Source of the DNA: Rhizobiales bacterium Y(2018)
GTDB lineage: Bacteria > Pseudomonadota > Alphaproteobacteria > Rhizobiales > Aestuariivirgaceae
Length of the DNA: 39,927 nt
NCBI GenBank assembly: GCA_005502925.1
Contig: SCPD01000028.1
Location: forward strand, 1-39,927
Direction: 5' to 3'
Under the pieces are notes generated by a model, which saw only the letters and a program-made list of their open reading frames with translations, was not told the origin of the DNA and did no database searches. The translations under genes were made by a program, and so were the position numbers. This document shows positions 1 to 39,927 of this stretch, piece after piece (within the stretch, counting starts at the first letter, position 1; each line of letters begins with the position of its first letter).

Positions 1-107
1 GGTGGGGGTCGGGTGGTCTCGCAAATCATGCGTGCACGAGCACCCGACCCCCATCCGTCTTCCCCGGCTCAACGCCGGGGAAGCCACCTTCCCCACAAGG
101 GGGAAGG
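1..107. repeat. Palindromic intergenic element, possibly cut by window start
   Basis: Three nested inverted repeats are visible: a 12-base arm at 4-15 that pairs with 41-52, a hairpin of 60-68 with 74-82, and a hairpin of 87-94 with 99-107. This matches the look of the palindromic mosaic elements found between genes in Rhizobiales. The open frame of the following regulator reads back through this element, so its true start should lie downstream. Whether the element extends left of the window cannot be seen. Confidence 0.7.
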
Positions 108-138
108 AAAAGGGATGCGGGACGGAAAGCATCATCTC

Positions 139-1170
139 ATGAGTTCACCTCAATCCCTCCTCGCCCGGGCCATCGCCGCCATCGGAAAGCCTCATCTTTA
201 TGAGGCGGTGGGGCAGTGGCTGTCGGCGGAGATCAAAAGCAGCCAGTTCATCGTGGTGCGCTACGCGTTCCACGGCGCGCCGGAAATGATCGTCAACGAC
301 GTGCTGCCCAAGGACGTGCTCGAGCTTTATCTCGGCGGCGGCTATCGCTTCGATCCGCTGCTCCGGCTGTGGCGCCAGCGCCAGGCCCCCGTCTGCGCCA
401 TCGTCAATGAATTGTCAGGCGACCCCGAGACGGTCGAACATTATCTCGAGGCGATCTTCCGGCGCGCCATCATCCGCGACGAGTTGGCGTTGCTTGCACC
501 CGCCCCGGCGCCGGTCTGCGTCGCTTTCTGCCTCGAGCGGCGCAACCAGGAATACACGAAGGCCGATCTCGCCGTCGCCGAAACGCTGCTGCCGGTCGTC
601 ACCGAGATCGTGCGCCTCCATATCGAATTCTGCATGCTGGCGAGTGGCGCCGGTGCGGCGCCTTCGATTTTCGGCGATTATCGCCTGCCGCTCGCGGTGA
701 TCGACCGGACCGGACGTATCGTCCATGCCAATGAACGCTGGACGGCGGAAGGCCTGAGCCGGCTGCTCTCCGACACCTTCATCGCCGACATGGCGGCGAT
801 CCCGTCGGGCGAGCGTGCCCTCGACCGTGACTGGCGGCTCGGCTGGAATGCGCTGGCGCCGGATTTCCCGCTGGCGCCCAAGGGCTCGCTGGTGATGGCG
901 CAACGGATCGAGCCCGCCCAGGCGGATGAAGGTTATGACGCCGCCTTTGCGCGCTTCGTGCGCCGGCATGGGCTCACCCCACGCGAGACCGATGTCGCGC
1001 GCCTCGCGTTGCTCGGGCTTCCCAATGAGCAGATCGCCCGGAAGCTCGAACTGACCCCCGGCTCGGTGCGCAATCACCGCTCCCATGTCTATGGTAAGCT
1101 CGATGTGACGAGCGAGCGCGAATTCTTCCGCGCCTTCCTCGCCGAAGTCCTGACCAAGGTCGCCGAGTAA
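139..1170 (+). CDS. LuxR-type HTH transcriptional regulator
   Basis: The 343-residue protein has a C-terminal GerE/LuxR helix-turn-helix at about residues 279-335, recognisable from LTPRETDVARLALLG, the NEQIARKL segment and GSVRNHRSHVYGKL. The N-terminal 200 residues look like a GAF-type sensor and are followed by a short PAS-like stretch (LPLAVIDRTGRIVHANERW). I see no autoinducer-binding signature, so the signal is unknown. The frame stays open back to 13, but that part lies in a palindromic repeat. ATG 139 is preferred, and ATG 115, which has a purine-rich run just before it, is the alternative. The stop lies 3 bp from the convergent Lrp/AsnC gene. It may control the neighbouring aco genes, but nothing in the sequence proves it. 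Confidence 0.85.
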   Translation: MSSPQSLLARAIAAIGKPHLYEAVGQWLSAEIKSSQFIVVRYAFHGAPEMIVNDVLPKDVLELYLGGGYRFDPLLRLWRQRQAPVCAIVNELSGDPETVEHYLEAIFRRAIIRDELALLAPAPAPVCVAFCLERRNQEYTKADLAVAETLLPVVTEIVRLHIEFCMLASGAGAAPSIFGDYRLPLAVIDRTGRIVHANERWTAEGLSRLLSDTFIADMAAIPSGERALDRDWRLGWNALAPDFPLAPKGSLVMAQRIEPAQADEGYDAAFARFVRRHGLTPRETDVARLALLGLPNEQIARKLELTPGSVRNHRSHVYGKLDVTSEREFFRAFLAEVLTKVAE

Positions 1171-1173
1171 GAC

Positions 1174-1632
1174 TCACTCGATCGGGATGGTCAGGCCGAC
1201 CTTCACCCGGTCCATCACCACGAGTGTGTTGAAGCGGCGGATATTCTTGTTGTTGAACAGGAAGTCGGTGGTGAAGCGCTCATAGTCGATCATGCTCTTC
1301 ACCGCGACGATGAGGATGAAGTCGACCTCGCCCGTCACATAATAACACTGCATCACTTCCGGCGTGGCGCGCATCGCCTTCTTGAAGTCGCTCATGATGT
1401 CGGGGCGTTCGCGCTCGAGCGACACTTCCACCACCATCATCAGGGGATGGCCGACCGCCGCCGGCGAGACGACGGCGATCTCGGATTCGATCACGCCTGC
1501 TTCGCGCATCCGGTTGAGACGGCGCAGGCACGCCGACGGCGAAAGCCCGACTTCCTCGGCCAGTTCCTGCGCGGTGCGCCTCGAATTGGCCTGCACCAGC
1601 TTGAGGAGACGGATATCGAAGGCATCGAGCAT
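1174..1632 (-). CDS. Lrp/AsnC family transcriptional regulator
   Basis: This 152-residue protein has the usual length and layout of the family. An N-terminal winged helix-turn-helix (DAFDIRLLKLVQANSRRTA, then LSPSACLRRLNRMREAGVI) is followed by a C-terminal RAM/AsnC effector domain (VMQCYYVTGEVDFILIVAV). Start 1632 gives the canonical MLDAFD opening; the open frame reaches 1743, but that would add a basic extension running into the promoter region. The gene is divergent from acoA with 161 bp between them, and that gap holds AT-rich palindromes typical of Lrp-type sites. It is therefore the most likely local regulator of the aco operon and of itself. The effector, probably an amino or keto acid, is unknown. 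Confidence 0.92.
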   Translation of the reverse strand: MLDAFDIRLLKLVQANSRRTAQELAEEVGLSPSACLRRLNRMREAGVIESEIAVVSPAAVGHPLMMVVEVSLERERPDIMSDFKKAMRATPEVMQCYYVTGEVDFILIVAVKSMIDYERFTTDFLFNNKNIRRFNTLVVMDRVKVGLTIPIE

Positions 1633-1668
1633 GACAAAGTGCCGCCTGAATTTTTCACGTTGCGCTGC

Positions 1669-1709
1669 TTTACGCGTAAATTTTGCGGGATTGAACTTAA
1701 TTCGCAAAA
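1669..1709. promoter_or_regulatory. Candidate Lrp/AsnC operator between divergent genes
   Basis: The lrp-acoA intergenic gap holds a perfect 12-bp palindrome, TTTACGCGTAAA, at 1669-1680. Immediately after it is an inverted repeat of TTTTGCG (1681-1687) with CGCAAAA (1703-1709). This AT-rich island in GC-rich surroundings fits the symmetric A/T-flanked sites bound by Lrp/AsnC proteins. The assignment to this regulator is inference from position and symmetry. Confidence 0.55.
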
Positions 1710-1793
1710 ATCGGGCGGAGCGCCGATCTATCCTCACTGCCAAGAAGAGTTGGGTCGCCCTGGCGCTACGGCAGGGCGCTTTGGGAGAACGGA

Positions 1794-2768
1794 ATGACAG
1801 GATTGCAGCTTTCGCGCGAGGAATTGCTCAAGGCCTATCGCCTGATGCGCATGATACGCGTCTTCGAGGATCGCGTCAGCGCCGAGATGGCGAGCGGCGA
1901 CATACCGGGAAACACTCATCTCTATGCCGGCCAGGAAGCTTCCGCCGTCGGCATCTGCCTGCATCTGAGCGAAAGCGACCGCATCGCCTCCACCCATCGC
2001 GGCCATGGCCATTGCATCGCCAAGGGCTGCGACGTCGACGGCATGATGGCTGAGATCTTCGGCAAGGACACCGGCATCTGCCGCGGCAAGGGCGGCTCGA
2101 TGCATATCGCCGATCTCTCCAAGGGCATGCTCGGCGCCAATGGCATTGTCGGCGGCGCGCCGCCGATCGCCTGTGGCGCGGCGCTCACGTCGCAGATCCT
2201 CGGCCGCAACGACGTGTCGGTGGCGTTCACCGGCGACGGCGGCATCAACCAGGGCACCACGGCGGAGAGCATGAATCTCGCACAGGTATGGAAGCTGCCG
2301 GTGATCTTCGCCGTCGAGGACAATGGCTTCGGCGAGGCGACGGCGAGCTCCTTCGTCGTCGCGGGCGAGATCACCAAACGCGCCGAGGCGCTCGGCATGG
2401 CCTTCGCCAAGGTCGACGGCGTCGATTTCTTCGCCGTGCATGAAGCGGCAGGCGAGGCGGTGGAACGGGCACGGCGCGGCGAGGGCCCGACGCTCCTCCA
2501 TATCGAGACGCCGCGTTATTACGGCCATTTCAGCGGCGATCCCGACAATTACCGCACGGCGGAAGAAAAGGCGGCGATGCGGCGCGACCGCGACTGCCTC
2601 CCGCGCTTCCGCCGCCGCGTCGATGAGGCGAAGCTTCTCGGACTTGACGAGCTCGACAAGATCGATGCCGAAGTCCAGGCGGCGATCGACCAAGCCGTCA
2701 GCGCGGCGCGCTCGGCACCCCAGCCGGCGCTCTCCTCCCTCACCACCGATGTCTATGTCCGTTACTGA
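1794..2768 (+). CDS. acoA: Acetoin/2-oxoacid dehydrogenase E1 alpha subunit
   Basis: The 324-residue protein is a thiamine-diphosphate-dependent E1 alpha subunit. The TPP motif opens with GDGGINQG (GDG at about residues 147-149) and closes with the EDN of FAVEDNGFGE about 30 residues later. The upstream HLYAGQEASAVGI and HRGHGHCIAKG segments are typical of the family. A good ribosome site (GGGAGAACGGA) precedes ATG 1794. With acoB and acoC it should oxidatively cleave acetoin or a related 2-oxo compound and pass the acyl group to lipoate. The length and the partner acoC favour the acetoin type over pyruvate dehydrogenase, but the substrate is inferred. No E3 (dihydrolipoyl dehydrogenase) gene is in the window. 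Confidence 0.9.
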   Translation: MTGLQLSREELLKAYRLMRMIRVFEDRVSAEMASGDIPGNTHLYAGQEASAVGICLHLSESDRIASTHRGHGHCIAKGCDVDGMMAEIFGKDTGICRGKGGSMHIADLSKGMLGANGIVGGAPPIACGAALTSQILGRNDVSVAFTGDGGINQGTTAESMNLAQVWKLPVIFAVEDNGFGEATASSFVVAGEITKRAEALGMAFAKVDGVDFFAVHEAAGEAVERARRGEGPTLLHIETPRYYGHFSGDPDNYRTAEEKAAMRRDRDCLPRFRRRVDEAKLLGLDELDKIDAEVQAAIDQAVSAARSAPQPALSSLTTDVYVRY

Positions 2769-2777
2769 GCAGCATTC

Positions 2778-3794
2778 ATGGCACAGAAATCCTTCCGTCA
2801 GGCCTTGAACGAGGCTCTCCATCACGAAATGCGCCGCGATCCGAATGTGATCGTGCTCGGCGAGGATGTCGCCGGCGGCTCGGGCGCCTCCGGTCAGAAG
2901 GACGCCTGGGGCGGCGCCTTCGGCGTCACCAAGGGTCTTCTCGGCGCCTTCGGCCCGGCGCGTGTACGCGACACGCCGATCACCGAAAGCGCCTTTGTCG
3001 GCGCCGCCGCGGGTGCGGCGATGACCGGCCTGCGTCCCGTCGCCGAGATCATGTTCGTCGATTTTCTGGGCGTCTGCTTCGACCAGATCTTCAATCAGGC
3101 GGCGAAATTCCGCTACATGTTCGGCGGCAAGGCGGTGACGCCGCTGGTGATCCGCGCCACCTACGGCGCCGGCACGCGCTCGGCGAGCCAGCACAGCCAG
3201 GCGCTCTATCCGATCTTCACCCATGTGCCGGGCCTCAAGGTGGTGATCCCGTCATCGCCTTATGACGCGAAGGGCCTGCTCATCCAGGCGATCCGCGACA
3301 ATGATCCGGTGATCTTCCTTGAGAACAAGGTTCTCTATGACACGGTGGGCGAGGTGCCGGACGGCGCCTATACGGTGCCCTTCGGCGAGGCACATATCGT
3401 GCGCGAAGGCGGTGACGCCACCATCGTGGCGCTTGGCCGCATGGTGCATTTCGCCCGCGAGGCGGCCGAAATACTCGCTGCCGAGGGCATCGACTGCACG
3501 GTGCTGGATCCGCGCACCACATCGCCCCTCGATGAGGACACGCTCCTCGAGATGGCGGAGGAAACCGGCCGCGTGGTGATCGTCGATGAAGCCAATCCGC
3601 GCTGCGGCATGGCCGCCGACATTTCTTCGATCATCGCCGAGAAGGCGTTCGGCGCGCTCAAGGCGCCGATCATGAAAGTGACGGCGCCGCATACACCCGT
3701 ACCTTACGCGCCCAATCTCGAAGCCGCCTATATTCCCGACGCCAAACGCATCGCCGACGCGGTGCGCAAGGCGGTCGCCTTCAAGAGGTCATGA
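2778..3794 (+). CDS. acoB: Acetoin/2-oxoacid dehydrogenase E1 beta subunit
   Basis: The 338-residue protein is an E1 beta transketolase-like subunit. It shows the N-terminal ALNEALHHEMRRDPNVIVLGEDV block, the central DTPITESAFVGAAAG stretch and the C-terminal transketolase domain (VLDPRTTSPLDEDTL, then VIVDEANPRCGMAADI). It forms the heterotetrameric E1 with the product of acoA, whose stop lies 9 bp upstream. The 3' end overlaps acoC by 4 bp, which indicates translational coupling. Length and order match known acoABC clusters. The substrate could also be another 2-oxoacid. Confidence 0.9.
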   Translation: MAQKSFRQALNEALHHEMRRDPNVIVLGEDVAGGSGASGQKDAWGGAFGVTKGLLGAFGPARVRDTPITESAFVGAAAGAAMTGLRPVAEIMFVDFLGVCFDQIFNQAAKFRYMFGGKAVTPLVIRATYGAGTRSASQHSQALYPIFTHVPGLKVVIPSSPYDAKGLLIQAIRDNDPVIFLENKVLYDTVGEVPDGAYTVPFGEAHIVREGGDATIVALGRMVHFAREAAEILAAEGIDCTVLDPRTTSPLDEDTLLEMAEETGRVVIVDEANPRCGMAADISSIIAEKAFGALKAPIMKVTAPHTPVPYAPNLEAAYIPDAKRIADAVRKAVAFKRS

Positions 3795-4918
3795 CGATGA
3801 GCGACCGCATCCAGGCGATCACCATGCCCAAATGGGGCATGACCATGACGGAAGGCAAGCTCGCGGGCTGGCTCGCCGGCGAAGGCGCCGATATCGCGGC
3901 CGGCCAGGAGATCATGGAGGTCGAGACCGAGAAGATCACCAATGTGGTCGAGTCTCAAGCGCCGGGCCGCCTGCGCAAAATCGTGGTGAGCGAAGGCGCC
4001 ACCGCCCCGGTCGGTGCACTCCTCGCCGTGCTCGCCGCCGAGGATGTCTCCGACAGCGATGTCGAAGCTTTTATCGCAAGCTATGCCGATCGCGCCGGAA
4101 GTGCAGCGGCCGACGCCGACGATGCGCCGAAAGCGCGTATCGTCCAGGCCGGCGCCCATCGCTTCAAGGTGCTGAGCCTCGGCTCGGGCGGCGTTCCCGC
4201 CGTGCTGATCCATGGCTTCGGCGGCGATGGCGGCACCTGGCTCTTCAACCAGGATACGCTGGCGCAGAACCGTCTTGTGCATGTCATCGACCTGCCGGCG
4301 CATGGCGATTCGGAACCGACGGTGCCGAGCGGCAAGGTCGCTGATATCGCCGGAGCCGTGCTCGAGCTCTTCGCCGCACTCGATATCGAGAAGGCCCATC
4401 TCATCGGCCATTCGCTGGGCGGCGCCGTGGCGCTCGCCATCGCGCAAGCCTCGCCGCAGCGCGTCCAATCGCTGAGCCTCATCGCACCGGCGGGCATCGG
4501 TTCGGAAATCTCCGCCCTTTATATCGACGGCTTCCTCGCCGCCGAACGGCGCAAGCCGATGAAGGAAGTGCTGTCGCTGCTCTTCGCCGATCCGCAAGGC
4601 ATGAATGCCGAGATGGTCGAGAATGTGCTGCGTTTCAAACGTCTCGATGGCGTGCCCGAGGCGCTCGCCGCCATCGTCAGCCATCTCATGGCCGACGGCA
4701 AGCAGGTCATCGACCTGCGTGCGGTCCTCGACGGCAAGATCCCGGCGCTTGTCATCTGGGGCGAGGCCGACCAGATCATTCCGGCGAACCAGAGCGACGG
4801 CCTGCCGGCAGGCATCGACGTGGCGCGGCTGGCCGGCGCCGGCCATATGCCGATGATGGAAGAGGCGGCGCAGGTGAACCGTCTCGTCACCGCCCATCTC
4901 GGCAAGGCGGAGGGCTGA
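3791..4918 (+). CDS. acoC: AcoC-type E2: lipoyl domain fused to alpha/beta hydrolase
   Basis: The 375-residue protein has an N-terminal lipoyl domain (residues 7-80) with the lipoylated lysine at K48 in EVETEKI. A linker leads to an alpha/beta-hydrolase domain (about 120-375) with nucleophile motif GHSLGG (S208) and a catalytic histidine in GAGHMP (about H352). It lacks the standard 2-oxoacid dehydrogenase acyltransferase domain. This lipoyl-hydrolase fusion and its length are characteristic of AcoC of acetoin dehydrogenase complexes, and it is the strongest evidence for the aco assignment. Starts at 3791 and 3797 are both possible; 3791 gives the 4-bp overlap with acoB. Confidence 0.9.
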   Translation: MTMSDRIQAITMPKWGMTMTEGKLAGWLAGEGADIAAGQEIMEVETEKITNVVESQAPGRLRKIVVSEGATAPVGALLAVLAAEDVSDSDVEAFIASYADRAGSAAADADDAPKARIVQAGAHRFKVLSLGSGGVPAVLIHGFGGDGGTWLFNQDTLAQNRLVHVIDLPAHGDSEPTVPSGKVADIAGAVLELFAALDIEKAHLIGHSLGGAVALAIAQASPQRVQSLSLIAPAGIGSEISALYIDGFLAAERRKPMKEVLSLLFADPQGMNAEMVENVLRFKRLDGVPEALAAIVSHLMADGKQVIDLRAVLDGKIPALVIWGEADQIIPANQSDGLPAGIDVARLAGAGHMPMMEEAAQVNRLVTAHLGKAEG

Positions 4919-4922
4919 GCCC

Positions 4923-5462
4923 ATGAGCGTCAGACCGCCGCAAGGCCTGCCGGGACTGCGCGGCACCGAGCATATCGGTCTCACCGTTCCCGATTTCGAC
5001 GCGGCGGTCGATTTCTTCGTGCGCATCATCGGCTGCGACTTCATCCTCGATGGCGGTATCTATGCCGATCCCGATTTCATGGAGCGGCAGATCGGCGTCG
5101 ACCGCAAAGCGCGCTTCCGCTGGGGCTTCGTGCGCTGCGGCAACGGCCCCAATTTCGAGATCTTCGAATATTCGGCTCCCCGTCAGGCCGTGGTGCCGCC
5201 GCTCAACAGCGACATCGGCGGTCATCATCTCGCTTTCTACGTCGACGACATCGAAGCCGCCGTCGCGCATCTGAAAGCCCATGGCGTCACCGTCCAGGGC
5301 GACATCCAGAAAATCGAGGAGGGACCGGCAGCGGGATCGCTGTGGATCTATTTCCGCAGCCCCTGGGGACTGCAGATGGAGCTTGTGAGCTACCCGCAAG
5401 GCAAGGGCCCGGAAGGCTCGCCGGCGCGGCGGCTCTGGCATCCGGGCAAGCCGCAGGGTTAG
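4923..5462 (+). CDS. VOC (glyoxalase/dioxygenase) superfamily protein
   Basis: The 179-residue protein has two beta-alpha-beta-beta-beta modules of the vicinal-oxygen-chelate fold. The first begins GTEHIGLTVPDFDAAVDFF and the second GGHHLAFYVDDIEAAVAHL. Likely metal ligands are H17, H101 or H102, and E153 (LQMELVSYP). The start lies 4 bp after the acoC stop, so it is part of the aco operon. The family includes lyases, epimerases and dioxygenases, and the sequence alone does not say which. From its place beside acoABC it may prepare or detoxify a keto or hydroxy-keto substrate. VOC genes are not a standard part of aco clusters as I know them. Confidence 0.85.
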   Translation: MSVRPPQGLPGLRGTEHIGLTVPDFDAAVDFFVRIIGCDFILDGGIYADPDFMERQIGVDRKARFRWGFVRCGNGPNFEIFEYSAPRQAVVPPLNSDIGGHHLAFYVDDIEAAVAHLKAHGVTVQGDIQKIEEGPAAGSLWIYFRSPWGLQMELVSYPQGKGPEGSPARRLWHPGKPQG

Positions 5463-5500
5463 CGCGATGATCTTCGTGGAAGCTCGAGCTCTCTCCGGTT

Positions 5501-5650
5501 TTCCCCTTCTCCCGCTTGCGGGAGAAGGTGGCCGAAGGCCGGATGAGGGTGTTCTCTCAGCTTCTGTTCTCCTGAAGAGCTGTCGTGAGCTGAACCAACA
5601 CCCTCATCCGCCCTGTCGGGCACCTTCTCCCGCAAGCGGGAGAAGGGGAA
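5501..5650. repeat. RIME-like palindromic element, copy 1 (short core)
   Basis: The left arm is a hairpin, CTTCTCCCGCTTGCGGGAGAAG, followed by a small GGCCGAAGGCC hairpin and GGATGAGGGTGTT. The right arm is its complement, AACACCCTCATCC, followed by another hairpin of the same outer sequence. The whole can fold as a branched cruciform. The central spacer is about 46 bases, roughly half that of the copies at 23223 and 26000. It fills the gap between the aco operon and the amino-acid permease genes. Confidence 0.9.
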
Positions 5651-5690
5651 TGCGGATACAAGGCGCTACCACCATGGCGGAGCGCCGGCC

Positions 5691-6377
5691 ATGATCGACT
5701 ATGATTTCCTGCGCTCGCTCGATTTCTCGATCGTGTGGAAATACCTGCCGGTGCTCATCGACGGCTTGGGCACGAATATCCTCCTGACGGCGATCGGCTT
5801 CATCTGCGGCGGCGTCGTGGTCGGCACGCTGCTGGCGCTCGCCAATCTCTCGCCAAATCGTTTCATCAGCTGGCCGGCCTGGATCTTCGTCGAATTCTGG
5901 CGCTCGACGCCGCTTCTGGTGCAGGCCATCTGGGTGCATTTTGCCGTCCCCGGCATCACCGGCATCTCGATGACGCCGTTCCAGAGCGGTTCGATCGCGC
6001 TCATCTTCAACGTCGCCGCTTATTGCAGCGAAATCATCCGCGGCGGCATCGGCGCCATCGGCAAAGGCCAGTTCGAGGCGGCGAAGTCGCTGGGTCTGCG
6101 TTTCTATCCGACCTGGCGGCTCGTCATCCTGCCGCAAGCGATAAAACTCATGCTGCCGCCGCTCGTCGGCACCACGATCAGCATCTTCAAGGCGACGACC
6201 ATCCTCTCGGTGCTCGCCATCGATGATCTGATGCGCACCGCGAGCCGGCTTTCCTCCAGCACCTTCCAGCCGGTCGAGATCTATACGACCGCGGCGGTGC
6301 TCGCTTTCATCGTCGGCGCCGCCATCACCTTTGCGGGCTACGCCGCCGAAAAGAGACTGAAGCGGGGGATGGCATGA
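5691..6377 (+). CDS. Polar amino acid ABC transporter permease (HisM/GlnP family)
   Basis: The 228-residue inner-membrane protein has about five hydrophobic segments and the permease EAA loop (EAAKSLGLRFYPTWRLVILPQA, about residues 125-145), the family's contact site for the ATPase. The conserved FVEFWRSTPLLVQ motif near residue 65 is typical of the polar amino acid family. It overlaps the next permease by 4 bp (ATGA) and should form a heterodimer with it. The ATG follows a palindromic element by about 40 bp, so its promoter is either very short or lies further upstream. No ATP-binding subunit is encoded nearby. Confidence 0.9.
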   Translation: MIDYDFLRSLDFSIVWKYLPVLIDGLGTNILLTAIGFICGGVVVGTLLALANLSPNRFISWPAWIFVEFWRSTPLLVQAIWVHFAVPGITGISMTPFQSGSIALIFNVAAYCSEIIRGGIGAIGKGQFEAAKSLGLRFYPTWRLVILPQAIKLMLPPLVGTTISIFKATTILSVLAIDDLMRTASRLSSSTFQPVEIYTTAAVLAFIVGAAITFAGYAAEKRLKRGMA

Positions 6378-7111
6378 GCTTCGATCTCGCCCTCGTCCTG
6401 CGCAATGGCGGCACGCTTCTCGACGGCGCCCTGGTCACACTCGCCATCGCGCTGGTCGGCGCGCTCGTCGCGGTTTTCGGCGGCGCTCTCATCTGCGCCG
6501 CCCGCATCTCCAAGAGCGCCGTCCTCAGAAGCATCGCCCGCGGCTATATCCTGTTCTTCCGCGTCACGCCGGAAGTCGTTTTGATCTTCTGGGCCTATTA
6601 TTGCGTGCCCTTGATCTTCGCCACCAAGGTCTCGGGCTTCTGGGCGGGATCGGTGGTGCTTGGCCTCATCGGCGCGGCCTTCCTCGCCGAAATCTACCGC
6701 GCCGGCATCGAATCCGTGCCGCGCGGCCAAGTCGAGGCGGCGCATGCGCTGGGGCTGCCGGCCTTGCCCAAATGGGGGTTCGTCATCCTGCCGCAGGCCC
6801 TGCGCCTGTCGATCGCGCCGCTGGTCAATTACTTCTCCGAGTTCCTCAAGAACACGACGCTCCTGTCGGCGATCGGCGTCGCCGACCTGTCACTCCAGGC
6901 CTATCTGCTCGGCGGCCAGACCTATCGCTATATCGAATTCCTGTCGGCCATCGCCGTCGTCTATTTCTTCATGATCTTCCCGGTCATCCTGTTCGCGCGC
7001 CGGCTCGAAAACCGGCTCGGCCGGCCGGGCAAACGCGAGCGCACCTTCGGCACTTATCTGGCGAAGCTGCCACGCTCACAGAGATCCGCATCACGCCTGG
7101 CCAATCCCTGA
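6374..7111 (+). CDS. Polar amino acid ABC transporter permease, second subunit
   Basis: The 245-residue membrane protein belongs to the same HisQ/HisM family as its upstream partner. It shows the YILFFRVTPEVVLIFW segment and the EAA loop EAAHALGLPALPKWGFVILPQ. The C-terminal 30 residues are basic and cytoplasmic. It is translationally coupled to the first permease and followed 25 bp later by the binding-protein gene. Together they form the membrane channel of an amino acid importer. The neighbouring ammonia-lyase gene suggests the cargo is its substrate or a blocked form of it. Confidence 0.9.
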   Translation: MSFDLALVLRNGGTLLDGALVTLAIALVGALVAVFGGALICAARISKSAVLRSIARGYILFFRVTPEVVLIFWAYYCVPLIFATKVSGFWAGSVVLGLIGAAFLAEIYRAGIESVPRGQVEAAHALGLPALPKWGFVILPQALRLSIAPLVNYFSEFLKNTTLLSAIGVADLSLQAYLLGGQTYRYIEFLSAIAVVYFFMIFPVILFARRLENRLGRPGKRERTFGTYLAKLPRSQRSASRLANP

Positions 7112-7136
7112 CAACAAACAGACGGAGGAAACTGAC

Positions 7137-7955
7137 ATGAAAGCCTTGCTGAAAAAATGGAGCCAATGCGCGGCGCTCGTCGCGACACTGGTCACTTTCG
7201 CCGTGGCACCCGCCTCGGCCGATCTCCTGAAGGAGATCCGCGATCGTGGCGTCTTCCGCGTCGGCATGGCGGAAACCCAGCCCTGGCAGGCGCCTAACCC
7301 TGAGACCGGCACTTACGAAGGCATCAATGTCGAGCTCGCCGAGCGCGCCGCCAAGATCATGGGCGTCAAGCTCGAGATCGTGCCGGCCACCTGGGCGACA
7401 CTCGTGCCCGGCCTCGAAGCCAATCAGTTCGATGCGGTCTTCGCCAATCTCTTCGCCACGCCTGAGCGCGCTTTGGTCGTCGACTTCACCGAGCCTTATT
7501 TCACTTTCGGCTTTCATGTCGTCGTCACCGCCAATTCGAAGATCCAGTCGCTCGCCGATCTCGACTCGCCGGATGTCACCTTTGTCGGGCAGAGCGGCAC
7601 GGTCGAGGAGAGCTATCCGAAAGAGATGTTCCCTAAAGCCAAGGTGCGCGGCGTGCTCACTAATGACGTCGCCGCCTGGATCAGCGAAGTCGCCTCCGGC
7701 CAGGCCGATGCCGCCTTCCTCGATCCCGGCACCTATCGCCTGCTCAAGGCCAAGAATCCGGCCTTCGAACAGCGCCTGCGCGTTCTCAATGGTGAGGATG
7801 CGCTCCTCAAGCCGGTCGGTCTTGCCTACGCGATCCGTGCCGGCGAGCCGCATTTCCTCAACTTCCTGAATACGTTCCTGCGCGATGTCGTGCGCAACGG
7901 CGAGAATGTGAAGCTGCGCGACAAGTGGTTCGACGCGCTGGCCAAGCGCCAATAA
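7137..7955 (+). CDS. Amino acid ABC transporter substrate-binding protein (SBP family 3)
   Basis: The 272-residue protein has a Sec signal peptide (residues 1-28, ending PASA) and a type II periplasmic-binding fold of SBP family 3. Landmarks are ILKEIRDRG-like opening LLKEIRDRGVFRVGMAETQP, then YEGINVELAERAAKIMG, PERALVVDFTEPYF and the hinge region GQSGTVEES. An excellent ribosome site (GGAGGAA) sits 7 bp before the ATG. It should deliver a polar amino acid to the two permeases just upstream. The downstream PLP lyase, M20-like and Ntn-hydrolase genes suggest an unusual or N-substituted amino acid, but the ligand cannot be read from sequence. Confidence 0.9.
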   Translation: MKALLKKWSQCAALVATLVTFAVAPASADLLKEIRDRGVFRVGMAETQPWQAPNPETGTYEGINVELAERAAKIMGVKLEIVPATWATLVPGLEANQFDAVFANLFATPERALVVDFTEPYFTFGFHVVVTANSKIQSLADLDSPDVTFVGQSGTVEESYPKEMFPKAKVRGVLTNDVAAWISEVASGQADAAFLDPGTYRLLKAKNPAFEQRLRVLNGEDALLKPVGLAYAIRAGEPHFLNFLNTFLRDVVRNGENVKLRDKWFDALAKRQ

Positions 7956-8020
7956 CGCTCAAACTGCCGGGCGTCTTCCAACAAGGACGCCCGGTGCCGA
8001 CTAAAAAATGGGAATATAAG

Positions 8021-9241
8021 ATGCAACTTCAGCGGTACTCCGCGCTGGCGGTCCATAATGCTCATGGTAACCGGGCGCGTCCTTACAGTGACACGGAACG
8101 CCACGTGCTGAGCCAGGACGGCTTCCGCATAGCGAAGGCCGAAATCAGCGCCTGGCCCGGCTACAGGCCGACGCCGCTCATCACGCTCGCCGGTCTCGCC
8201 GGAAGGCTCGGTGTCGGCGCAGTGCTCTATAAAGATGAAGGCCAGCGGCTCGGCCTCAAGAGCTTCAAGGCCATCGGCGGCGCCTATGCGGTGCTGACCG
8301 TGCTGAAGGATCATCTCGCCGACAAACATGGAATCAAGGACGCGGCGGTCGCCGATCTGGTGGCCGGCAAATACCGCGACCAGGTCGCCGATGTCACTGT
8401 CGCCGCCGCCACCGACGGCAATCACGGGCGTTCGGTCGCCTGGGGTGCCCAGCTGTTCGGCGCCAATTGCGTGATCTATCTGCACAGCCATGTCAGCCCG
8501 ACGCGCGAGCGCGAGATCGCCCGTTTCGGCGCCAGGATCGTGCGCGTCAAAGGCCATTATGACGACTCGGTTCGTGACTGCGCCGTCGATGCCGCCAAGA
8601 ATGGTTGGGTGCTGGTCGCCGACACTTCGTCCGATCCGAAAGCGCGTGTGCCCTCGCTCATCATGCAGGGTTATTCGCTGATCGCCGATGAGGTGCTGAA
8701 GCAGACGGAAACGACCGGACGGCCGACCCATGTTTTCGTCCAGGCCGGCGTCGGCGGTCTCGCCGCTGCTTTCGGCGCGCATTACTGGGATCTGTTCGGC
8801 GCGGACCGGCCGCGCCTCATCGTCGTCGAGCCGATCCAGGCCGACTGCGTCTTCCGCAGCATCGCCGCCGGCAAGCCGACCATGGTGCCGGGCGATACCA
8901 ATACCGTCATGGCCTGCCTCGCCGCAGGCCAGGTCTCGGCCCCTGCCTGGGTGGTGATGCAGCATGCGGTCGATGACGTCCTGGCGCTGCCAGAGGATGC
9001 CGCACCCGACGCGATGCGTATCCTGGCCACGGGCATCGATGGCGATCCCGCCATCGTCGCCGGTGAATCGGGCTGTGCCGCCACGGCGGGCTTGATTGCC
9101 GCGGCGCTCGATCCGAAGCTCAAGGCGGCGCTTGGTCTCGACGCGAAGTCGCGGGTGCTGGTGATCGGGAGCGAAGGAGCGACGGATGAGGATGCCTATC
9201 TGCGGATCGTCGGCCGGACGTCGGATGCGGTCGCAGCCTGA
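8021..9241 (+). CDS. dpaL: Diaminopropionate ammonia-lyase family PLP enzyme
   Basis: The 406-residue fold-type II PLP enzyme closely resembles E. coli YgeX (DpaL), which converts 2,3-diaminopropionate to pyruvate and two ammonia. The PLP lysine is K83 (LKSFKAIGGAYA). The catalytic aspartates of the family appear as D132 (TDGNHGRSVAWGAQ) and D201 (ADTSSD), and the phosphate loop as QAGVGGLAA. ATG 8021 is preferred because it aligns with family N-termini; the open frame extends to 7925, overlapping the binding-protein gene. An oddity is that the segment after D201 reads SSDPKAR where, from memory, YgeX has an aromatic-acidic AWEGY stretch. Real substrate preference may therefore differ. The following four genes are co-directional. 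Confidence 0.88.
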   Translation: MQLQRYSALAVHNAHGNRARPYSDTERHVLSQDGFRIAKAEISAWPGYRPTPLITLAGLAGRLGVGAVLYKDEGQRLGLKSFKAIGGAYAVLTVLKDHLADKHGIKDAAVADLVAGKYRDQVADVTVAAATDGNHGRSVAWGAQLFGANCVIYLHSHVSPTREREIARFGARIVRVKGHYDDSVRDCAVDAAKNGWVLVADTSSDPKARVPSLIMQGYSLIADEVLKQTETTGRPTHVFVQAGVGGLAAAFGAHYWDLFGADRPRLIVVEPIQADCVFRSIAAGKPTMVPGDTNTVMACLAAGQVSAPAWVVMQHAVDDVLALPEDAAPDAMRILATGIDGDPAIVAGESGCAATAGLIAAALDPKLKAALGLDAKSRVLVIGSEGATDEDAYLRIVGRTSDAVAA

Positions 9242-9254
9242 AGGGGAGGTGTAG

Positions 9255-10040
9255 ATGAGCGGGTTGCTTGAGGGAAAGACGGCTTTCATCACCGGTGGTG
9301 CCCAGGGAATCGGGCTTGCCGTCGCCGAGGCCTATCTGAAACATGGCGCAAAGGTCATCGCCGCCGATATCGACAAACGCGCCGTGGCCGACGCGCAAAG
9401 CCGGCTCGCGTCGCTCGCCGGCGACCGTGCCCGCGTGGTCGAGCTCGACGTCACCAGTGAAGACGCGACCGAAGCGCTGGCCGACCGGCTGTTCAAGGAT
9501 GGCGGCGTCGATATCGTCGTCCCCAATGCCGGCATTCTCGTCCTCAAGCGTGCCGTCGATTTTGATCTGCCGACCTGGCGGCGCGTCCTCGACATCAACC
9601 TCACCGGCGCTTTCGTCACCGCCACGTCCTTCGCCAGGCGGATGGTGCCGCAGGGCCGGGGCGGGCGCATCATCCTCACCTCATCGCTGTTCGGACTGCG
9701 CGGCGGTGTCGAAAACGCCGCCTATTCGGCATCGAAATTCGGCATGATCGGACTGATGCAATGCCTCGCCGCCGAGCTCGCCGCCGACGGCATCCTGGTC
9801 AATTGCGTGTGTCCCGGCCAGATGGACACGGCGATGCTCCATAAATTGTTCGACATGCGCGCCGTGCTGCAAGGCAAGCCGGCCGATGAGCTCAAAGCCG
9901 CCTTCAAGGCGAAGATCCCACTGGGTGAGCTCGGCAAGCTCGACGATCTCGCCGGCGCCTATGTCTATCTCGCCTCCGATCTCGCGCGTTATGTCGTCGG
10001 CCAGTCGCTGGTCATTGATGGCGGATGGCAGGTCGGATGA
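9255..10040 (+). CDS. SDR family oxidoreductase
   Basis: The 261-residue classical short-chain dehydrogenase has a cofactor motif TGGAQGIG at residues 13-20, the NAG motif (PNAGIL), a catalytic serine in ILTSSLFG, and the catalytic pair Y157 and K161 (YSASK). An aspartate after the second strand (AADIDKRA) favours NAD over NADP. It starts 13 bp after the ammonia-lyase stop and overlaps the next gene by 4 bp (ATGA), so it is in the same operon. It probably oxidises a hydroxy group or reduces a keto group of a pathway intermediate. The exact substrate is not predictable. Confidence 0.9.
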   Translation: MSGLLEGKTAFITGGAQGIGLAVAEAYLKHGAKVIAADIDKRAVADAQSRLASLAGDRARVVELDVTSEDATEALADRLFKDGGVDIVVPNAGILVLKRAVDFDLPTWRRVLDINLTGAFVTATSFARRMVPQGRGGRIILTSSLFGLRGGVENAAYSASKFGMIGLMQCLAAELAADGILVNCVCPGQMDTAMLHKLFDMRAVLQGKPADELKAAFKAKIPLGELGKLDDLAGAYVYLASDLARYVVGQSLVIDGGWQVG

Positions 10041-11251
10041 GCGATATTGCCGCGATCAAGGTCTATGCGGAAGCCGAGCGCGCGGCCCTGCTGGATCTCT
10101 GCGCCCAGCTCGTCGCGGCGCCGAGCCCGCAGCCGGTCGGCGACACGACGGAGCCTGTCGGGGTTCTCACGAGAGTTCTGCGCGATGCCGGCCTCGCGCC
10201 TGAGATCCGCCAATGCGATCCGCGCAAGCCCAATATCGTCTGCAGCTTCGAAGGCGCCGGGCCCGGACCACATCTGGTGCTCAACGGCCATGTCGACACG
10301 CTCAATCCGGGCGATGAAAAATCCTGGTCGGTGCCGGTCTATGCTCTGTCGCGCCGCAATGGCCTGATGAGCGGGCTCGGCATCGGCAATATGAAAGCCG
10401 GAAGTGCCGCGCTGACCAAGGCCTTCATCGGCCTCCATGCGCGCCGCGCTGAGATTGCCGGCCGTGTGACTTTGACACTCGTTTCCGACGAGGTCGTGTT
10501 CGGCCCGGCGGGCTCGGCCTTTCTTCTCGATCATGACGACACGCTCACCGGTGATTTCCTGATCAATGCCGAAGGACCGGGAGCGATGAATCTCGCGGTC
10601 GCCGAAAAGGGCCTTCTGTGGCTCAGCATCGAAGCGACCGCGGCGCCGGGACAGGGCATGCTGACGCGTACCGGCTCGTCGGCCATTGCGCGGCTCGCCC
10701 GGCTTCTTGCCGAGATCGATGGCTGGAATGATGAAACCGTAACACCGCCCGACGGCATGGCGGCGCTCGCCGATTTTGCCGGCGAACATGGCCTGCGGCT
10801 CTCGGTCAATGCCGGCGAAATTCAAGGTGGCGATTTCGTCAGCCAGGTGGCGGTGAAGGCCACGGCTGAGGTCGATTTCCGCGTGCCACCCGGCCTCACC
10901 ATCGAGACGATCGAAAAACGCGTGCGCGATCTGGCCGAGACAATCGGCGGCATCACCGTCACGCGCATCAAAGGCTGGAATCCAAACTGGACGCCGATCG
11001 AGCATGCTCTGCCGCAAGCGATGCTGGCCGCGAGCACTGCGTTGCGCGGCAAGGCCGCTGCATCCGTCGTGCGATTGCCGGCGAGCGACGCCATGCGCTG
11101 GCGCGCGCGAGGCGTGCCGGCGATCTGCTTCGGGCCGCAAGCCGAGCTCGCTTCCGGCATCGACGACTATGTCTTCGAGCAGGATGTGGTCGATTGTCTC
11201 GCCATCTATATGGCCGCGGCGCTTTCGCTTCTGACGGAGTCCCGATCGTGA
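10037..11251 (+). CDS. M20-family metallohydrolase homologue with altered metal site
   Basis: The 404-residue protein has the M20 (ArgE/DapE/CPG2) layout: a catalytic domain interrupted by a dimerisation domain. The first metal motif is present (NGHVDTLNPGDEKSW). Elsewhere the expected ligands seem changed. The usual GRGxxDMKGG reads GLGIGNMKAG (bridging Asp to Asn), the usual DEE reads DEV (metal Glu to Val), the dimerisation-domain His is replaced in PGQGML, and the terminal AH before DEY reads AS before GIDDYV. It may be a non-canonical or single-metal subfamily or a pseudoenzyme. ATG 10037 overlaps the SDR stop; 10025 is an alternative. The gene is coupled to the next one by a GTGA overlap. 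YgeY, an M20 protein, accompanies YgeX in E. coli. Confidence 0.82.
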   Translation: MSDIAAIKVYAEAERAALLDLCAQLVAAPSPQPVGDTTEPVGVLTRVLRDAGLAPEIRQCDPRKPNIVCSFEGAGPGPHLVLNGHVDTLNPGDEKSWSVPVYALSRRNGLMSGLGIGNMKAGSAALTKAFIGLHARRAEIAGRVTLTLVSDEVVFGPAGSAFLLDHDDTLTGDFLINAEGPGAMNLAVAEKGLLWLSIEATAAPGQGMLTRTGSSAIARLARLLAEIDGWNDETVTPPDGMAALADFAGEHGLRLSVNAGEIQGGDFVSQVAVKATAEVDFRVPPGLTIETIEKRVRDLAETIGGITVTRIKGWNPNWTPIEHALPQAMLAASTALRGKAAASVVRLPASDAMRWRARGVPAICFGPQAELASGIDDYVFEQDVVDCLAIYMAAALSLLTESRS

Positions 11252-12753
11252 ACGCTAAATCGCCAAATTCCGGCAGCACTTTGATCGGCGATGCCTTCGC
11301 TTCGCGCGAAAGGCCGGTGCTCACAGGGCGGACCGGCGCTGTCGCCGCCGCCGACCCCTTCGCCGCCGCCGCGGCCCAGGAGATTCTCACGCTGGGCGGC
11401 AGCGCCGTCGATGCGATGGTCGCGGCGCAAGCGGTGCTGGCCGTGGTCGCTCCCGATGCCTGTGGTCTCGGCGGTGACATGCTCTGCCTCATCCGTGAGC
11501 CCGGCGGCAAGGTGCTCGCCGTGAACGGCACTGGGGCGGCGCCGAAAAAGCTCGGCCGCGTCACTACCGATGGCGGCGCCAGCATCACCGTGCCCGGCAT
11601 GGTCGATGCGTGGGCCGTGGCGCTCGAGCGTCATGGCCGGCTCTCCTTCAACCGTGTGCTGGAGCCGGCGATCCGCATCGCCCGTCTCGGCCTGCGCATC
11701 CCGGCGGCGCTGGCGCGCGCGGCGGAAATCCACCGCCCGCGGCTCGAGCGTTACGGCGCCGGACAATGGGGCCTGCTCAATGCCGCGCCCGGCGATCTCG
11801 TCATCCAGAACGAGCTCGCGATGACGCTCGACCGTATCGGCAAGGAGGGCGCGGGCGCCTTCTATCGCGGTGATTGTGCCGAAGCCATCGCCGCCGCCGT
11901 CAAGGCGCAAGGCGGCGCACTTTCGACTGCCGATCTGGCGGAGCATCAGACCGTGCTCGCCGAGCCGATCGCCGTCGCTTTCCGCGGCGCCCGGCTCCTG
12001 GTGCAGCCGCCGATTTCGCAAGGCGTTCTTCTCGCCATGGCCGCCAAGGCTTTGTCGGCACTGGGCGATGTGCCGGAGGATCGCCTCGATCACGCGGCGA
12101 TCGAACTGACGGAAGCGAGTTTCGCCTGGCGCGATCATGTCGCCGAGGGCGACAAGCTGCTCAAGAAGAAGCTCACGCTCGATCTCGATAAGTCGGGCCA
12201 GCGCGGAGGGCCCCGCGCTTATCTCCACACTGCGGGCATTGCCGTCGCCGACCGCCAGGGCTGCGTCGTCTCTTCGCTCGTCAGCGTGTTCGACGATTTC
12301 GGTTCCGCCGTGCTGGTGCCGGAATGCGGCTTCGTCCTCAACAACCGCGCCGGCGGCTTCACCAAGGCGCCCAATGAAGCGGCGCCCGGCAAGCGGCCTG
12401 TCCATACGCTGGCGCCGGTCCTGCTCGAGACGGCACGCGGACCGATCGCGCTGTCGACACCCGGCGCCGACGGGCAAGTGCAGACCTTGCTGCAGGTCCT
12501 ATCCGGACTGATGATAGAGGGTATCGACCTCGCCCAGGCGATCGGTCGGCCGCGCTGGCGCAGCGAGAACGGTCAGCTGCTGATCGAGGAAAGCCATCCG
12601 CGCCGCGCGCTTCTGGCCGGGCTCGGCCACAAGGTGATGCCGATGCCCGACGGCCATATGAAAGCCGGCGCGGTCACCGCCGCCGGCTCGATCGACGGCG
12701 CCCCCATCGCCTGCGGCGACTGGCGACGTAACACCTGGGCCGGGATCGTGTGA
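11248..12753 (+). CDS. Gamma-glutamyltransferase-family Ntn hydrolase
   Basis: The 501-residue protein is an N-terminal-nucleophile hydrolase related to gamma-glutamyltransferase. The predicted autocleavage nucleophile is T328 (LHTAGIAVADRQG), giving a small subunit of about 174 residues with FDDFGSAV, LNNRAGGF, PVHTLAPVL and STPGADGQVQTLLQ blocks. The glutamate-recognition residues of true GGT look absent: the Arg region reads NGTGAAP, the Asp after LNN is replaced (NRAGGF), and the paired serines are HT. No signal peptide is evident, so it should be cytoplasmic. GTG 11248 overlaps the M20 stop; an upstream in-frame ATG at 11194 is less likely. The family also includes oxamate amidohydrolase (HpxW) and cephalosporin acylases, so another amide is the likely substrate. 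Confidence 0.85.
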   Translation: MNAKSPNSGSTLIGDAFASRERPVLTGRTGAVAAADPFAAAAAQEILTLGGSAVDAMVAAQAVLAVVAPDACGLGGDMLCLIREPGGKVLAVNGTGAAPKKLGRVTTDGGASITVPGMVDAWAVALERHGRLSFNRVLEPAIRIARLGLRIPAALARAAEIHRPRLERYGAGQWGLLNAAPGDLVIQNELAMTLDRIGKEGAGAFYRGDCAEAIAAAVKAQGGALSTADLAEHQTVLAEPIAVAFRGARLLVQPPISQGVLLAMAAKALSALGDVPEDRLDHAAIELTEASFAWRDHVAEGDKLLKKKLTLDLDKSGQRGGPRAYLHTAGIAVADRQGCVVSSLVSVFDDFGSAVLVPECGFVLNNRAGGFTKAPNEAAPGKRPVHTLAPVLLETARGPIALSTPGADGQVQTLLQVLSGLMIEGIDLAQAIGRPRWRSENGQLLIEESHPRRALLAGLGHKVMPMPDGHMKAGAVTAAGSIDGAPIACGDWRRNTWAGIV

Positions 12754-12767
12754 CCTCCCCCTTATCC

Positions 12768-12864
12768 GTCATCCCGGCGAAAGCCGGAATCCATTAGAGG
12801 CCATGCGGCTATTGCTGCGGAAGCCGAGAGAATTTAGTGGGTCCCGGCTTTCGCCGGGATGACA
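12768..12864. repeat. REP-like inverted repeat pair
   Basis: GTCATCCCGGCGAAAGCCGG at 12768-12787 is followed about 53 bases later by the reverse-complement arm CCCGGCTTTCGCCGGGATGAC ending at 12864. This CATCCCGGCGAAAGCCGG unit is a common dispersed palindrome in alphaproteobacterial genomes. It lies between the Ntn-hydrolase stop and the exporter start, and an in-frame ATG at 12837 inside it is unlikely to be a real start. Confidence 0.9.
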
Positions 12865-12884
12865 AGTTTGTTCAAGGACCCTCC

Positions 12885-13724
12885 ATGCTCGCCTCGCTCG
12901 ATCTCGCCCATATGCTGGCCTATGCCGCGGCTCTTCTTTTCACTGGCGCATTAGGCGGTTTTGTCGCGGGGCTTCTGGGCGTCGGCGGCGGCATCGTCAT
13001 CGTGCCGGTGCTGTTCCATATCTTCACGCTGCTCGACATCGACGACGACGTGAAGATGCACCTGGCGGTCGGCACCTCGCTCTCCACCATCATCCTCACC
13101 TCGGCGATGTCGGTGCGCGCGCATTGGCGGCGCGGCGCCGTCGACATGGATCTGCTCAAGCGCTGGGGCATCGGCATCTTTCTCGGCGTGGTGGCGGGCA
13201 CCTTGCTCGCGACACATGTCAAAGGCCCGGTGCTGATGGCGGTGTTCGGCGTCGTGGCGCTCATCGTCTCGTTTCACATGGCCTTTTCGAAGCCTTCCTG
13301 GCGCATCGCCGACAAGCTGCCTGGCGGCATAACCGAGCAAGCGATGGCGACCAGCATCGGCGGCGTCTCCGCCATGATGGGGATCGGCGGCGGTACGCTG
13401 TCGGTGCCGACTTTGTCGCTCTTCGGCTATCCGATCCACAAGGCGGTCGGCACGGCGGCGGCAATCGGCTTCATCATCGGCGTGCCGGGCACGATCGGCT
13501 TCGTGCTGAGCGGAATGGGCGACAGCGAATTACCGCCTTTCTCTTTCGGCTATGTGAGTCTTCTCGGCCTCGCACTCATCACGCCCACTTCCATCCTCAT
13601 GGCGCCGGTCGGCGCCTGGGCGGCGCATGCGCTGCCGGTGCGTGGCCTCAAGCTCGCTTTTGCGGCATTCCTGTTCGTCACCGCTTTGCGCATGTTGTGG
13701 ACGGTGCTCGACTTCCTGACGTGA
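12885..13724 (+). CDS. TauE/SafE family anion exporter
   Basis: The 279-residue inner-membrane protein has about eight hydrophobic segments and the duplicated TauE/SafE signature: GLLGVGGGIVIVP near residue 30 and MGIGGGTLSVPTLS near 165. Known members export sulfite, sulfoacetate and other small organic anions. ATG 12885 has an AAGGA ribosome site 6 bp upstream. It follows the catabolic cluster on the same strand but is separated by a REP-like repeat, so co-transcription is uncertain. A role in exporting an anionic product of the pathway is possible. Its stop is 1 bp from the stop of the convergent cyclase gene. Confidence 0.9.
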   Translation: MLASLDLAHMLAYAAALLFTGALGGFVAGLLGVGGGIVIVPVLFHIFTLLDIDDDVKMHLAVGTSLSTIILTSAMSVRAHWRRGAVDMDLLKRWGIGIFLGVVAGTLLATHVKGPVLMAVFGVVALIVSFHMAFSKPSWRIADKLPGGITEQAMATSIGGVSAMMGIGGGTLSVPTLSLFGYPIHKAVGTAAAIGFIIGVPGTIGFVLSGMGDSELPPFSFGYVSLLGLALITPTSILMAPVGAWAAHALPVRGLKLAFAAFLFVTALRMLWTVLDFLT

Positions 13725-13725
13725 G

Positions 13726-15663
13726 CTATTTGCTCGTCAGCTCGATAACGCCATCCCAGGCAGATGGCGGCTTTCGCCCGGCAAGCGGAAGCGTGTAGAG
13801 CATCAGCGGCTCGAACCGGCCCATGACACGGACCTGTCCGAGGGCGATGACGTCGGTTTTGTCTCCGGCCGCCACCTTCGTGCTCTCGCTCAGCAGGATG
13901 GTCGTGCCGAGCGCCTTGTTGGCGCTTTCCAGGCGGGCGGCGACATTCACCGAATCGCCGATGGCCGTGTAGTTGAAGCGCCGCGACGAACCGATATTTC
14001 CGATGACGGCCTTGCCGGTATGGATGCCGATCCGGGTGGTGAGGCTGCCGTCCGGGGCGAGACGGCCCAGGTCCTCAGCCACTTCCCGCGCGGCCTGCAG
14101 CGCGGATGCCGCCGGATTGTCGAGCGTCAGCGGGGCGCCGAAGAAGGCGACAATGCCGTCACCGACGAATTTGTCGATATAGCCGCCGTGTTTTTCGATG
14201 ATGGCGACGACCGCATCGAAATAGCGGTTGAGGTGCTGGACGATCACCTGTGCCGGGCGGCCTTCCGACGAACTGGTGAAATTGGCGAGATCGGAGAACC
14301 AGACGGTGATCTGGCGTTCTTCGCCGCCCAGAGCGGGTGGCGTTTCCGAAGCGACCATCTTCTCGAGCAGGCTCGCCGGCAGATAATAGCTGAAGGCGCG
14401 CCGCAACCGCCGCTGGTTCTGATCGACCAGCTTGAAGCGGTAGGCCATGAGTATCGCATGGGCGACGGCGCCACCGAGCGGCGGGTCGAAGAGCGGCACG
14501 ATCGTCCCGAAACGAAAGGCGATGGTTGCGATGACGATCCAGGCGAGGGCCAGCACGCCGATGAGGAGTGCTGCGAAATAGGGCTGCAGCGAAAGAGCGA
14601 GAGCGCCGGTCAAGAGGCAGGCGGTGGCGATGATCGCGCTCCGGCCGAACCGGCTCATAACGGTCGGCGTGTCGCCACGCAACAGGTCGTTCACCGCCTG
14701 GGCATGGATATAGACACCCGGCGTGTTGCGCCGGTACAGCGTTGCATCATAGAGGCCATCCGGCACAGGCAAAACGCAGCGTGGTGTGGCGTAAGGACCC
14801 TCCGGCCCGGTGATGTAGCGGCGCGAGGTCAGCTTGCGGTCCTCGACATCGAGCACCGCGCCGATGAGCACGGCCTTGCCGCGAAACTGCTCGGCGATGA
14901 AATCGGCCCGGCCGGCCTTGATGCAGGCATGAATGTCGGCGAGCGAATAGGTCGGAATGGGATCGCCGCCGCGGAAATTGACATGAGCGCCGAACAGCGC
15001 GTCGGCCGGAATGCGGCGATCGCCGAACCGGACGTCGCCTTTGCCGGCCGTTGCCTCCTTGCCCGTCAGACGCATCGCCAGTTCGAGGGCGAAGCCCGCC
15101 TCATGATAGTCGCGGCCGCCATCGAGGCCGATGAGGAACAAGGGAAAGCGGCGGATGGCGTCGTCGCGATCGGTCAATAGGTTGGCGGCGCGAATATTAG
15201 TGCCGCCGACGGCGAGCTCGTAGCCCGGATAGGGCGCGACGGCCTTCGTCGTACTCTGAAATTTGGTGAGCACGATCTTGCCTTGCTGCGATGCCTTCTT
15301 GAGGGCGACGAGAAAGCTGCGGTCATAACCCGGCAGCACCGGCTGCACCGAGGTCGGAAAGATGATGTCGAGGCCGATCACCGAGGCGTCCGCCGCGACG
15401 AGGCCGTCGACGACCTCCGCCATCAGCGGCGTCCACAAGGCATAGGGCGTGTCCTTGAAGGGCGGCTGGCGATAGGTCTCCTCATCGACCGCGATCACGA
15501 CGGTCGGCGAGGTGGCGGGCGCCGGTGGTGCCGAGATCTGCTCGCGCAGCCAGAACAGCGAATCGATGCCGAGATTAGTGAGCCGATCGAACACCGGCAG
15601 CGAGAACAGCCACGCCACTAGGACGGAGACGATGACCAAGGCAGCCCAGTCACGCGGTTTCAT
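13726..15663 (-). CDS. CHASE2-class III adenylate cyclase
   Basis: The 645-residue protein has an N-terminal membrane anchor (about 6-24), an extracytoplasmic CHASE2 sensor domain (about 25-330), three closely spaced membrane helices (about 335-410) and a C-terminal class III nucleotide cyclase domain (about 440-620). Metal-binding aspartates are D458 (WFSDLANF) and D502 (KFVGDGIVAFFG). The specificity pair K498 and T566 (YTAIGDSVNVAARLE) points to ATP rather than GTP, and the transition-state N and R are present. It should make cAMP in response to a periplasmic signal. It is the last gene of a three-gene operon, 3 bp after the small exported protein gene. Confidence 0.92.
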   Translation of the reverse strand: MKPRDWAALVIVSVLVAWLFSLPVFDRLTNLGIDSLFWLREQISAPPAPATSPTVVIAVDEETYRQPPFKDTPYALWTPLMAEVVDGLVAADASVIGLDIIFPTSVQPVLPGYDRSFLVALKKASQQGKIVLTKFQSTTKAVAPYPGYELAVGGTNIRAANLLTDRDDAIRRFPLFLIGLDGGRDYHEAGFALELAMRLTGKEATAGKGDVRFGDRRIPADALFGAHVNFRGGDPIPTYSLADIHACIKAGRADFIAEQFRGKAVLIGAVLDVEDRKLTSRRYITGPEGPYATPRCVLPVPDGLYDATLYRRNTPGVYIHAQAVNDLLRGDTPTVMSRFGRSAIIATACLLTGALALSLQPYFAALLIGVLALAWIVIATIAFRFGTIVPLFDPPLGGAVAHAILMAYRFKLVDQNQRRLRRAFSYYLPASLLEKMVASETPPALGGEERQITVWFSDLANFTSSSEGRPAQVIVQHLNRYFDAVVAIIEKHGGYIDKFVGDGIVAFFGAPLTLDNPAASALQAAREVAEDLGRLAPDGSLTTRIGIHTGKAVIGNIGSSRRFNYTAIGDSVNVAARLESANKALGTTILLSESTKVAAGDKTDVIALGQVRVMGRFEPLMLYTLPLAGRKPPSAWDGVIELTSK

Positions 15664-15666
15664 GCG

Positions 15667-16311
15667 TCAGGGGCGGATCAGGCGCGCGATCAAGGGAACG
15701 GGGCCCGCTTTGGCGGTGGGCGCGATGGCGAAGAGAAAGTCGACCTTGGGCCCACGCAGCCGGTAGATGGCGCCGGGCGTCAGGGAAATGCCGAGCGCCT
15801 GCAGATCGAGGCGGGCGCCCGATGCTTCGACATCCTTGGGTGGCTCGAAGCTGTCGACCCGCTGGATGATCGCCGGTCCGTTTGCGATCGGCGCGAAAAG
15901 CGGCTGCGTTCCGTAGCTCGCGGCGAAGGCGGCGAATCTGTCCGTTTCCCGATAAGCGGTGACTCCACTCTCCTGGGCCTGGCCGGACGACAGTTTCATG
16001 CCGCGGCCCGAGCAATCGATTTCCTCGCGCTGGAGGGCGCCGCCTTTGACCGTGCTCTTCTCGAAACCGACGATGACGTGGCCGCCGGTGATGGTCTCGC
16101 GCTGGCACGATTTGAGATAGCTGACGATGAGCTTCTCGTCGGGCGCGAGGTCGAAGGCGGTGCCGGCCTCCAGATAATCCATGAGGAAGACGCCGGTGCG
16201 CTCCGGCGCCTCTTCGACGATGGCGACGGGCTCGCCCGCTTGCACTTGCGGAGAGAAGCCCATGGCGAGCGTCAGGCACGCGAAGAAGGAGGCGAAGGAG
16301 AGACGTGACAT
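15667..16311 (-). CDS. Exported protein of unknown function, between caspase and cyclase
   Basis: The 214-residue protein has a clear Sec signal peptide (MSRLSFASFFACLTLAMGFS, cleavage near VQAGE). The mature part has a FecR-like flavour: APDEKLIVSYLKSCQRETITGG followed by VGFEKSTVKGG and a pair of cysteines in SCQRE and IDCSGRG that could form a disulfide. I do not recognise a firm family. ATG 16311 is chosen because it gives the signal peptide; the open frame extends to 16395 over the caspase gene. It lies 7 bp after the caspase stop and 3 bp before the cyclase start, so all three are likely co-expressed and it could feed a periplasmic signal to CHASE2. Confidence 0.8.
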   Translation of the reverse strand: MSRLSFASFFACLTLAMGFSPQVQAGEPVAIVEEAPERTGVFLMDYLEAGTAFDLAPDEKLIVSYLKSCQRETITGGHVIVGFEKSTVKGGALQREEIDCSGRGMKLSSGQAQESGVTAYRETDRFAAFAASYGTQPLFAPIANGPAIIQRVDSFEPPKDVEASGARLDLQALGISLTPGAIYRLRGPKVDFLFAIAPTAKAGPVPLIARLIRP

Positions 16312-16318
16312 TGGGGGA

Positions 16319-17551
16319 TTATTTCGACGGAGGATTGAAATAGAGCTCCTCGCGCCCGGGCAGCGAGCCGTAAGTGTAAGGCTCTTGCGTGCCATTGGTC
16401 AGATCCAGGACGCTGTCCCGGACTTTGCGGAAGAGGAAACCGACTTCGACGCCCGGCTGCTGCAGCTGCTCGATCAACGCCACGACGAAGGGGCTGTTGC
16501 CCGTGTCGCCATCGAGTGCGACCTCGCCGGCCTTCGCCGCATAAGCGACGAGCACGCCGCCCTGCGGCTCGACGCGGCTCAGGCCCCGCCCGATCGAGCG
16601 GGTGGACGCGACGCGGGTCATCGTCTGCAGGAACGGATTGTTGCGGCAGGCATCGAGAATCACCAGCCGGAATTTGCGAGCCCCAGCCGTCGCCTCGACG
16701 ACATGGTCGAGCGGCACCGTCTCGAACAGGACGCGGCGATCCGAATCGAGCTTGGCGTCGACCGGGATGAGATAGTTCTGGCCATCGAGCTCGATGCCAT
16801 GACCGGCATAATAGACGACCGCCCAGTCGGCGCGCGCGGCGTCGTCGGCGAATTCGGCGAGCGCCGCCCAGGTCGCCTGACGATCCATATCGAGCTTGAG
16901 CGTCACCTTTTCAAAGCCGAGACCCGTCAAGGTGTCGGCAATGGCGCGCGCATCCGTCGCCGGATTCTTGAGCGCGGGAACGCCCGCATAGGTCGAGTTG
17001 CCGATGATCAAGGCGATGCGGCGTCCCAGTGTCTGCTTGTCGGCGGGCGCCACCGGCTCAAGCGGGGGAAGGGCCAGCTTCGCGGTGACGACGGGCTGCG
17101 GCGCGGCTGGCTCGAGATTGCGGTCGAGCTTCGTGGCGGGGGTCTCCGATTGCAGCACGAGCGTGGTCTGCTCCTCATCGGAGGGCAGCCGGGCGTCGCT
17201 TTTCTTGAGGGTGGTTGGTTCCTTGGACTTGGGCTTCGCCGCGGCGACCTTCTGCACCTGCTTGGCCGGCTTCTTCGCGGGCGCTTCGGCCTGCCTTTTA
17301 GCTGGTGCCGGTTCGGCCTTGGCCGACTTCACCGGCCCTGTTGACCTGCGCAGGCAGGAGGCCCGGTCGGGGAACATCTGGCCGCTGCTCCGCCAGCCCG
17401 CTCCGCATGTGGCGGAGCGATTGCATTGCCATTGGCCGAATTTGTTGATACCGCCGCAGACTGCAGCCTCCGCCATGCGGCCGGGCTGGATCAGGAACGC
17501 CGCCGCCACCAAAGGCAGCATCAGGAAAAGGATAATGGGCTTGAATTTCAT
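16319..17551 (-). CDS. Caspase-like (peptidase C14) exported or membrane-anchored protease
   Basis: The 410-residue protein begins with a hydrophobic signal or anchor (FKPIILFLMLPLVAAAFLI), then a Cys-rich stretch (VCGGINKFGQWQC, CGAGWRS, CLRRS) and a Lys/Ala/Pro-rich linker. A C-terminal caspase domain (about 170-390) follows. The catalytic dyad is H251 (VVYYAGHGIEL) and C302 (VILDACRNNPF), about 50 residues apart as in active caspase homologues, and GNSTYAGVPALKNPATDA is the usual start of the domain. Start 17551 gives the leader; 17593 is an alternative. It is the first gene of the operon with the exported protein and the CHASE2 cyclase. Its substrate and any role in cell death are unknown. 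Confidence 0.9.
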   Translation of the reverse strand: MKFKPIILFLMLPLVAAAFLIQPGRMAEAAVCGGINKFGQWQCNRSATCGAGWRSSGQMFPDRASCLRRSTGPVKSAKAEPAPAKRQAEAPAKKPAKQVQKVAAAKPKSKEPTTLKKSDARLPSDEEQTTLVLQSETPATKLDRNLEPAAPQPVVTAKLALPPLEPVAPADKQTLGRRIALIIGNSTYAGVPALKNPATDARAIADTLTGLGFEKVTLKLDMDRQATWAALAEFADDAARADWAVVYYAGHGIELDGQNYLIPVDAKLDSDRRVLFETVPLDHVVEATAGARKFRLVILDACRNNPFLQTMTRVASTRSIGRGLSRVEPQGGVLVAYAAKAGEVALDGDTGNSPFVVALIEQLQQPGVEVGFLFRKVRDSVLDLTNGTQEPYTYGSLPGREELYFNPPSK

Positions 17552-17676
17552 CCAGCCGCTCCGTCGTCTGGCACCCTTGGTTGCACTGCTCACAGGATAC
17601 GAACTTATCCTAAAGTAAATCTGAGCAGGAATACAGTGCCAAATGGCGATTGACGCCCCCCGTTTGGGAGGTTTGG

Positions 17677-18618
17677 TCAGCGCTTTTCGGGGTCGTAAGG
17701 CTCCATCAGCGCCGCCGGCGCCGCCGCGAAGCGGGTATTGACGATCACGACGATCAATGTCGCCACATAGGGCAGAGCGAGGAAGAGCTGATAGGGCAGG
17801 TCGACTGAGCCGCTGGTCTGGAGGCGGAGCTGGAAGGCATCGACCGCGCCGAAGAGAAGTGCCGCGCCGGCGCAGGCGAAGGGCTTCCAGCGGCCGAGCA
17901 CGACCAGTGCCAGGCAGATCCAGCCGCGCCCTGAAATAATGCCGAAGGTGAAGGAGCCGAAGGCGGCGAGATTGAGATAGGCGCCGGCAAGCCCGGCAAG
18001 CGCGCCTGCCGCCATCAGCGCCAGGATACGCATCTTGATCGGATCGATGCCGACGCCCGCCGCGGCCTTGGGATTCTCACCCACGGTACGCAGCGCAAGC
18101 CCCGCCGGCGTGCGGAACAGGAAGAAGGCCAGCGCCGGCACCAGCAGATAGACGATATAGGTCAAGGCATATTGGTTGAAGAGAACCGGCCCGACGAAAG
18201 GGATGTCGGACAGGAGCGGCAGCGGAATGGTGGAGAAAGGCGTGATGGCGGGCGGCACCGCACTTTCGCCGAAGCCGAGCCGGTAGCTGAAGAAGACGAG
18301 GCCGGTCGCGGCCATGGTGACGCCGAGGCCCGTCACCGTCTGGTCGAGCCGCAAGATGACGACGAGCAGCGCCATCAAGAGGCCGATCAACGCGCCCAGC
18401 AGCAAGGCGGCGAGGACGCCGAGCCACAAGGAGCCGGTCACATGCGCGGTGGCGAAGCCTGCAAGCGCGCCCGCCAGCATCATGCCTTCGATGCCGAGAT
18501 TGAGGACGCCGGAACGTTCGGCGACGAGCTCGCTCAACGTGCCGAGCAGCAAGGGCACGGCGAGCCGGATCGCCGCGGCGAAGAAGCCGATGTCCAGAAT
18601 GATGTCGAGCATGCTCAT
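17677..18618 (-). CDS. BMP-type (nucleoside) ABC transporter permease, second subunit
   Basis: The 313-residue multi-pass membrane protein belongs to the branched-chain/sugar permease superfamily, YufQ-like. Landmarks are GTLSELVAERSGVLNLGIEGMM near the N-terminus and the cytoplasmic loop VGENPKAAAGVGIDP. It starts at 18618 with a 4-bp ATGA overlap with the upstream permease; an in-frame ATG at 18651 is unlikely. It is the last gene of a four-gene importer operon for nucleosides, purines or a related solute. Confidence 0.9.
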   Translation of the reverse strand: MSMLDIILDIGFFAAAIRLAVPLLLGTLSELVAERSGVLNLGIEGMMLAGALAGFATAHVTGSLWLGVLAALLLGALIGLLMALLVVILRLDQTVTGLGVTMAATGLVFFSYRLGFGESAVPPAITPFSTIPLPLLSDIPFVGPVLFNQYALTYIVYLLVPALAFFLFRTPAGLALRTVGENPKAAAGVGIDPIKMRILALMAAGALAGLAGAYLNLAAFGSFTFGIISGRGWICLALVVLGRWKPFACAGAALLFGAVDAFQLRLQTSGSVDLPYQLFLALPYVATLIVVIVNTRFAAAPAALMEPYDPEKR

Positions 18619-19688
18619 GAGGCGGCCTCGCGCTTGGGCGACGGGCGCCATCTGATGCGGTAGCGCGCCAGCGTCATCGCCACCAGCACGGCGATCAAGG
18701 ACAGGCCCTGCACCGCGTCGGCGATGAAGAAGGGCACGCCGGTCTGGCGCGACATCTCATCGGCGCCGGTGGTGATGGCGGCGAGGAAGACAGCGGCGGG
18801 AATGACGCCTACGGCCGAGAGCCGCGCCAGCATCGCCACAACGAGGCCGGCATAACCGAAGCCCGGCGAGATCGAAGCGATGACCTGGAACTGGGTACCG
18901 CCGACTTCGCCGGCGCCGGCAAGGCCGGCGAGCGCGCCCGACAGCAGCACGGCGAAGAACGTGATGCGCCCGACATCGAGGCCGGCATGATGAGCGGCCT
19001 TCGGATTCTCGCCGACCACTTTCATGGCGAGGCCGAAAGAAGTGCGCTTCAGCACGATGCCGATGACGATCACGGCGATCACCGCGACGAGGACGCCGAG
19101 ATGCAGCCTTGTGCCGGCCCAGAAGACCGGAAATTCGGCATCCATCAGAATGTCGGGACTGTCGGTCCAGCCGGTGACCGGGTCTTTCCACGGTCCCGAC
19201 AGCAGCGCCATCATCAGATACATGACGATGAAATTGAGCATCAGCGTGCTCACCACCTCATCGACCTTGAGCCGCGTCTTGAGGAGGCCCGGAATGGCGG
19301 CAAGCGCTGCGCCGGCCAGTGCGGCGCCGACGATCATCGCCGGCACCAGCAGCGGCACCGGAATGTCGCCGCGGGCGCCGAGCCAGGCGGCGGCCATGGC
19401 GCCGACGAGGAGCTGGCCTTCGCCGCCGATATTCCAGAAACGGGTGCGCAAAGCCACCAGAGCGGCAAGGCCGGTGAGGACGAGCGGGGCGGCGCGTGCG
19501 ACGGTTTCGGTGATGGCGAATTTGCCGGCGAAGGCCGCCTCGCCCATGATGGCGAAGGCCTGAAACGGATTGGCGCCGGCAATGATGATGAGCAGGCCGC
19601 ACAAAACGAGGCTCGCGGCAATGGCGGCGAAAGGCATCAGCACCTCGCGCCAGCGCGATGGCGGGCGGGGCTCGAGCGCGATCCTCAT
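18615..19688 (-). CDS. BMP-type (nucleoside) ABC transporter permease, first subunit
   Basis: The 357-residue inner-membrane protein is YufP-like, with about nine hydrophobic segments, the RTRFWNIGGEGQLLVGAM motif near residue 85, and the VGENPKAAHHAGLDVGR loop typical of BMP-system permeases. It overlaps the ATPase gene upstream and the second permease downstream by 4 bp each, so the subunits are translationally coupled. It pairs with the next permease to form the channel. Confidence 0.92.
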   Translation of the reverse strand: MRIALEPRPPSRWREVLMPFAAIAASLVLCGLLIIIAGANPFQAFAIMGEAAFAGKFAITETVARAAPLVLTGLAALVALRTRFWNIGGEGQLLVGAMAAAWLGARGDIPVPLLVPAMIVGAALAGAALAAIPGLLKTRLKVDEVVSTLMLNFIVMYLMMALLSGPWKDPVTGWTDSPDILMDAEFPVFWAGTRLHLGVLVAVIAVIVIGIVLKRTSFGLAMKVVGENPKAAHHAGLDVGRITFFAVLLSGALAGLAGAGEVGGTQFQVIASISPGFGYAGLVVAMLARLSAVGVIPAAVFLAAITTGADEMSRQTGVPFFIADAVQGLSLIAVLVAMTLARYRIRWRPSPKREAAS

Positions 19689-21196
19689 GCCGGCACCTCG
19701 ATTGCGCCGCCATTCATGGCGAGGCCTATGCCGGCGACGGTCGCCTGCTCGACTTGCATGGCGCAGACGATGGCGCTTTCATACATCACCGCGATGCGGT
19801 CGGAGAGCTGGAAGATCTCGTCGAGATCATCCGAGATCAAAAGGATGGCGCAGCCTTCGGCGCGCAGCCGCATGAGCTCGCGATGGACGAAGGCGATCGC
19901 CGTCACATCGAGGCCGCGCGTCGGCTGCGCGATGATCAGGACCTTGGGCTTCAAAGCGAGCTCGCGCGCGACGATCGCCTTCTGCTGATTGCCGCCGGAG
20001 AGGAGCCCGATGGGCAGCTTCGCATCGGGCGGCCTGATGTCGTAACTGGCGATCTGCCGCTCGGCGAAAGCCGCCATGGCCTTGCGGTCGAGCCAGCCGA
20101 AATGGGCGAAGGGCGAGGCGCCGAAACGCGACAGAACCATATTGTCGCTGACCGGCAGGGCGCCGACGAGCCCGGCGCCGAGACGGTCTTCGGGAATATA
20201 AGCGAGACCGGCTTGCTGCATCCGGCGCGGCGAACCTGCTGATGTTGGCTTGCCGTCGATCAGGATCGTGCCGTCGGCGGCCATCTGGACGCCGGCAATG
20301 GTTTCGGCGAAACGCACCTGTCCATTGCCGGAGACGCCGGCAATGCCGACGATCTCGCCACCATGAACCTTGAGATCGATGGGCTGCGTCGCCTTGCCGA
20401 GCCGCAAACCCGCCAGCTCGAGGCGCGCGGCGCCCGTCTGATGCGGCGTGCGGGTGATGCGCTCGGGCTCATGACCGCACATCAGCACCGCGAGGCCGGC
20501 ATTGGTCAGCGTGCCGTCATTGACCGCATCCGCCACCACGGCGCCGCGCCGCATGACCACGACCCGGTCGGTGATGGCGCGCACCTCGTTGAGCTTATGA
20601 CTGATATAGACGACGCCGACGCCATCGGCCTTGAGCGCCCTGATGGCGCTGAACAGGCCTTCGGTCTCCTGCGGGGTGAGGACCGAGGTCGGCTCGTCGA
20701 GAATGAGGATACGGGCTTTACGGAACAAAGCGCGGATGATGTCGAGACGCTGCTTTTCACCGACAGCAAGATCGCCGACGAGCTGGTCGGGATCGAGCCC
20801 GAGCCCATAGGCTGCGGCGATTTCGGCGAGGCGGGCGAGCGCTGCCGCGCGGTCGATAAGGCCGTGGCGGCCGGCAAGTCCCGCCATCAGATTTTCGAGC
20901 ACGCTGTGGCGCGCCACCACATGGGTGTGCTGATGCACCATACCGATGCCGAGCGCGATGGCATCCGCTGTCGAGCCGATGCTTGCGGCCTTTCCGGCAA
21001 CCGCGATCGTGCCGGCATCGGGCCGGTAAAGACCGAAAGCGATGTTCATCAAAGTGGTTTTGCCGGCGCCGTTTTCACCGAGAAGCCCGACGACCTCGCC
21101 TGGCCGCAACGTGAAGTCGACGTCGCGGTTCGCCACCACCTCGCCGAAACGTTTGGTGATGCCGGTGAGGGCGAGGAGCGGTGTGTCGTCAGCCAT
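19685..21196 (-). CDS. BMP-type ABC transporter ATP-binding protein (two NBDs)
   Basis: The 503-residue protein has two tandem ATPase domains, as in RbsA and YufO. The first is complete: Walker A GENGAGKTTLMN, signature LAVGEKQRLDI, Walker B ILILDEPTSVLT. The second has a degenerate Walker A (GVSGNGQVRFAE), signature LSGGNQQKAIVARE and IIAQPTRGLD in place of a standard Walker B glutamate, which is usual for this family. ATG 21196 is chosen over 21223, which would overlap the binding-protein gene. It energises the two downstream permeases. Confidence 0.92.
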   Translation of the reverse strand: MADDTPLLALTGITKRFGEVVANRDVDFTLRPGEVVGLLGENGAGKTTLMNIAFGLYRPDAGTIAVAGKAASIGSTADAIALGIGMVHQHTHVVARHSVLENLMAGLAGRHGLIDRAAALARLAEIAAAYGLGLDPDQLVGDLAVGEKQRLDIIRALFRKARILILDEPTSVLTPQETEGLFSAIRALKADGVGVVYISHKLNEVRAITDRVVVMRRGAVVADAVNDGTLTNAGLAVLMCGHEPERITRTPHQTGAARLELAGLRLGKATQPIDLKVHGGEIVGIAGVSGNGQVRFAETIAGVQMAADGTILIDGKPTSAGSPRRMQQAGLAYIPEDRLGAGLVGALPVSDNMVLSRFGASPFAHFGWLDRKAMAAFAERQIASYDIRPPDAKLPIGLLSGGNQQKAIVARELALKPKVLIIAQPTRGLDVTAIAFVHRELMRLRAEGCAILLISDDLDEIFQLSDRIAVMYESAIVCAMQVEQATVAGIGLAMNGGAIEVPA

Positions 21197-21219
21197 CGGC
21201 ACTTTTCGGCGACTGCCGA

Positions 21220-22212
21220 TCAATCGGTCTTCGTCTCGCTCTCTTCATAGGTCACGGCAAATTTGCCGGCGGCGATATCGTTCGACTTGGCCTCGACCGC
21301 CGCCTTCACCTCGGCCGGCACCTTGTCGGCAAGTGCCGCGTAGTCGGCGAGATAATTGACGCGATGGGCGATGTTTTCGAGCGTGCTGTAATCCTTGGCG
21401 GCGAACTTGCCGCTCTTCACCGCGTCGACCGCTTCCTTCAGCACCGGATAGGGATCCCAGATCACGCTTGAGATCACAACCTTCGGATTGATCGCCGACT
21501 GATCGGTCATATTGCCGATGGCCAGCATCTGGCGCTCGGCGGCCGCCTCGATCACGCCGATGCGCTCGGCGAAGACGACATCGACACCCTGGTCGGCCAT
21601 GGCGATGGTCGCTTCCTTGGCCTTGGGCGGATCGAACATGGAGCCGATATAGGCGGCCTTCAACTGGATATCCGCTTTCATTTCCTTGGCGCCGGCGCGA
21701 TAGGCGTTGAGGAGTCCATAGGTCGTCGGCACCGCGATGCCCGCCACGACGCCGATCTTGCCGGATTTGGAAAGGCCGGCGGCGAGCATGCCGCCCAGAT
21801 AGGCTGCCTCGTAATTCTGGCCGTAGAAGGTCGCGAAATTGGGCTCGGTCGGACCCATGGCGGAACCCATGGTGAAGGCGGTCTTGCCATAGTTGCGGGC
21901 GACGCGCCGGCAGATCTGCTCGGTGCCATAGGCATCGCCGACAATGAGCTCGACGCCTTCCTCGCACCATTGCCTGAGCACGCGCGAGAAATCGGCGGCC
22001 TTCACCGATTCCGAATATTTGTAGTCGAGCTCCGCTTCTTTGGCGAGGCGGGTCATGGCGAGATGGAGCTGGGTCACGAAAGGCTCCTCCATCGGCGTCT
22101 CGAAGATACCGCGGATGCGGACCGAAGCGGCTCTGGCCGCGCCAAAGGGGATCGCTGCCGCCACTGTGCCGAAGGCGGCGATCTTCAGGACGTCGCGCCG
22201 AGTCTTGTGCAT
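21220..22212 (-). CDS. BMP family ABC transporter substrate-binding protein
   Basis: The 330-residue lipoprotein-like periplasmic binding protein of the BMP/PnrA family has a twin-arginine-style leader (RRDVLKIAAFG, cleavage near AARAA). Landmarks are IFETPMEEPFVTQLHLAMTRL, GSAMGPTEPNFATFYGQNYEAAYLGG and GKIGVVAGIAVPTTYG. Start 22212 has a strong GAGGAAGAG ribosome site and gives the leader. It opens the operon binding protein-ATPase-permease-permease. Family ligands include purine nucleosides, autoinducer-2-like sugars and lipophilic solutes, so the cargo is open. Confidence 0.92.
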   Translation of the reverse strand: MHKTRRDVLKIAAFGTVAAAIPFGAARAASVRIRGIFETPMEEPFVTQLHLAMTRLAKEAELDYKYSESVKAADFSRVLRQWCEEGVELIVGDAYGTEQICRRVARNYGKTAFTMGSAMGPTEPNFATFYGQNYEAAYLGGMLAAGLSKSGKIGVVAGIAVPTTYGLLNAYRAGAKEMKADIQLKAAYIGSMFDPPKAKEATIAMADQGVDVVFAERIGVIEAAAERQMLAIGNMTDQSAINPKVVISSVIWDPYPVLKEAVDAVKSGKFAAKDYSTLENIAHRVNYLADYAALADKVPAEVKAAVEAKSNDIAAGKFAVTYEESETKTD

Positions 22213-22336
22213 CTCTTCCTCTCCCGGTATCGCGGCAGGGTGCCGCGCTGTTCGTTCTTCTTGAGGCAAAGTCTAAGAGGGGCCTCGCGGCGGAATTTCG
22301 CGAAACTCGCGCTTTCGTGCAAAAAAACGGCATCGA

Positions 22337-22363
22337 TTGCGGGTCATCACAAAAAATCCGCAA
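22337..22363. promoter_or_regulatory. Inverted repeat in divergent promoter region
   Basis: TTGCGG at 22337-22342 and CCGCAA at 22358-22363 form an inverted repeat with a 15-base, AT-rich spacer. It lies between the divergent BMP operon and the lactonase-like gene, where an operator would sit. No regulator gene is adjacent, so any binding protein is unknown. Confidence 0.3.
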
Positions 22364-22413
22364 AGCACGCCGGACTATGCTGGGACGAATGAGAACAGGG
22401 AGGCTTATATAAA

Positions 22414-23193
22414 GTGACGCTCGCCAGAAAACTGACCATCTTGCTTCTGGGCTACGAGATCATCCCCAAGACCGTCTCGACCCGCGACCGCGGCGGTCGC
22501 TTCGTGATGGCGGAGCCGATCTGCGCCTATCTGATCGAGACGGCCAAGGGCCATGTCCTGTTCGACACCGGCGTCAATGCCGACAATATCCGCGATCCGG
22601 TCCGCCGTGAGGAGTATTTTATGAGCCGCGGCTGGCTTGCCCCGCCGATCGTGCTGCCCGAGCATGACTTTCTGCCCCAGCTCAAGGCGGTCGGCGTCGC
22701 GCCCGGCGACATCAAGGATGTGGTGCTGAGCCATGTCCATTGCGATCACACCGGCCATCTCAAGCATCTGCGCCACGCCAATATCTGGATCCAGCGCATC
22801 GAGCATGACTATGCCTTCTCGGATCACGGCAATCTCGCGGTGTTCAACGACGATTTTGATTTCCCCGATATGAAATGGCGGATCGTCGACGGCGACTTCG
22901 AGCTGATGTCCGGCATCGAAGGTATTTTCACGCGCGGCCACATGCCCGGTCATCAGTCGCTGGTGGTCACGCTGCCGAAGAGCGGCGTCAAGGTGCTGAC
23001 CGCCGATGCAGGCGATCTGTGGGAGAATTTCGAAGAGGAAGTGCTGCCGGGCGAAAGCTGTGACGATGTCGCGGCACTTGCCTCGATCCGCAAGCTCAAG
23101 GCGATCGCCCAGGAGCGCTCGGGCGAGCTCATTCTTCTGCATGACCCCGTCCGGGTACAGAAGCTCAAACTCGCGCCGGAGTTCTACGACTGA
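22414..23193 (+). CDS. AHL-lactonase-like metallo-beta-lactamase-fold hydrolase
   Basis: The 259-residue protein is of the AttM/AiiA type. The zinc motif HxHxDH is H107-x-H109-x-D111-H112 (SHVHCDHTGHL), with further ligands in GHMPGHQS and in LTADAGDL. The opening ILLLGYEIIPK and the DPVRREEY and PPIVLPEHDFLPQL segments fit the N-acyl-homoserine-lactonase family. It starts with GTG 22414 after a GGGAGG site. It is cytoplasmic and probably opens a lactone, either AHL (quorum quenching) or a small catabolic lactone such as gamma-butyrolactone. It is divergent from the BMP importer, which suggests a shared substrate or signal. Confidence 0.87.
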   Translation: MTLARKLTILLLGYEIIPKTVSTRDRGGRFVMAEPICAYLIETAKGHVLFDTGVNADNIRDPVRREEYFMSRGWLAPPIVLPEHDFLPQLKAVGVAPGDIKDVVLSHVHCDHTGHLKHLRHANIWIQRIEHDYAFSDHGNLAVFNDDFDFPDMKWRIVDGDFELMSGIEGIFTRGHMPGHQSLVVTLPKSGVKVLTADAGDLWENFEEEVLPGESCDDVAALASIRKLKAIAQERSGELILLHDPVRVQKLKLAPEFYD

Positions 23194-23222
23194 TGCCGAC
23201 AGGCGCAAGGCTTTACGCGGTC

Positions 23223-23415
23223 TTCCCCCTTCTCCCGCTTGCGGGAGAAGGTGGCCGAAGGCCGGATGAGGGTGTTCTCTCAGCTTATGCAGAATCGCAG
23301 GTGTGGAAAGTGTTGAAGCTTGTGATTCTTGTTCACTTGAATGACCGTCATCAACTGAACCAACACCCTCATCCGCCCTGTCGGGCACCTTCTCCCGCAA
23401 GCGGGAGAAGGGGAA
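23223..23415. repeat. RIME-like palindromic element, copy 2 (full core)
   Basis: It has the same outer hairpins and GGATGAGGGTGTT/AACACCCTCATCC arms as the copy at 5501, in the same orientation, with a central core of about 88 bases. The core shares GTTCTCTCAGCTT at its left and AACTGAACC at its right with the other copies. It lies just after the lactonase-like gene. Confidence 0.9.
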
Positions 23416-23632
23416 GTGCTTGAGGTCGACTCCTTCCCCGCGCTTTGCGCGGCGGCGGGAGAGTCTCCTCCTGGGTCAGGCTATGGCAGCGTAGGCCACA
23501 GACAAAGGCGTCACCCCTCCCATGGGGCCGCCGTCGCGATGGTGCCGGCGCCACGGATGGTTGCTGGAGCGGTGCTCCAAAAGTATATTCCGGCGATTGA
23601 CCGAATAGACTCCGAGGCGTTCACGTCAGATC
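23416..23632. other. Intergenic stretch without recognisable gene
   Basis: With the adjacent repeat, this completes a 439-bp gap between 23194 and 23632. Apart from a short CG-rich palindrome near 23440-23455 I find no conserved ORF, RNA or terminator. Codon pattern in all frames is poor. The promoter of the membrane protein at 23633 should be in its right half. Confidence 0.6.
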
Positions 23633-24250
23633 ATGAACTCGACAGCCACGACTGAGACAGGCCCTCCGACGGCTGCGGAGAAACGTGATGGCTCTCGCAA
23701 CATAATCATCATTCTCCTGCACAACCTGCCGCTTGCGGTGGTCTATCTGGCGTTTGGCTTCTGGCGGGCGGCGCGGAACGATATCCAAGCCGCATGCGAC
23801 TTCATCTGCGGCTATACGAACCGCTTCGGCGACCAGCTGCCGATCGTCGCCTCCGTCAGGGCCAAATTTGCCGAGACCGGCGCGCCGATTGATGTCGAGC
23901 TGGGCCGGGAGATTCTGTTCTTCAACATCGTCATCGGCATATGGGCGATCCCCATCACGGTTCTGGCTTACATCCTCTATGTTCGCCAGCATGGTGTTTT
24001 CAAAGACCGGAAGATAAGGGCCAAGAGCCCCATACGAGTGATACTGGCCAAGATGTTTCTTCTGACCGTGATGGTGATCATGATCATAGTCCCCTTCGCG
24101 CCGAAAGACATCGTGCTGACGCACTGGGTTGGCCTCTTCGTGTCCAATTTGATGAGCGTGTGCATCTCGATGGTGCTGATGGTCTTCGTGCTTCATGTCT
24201 ATGAATGGAGTGCCGCCATTGAGGAGAAGCGGCAAGGCGCTTCCGTGTAA
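23633..24250 (+). CDS. Four-helix membrane protein of unknown function
   Basis: The 205-residue protein has four hydrophobic segments: IIIILLHNLPLAVVYLAFGF (about 24-43), ILFFNIVIGIWAIPITVLAY (about 90-110), a Met/Ile/Val-rich helix (about 132-152) and a last one around SNLMSVCISMVLMVFVLH. The first extramembrane loop has two cysteines in ACDFICGYTNRFG. I recognise no family. No strong ribosome site precedes ATG 23633. Its stop codon directly abuts that of the convergent sugar permease. Good amphipathic layout and coding-like third positions support it as real. Confidence 0.7.
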   Translation: MNSTATTETGPPTAAEKRDGSRNIIIILLHNLPLAVVYLAFGFWRAARNDIQAACDFICGYTNRFGDQLPIVASVRAKFAETGAPIDVELGREILFFNIVIGIWAIPITVLAYILYVRQHGVFKDRKIRAKSPIRVILAKMFLLTVMVIMIIVPFAPKDIVLTHWVGLFVSNLMSVCISMVLMVFVLHVYEWSAAIEEKRQGASV

Positions 24251-25084
24251 TCACCCTTTCACGGCGCCCGCCATCAAGCCCGACACGATATGGCGCTGCA
24301 AAAGGAGGACGAGCGCGATCAGCGGGACGGTCACGATCACCGAAGCGGCCATCACGCGGCCCCAGGGCAACTCATAGGCGCTGGCCCCGGTGATGAGGGC
24401 GATGGCGACCGGCACGGTGCGCTTTTCGTTGGAGAGCGTGAAGGTCAGAGCGAACAGAAACTCGTTCCAGGCCAGGATGAAAGCGAGGAGCCCGGTCGCG
24501 GCCAGCGCCGGCGCCATCAGCGGCAGGAAAATCTCGGTCATGATGCGGAAGGAGGAGGCGCCGTCCATGACGGCCGAATCCTCGAGCTCGCGCGGCAGCT
24601 CGCGCAGGAACGCCGTCAGGACCCAGGTGGTGAAGGGCAGAGTGAGGATGAGATTGGAGAAGATGAGGCCGGTCAGCGTGTTGTAGAGGCCGGCGGCGCG
24701 GATGAGCTCGAACAGGCCGGACAGGACGGCGATCTGCGGGAACATCGATATGCTCAGCACCGCGAAGAGGATGGCGGCGCGGCCGCGGAACTTGATGCGG
24801 CCGAGCGCATAGGCAGCCGTCACCGCGAGAGCGAGCGAGATCGCCGTGGCGACGGAGGCGACGATGAGCGAATTGACGATATTGCGGGCGAAGGACTGCT
24901 CGGCGAAGAGGGCGCGGTAGTTCTCCAAGGTCGGCGCCGCGGGCAGGAATTCGACGCGGAAGATGGCGCTGCCGCTTTTCAGCGAGGAGACGATCGCCCA
25001 ATAGAACGGAAACACCGTGTAGAACAGGATCGCGGCGACGAGCGCGTAGAAAAGGATGCGGCGCAGAAGGACGAGCGGAGTCAT
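24251..25084 (-). CDS. Sugar ABC transporter permease (MalG family)
   Basis: The 277-residue protein has six hydrophobic segments and the carbohydrate-permease EAA loop, here LEDSAVMDGASSFRIMTEIFLP followed by APALAATG (residues about 185-215). The N-terminal FYTVFPFYWAIVSSLKSG segment is characteristic of MalG-type subunits. It overlaps the MalF-type gene by 4 bp and is last in the operon. It pairs with that protein as the importer channel for a di- or oligosaccharide or a polyol. Confidence 0.92.
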   Translation of the reverse strand: MTPLVLLRRILFYALVAAILFYTVFPFYWAIVSSLKSGSAIFRVEFLPAAPTLENYRALFAEQSFARNIVNSLIVASVATAISLALAVTAAYALGRIKFRGRAAILFAVLSISMFPQIAVLSGLFELIRAAGLYNTLTGLIFSNLILTLPFTTWVLTAFLRELPRELEDSAVMDGASSFRIMTEIFLPLMAPALAATGLLAFILAWNEFLFALTFTLSNEKRTVPVAIALITGASAYELPWGRVMAASVIVTVPLIALVLLLQRHIVSGLMAGAVKG

Positions 25085-25965
25085 CGGTCATTCCCGCTGG
25101 CGCTGACATGGACACGGCCGAGGGTGATGACCGCCGTCGTGATGAGCGCCACGATGACGAACAGGCAGGTCGCCGCCGTCGAGCCGAAGCCGACATCCTG
25201 GAAATCGACGAGCTGCTGGCGGGCATAGACCGACATGGTCGCGGTGTTTTCATTGTTGCCGGTCAGCACATAGATGACATCGAAGACGCGCAGCGCGTCG
25301 AGGCCGCGGAAGATGATAGCGATCAGCAGCGCCGGGCGGATCAGGGGCAGAGTGATGTGGAAGAAGGCTTTGACCGGGCCGACGCCATCGACGCTCGCTG
25401 CTTCATAAATGTCCTGCGGCAGGACCTGGAGGGCCGCGAGGGTGAGCAGCGCCATGAAGGGTGTCGCCTTCCACACGTCGACCAGGACGACGGCGGCCAT
25501 CGAAAGCGTCGGGTCGGCGAGCCAGGCCCAGGGGCGGTCGATCAGGCCGAGAGTCATGAGGAGGACATTCACCACGCCATAAAGATCATGCAGCATCCAG
25601 GCCCACATCTTGGCCGAGACGACGGTCGGGATCGCCCAGGGAATGAGGATGGCGGCGCGTACCAGGCCGCGTCCCGGCATATGGGCATTGATGGTGAGCG
25701 CGATCACGAGACCGAGAATGGTTTCGAGCCCGACCGACAGGACGGTGAAGAGCAGTGTGTTGCCGACGGCGCGCCACCACTGCGGATCGCTGAGCAGGTA
25801 GACATAGTTGGCGAGGCCGACAAATTGCCATTGACTGAGATCGCTCAAATTGGCGTCGGTCAGGCTGAAGGCGATGGTGCGCAGCAACGGCCAGGCGGCG
25901 ACAAGGGCCAGGGTGATGAGCAGGGGGCTGAGATAAGCCCAAGCGAGCCGCGTGCGCGCCGTCAT
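25081..25965 (-). CDS. Sugar ABC transporter permease (MalF family)
   Basis: The 294-residue inner-membrane protein opens with AWAYLSPLLITLALVAAWPLL-like hydrophobic sequence (AYLSPLLITLALVAAWPLL). It carries the EAA loop IYEAASVDGVGPVKAFFHITLP near residue 205, typical of the MalF/UgpA family. Its start lies 247 bp after the binding-protein stop, a gap filled by a palindromic element. No ATPase gene is present in the operon, so it must use an ATPase encoded elsewhere, as is common for shared MsiK/UgpC-type subunits. Confidence 0.92.
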   Translation of the reverse strand: MTARTRLAWAYLSPLLITLALVAAWPLLRTIAFSLTDANLSDLSQWQFVGLANYVYLLSDPQWWRAVGNTLLFTVLSVGLETILGLVIALTINAHMPGRGLVRAAILIPWAIPTVVSAKMWAWMLHDLYGVVNVLLMTLGLIDRPWAWLADPTLSMAAVVLVDVWKATPFMALLTLAALQVLPQDIYEAASVDGVGPVKAFFHITLPLIRPALLIAIIFRGLDALRVFDVIYVLTGNNENTATMSVYARQQLVDFQDVGFGSTAATCLFVIVALITTAVITLGRVHVSASGNDR

Positions 25966-25999
25966 TGGTGACCTGCCATCGCAAGGTCGTCCCCACCAT

Positions 26000-26192
26000 T
26001 TCCCCTTCTCCCGCTTGCGGGAGAAGGTGCCCGATAGGGCGGATGAGGGTGTTGGTTCAGTTCACGACAGCTCTTCAGAAGAATCAGATAAAGAAGCTTC
26101 AATACTTCCCACGCTTGCAGCTCTGAAGAAGTTGAGAGAACACCCTCATCCGGCCTTCGGCCACCTTCTCCCGCAGGCGGGAGAAGGGGAAA
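26000..26192. repeat. RIME-like palindromic element, copy 3 (inverted, inside operon)
   Basis: It is the same element as at 5501 and 23223 but in the opposite orientation: the GGTGCCCGATAGGGCGGATG arm comes first and the GGCCTTCGGCC arm last. The core is about 88 bases. It sits inside the sugar importer operon, between the binding-protein gene and the first permease gene, where it could form a strong mRNA hairpin. Confidence 0.9.
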
Positions 26193-26212
26193 CCGGGTTG
26201 CGATAATCCATC

Positions 26213-27490
26213 CTACCATTTCCCGCCGCGGCTCAGCCGGTCGAGCTGCTTTTCGAGCGCGGCGAGATTTTCTTCCGCGGTGCCTTTGCCGGAAAGCGTA
26301 TTGTGCACGGCGCGAATATAGTCGCTGGCCGCGCGGCTGTATTTGGCGCCGGTCACGGTCGATGGCCGCGCCACCGAATTCTCAAGCACCGCTTCGAAGT
26401 CCTTGAGGAAGGGCAGCGCCCCGAGCAGCTCCGCGTTGCCATAGAGGCTCTTTCGGGTCGGGTTGAAGGAACCCTTGATGGCGCGGCGCTTCTGTTCCTC
26501 GGCGCTGGTCAGATAACGCACGAGATCGGCCGCTTCCTTCGGATGCGCGGAATATTTGGAGACGGCAAGATGCTGGCCGCCAAGCGCTGACGCGTGGCGA
26601 GCGCCTTGTCCCGTCCCCTGCGGCAGAAGGGCGATGCCGACCTTGCCTTTCACCGGGCTGTCGGGCGCATTGGCGAGCGACCAGGCATAGGGCCAGTTGC
26701 GCATGAAGACGGCGTTGCCCGACTGGAAGACGCCGCGTGAGTCCTCCTCGGCATAGTTCAGCACACCTTCGGGCGAGATGGTGCCGATCCAGCTCTTGGC
26801 GAGGGTGAGGGCCGCCGCCGCTTGCGCGTTATTGATGGAGATCTTGCCGTCGGTTTCGATGATGGTGCCGCCGCCGAAGCTCGCCACCCATTCAATGCTG
26901 TTGCAAGTGAGCCCTTCATAGGCGCGGCCCTGCCAGACGAAGCCTTGCAATTGCGCATTGCCGGCGCGCTCGCCGGCGAGAATGGCCTTCGCCGTATCGG
27001 TGAGCTCGGCCCAGTCCTTGGGTGGCTTCTTGCCGTATTTGTCGAGAAGGTCCTGGCGGTAATAGAGCAGACCAGCGTCGACGAAGAACGGCACGGCGAG
27101 GAGCTTGCCCGCGACCGTATCGTTCGTCGTCAGGGTCTCGAAATGATCCTTCAGGTCTTCCGCCGGTATCAACGATTTGAGATCGACGAAGTGGTTCGCC
27201 AGAGTGCCCGGCCAGATGACGTCGATCTGGAATACGTCGATATCGGCGGAGCCGGCGGCGAGGAGTTGCTGGTAAAGGGCCAGGCGTTCATTGGCGTCAG
27301 GCGGCGTCGCCACGAGCTTGACCTTGTTGCCGGTCTGTTTCCCCCAGGCATCGGCCCCTTCCTGGCACAGCTCCAGCTCGATGCCGAGCGAGCTGCAGGA
27401 GATCGAGACGGTGACTTGCGACTGGGTGGGGGTGGCGCTTGCTGAAAGGAGCGCGGCGGTCACCGCGATCAGGCCAAGGCTTCTAAACAT
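26213..27490 (-). CDS. Extracellular sugar-binding protein of ABC importer (MalE/ThuE-like)
   Basis: The 425-residue periplasmic protein has a Sec leader (MFRSLGLIAVTAALLSASAT) and the SBP family 1 fold. Landmarks are QIDVIWPGTLANHFVDL, DAGLLYYRQDLLDKYG, the AVFMRNWPYAWSLAN motif and GGQHLAVSKYSAHPKEAADL. These resemble trehalose/maltose-binding proteins such as ThuE and LpqY, so a disaccharide is a reasonable ligand but not proven. ATG 27490 gives the leader; the open frame reaches 27520. It is the first gene of the operon, divergent from the M48 peptidase gene with about 250 bp between them. Confidence 0.9.
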   Translation of the reverse strand: MFRSLGLIAVTAALLSASATPTQSQVTVSISCSSLGIELELCQEGADAWGKQTGNKVKLVATPPDANERLALYQQLLAAGSADIDVFQIDVIWPGTLANHFVDLKSLIPAEDLKDHFETLTTNDTVAGKLLAVPFFVDAGLLYYRQDLLDKYGKKPPKDWAELTDTAKAILAGERAGNAQLQGFVWQGRAYEGLTCNSIEWVASFGGGTIIETDGKISINNAQAAAALTLAKSWIGTISPEGVLNYAEEDSRGVFQSGNAVFMRNWPYAWSLANAPDSPVKGKVGIALLPQGTGQGARHASALGGQHLAVSKYSAHPKEAADLVRYLTSAEEQKRRAIKGSFNPTRKSLYGNAELLGALPFLKDFEAVLENSVARPSTVTGAKYSRAASDYIRAVHNTLSGKGTAEENLAALEKQLDRLSRGGKW

Positions 27491-27742
27491 GGCGTCTTCG
27501 CTCCGCTGTCGAGGCGGCACGTCCCGTGGGTGAACGCGGCGGAGGCGAAAAGGTTCCCGGCGCTCCAGTCAGGAATCTGGGCCAGTCAGCCGCATGCGCA
27601 AGCTCATCAAGCTCCAGCCAGCCGATATCGGGCATGAAGCAGAGCGGGCGGCCCCTGGCCGCGCCATCTGACCGCCCGGCCCATCCGCCCGCGTCCCAGT
27701 TGCGGTTCTGACCGTCCTGGGGCATCTTTTCAGGCAACGAAA

Positions 27743-29908
27743 ATGCCAGATCATGTCTCTCCCCCACCGGCCGCAGAATCACCGCTCGCGGCATTCGACG
27801 GCGCCATTGTTCCGAACCGGACCGGAGTCCTCTATCGAGCGGGACTCACCCTGGTTACCTTTGCCATGGTGCTTTTGCCCATCATCTATGTGGCTCTGAT
27901 CGGCCTCACTGCATGGGGCGCCTGCTATCATCTGACGCACAACACCTGGATGCTGTCGAATGGCTCGCTGTTCCGGACGATCGCCTATGCGACGCCTGCC
28001 ATCGTCGGCTTCATCCTCGTCTTTTTCATGATCAAGCCCTTCTTCGCGGCCCGGGAAAGCGCGCCCGAGTCGGTCGCTCTCGATCCGGAGAAAGAAGCGC
28101 TCCTGTTCGCGTTCGTGCAGAAAATCTGCGACCTCGTCGGCGCTCCGATGCCGAGCCGGGTGGATGTCGATTGTGAGGTCAATGCCTCGGCCAGCCTGCG
28201 GCGCGGCATGTGGAGCCGCGATCTGGTGCTGACGATCGGGCTGCCGCTGGCCGCCGGACTGGACATGCGCCAGTTCGCCGGCGTGCTGGCGCACGAGTTC
28301 GGGCACTTCGCCCAGGGAGCGGGGATGCGGCTCACCTATGTTGTCCGCCGCGTCAACGCCTGGTTTGCGCGGGTGGTCTTTGAGCGGGACGCGTGGGATG
28401 TCCGGCTCGAACAGTCCGCCAGTGGCCTGCCATGGCAGATCGGCATTGTGCTTCACGGGGCGCGGGCTTGCGTGTGGGCGACGCGCCGCATTCTCTGGGC
28501 GCTCATGCATGCGGGCCACGCCATAAGCTGTTTCATGCTGCGCCAGATGGAGTATGACGCGGACAGTTACAGTGCCAAGCTGGTGGGCGGCGACGCATTC
28601 GAAGCCACCGCCATCCGGCTTCGTGTCCTCAACGTGGCCACCCAATTCGCCTACGGGCACGTCCAGCAATCCTGGGCGAGCCGGCGCTTGCCGGAAAATC
28701 TCGTGCTGCTGATCGAACGTGAATCCGCCTCGTTGCGCGGCGAAGTTCACCAGAAAGTGACCACCGCCGATCCGGAAGAAAAGACCGGCTGGTTCGATAC
28801 TCATCCAAGTGATGCTGATCGGCTTCACGCCGTGCGCCGGTTGAACGAGAGAGGCATCTTCCACGCGACCGAGCCCGCTGCCCGGCTGTTCTCGGATTTC
28901 TCCGCCTTGAGCAAGACCATCACCCGTCACCAGTATGAGAAGCACTTCAAGCTGGCCTTTGCGGATCAGGACCTCATGTCGGCAGACGAGCTGCAAACTG
29001 AGCGCGCCGCGATGGTGGAGGCCGAGGCCCTGGTGAGCCGCTATTATGGCGACGTAAATATCGTTCTGCTTCCGCTCCTCATCGACGGGCAATCGCGCGT
29101 GCCCGCCGAGCCGGTTGCGGTGCTTGCCGAGTGGCGGGTCGCCTGCGGCGAGGTCGAAGCCCGGCGCGAGGAGGCGCAAGAGGCTTCCGCGGCCTGCGTC
29201 GAGCGGCTGCAGCGACGCTCGAATCTAGTGACGGCGTACCATCTTGCTGCGGCGAAATTCGCGTTCGCGCCAGAGGAGTTCGGCTTGCCTGATTATGCGA
29301 CGACCCCAAGCGAGCTGAGAACTGCCGCCGAGGTCGCCTTGCCGGATGTCGCGCCGGCCATCGACGAACAGCTGGCCCGGCTGGAGCCCTTTTTCGCGGC
29401 CCTGCGCAAGCGTATCGGGCTGGCGCTCGCCCTTCACACCGGGAGCGGCGCAATCGCACCGGCGGCAGCGCCGGAAGCTGCCGTCGTCATGCCGTTGCTT
29501 GCGGCGGTCGGGGCCGAAATGAAAGAGGCGCTTGCCATGGAGGCCAGGCTGAGGGCCCTCGCGGCCCTCGCACAGAACCGAAGCAATCATACAGACCCGG
29601 CAGACGTGGATGATGAGGCCCGCAAGCTCGCATCCGACGTGCGGGACGGCATTATGGGACTCAGAAAACGCCTGGGGAGCTTCACCTATCCCTTCGCCGA
29701 CCCACGAGGTCAGCTCACGATCGCGGACTATCTGGGCACCGCACAATCGGCGGCGCATGACTGGCAAGGCTCCCTTGAAAGCGGCACCGCCCATGCGAAC
29801 CGGCTTTTCGACCTGCACCATCGGCTCATCGGCCGGGTGCTCGCCCTCGCGGACCTGGCGGAGAAAGCTCTGGATCAGAATGATTCGATCAAACGGGACG
29901 GGCTCTAG
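27743..29908 (+). CDS. Membrane-anchored M48-family zinc metallopeptidase
   Basis: The 721-residue protein has two N-terminal hydrophobic segments (about 35-65 and 78-95), then an M48 protease domain with HExxH at H184-E185-H188 (LAHEFGHFAQG) and the third ligand E270 in MEYDADSYSAKL. The C-terminal 400 residues, from about 330, are Ala/Glu-rich, largely helical and of unknown role. It is much larger than HtpX (about 290) and lacks the usual four-helix HtpX layout, fitting the large M48 group often annotated only as Zn-dependent protease with chaperone function. No partner gene is coupled to it. Its substrate is unknown. Confidence 0.88.
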   Translation: MPDHVSPPPAAESPLAAFDGAIVPNRTGVLYRAGLTLVTFAMVLLPIIYVALIGLTAWGACYHLTHNTWMLSNGSLFRTIAYATPAIVGFILVFFMIKPFFAARESAPESVALDPEKEALLFAFVQKICDLVGAPMPSRVDVDCEVNASASLRRGMWSRDLVLTIGLPLAAGLDMRQFAGVLAHEFGHFAQGAGMRLTYVVRRVNAWFARVVFERDAWDVRLEQSASGLPWQIGIVLHGARACVWATRRILWALMHAGHAISCFMLRQMEYDADSYSAKLVGGDAFEATAIRLRVLNVATQFAYGHVQQSWASRRLPENLVLLIERESASLRGEVHQKVTTADPEEKTGWFDTHPSDADRLHAVRRLNERGIFHATEPAARLFSDFSALSKTITRHQYEKHFKLAFADQDLMSADELQTERAAMVEAEALVSRYYGDVNIVLLPLLIDGQSRVPAEPVAVLAEWRVACGEVEARREEAQEASAACVERLQRRSNLVTAYHLAAAKFAFAPEEFGLPDYATTPSELRTAAEVALPDVAPAIDEQLARLEPFFAALRKRIGLALALHTGSGAIAPAAAPEAAVVMPLLAAVGAEMKEALAMEARLRALAALAQNRSNHTDPADVDDEARKLASDVRDGIMGLRKRLGSFTYPFADPRGQLTIADYLGTAQSAAHDWQGSLESGTAHANRLFDLHHRLIGRVLALADLAEKALDQNDSIKRDGL

Positions 29909-29920
29909 CACGCGATCGGG

Positions 29921-29958
29921 AAAATAAGAAAAGGGCCGGGACCTTTCGGCCCCGGCCC
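29921..29958 (-). terminator. Intrinsic terminator of the hyu-liv operon
   Basis: The stem GGGCCGGG (29933-29940) pairs with CCCGGCCC (51-58 of the same line, 29951-29958) around a 10-base loop. Read on the minus strand the stem is followed by TTTTCTTATTTT, the expected U-rich tail. It lies 20 bp after the stop of the branched-chain binding-protein gene. The plus-strand side lacks a U tract, so it mainly serves the minus-strand operon. Confidence 0.85.
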
Positions 29959-29978
29959 TCGTCGATCGCGTCGTATCG

Positions 29979-31163
29979 TTACTGCTTCAGCAGATCGGCC
30001 ACCGGAATGGCTTCGCTGATCGTCCATTCATCGACGACCGCCGGCTTGCCGTTGGTCGTTTCGATGATGAGATAGCGGCCCTTGTTCTGGTGATGGATCT
30101 CGCTGGTGAAGGTACGCGGACCGAAGAGGGTCGGCTCGTCCTTCATCTTCTCGAGCTCGGCCACCACGGCATCGGCATCGAGCGACTTCGCCCGCTCCAC
30201 CGCCTTCGACCACACATCGATCAGCACATAGCCCGGATAGACATACTGGCTCGACGGATCGCCGCCGGTCACTTCCTTGTACTTCTTGTTGAACTCGTTG
30301 ACCTTCGGGTTCGGATCATCGCCATAGATCGACCCTTGCGCCGGCACGAAGAAGTTGGAGAGATCGGGCACCGCCGACAGCCAGTAGCTGCCGTCGACAC
30401 CCGAGCCGTTGAGGATCGGCGCCTTGATGCCGGCGGCGCGGATCTGCTTGATGGCCGAGACGGCGCCCGGCATCATCGTGCACAGCATGATCGCATCGGG
30501 CTCCTGCGGCAGCGCCTTGATGCGGCTGATCTGCGAGGCGATCGAGGCGTCCTCGTTCTTGAAGGTATCGCTGCCGACGAGCTCGGCGCCTTCGAGCTTC
30601 GGCAACTGCCAGTCGAAGCCGTCGCAGATGCCCTTGTTGTAGACCGTCCAGGTGTCGAGCAGGCGATAGAATTTGCGGGCATTCTTCTTGGTGTAGGCCC
30701 ACTGCGCCATGGTGGCGCCCTGAACCGCCGCGAGCACCGAGCTCGAGAAGGAATGCGGACCCACGCCCGGTATGCCGGCCTTGATCGATTCCGCGCACAG
30801 GAAGAACGATACCTTGCCGGCGGCTTCGGCGGCGAGCGCCGCCGGGGCACCGAAGTCATAGTCGCAGGACACGATCACCAGCTCGGCGCCCTTGTCGAGC
30901 ACTTCGAGGCCGGCCTTGGCGCCTTCGGCGCGGTCGGTCTTGGTGTCGGCGGTGACGACCTTGATCTGTCTGCCGAGCAAGCCGCCGGCCTTGTTGATCT
31001 CATCGATGCGGATCAGAGCGGCATCCTGCGCCGGCTTGTCGTAAGCCTGCATGAAGCCCGATTCCGCCGTGGCGAAACCGACGACGATATCATCCGCTAA
31101 GGCAGGTCCGGAGATCAGCGCGCCGAAAACGGTCGCCAATCCCAATGCTTTCAATCTACTCAT
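29979..31163 (-). CDS. Branched-chain amino acid-type ABC substrate-binding protein
   Basis: The 394-residue protein has a Sec leader (MSRLKALGLATVFGALISGP, cleavage near ALADD) and a periplasmic-binding fold of the Leu/Ile/Val family. Landmarks are IDEINKAGGLLGRQIKVVTADTK, VLDKGAELVIVSCDYDFGAPAA and YVYPGYVLIDVWSKAVERA. A very strong ribosome site (AAGGAGGAGACC) precedes the ATG, consistent with high expression. It is the last gene of the hyu-liv operon, followed by an intrinsic terminator. Such proteins also bind amides, urea and hydantoins, so the ligand is probably the HyuAB substrate rather than leucine. Confidence 0.92.
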   Translation of the reverse strand: MSRLKALGLATVFGALISGPALADDIVVGFATAESGFMQAYDKPAQDAALIRIDEINKAGGLLGRQIKVVTADTKTDRAEGAKAGLEVLDKGAELVIVSCDYDFGAPAALAAEAAGKVSFFLCAESIKAGIPGVGPHSFSSSVLAAVQGATMAQWAYTKKNARKFYRLLDTWTVYNKGICDGFDWQLPKLEGAELVGSDTFKNEDASIASQISRIKALPQEPDAIMLCTMMPGAVSAIKQIRAAGIKAPILNGSGVDGSYWLSAVPDLSNFFVPAQGSIYGDDPNPKVNEFNKKYKEVTGGDPSSQYVYPGYVLIDVWSKAVERAKSLDADAVVAELEKMKDEPTLFGPRTFTSEIHHQNKGRYLIIETTNGKPAVVDEWTISEAIPVADLLKQ

Positions 31164-31193
31164 GGTCTCCTCCTTGTCATTATGAACGCACGT

Positions 31194-32240
31194 CTATTCC
31201 GAAGGTTTGCCGGCGCCCTTGAGGCGCCAGGTGATTTCGCGGTTGCGGGTGAGGCCCGACGGCCGGAACATCAGGATGATAATCATCACCAGGCCGATGG
31301 TGATCTCCTGCAGGCCGTTGGGGATGGCGAGCGTGGTGCCGCCGAGATCGACGCCCTTCTCCAGCCAGCGCAGCAATTGGATGATGGCTGAAATCACGAT
31401 GACGCCCATCACCGCGCCCGACAGGCTGTTCATGCCGCCCACCACCAGCATCGACAATGTGATGAAGGTGACGCTCAGATAGAAGGCATCGGGATTGACG
31501 ACCCCGAGGAAATGTCCATAAAGCGCGCCCGCCACGCCGATCACGAAGGCCGAGATGACGAAGGCGATGAGGCGCTCGCGCACGATATTGACGCCGGACG
31601 CGGCTGCCGCCGTGGCTTCGTCGCGGCCCGCGCGCAATGCCAGGCCCGAGCGCGAGATCTGATAGAGATAGGCGATGATCACGACCAGGATGGCGCCGCC
31701 GAGCGCGGTCCAGATGCCGGTATAGAAAGGGATGCCGACGATCGAGCCGGTGCCGCCGGTGACCGAATCCCAGTTGGAATAAACGACATTGATCACCGCC
31801 AGCATGGCGAAGGTGGCGATCGAGGCGGCGATGCCGGACAGTCGCATCAGGATACGCCCGACGATCAAAGCGAAGAGTGCGGCAAGGAGGCCGGCGAGGA
31901 AGGCGGAGAGGAAGATCGGCAGCTGCGTGTTGATGAGAAAATTGGGCAGGCCCGGCAGCGAGACCTGCTTCATGACGGCCGGGATGGTGAACCAGGCGGC
32001 GGCATAGGCGCCGATGCACATGAAACCCATATGGCCGAAGCTGATGACGCCGGAATTGCCGACGAAGATATAGATGCCCACCACCAGCATCACGCGGATG
32101 AACATCTCGACGACGGTGCGTTCGAACGGGCGCGATCCTGCGAGTTTCGTCACGACGGCAATGGCAACGAGAATGAGGATCAATATGATCAGGGTCGAGA
32201 TCGTGCGGGCGAGGAGAGAGCTGCGCTGGGCCATCGTCAC
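31194..32240 (-). CDS. livM: Branched-chain amino acid-type ABC permease LivM
   Basis: The 348-residue inner-membrane protein has about nine hydrophobic segments, with the LivM signatures GNSGVISFGHMGFMCIGAYAA and LSGIAASIATFAMLAVINVV and the loop SRSGLALRAGRDEATAAAASGV. It overlaps livH by 4 bp. The start at 32240 fits this coupling. It forms the importer channel with LivH and is followed by the binding protein 30 bp downstream. Confidence 0.92.
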   Translation of the reverse strand: MTMAQRSSLLARTISTLIILILILVAIAVVTKLAGSRPFERTVVEMFIRVMLVVGIYIFVGNSGVISFGHMGFMCIGAYAAAWFTIPAVMKQVSLPGLPNFLINTQLPIFLSAFLAGLLAALFALIVGRILMRLSGIAASIATFAMLAVINVVYSNWDSVTGGTGSIVGIPFYTGIWTALGGAILVVIIAYLYQISRSGLALRAGRDEATAAAASGVNIVRERLIAFVISAFVIGVAGALYGHFLGVVNPDAFYLSVTFITLSMLVVGGMNSLSGAVMGVIVISAIIQLLRWLEKGVDLGGTTLAIPNGLQEITIGLVMIIILMFRPSGLTRNREITWRLKGAGKPSE

Positions 32241-33151
32241 ACTCTCTGCTTCGCCGATTTGGGCGCGAACAGGCCCTGCGGCCGCCAGATCAGGCAGGCG
32301 ATGACCGCGCCATAAACGAAGGCGTCACGGAAGGGCCTGGCCTCGAGCGGCAGGATGACCTGCATCAAGACGCTGGCGCCGCCGATGAGGAAGCCGGCGA
32401 TGACCGCGCCCGGCAGGCTGCCGAGCCCGCCGATGACGGTGGCGATGAAGGCCACCAGCATCACCGACATGCCCATCTGGATGTCGACGGTGCCCGTTTG
32501 CGTCGCGAGGATCAGGCCGATCGCCGCGGCGAGCATGCCCGATATGGCGAAGGCCAGCATGATGACGCGGTTGGCCTTGACGCCCAGCATACGCGCCATG
32601 GTGAAATTCTCGGCCGCCGCCCGCATTTCGAGGCCGAAGCGGGTGCGCTTCAGGAAAGCGGTGAGGGCGATGAGGATGACGATGGTGATCGTGATGGTGA
32701 TGACCTGCAGCAACGGGATGCGGGCGCCGGCGATCTCGACCTGCTGGCTCAGATTCGACCAGAGGTCGATCGATTTCGGCCGGCTCGAAAACAGCATCAG
32801 CAGGAAGTTCTTGAGCACATAGCCGAGCGCGAAGGAGGCGATCATCATCGTCGCCGGATTGGCATTGCGGAAGCGGCGGAAGACGAGGATCTCGGAGAGG
32901 ACCGACAGGCCGGCACCGATGGCGAGGATGAGCGGGATCAGGATGATGGTCGGTAGATTGCCGGCGAAGACGATCGCCGCCGCGTCGATCGAGGGCCACA
33001 GCAGCGCGAAGACGCAGAAGGCGATGTAGTCGCCATGGGCGAAATTGACGAGCCGCATGACGCCGAAAATGAGAGCGATGCCGAGCGCGCCCAAAGCATA
33101 GAGGCTGCCGAGGCTCAAGGCGTCGAAGAGGATCTGGAGGAGGGCGGTCAT
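32237..33151 (-). CDS. livH: Branched-chain amino acid-type ABC permease LivH
   Basis: The 304-residue protein has eight or so membrane segments and the LivH landmarks LGSLYALGALGIALIFGVMRLVNFAHG, RTRFGLEMRAAAENFTMARMLG and GLGSLPGAVIAGFLIGG. It follows livF after a 209-bp gap that contains a palindromic repeat, so its expression may be tuned separately from the upstream part of the operon. Overlap with livM indicates coupled translation. Confidence 0.92.
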   Translation of the reverse strand: MTALLQILFDALSLGSLYALGALGIALIFGVMRLVNFAHGDYIAFCVFALLWPSIDAAAIVFAGNLPTIILIPLILAIGAGLSVLSEILVFRRFRNANPATMMIASFALGYVLKNFLLMLFSSRPKSIDLWSNLSQQVEIAGARIPLLQVITITITIVILIALTAFLKRTRFGLEMRAAAENFTMARMLGVKANRVIMLAFAISGMLAAAIGLILATQTGTVDIQMGMSVMLVAFIATVIGGLGSLPGAVIAGFLIGGASVLMQVILPLEARPFRDAFVYGAVIACLIWRPQGLFAPKSAKQRV

Positions 33152-33166
33152 GCGAGTACCCCGCTA

Positions 33167-33333
33167 CTCCCTCCACCGCGCGAAGCGCGGGGAGGGTGGA
33201 CGCCCAAAGGGCGGACGGGTGGGGCGTCGCCGCCGGGAAGTCTTGAATGAATGGGGACACCGTCCTCGTGGAAGCACCCCATCCGTCGCGCGTTCCGCGC
33301 GCCACCCTCCCCGCCTTCGGCGGCGGAGGGAGG
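33167..33333. repeat. Second family of palindromic element, inside hyu-liv operon
   Basis: CTCCCTCCACCGCGCGAAGCG starts a set of arms complementary to the right end (CCCTCCCCGCC, a short hairpin, GGAGGGAGG). An inner arm GGACGGGTGGGG region pairs with CACCCCATCCGTC. It differs in sequence from the three elements at 5501, 23223 and 26000. It fills the livF-livH gap. The short element at 39892 and the first element of the window look related in style. Confidence 0.8.
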
Positions 33334-33360
33334 ATTTGGTGGGATTCTCCAAGTCATCTC

Positions 33361-34083
33361 TCAATGTTCCCCATACCCAAAATAGGCCTTCTTCAGCGTG
33401 TCACCGCGGGCGAGTGTCCGCGCATCGCCCTCGAGCACCACCTGGCCCGAGCGCAACAGGATCATGCGGCCGCCGGTCATCATGGCGCGGGTCGAGCTCT
33501 GCTCGACGATGAGCAATGTGAGCCCCCGGCTGTCGCGCAGTTTGAGCAGCGTCTCATAGACCTGGTCAATCACCTTGGGGGCGAGCCCCAGCGACGGTTC
33601 GTCGATGGCGATGAGGCGCGGCGCCGTCATCAAAGCGCGGCCGATCACCAGCATCTGCTGCTGGCCGCCCGACAGCACACCTGCCGGCTTGTCCTTGCGC
33701 TCCTTCAGCATCGGAAACACGTCATATACTTGGCTGAGATCGTCGCCGACACGGGCGCGGTCCTTGCGCATGCCCGCCCCCAGCATGAGATTCTCCTCGA
33801 TGGTGAGCGCGCCGAAGACATGGCGGCCTTCCGGCACCATGGAGAAGCCGAGCCGTGCGGTGCTTTCGGGCGTGGCGCCGGTGATCACCTGGCCGCGCAG
33901 CATGATGGCGCCTTCCGCCGCCGGCACCACGCCGGCGATCGCCTTGAGCAAGGTCGACTTGCCGGCGCCATTGGGCCCGGTGACGAAGATCGTCTCGCCG
34001 TCCTCGATCTTGAGCGACACGCCGCGCAATGCGGTGAGGCGACCATACCGGACGGTGATGTTGTCGACGCTGAGCAAGGTCAC
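33361..34083 (-). CDS. livF: Branched-chain amino acid-type ABC ATPase LivF
   Basis: The 240-residue ATPase has Walker A GPNGAGKSTLLKAI, signature LSGGQQQMLVIGRAL and Walker B LIAIDEPSLGLAPKV. Length and the ending are typical of LivF. It starts within the last 4 bp of livG (ATGA). It works as a heterodimer with LivG on the LivHM channel. Confidence 0.93.
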   Translation of the reverse strand: MTLLSVDNITVRYGRLTALRGVSLKIEDGETIFVTGPNGAGKSTLLKAIAGVVPAAEGAIMLRGQVITGATPESTARLGFSMVPEGRHVFGALTIEENLMLGAGMRKDRARVGDDLSQVYDVFPMLKERKDKPAGVLSGGQQQMLVIGRALMTAPRLIAIDEPSLGLAPKVIDQVYETLLKLRDSRGLTLLIVEQSSTRAMMTGGRMILLRSGQVVLEGDARTLARGDTLKKAYFGYGEH

Positions 34084-34826
34084 AGCACCACCCCTCCGGC
34101 TTCAGCCTGCGTGCCCATGTAAGCGTGGCGCACTTTTTCGCTGGCCTTGATCTGGGCCGGCGCGCCGTCCTCGATGATCTCGCCCGAATCCAGCACATGG
34201 ATGTGGTCGCAGATATTTAGGACGAGGCCGATATTGTGCTCGATCAGCAGGACGCCGCATTTCATCTCGGCGACGATCCGGCGGATGAGCGCGATGAGGT
34301 CGTCGGCTTCCTCCGCCGACATGCCGGCGGCCGGCTCGTCGAGGAGCAGATATTTCGGCTCCATCATCAAAGCGCGGCCGATGGCGACGCGGCGCTCATC
34401 GGTGTAAGGCAATCCGCCGGCGATCCGTTCGGCGAGCGATGAAATGCCGATCCAGTCGAGCATCGCTTCCGCCTTGGCTTGAGATTCGCGGCGCGACAGG
34501 CCCAGACCGACGCCCGTAACCTCGAGATTGTCGAGCACCGACAGCTCACTGAACAGGCGGCCCGACTGGAAGGTGCGGGCGATGCCGAGCCGCCGGATGC
34601 CGAAGCTGGTGATGCCGGCCATGTCCCTGCCGTCGATCGTCACACTGCCCTCATCGGGCGCCTGGAATCCGGTCAGCACATTGACGAGCGTCGTTTTCCC
34701 CGCGCCATTCGGGCCGATCAGCCCGGTGACGCGCTGGGGCGGAATGTCGAGCACGACATTCGCGAGCGCTTTCAGCCCGTCAAAGGAGACCGAGACATTC
34801 CGGGCGCTGAGGGCGGTGCTGGTCAT
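34080..34826 (-). CDS. livG: Branched-chain amino acid-type ABC ATPase LivG
   Basis: The 248-residue ATPase has Walker A GPNGAGKTTLVNVL, the LivG-type signature region GLPYTDERRVAIGRALM and Walker B YLLLDEPAAGMS. The long helical insertion between Walker A and signature and the C-terminal GEIIEDGAPAQIKASEKVRHAYMG stretch are typical of LivG. It overlaps hyuA upstream and livF downstream by 4 bp, tying the importer to the hydrolase genes. Confidence 0.93.
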   Translation of the reverse strand: MTSTALSARNVSVSFDGLKALANVVLDIPPQRVTGLIGPNGAGKTTLVNVLTGFQAPDEGSVTIDGRDMAGITSFGIRRLGIARTFQSGRLFSELSVLDNLEVTGVGLGLSRRESQAKAEAMLDWIGISSLAERIAGGLPYTDERRVAIGRALMMEPKYLLLDEPAAGMSAEEADDLIALIRRIVAEMKCGVLLIEHNIGLVLNICDHIHVLDSGEIIEDGAPAQIKASEKVRHAYMGTQAEAGGVVL

Positions 34827-36916
34827 CTGCCTCCCGTCTTTCGCTTGTTCGTGATGACATAGGAGCCGGACGCATCGAGCCTGGCCGTCCAGCCCGGCTC
34901 GATGACGATGGTGGTCGTCACTTCCTCGATGATGGCGGGGCCTTTGATGGTGGCGCCGGCGCCGAGGCTTCCGCCGTCATAGACGGGTGTCCTGGCGCCT
35001 TTGCCCTTGGCATCGAAGATCGCCTTGCGGTGGCCCTTCAACGCTTTGGCGATGCTGGCGCCCTTGGCCAGCTTCGGCAGACGCGGCTTGTCGATATAGC
35101 CGTAGAGAGTCGACTCGATATTGACGACCTCCACTGCATTATGGCGTTCCGAATAGGTGTAGAGCTCCTCATGGCGCTTGTGGAACGCCTCCTTTACCTT
35201 CGCGATGCTTTTCGCATTGATGTCGAAGGTGCCGATATCGACGGTGCATTCATGCACCTGGCCGACATAACGCATATCGAGGCTGCGCTTCACGCCGATG
35301 GTCTTCTTGGTGAAGCCGTCCTTCTCCAGATGCTGGATGCCCTTGCGCTCGACCTCCTTGAACAGGGTGTCGATGCGCTTATAGGCGGGGTCGTTGTCGA
35401 GGCGCACCGGCGCCGTCGCCATATAGTTGTATTTGACGTCGGAGATGGTCTGGCCGAAAGCGCAGAGACCCGAGGCGAGCTTCGGCAGCACGATCGTGTC
35501 GATGCCCATCTCGCGCGCCAGCGCGGTGATATGGGCCGCGGTGGCGCCGCCGGCGCCGACAAGGACAAAGTCGCGCGGATCATAACCGCGTTCGACCGAG
35601 ACGCGGCGGATGCCGTTCACCATGTTGTTGTTCACGATGGTGAACATGCCATAGGCCGCCTGTTCGGCCGAGATGCCGAGCGGATCGGCGATGCGCTTCA
35701 ACGCCGCCTTCGCCTTCTCCAGGCTGAGCGGCAGCTTGCCGCCGAGGAGGCCTTCCGGATTGAGATAACCCAGCACCAGATTGGCGTCCGACGTCGTCGG
35801 CTCGACGCCGCCCTGGCCGTAGCAGGCGGGACCCGGATCGGCGCCCGCCGATTGCGGGCCGACCTGCAGGAGGCCCAGCGAGTCGATCCAGCCGATCGAG
35901 CCGCCGCCGGCGCCCAAGGTCTCGACCTGGATCATCGGCACGCCGATGCGGTAGCGCAGGAAGTCGATATTCTTGTTGAGATTGGTCTGGCCGTCCTTGG
36001 TCAGCGTGATGTCGAAGGACGTGCCGCCCATATCGACGGTGATGACGTTCTTCTTCTTGAAGGGCGCGCAGACATAAAGCCCCGCTTGCGGCGCCGAGGC
36101 CGGACCCGAATTGATCGCATAGACGGAGCGGTCGGTCATCACCTGGCCGATGGCAAGGCCGCCATTCGACTGGAAATAGCGCACCGGCTGCCTGGCGCCC
36201 AATTTCTGGAAATACTGGTCCACGGCGCCGACATATTTGCGCATCACCGGGGCCAGATAGGCGTTGGCCACCGCGGTGGAGCTGCGCGTATATTCGCGGA
36301 TCTGCGGATAGAGCTCGGAGCCGACGGTCAGGATGGCGTCCGGCATCATCTCGCGCACGATCTCGGCGGCGCGTTTCTCATGTTTGGTGTTGAGCACCGA
36401 CCAGACGAAGGAGATGGCGACGGTCTCGACACCTTCTTTCAGGAACAGCCGGCACGCATCGCGCACATCGTCATCATTCATCGCGGTGCGGATCGAGCCA
36501 TCGGCCAGCACGCGCTCGCGCACGCCTTTGCGCAGATAACGCGGCACCAGCATGGTGGCGGCCGGATATTCGGGATCGTAGCGGTAGCCGTCTTCCTTGT
36601 GGCCGTTGCGGATCTCGAGCGAATCCTCGTGCCCCGCGGTGCAGATGAGGCCGGTCTTGCCGCCCCGATGGGTGATGAGGGCGTTGAGGCCGACCGTCGT
36701 GCCGTTGATGCAGAGATCGCAATTGGCGACGATCTCTTCGGCCGGGCGGCCGAGATGCTCGGCGATCAGAGCGAGCCCGTTTTCGATGGCCTTGGTCGGG
36801 TTGGAGGGCGTCGAGAGCGCCTTGAAGAGCTTGATCGAGCCCGCTTTGCGATCGGCGATGACGAAATCGGTGAAGGTGCCGCCGGCGTCGATGCCGAGAC
36901 GATATTGCGCGGTCAT
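34823..36916 (-). CDS. hyuA: Hydantoinase/oxoprolinase family subunit A
   Basis: The 697-residue protein belongs to the HyuA / N-methylhydantoinase A family. An N-terminal ASKHA-type ATP site (LGIDAGGTFTDFVIADRKAG) is followed by a second phosphate motif (VITVDMGGTSFDITLTKDG), the EAGGGS-like GAGGGSIGWIDSLG and SAGADPGPACYGQGG. Members cleave hydantoins or 5-oxoproline with ATP, or carboxylate acetone or acetophenone. Separate A and B subunits and lack of a third small subunit favour a hydantoinase/oxoprolinase over acetone carboxylase. It overlaps hyuB and livG by 4 bp each. Confidence 0.92.
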   Translation of the reverse strand: MTAQYRLGIDAGGTFTDFVIADRKAGSIKLFKALSTPSNPTKAIENGLALIAEHLGRPAEEIVANCDLCINGTTVGLNALITHRGGKTGLICTAGHEDSLEIRNGHKEDGYRYDPEYPAATMLVPRYLRKGVRERVLADGSIRTAMNDDDVRDACRLFLKEGVETVAISFVWSVLNTKHEKRAAEIVREMMPDAILTVGSELYPQIREYTRSSTAVANAYLAPVMRKYVGAVDQYFQKLGARQPVRYFQSNGGLAIGQVMTDRSVYAINSGPASAPQAGLYVCAPFKKKNVITVDMGGTSFDITLTKDGQTNLNKNIDFLRYRIGVPMIQVETLGAGGGSIGWIDSLGLLQVGPQSAGADPGPACYGQGGVEPTTSDANLVLGYLNPEGLLGGKLPLSLEKAKAALKRIADPLGISAEQAAYGMFTIVNNNMVNGIRRVSVERGYDPRDFVLVGAGGATAAHITALAREMGIDTIVLPKLASGLCAFGQTISDVKYNYMATAPVRLDNDPAYKRIDTLFKEVERKGIQHLEKDGFTKKTIGVKRSLDMRYVGQVHECTVDIGTFDINAKSIAKVKEAFHKRHEELYTYSERHNAVEVVNIESTLYGYIDKPRLPKLAKGASIAKALKGHRKAIFDAKGKGARTPVYDGGSLGAGATIKGPAIIEEVTTTIVIEPGWTARLDASGSYVITNKRKTGGR

Positions 36917-38676
36917 TGGGCACCTCCACGCAGGGTGTTGGTGGCGTCCTGATCGACACTGAGGCTCTTGGCGTCCTTGATCACGACGCCATAATCCTCG
37001 CGGGCCCCCTTGATCGAGACGAGGCCGTTCTTCACGTCCCAGACGACCTTGTCGACCGGTCGTTCATGTGGATTGCCGTAACCGCCGCCGCCCGGATTCA
37101 TGTTGGTGATGGTTTCGCCGGGCTGGATGGTCTGCAGGATGTTCTTGCGCTCGACATCGGTCTTGCCCTTGCGCTTGAGCTCGACCCGGCCGACCTTGGT
37201 GTCGATGAGTTTTGACTTGGCGCCGGCCGCCCCCATGGCCGGGATGCGGCGGCCTTCGCCGAAGCCGATGCACAACATGTCCTTGTAGAGCGGCTCGACT
37301 TCCCAGGCGGTGCCGGAGCCGCCGCGGTATTTGCCCGCACCTCCCGAATCCGTCATCAGCGAATAACGGTGGATGATGATCGGATAGGAATATTCGAGAA
37401 GCTCGACATCGCCGGAAGTCAGCGCGCCGAAGCAGCATTCGGGGCCGACGGCATGCCAGCCATCCTGCTGCGGCGTGGCGCCACCGCCCGAAATGATGGT
37501 GGCGAGCACCATGGTGACGAATTCCTCGCCGCTTCTTTCATCGCGCCCGGCGATATTGAGGCCATTGGCATGGCCCCAGGAGGCGGCGACCTTGGAGGGC
37601 ATCGCCTTTTCGAAAGCGAGGCGCACCGCATCGGTCAGCGTCTCCATCGGTGTCGTGGTGCAGTTCATATGCGGCGCGGGCTCCGCGGCATTACACAACG
37701 TGCCCTTGGGCCCGAAGTCGATCGACACGCAGCGATAGAGGCCTTCATTGTAAGGCGGCGGCAGGGCCGCGAACATCATGAGCCCCAGATAGACGCCCGA
37801 ATGCGAGTTCCCCTCATAGGAATTGATGAAATAGGGCACTTGCGGCGGGCTCTTGATGGCGATGTGGCAGGCGTCACCCTTGATCTTCACCGTTGCGGTG
37901 ATCTCGAAGTCGCCGAGCCCGTGGCCGGCATCCTCGAGGATCGCGGTGCCGCTATAGGTGCCGTCCGGCACCGACTTGATGAGCGAGCGCATATGGCGGT
38001 CGGCCATATTCAACAGCTCATCGATGCAGGTATCGACGGTGGCGGCGCCATATTTGTCGACCATGGCGAGGAGATTGCGCTCGCCCACCTGGCAGGCGCC
38101 GATCAGCGCGTTGAAGTCGCCTTCCTGATCGCGCCTGGCCCGCATATTGGTGAAGATCATGTTGAGGACATCGTTGCGCGGCTTGCCCTTGTCCCAGATC
38201 TTCACCGGCGGGATGCGCAGGCATTCGGCATAGATTTCCTTGGCATTGGGATTGTAGCCGGCCGGCACCGGGCCGCCGATATCGGTCAGATGGCCCTTGC
38301 ACACGGTCCAGTAAGCGAGCTTCCCTTTGTAGAAGACCGGCTTGTACATGCAGGTGTCGATGGCATGGCTGCCGCCGAAGGCCGGATCATTGTGAAGGAT
38401 GAGGTCGCCGTCATGGATGTCGTCACCGAAATATCTGGCCACTGCCTTCATCGCCGGGATGAGCGAGCCCAGATGGATCGGGATGTCCTGGCCCTGCAGG
38501 ATCATCTCCGGCTTGGCGTTGAACAGAGCGGTCGAATAGTCATGCGCCAGATTGAACACCGAGGAACGGGCGGTCTTTTCAAGCGTCAGTGTCATCTCAC
38601 GCTGGGTCGTCTCCAGCACGCCCCTGACGACGGAAAGGGTGATCGGGTCGACTTTGGATTTGCGGTTCGGCTTCAT
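36913..38676 (-). CDS. hyuB: Hydantoinase/oxoprolinase family subunit B
   Basis: The 587-residue protein is of the HyuB / N-methylhydantoinase B family. The start KVDPITLSVVRGVLETTQREM and the segments DGDLILHNDPAFGGSHAIDT and FGEGRRIPAMG with GGGGYGNPHERP near the C-terminus are characteristic. A GAGGA ribosome site precedes the ATG. It is the first gene of a seven-gene operon with hyuA and a Liv-type importer. The genes imply ATP-dependent opening of a cyclic imide or lactam brought in by the importer. The intergenic region to the AraC gene should hold the promoter. Confidence 0.92.
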   Translation of the reverse strand: MKPNRKSKVDPITLSVVRGVLETTQREMTLTLEKTARSSVFNLAHDYSTALFNAKPEMILQGQDIPIHLGSLIPAMKAVARYFGDDIHDGDLILHNDPAFGGSHAIDTCMYKPVFYKGKLAYWTVCKGHLTDIGGPVPAGYNPNAKEIYAECLRIPPVKIWDKGKPRNDVLNMIFTNMRARRDQEGDFNALIGACQVGERNLLAMVDKYGAATVDTCIDELLNMADRHMRSLIKSVPDGTYSGTAILEDAGHGLGDFEITATVKIKGDACHIAIKSPPQVPYFINSYEGNSHSGVYLGLMMFAALPPPYNEGLYRCVSIDFGPKGTLCNAAEPAPHMNCTTTPMETLTDAVRLAFEKAMPSKVAASWGHANGLNIAGRDERSGEEFVTMVLATIISGGGATPQQDGWHAVGPECCFGALTSGDVELLEYSYPIIIHRYSLMTDSGGAGKYRGGSGTAWEVEPLYKDMLCIGFGEGRRIPAMGAAGAKSKLIDTKVGRVELKRKGKTDVERKNILQTIQPGETITNMNPGGGGYGNPHERPVDKVVWDVKNGLVSIKGAREDYGVVIKDAKSLSVDQDATNTLRGGAQ

Positions 38677-38918
38677 CGGGTCCTCGCGGATCGCTGAACC
38701 ACGCCGAAAGCCGAAATGGCCGTGCCTGAGGCCGGCGCCTGTTTCCTCACCCTCGGCATGGCGTCTATCGCACCATTGCGGAGCGGGAGCCTAGGTCGCG
38801 ATGAGGACAGGAGTCTTTGCTGCAGGTGAACTGGCTTTTGATTTCCCGTGCAGTCGACCCGGTTTCCATTGCGTCCGCGCGCCCAAGGCCGTAACATTTT
38901 CCGTATGCGGAGTGCGCT

Positions 38919-39887
38919 ATGAAGAGACGTATCTCGACCAGCAGCGTGGCGCTCCACGAGCGCAGCCGGCATTGGCATGAAACGATCGCCAGCGCCTATT
39001 TCCCGCTCGACCTCAGTTTCCGCGACCCGGCGCATTTCTCGGGCGAGATCACCGACTGGCATCTGGGCGGCCTGTCGCTGTCCAGGCTCACGTCCGAAAG
39101 CCTGTGCTACCGCCGCCTGCCGCATCATTTCCGCGCCGAGCGCGACGAGCATTTCCTGATCACGGTGCCGGCGCTGAGCGAGGTGTTCTTCTCGCAATGC
39201 GGCAAGGACGTCTATTGCGCGCCCGGCTCCTTCATCCTCGAGCGCAGTCACGAGCCTTACGAATTCAGCCACAGCGAGGCGTCCGATCTCTGGGTCATGA
39301 AGGTCGAGGCCAAGGCGCTCGCCGGGCGTTTGCGCGGGCCCGACCGTTTCTGTTCGCTGCAGTTCGACGCCGCCAATGGCGCCGGCGGCTTCTTCGCCGA
39401 CATGCTGCATCTGATCCCGGACCGCTTCGATGAGATGAATGACGAGACGCGCGCCACGGTCGGCCAGCAGCTCATCGATCTTCTCGTCCTGGCGCTCAAG
39501 GCGGATGAGCGCACCCTCACTTCCGGTGGTTCGACCATGCGGGCGGCGCATCTGATGCGCATCGAGAGCTTCGTGCGCAAGAACCTGCGCAACCCGGCGC
39601 TGGATCCCGAAATGATCGCGCGCCATTGCGGCATTTCGCTCCGTTATCTGCACGAGCTCTTCCGCGACACCAACCAGACGCTCAGCGCCTGGATCCGCGA
39701 CCAGCGGCTCGATGCCTGCCGCATGGCGCTCTGCGACCGCAATGTCACGCAAAGCGTCGGCGAGATCGCCTATCACTGGGGCTTCGGCGACCAGGCTCAG
39801 TTCTCGCGGACATTCAAGGCTCATTTCGGCATGTCGCCCAAAGAGTACCGTGACGAGGCCAGGGCCAAGCAACGCCTGGATGCGTGA
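38919..39887 (+). CDS. AraC family transcriptional regulator (FeaR-like)
   Basis: The 322-residue protein has a C-terminal AraC HTH pair (about 225-318): MIARHCGISLRYLHELFRD, then VGEIAYHWGFGDQAQFSRTF and FGMSPKEYRDEA. The N-terminal part (about 15-200) is of the AraC-binding-like type seen in FeaR-like activators. GGAG lies 8 bp before ATG 38919. It is divergent from hyuB with 242 bp between them, in which I see no firm operator, and is the best candidate to control the hyu-liv operon. The inducer is unknown. Confidence 0.92.
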   Translation: MKRRISTSSVALHERSRHWHETIASAYFPLDLSFRDPAHFSGEITDWHLGGLSLSRLTSESLCYRRLPHHFRAERDEHFLITVPALSEVFFSQCGKDVYCAPGSFILERSHEPYEFSHSEASDLWVMKVEAKALAGRLRGPDRFCSLQFDAANGAGGFFADMLHLIPDRFDEMNDETRATVGQQLIDLLVLALKADERTLTSGGSTMRAAHLMRIESFVRKNLRNPALDPEMIARHCGISLRYLHELFRDTNQTLSAWIRDQRLDACRMALCDRNVTQSVGEIAYHWGFGDQAQFSRTFKAHFGMSPKEYRDEARAKQRLDA

Positions 39888-39891
39888 CCTT

Positions 39892-39927
39892 CTCCCTCCC
39901 CCTTGCGGGGAGGGTACGCCCGAAGGG
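39892..39927. repeat. Palindromic element cut by window end
   Basis: CTCCCTCCCCCTTGCGGGGAG starts a hairpin (CCTCCCC with GGGGAGG) followed by GTACGCCCGAAGGG, the beginning of an intergenic palindrome in the style of the one at 33167. The rest is outside the window. Confidence 0.65.

What the first reader, a model, noticed from the sequence alone, without database searches (positions are those of the whole stretch)
8021..12753. Candidate undescribed catabolic pathway: DpaL-like lyase, SDR, M20-like protein and GGT-like Ntn hydrolase
Four co-directional, tightly linked or overlapping genes follow an amino acid importer, and a TauE/SafE exporter comes next. Known: DpaL turns 2,3-diaminopropionate into pyruvate and ammonia, E. 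coli ygeX is next to an M20 gene (ygeY), and GGT-family proteins include amidases such as oxamate amidohydrolase. Inference: the cluster imports an N-blocked or unusual diamino acid, removes the blocking group with the hydrolases and deaminates it to pyruvate. One testable idea is an N-oxalyl- or gamma-glutamyl-diaminopropionate from legume plants. An alternative is a sulfonated amino acid, given the TauE-type exporter.
Basis: partly seen in the sequence, partly recalled or inferred. Interest (0 to 1): 0.72.

Follow-up and report, generated by a model that had tools for sequence, protein, structure and literature searches.

The report
Unassigned diamino-acid breakdown gene cluster
A bacterium carries a gene set, found in shuffled forms in distantly related bacteria, that looks built to break down an unidentified nitrogen-rich compound into a two-amino-group acid and then into ordinary metabolites, and it includes a peptidase-family protein whose metal site is altered in a consistent way.

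Summary
In detail: DpaL, SDR, M20-like and GGT-like genes at 8021-12753, co-directional, one 13-nt gap, two 4-nt overlaps. The unit is larger: it starts at 1794 with acetoin-dehydrogenase-type E1/E2 and a VOC gene, and relatives join it to a BMP-type importer and a lactonase-like hydrolase (window 17677-23193). Of 37 loci with the same M20 clade (three proteobacterial classes, Actinobacteria), 26 hold a DpaL homologue, 29 a GGT-like gene, 21 both; 0 of 7 control M20 loci hold either. The M20 protein has lost two metal ligands in 40 of 40 rows (one was part of the search pattern) but keeps the catalytic Glu. The GGT-like protein keeps its Thr but not the gamma-glutamyl-binding Arg (27 of 28). 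DpaL keeps its catalytic residues, but the window's lineage lost a nearby loop motif. Best reading: a catabolic cluster in which M20-like and Ntn hydrolases unblock a 2,3-diamino acid derivative, DpaL makes a 2-oxo acid, and SDR/E1/E2 handle the rest. The substrate is unknown; legume toxin, gamma-glutamyl or sulfonate substrates are not supported. No paper found by my searches describes it. New variant of a known kind.

The parts
1174..1743 (-). Lrp/AsnC-family regulator, divergent from the operon; Lrp relatives stand near DpaL in other loci
   Evidence: PF01037; Lrp at 51-83% in L075, L076, L077, L089, L095; 60% beside a DpaL in L148
1794..2768 (+). E1 alpha, TPP-dependent 2-oxoacid/acetoin dehydrogenase type
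   Evidence: TIGR03182 318 bits, below its cut-off of 394; conserved in the cluster
2778..3794 (+). E1 beta
   Evidence: NF006667 360 bits, cut-off 321
3791..4918 (+). E2 of acetoin-dehydrogenase type (lipoyl plus alpha/beta hydrolase domain)
   Evidence: NF011457 434 bits, cut-off 307; Biotin_lipoyl and Abhydrolase
4923..5462 (+). VOC-family protein, role unknown
   Evidence: PF13669; conserved in Hyphomicrobiales loci
5691..7111 (+). two ABC permeases of polar amino acid type, no ATPase nearby
   Evidence: BPD_transp_1 for the first; the second cross-matches the first at about 33%; ORF list
7137..7955 (+). periplasmic amino-acid-binding protein (SBP_bac_3)
   Evidence: PF00497; best NCBIfam models (Lys/Arg/Orn, cystine, ectoine) all below cut-off
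8021..9241 (+). DpaL-like PLP lyase; K84, D133, D202 kept, [WY]xGY motif after D202 lost
   Evidence: NF006058 454 bits; aligned to 4d9g; motif table
9255..10040 (+). SDR dehydrogenase (SDR1)
   Evidence: PF00106/PF13561; 51-53% relatives in L096, L097, L100
10037..11251 (+). M20-like protein with altered metal site (N118 for Asp, V153 for Glu; H85, E152, E179 kept)
   Evidence: AlphaFold2 model mean pLDDT 91.9; DapE/ArgE fold
11248..12753 (+). GGT-superfamily Ntn hydrolase without the gamma-glutamyl-binding Arg; no signal peptide seen by eye
   Evidence: PF01019; alignments
12768..12863 (.). inverted repeat, 29-nt arms, between GGT and TauE
12885..13724 (+). TauE/SafE-family transporter, peripheral
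   Evidence: PF01925; by HMM only in the genus and in L085, L086
17677..22269 (-). BMP/PnrA-type ABC importer (two permeases, ATPase, binding protein); lies next to the cluster in L075, L076, L078
   Evidence: PF02608 for the binding protein; permeases and ATPase by eye and by those clusters
22414..23193 (+). MBL-fold hydrolase of AHL-lactonase/4-pyridoxolactonase type
   Evidence: NF045699 146 bits, below its cut-off of 375; same family in 13 of 37 loci

Best explanation
The genes from 1794 to 12753, with the importer and lactonase-like genes at 17677-23193, form one catabolic system for a small, polar, nitrogen-rich compound that is a blocked or cyclic derivative of a 2,3-diamino acid. It is imported (amino-acid ABC and BMP ABC proteins), oxidised or opened (SDR, in relatives also a GMC dehydrogenase; lactonase-like MBL), and split by the Ntn (GGT-like) amidase and the M20-like hydrolase into two halves. 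One half is a 2,3-diaminopropionate-type amino acid that DpaL converts to a 2-oxo acid and ammonia. The other half is a hydroxy or keto compound cleaved to acyl-CoA by the SDR/E1/E2 set. The M20-like protein is the hub: variants keep it while lacking either the DpaL arm or the E1/SDR arm. Shown: gene content, conservation, residues. Inferred: all reactions and the order of steps. Unknown: the substrate.
For: Conserved order in two of four examined relatives of the genus and shared gene content in other families. Of 37 loci of the M20 clade, 26 have DpaL, 29 GGT-like, 21 both, 15 E1 alpha, 21 SDR1, 13 MBL. Separable arms: L094 and L098 have M20, SDR1, E1 and MBL but neither DpaL nor GGT; L089, L091, L095, L106 and L108 have GGT, DpaL and M20 but neither E1 nor SDR1. 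Recruitment looks repeated: the GGTs of the second kind are 30-34% like the window's (7 loci), no nearer than the paralogues of L004-L030 at 31-38%. DpaL Lys and both Asp are kept in 28 of 28 cluster proteins. Parallels: DpaL beside carbamoylase-type M20 genes in L150 and L153, L149 by eye; YgeY with YgeX on albizziin (PMC12507026, section 8).
Against: No substrate, expression or enzyme data. The window-type DpaL has lost the [WY]xGY motif in 11 of 11 members, so its substrate may not be diaminopropionate itself. DpaL homologues are common (128 of 397 genomes of the order) while the M20 clade is rare (5 of 397), and window-type DpaLs (58-61%) also occur in G235 and G112, where one search found no M20 of this clade. 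In two genomes (G138, G103) DpaL lies outside the cluster. Of 37 loci 11 show no DpaL, 6 of these with only 3-12 kb of DNA held. L093 has 10 kb upstream yet neither DpaL nor E1. L084 has no GGT in 21 kb. The M20 protein may be catalytically dead. In the window the BMP and MBL genes are separated from the operon by other genes.
Confidence: 0.5

Rival explanations
1. The window-type DpaL is no diaminopropionate lyase but a beta-elimination lyase for another beta-N-substituted alanine or a 3-substituted diamino acid. The E1/E2 complex then oxidises the resulting, larger 2-oxo acid to acyl-CoA.
For: The motif after D202 is lost in 11 of 11 window-type proteins but kept in 9 of 9 actinobacterial and 7 of 8 third-type cluster proteins; TIGR03528 not passed; E1 alpha stands in 9 of the 10 window-type loci with at least 8 kb upstream (L074-L079, L081, L082, L084; not L093).
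Against: Catalytic Lys and both Asp are kept; the motif is also missing in 8 of 28 background DpaLs; third-type and actinobacterial clusters keep the motif yet use the same M20 clade; the other DpaLs scanned fail TIGR03528 too; E2 passes the acetoin-dehydrogenase model.
Confidence: 0.2
2. The compound is an N-heterocycle (pyrazine, pterin or pyrimidine type). Ring opening leaves N-acyl or N-carbamoyl diaminopropionate plus a keto or hydroxyketone fragment; the cluster is an aerobic counterpart of the reductive urate route.
For: Transport partners are BMP/PnrA (3 of 37 loci), NCS1 cytosine/purine-type permeases (6 of 37) and NMT1/THI5-type ABC (7 of 37); a PuuE allantoinase-like gene stands in L064 (370 bits, below its cut-off of 425) and L081 (87% to it); a DpaL relative serves a reductive-urate-type cluster in L150.
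Against: I recognised no ring-opening enzyme common to the variants; transporter families are loose guides; the amino-acid ABC transporter is the importer nearest DpaL in the window.
Confidence: 0.15
3. N-oxalyl- or gamma-glutamyl-diaminopropionate of legumes.
For: The GGT superfamily includes oxamate amidohydrolase HpxW (recalled; 5hft, taken to be HpxW from recall, matches at 3.8e-22), and N-oxalyl-diaminopropionate is a substituted oxamate.
Against: The gamma-glutamyl-binding Arg is absent in 27 of 28 cluster proteins; the best solved matches are 2nlz and 2i3o; the organisms are not legume-limited; no oxalate-handling gene was recognised by eye in the operon.
Confidence: 0.06
4. A sulfonated amino acid, with TauE exporting sulfite.
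For: TauE homologues lie next to DpaL in L085 and L086 and, by eye, near the cluster in L089; NMT1-type importers in third-type loci, one with a weak SsuA match (34 bits, cut-off 163.5).
Against: In the window TauE stands 131 nt downstream behind an inverted repeat; by HMM it was found only in the genus and in L085 and L086; no desulfonating enzyme was recognised by eye.
Confidence: 0.04
5. Two unrelated pathways (an acetoin-type dehydrogenase set and a diamino-acid set) happen to be neighbours.
For: Third-type loci lack E1 and SDR1; L094 and L098 lack DpaL and GGT.
Against: SDR1 and E1 occur with the same M20 clade in Hyphomicrobiales and in actinobacteria (E1 alpha in 15 of 37 loci, 14 of these with SDR1), in different gene orders.
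Confidence: 0.1

Closest known systems
Reductive urate pathway ygeX/ygeY (diaminopropionate ammonia-lyase with M20 hydrolase)
   Same: An M20-fold protein and a DpaL-type lyase act in one pathway ending in pyruvate (PMC12507026, abstract and sections 8 and 9).
   Different: YgeY models score low here (71 and 53 bits, cut-offs 321 and 321.5) and the window M20 lacks two metal ligands; no XdhD, YgfK, SsnA or HyuA gene was recognised within 1794-13724; E1/E2, SDR and the Ntn hydrolase are extra.
Ectoine/hydroxyectoine utilisation clusters (recalled)
   Same: AsnC-type regulator, SBP3-type importer, fold-II PLP enzyme, hydrolases.
   Different: The DpaL-like protein scores 52 bits against 413 for EutB; the binding protein is below the EhuB cut-off (85 against 191).
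Non-gamma-glutamyl GGT-superfamily hydrolases (2nlz, 2i3o; HpxW recalled)
   Same: PF01019, nucleophilic Thr, G-[STA]-G in place of the Arg motif.
   Different: Substrate unknown; 5hft is not the nearest solved relative.
DapE/ArgE branch of M20
   Same: Fold (best Foldseek hit a DapE, E 1.3e-32); His and catalytic Glu kept.
   Different: Bridging Asp is Asn and the second Glu is Val, Thr or Cys in 40 of 40 rows.
Acetoin dehydrogenase E1/E2
   Same: E2 passes the acetoin-type model.
   Different: Stands in an amino-acid-type cluster; no E3 recognised by eye in the operon; substrate untested.

Membership tests
Diaminopropionate ammonia-lyase (DpaL/YgeX) | general family model | tested here: met
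   NF006058 454 bits against 276
Diaminopropionate ammonia-lyase (DpaL/YgeX) | equivalog model TIGR03528 | tested here: not met
   317 bits against 532; the DpaLs of L091, L096 and L153 fail it too (371, 272, 308)
Diaminopropionate ammonia-lyase (DpaL/YgeX) | PLP Lys and two catalytic Asp (roles recalled) | tested here: met
   alignment to 4d9g; 28 of 28 cluster proteins
Diaminopropionate ammonia-lyase (DpaL/YgeX) | [WY]xGY motif after the second Asp, as in 4d9g | tested here: not met
   absent in 11 of 11 window-type proteins; also absent in 8 of 28 background proteins
Diaminopropionate ammonia-lyase (DpaL/YgeX) | activity on diaminopropionate | not testable with these tools
   no assay
M20 metallohydrolase (DapE/ArgE/YgeY) | fold and both domains | tested here: met
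   PF01546, PF07687; model and Foldseek
M20 metallohydrolase (DapE/ArgE/YgeY) | bridging Asp and second-site Glu of the dinuclear metal site (roles recalled) | tested here: not met
   Asn and Val/Thr/Cys in 40 of 40 rows, Asp and Glu in 7 of 7 controls; GNMK was one of the two search patterns, the second position was not
M20 metallohydrolase (DapE/ArgE/YgeY) | catalytic Glu, first-site His and acidic ligand (roles recalled) | tested here: met
   E152, H85, E179 in 40 of 40 rows
YgeY of the urate pathway | YgeY models | tested here: not met
   NF009555 71 bits against 321; TIGR03526 53 against 321.5
Gamma-glutamyltransferase | Ntn nucleophile Thr | tested here: met
   28 of 28 rows; GGT pieces of L102, L104 and L105 were too short to be included
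Gamma-glutamyltransferase | Arg that binds the gamma-glutamyl carboxylate (R114 of E. coli, recalled) | tested here: not met
   Thr in the window; Thr, Ser or Ala in 27 of 28 rows, Arg in L085, whose gene is in two pieces
Gamma-glutamyltransferase | equivalog model TIGR00066 | tested here: not met
   223 bits against 358
Oxamate amidohydrolase HpxW | activity on oxamate-type amides | not testable with these tools
   only a weaker match to 5hft
Acetoin dehydrogenase complex | E2 with lipoyl and alpha/beta hydrolase domains | tested here: met
Acetoin dehydrogenase complex | acetoin as substrate | not testable with these tools
   no assay

The most novel reading that the evidence does not exclude
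An undescribed catabolic route, spread over proteobacteria and actinobacteria, for a common but unidentified N-heterocycle or amino-acid conjugate. Its shared hub is a clade of M20-fold proteins that gave up the dinuclear metal site and work with one metal or none, splitting the compound into a 2,3-diamino acid for DpaL and a ketone for an acetoin-type dehydrogenase.
Probability: 0.3. Interest if true: 0.74.

Novelty: new variant of a known kind. Interest (0 to 1): 0.5.

Why it matters
The best-defined setting of a DpaL-type lyase that I found in print is reductive urate breakdown (PMC12507026). A second, widely distributed setting with an altered M20 protein would point to a diamino-acid-yielding compound in the environment that is not being counted, and would add a case of a metallohydrolase clade that changed its metal site under strong conservation. 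It also offers a marker for finding the pathway: GNMK plus DE[VTC] in an M20 protein.

Tried and rejected
Legume oxalyl or gamma-glutamyl diaminopropionate and sulfonates: see rivals. Urate itself: no urate-pathway genes recognised in the operon, and the DpaL of the reductive-urate-type locus L150 falls in another part of the tree. Glutathione-conjugate route (GGT, dipeptidase, beta-lyase): thought through and set aside because the Arg and two metal ligands are missing. Penicilloate, pterin, pyrazine, thiamine, vitamin B6, pantothenate and diamino-sugar-acid substrates were thought through only; none is tested. Loss of the C-terminal M20 His was first taken as special to the clade and dropped because 7 of 7 control M20 proteins lack it at that column too. 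The missing GGT Arg is not special to the cluster either: 10 of 10 paralogues read in frame lack it. L111 (22% identity) was dropped from all counts as not of the clade. Of the 19 paralogue rows, 9 were read in a wrong frame and are not used. GGT pieces of L102, L104 and L105 did not enter. The DpaL tree (quick method, 56 rows) has background from the window's order only, so it says nothing on the origin of the actinobacterial DpaLs; window-type DpaLs do not form one clade on it (3 changes), because L145-L148 lie among them. Literature searches. In one search I saw the listing and abstract starts of all 22 papers that hold the enzyme's name; none of those titles or abstract starts speaks of this cluster. 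One search (name plus gamma-glutamyltransferase plus gene cluster) found 0. One search, on the 5-nitroanthranilate enzyme, gave nothing useful. I read the outline with abstract and sections 8 and 9 of PMC12507026 and two passages of PMC8407117; no other paper was opened.
Full report
What is there. The four genes reported are real and correctly placed: DpaL-like 8021-9241, SDR 9255-10040, M20-like 10037-11251, GGT-like 11248-12753, all on the + strand with a 13-nt gap and two 4-nt overlaps. They are the back half of a longer co-directional run. Upstream lie E1 alpha, E1 beta and an acetoin-dehydrogenase-type E2 (NF011457, 434 bits against 307), a VOC protein, two amino-acid-type permeases and a binding protein, with no ATPase. 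An Lrp/AsnC regulator is divergent at 1174-1743. TauE follows 131 nt after GGT, beyond an inverted repeat with 29-nt arms.

Conservation near home. Of four relatives of the genus examined, two (G003, G002) hold the whole order from the regulator to TauE. In a draw of 397 genomes of the order, the window's included, five hold an M20 protein of this clade, four besides the window's (48-54% identical). Those four loci share E1 beta, E2, VOC, SDR and M20; three have GGT nearby, two have DpaL in place. The other two (G138, G103) have a 61-62% DpaL elsewhere in the genome. DpaL homologues as such are common: 128 of the 397 genomes, so the M20 clade, not DpaL, marks the cluster. G235 and G112 have DpaLs at 58-61% without an M20 of the clade.

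Conservation far away. A scan of genome contigs (84,980 species) with the M20 alignment gave 38 loci; L111 at 22% identity was dropped, leaving 37, from alpha-, beta- and gammaproteobacteria and actinobacteria. L074, L081, L082 and L084 are the same contigs as, so the sets overlap, and species are not independent. DpaL homologues are in 26 of 37, GGT-like genes in 29, both in 21, SDR1 in 21, E1 alpha in 15, the MBL family in 13, NCS1 in 6, NMT1-type binding proteins in 7, the PF07286-type protein in 9, BMP in 3 (profiles, 100 bits or more). Among the 26 loci with at least 8 kb on each side of M20, 21 have DpaL, 22 GGT, 24 at least one. Around seven ordinary M20 genes none has either.

Three builds recur. 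Window type, mainly Hyphomicrobiales: E1/E2/VOC, amino-acid ABC, DpaL, SDR, M20, in some a second SDR, GGT, in some a GMC dehydrogenase nearest to fructose and glucose dehydrogenases, and in L075, L076 and L078 the BMP ABC and MBL genes next to it. Actinobacteria: SDR, often MBL, NCS1 or TauE, DpaL, second SDR, HbpS-like, in some E1, then GGT-M20-GntR. Third type (Bradyrhizobium, Afipia, Burkholderia, Paracoccus and others): PF07286-type protein, a different GGT, DpaL, M20, often with an NMT1-type ABC; L083 and L092 of this type show no DpaL. In L094 and L098 (Acidimicrobiia) the M20 keeps SDR1, E1 and MBL but has neither DpaL nor GGT. L093, with 10 kb upstream, has the amino-acid ABC and SDR but neither E1 nor DpaL. 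The M20-like protein is thus the shared member of two separable arms; it was also the search query, so its presence in every locus is by construction, while the splitting of the arms is not.

The M20-like protein. Over 40 rows of the clade the first is always Asn (GNMK was one of the two search patterns, so this is biased) and the second is Val, Thr or Cys, never Glu (not in the pattern), while H85, D87, E152 and E179 are invariant; seven ordinary M20 proteins have Asp and Glu. Loss of the C-terminal His is shared with those controls. The AlphaFold2 model is confident (mean pLDDT 91.9); its best Foldseek hits are DapE, and 5-nitroanthranilate aminohydrolase, which by its name is no peptidase, is at rank 4. 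Conservation of the catalytic Glu and half of the metal site argues for a working mono-metal or metal-free enzyme; a dead one is not excluded.

The GGT-like protein keeps the Thr nucleophile (28 of 28 rows) and has Thr, Ser or Ala where E. coli GGT has the Arg for the gamma-glutamyl carboxylate (27 of 28; L085 shows Arg, but its gene is in two pieces). Ten of ten paralogues read in frame lack the Arg as well, so this marks a large branch of the superfamily, not the cluster alone. Its nearest solved relatives are 2nlz and 2i3o. It should be an amidase of another specificity; no signal peptide was seen by eye.

DpaL. The PLP Lys and both Asp are kept in 28 of 28 cluster proteins (roles recalled). 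In the window's lineage the motif after the second Asp (DTAWEGY in 4d9g) is lost in 11 of 11; it is kept in 9 of 9 actinobacterial and 7 of 8 third-type proteins; 8 of 28 background proteins lack it too. A quick tree of 56 proteins puts the actinobacterial (support 100) and third-type (94) DpaLs each on one side of a branch; the window type needs three changes because L145-L148 lie among it; a reductive-urate-type DpaL (L150) lies elsewhere. L150 stands beside a gene passing the Se-dependent XDH model and YgfK- and SsnA-like genes below their cut-offs. Carbamoylase-type M20 genes stand beside DpaL in L150 and beside the second DpaL of the window's own genome, L153, and by eye in L149. Removing N-substituents before DpaL acts is thus a repeated arrangement, and published chemistry shows it for albizziin (PMC12507026 section 8).

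Interpretation. The evidence supports a dedicated catabolic cluster with two hydrolases that free a 2,3-diamino acid for a DpaL-type lyase and a second arm (SDR, E1/E2, in relatives GMC and lactonase-like) for the remaining carbon part. The importers (amino-acid ABC, BMP, NCS1, NMT1 types) suggest a small polar N-compound, possibly cyclic. The substrate is not identified. The legume and gamma-glutamyl ideas lose support from the missing Arg and the wide range of organisms; the sulfonate idea from the peripheral place of TauE, though TauE also adjoins DpaL in L085 and L086.

Literature. In the held library 22 papers contain the enzyme's name; I saw their listing and abstract starts, and none of these speaks of this cluster; a search with gamma-glutamyltransferase and gene cluster added found 0. 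Most subscription papers are outside that library.

Noticed in passing
L150 (G286, window's order) 1526-10830: A reductive-urate-type cluster (Se-dependent XDH, YgfK-like, SsnA-like, carbamoylase-type M20, nitrilase-type amidase, DpaL) in the window's order.
   Followed up: partly
L153 (window genome contig C22) 8566-15142: A second DpaL (43%) with an AsnC-like regulator, an M24-like peptidase and an SBP3-like importer (by eye) and a carbamoylase-type M20.
   Followed up: partly
L063 6872-8515: The small GMC subunit and DpaL are read as one 547-aa frame: fusion or missing stop between them.
   Followed up: no
L063 and L064, about 12.1-15.7 kb: PuuE-allantoinase-like, NAD-epimerase-like and HpaB-like genes follow the cluster; role unknown.
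   Followed up: partly
L075 13410-13961, L078 11738-12244: Conserved protein of about 170 aa after GGT in Mesorhizobium-type loci; L078 copy without Pfam match, L075 copy without NCBIfam match.
   Followed up: partly
window 13726-17593: A CHASE2-type adenylate cyclase and a caspase-like protein (by eye) lie between the operon and the BMP importer.
   Followed up: no
window 34823-38676: Hydantoinase/oxoprolinase-type HyuA and HyuB pair (by eye) beside a branched-chain-type ABC; a HyuA relative also lies near the cluster in L065, L082 and L087.
   Followed up: no
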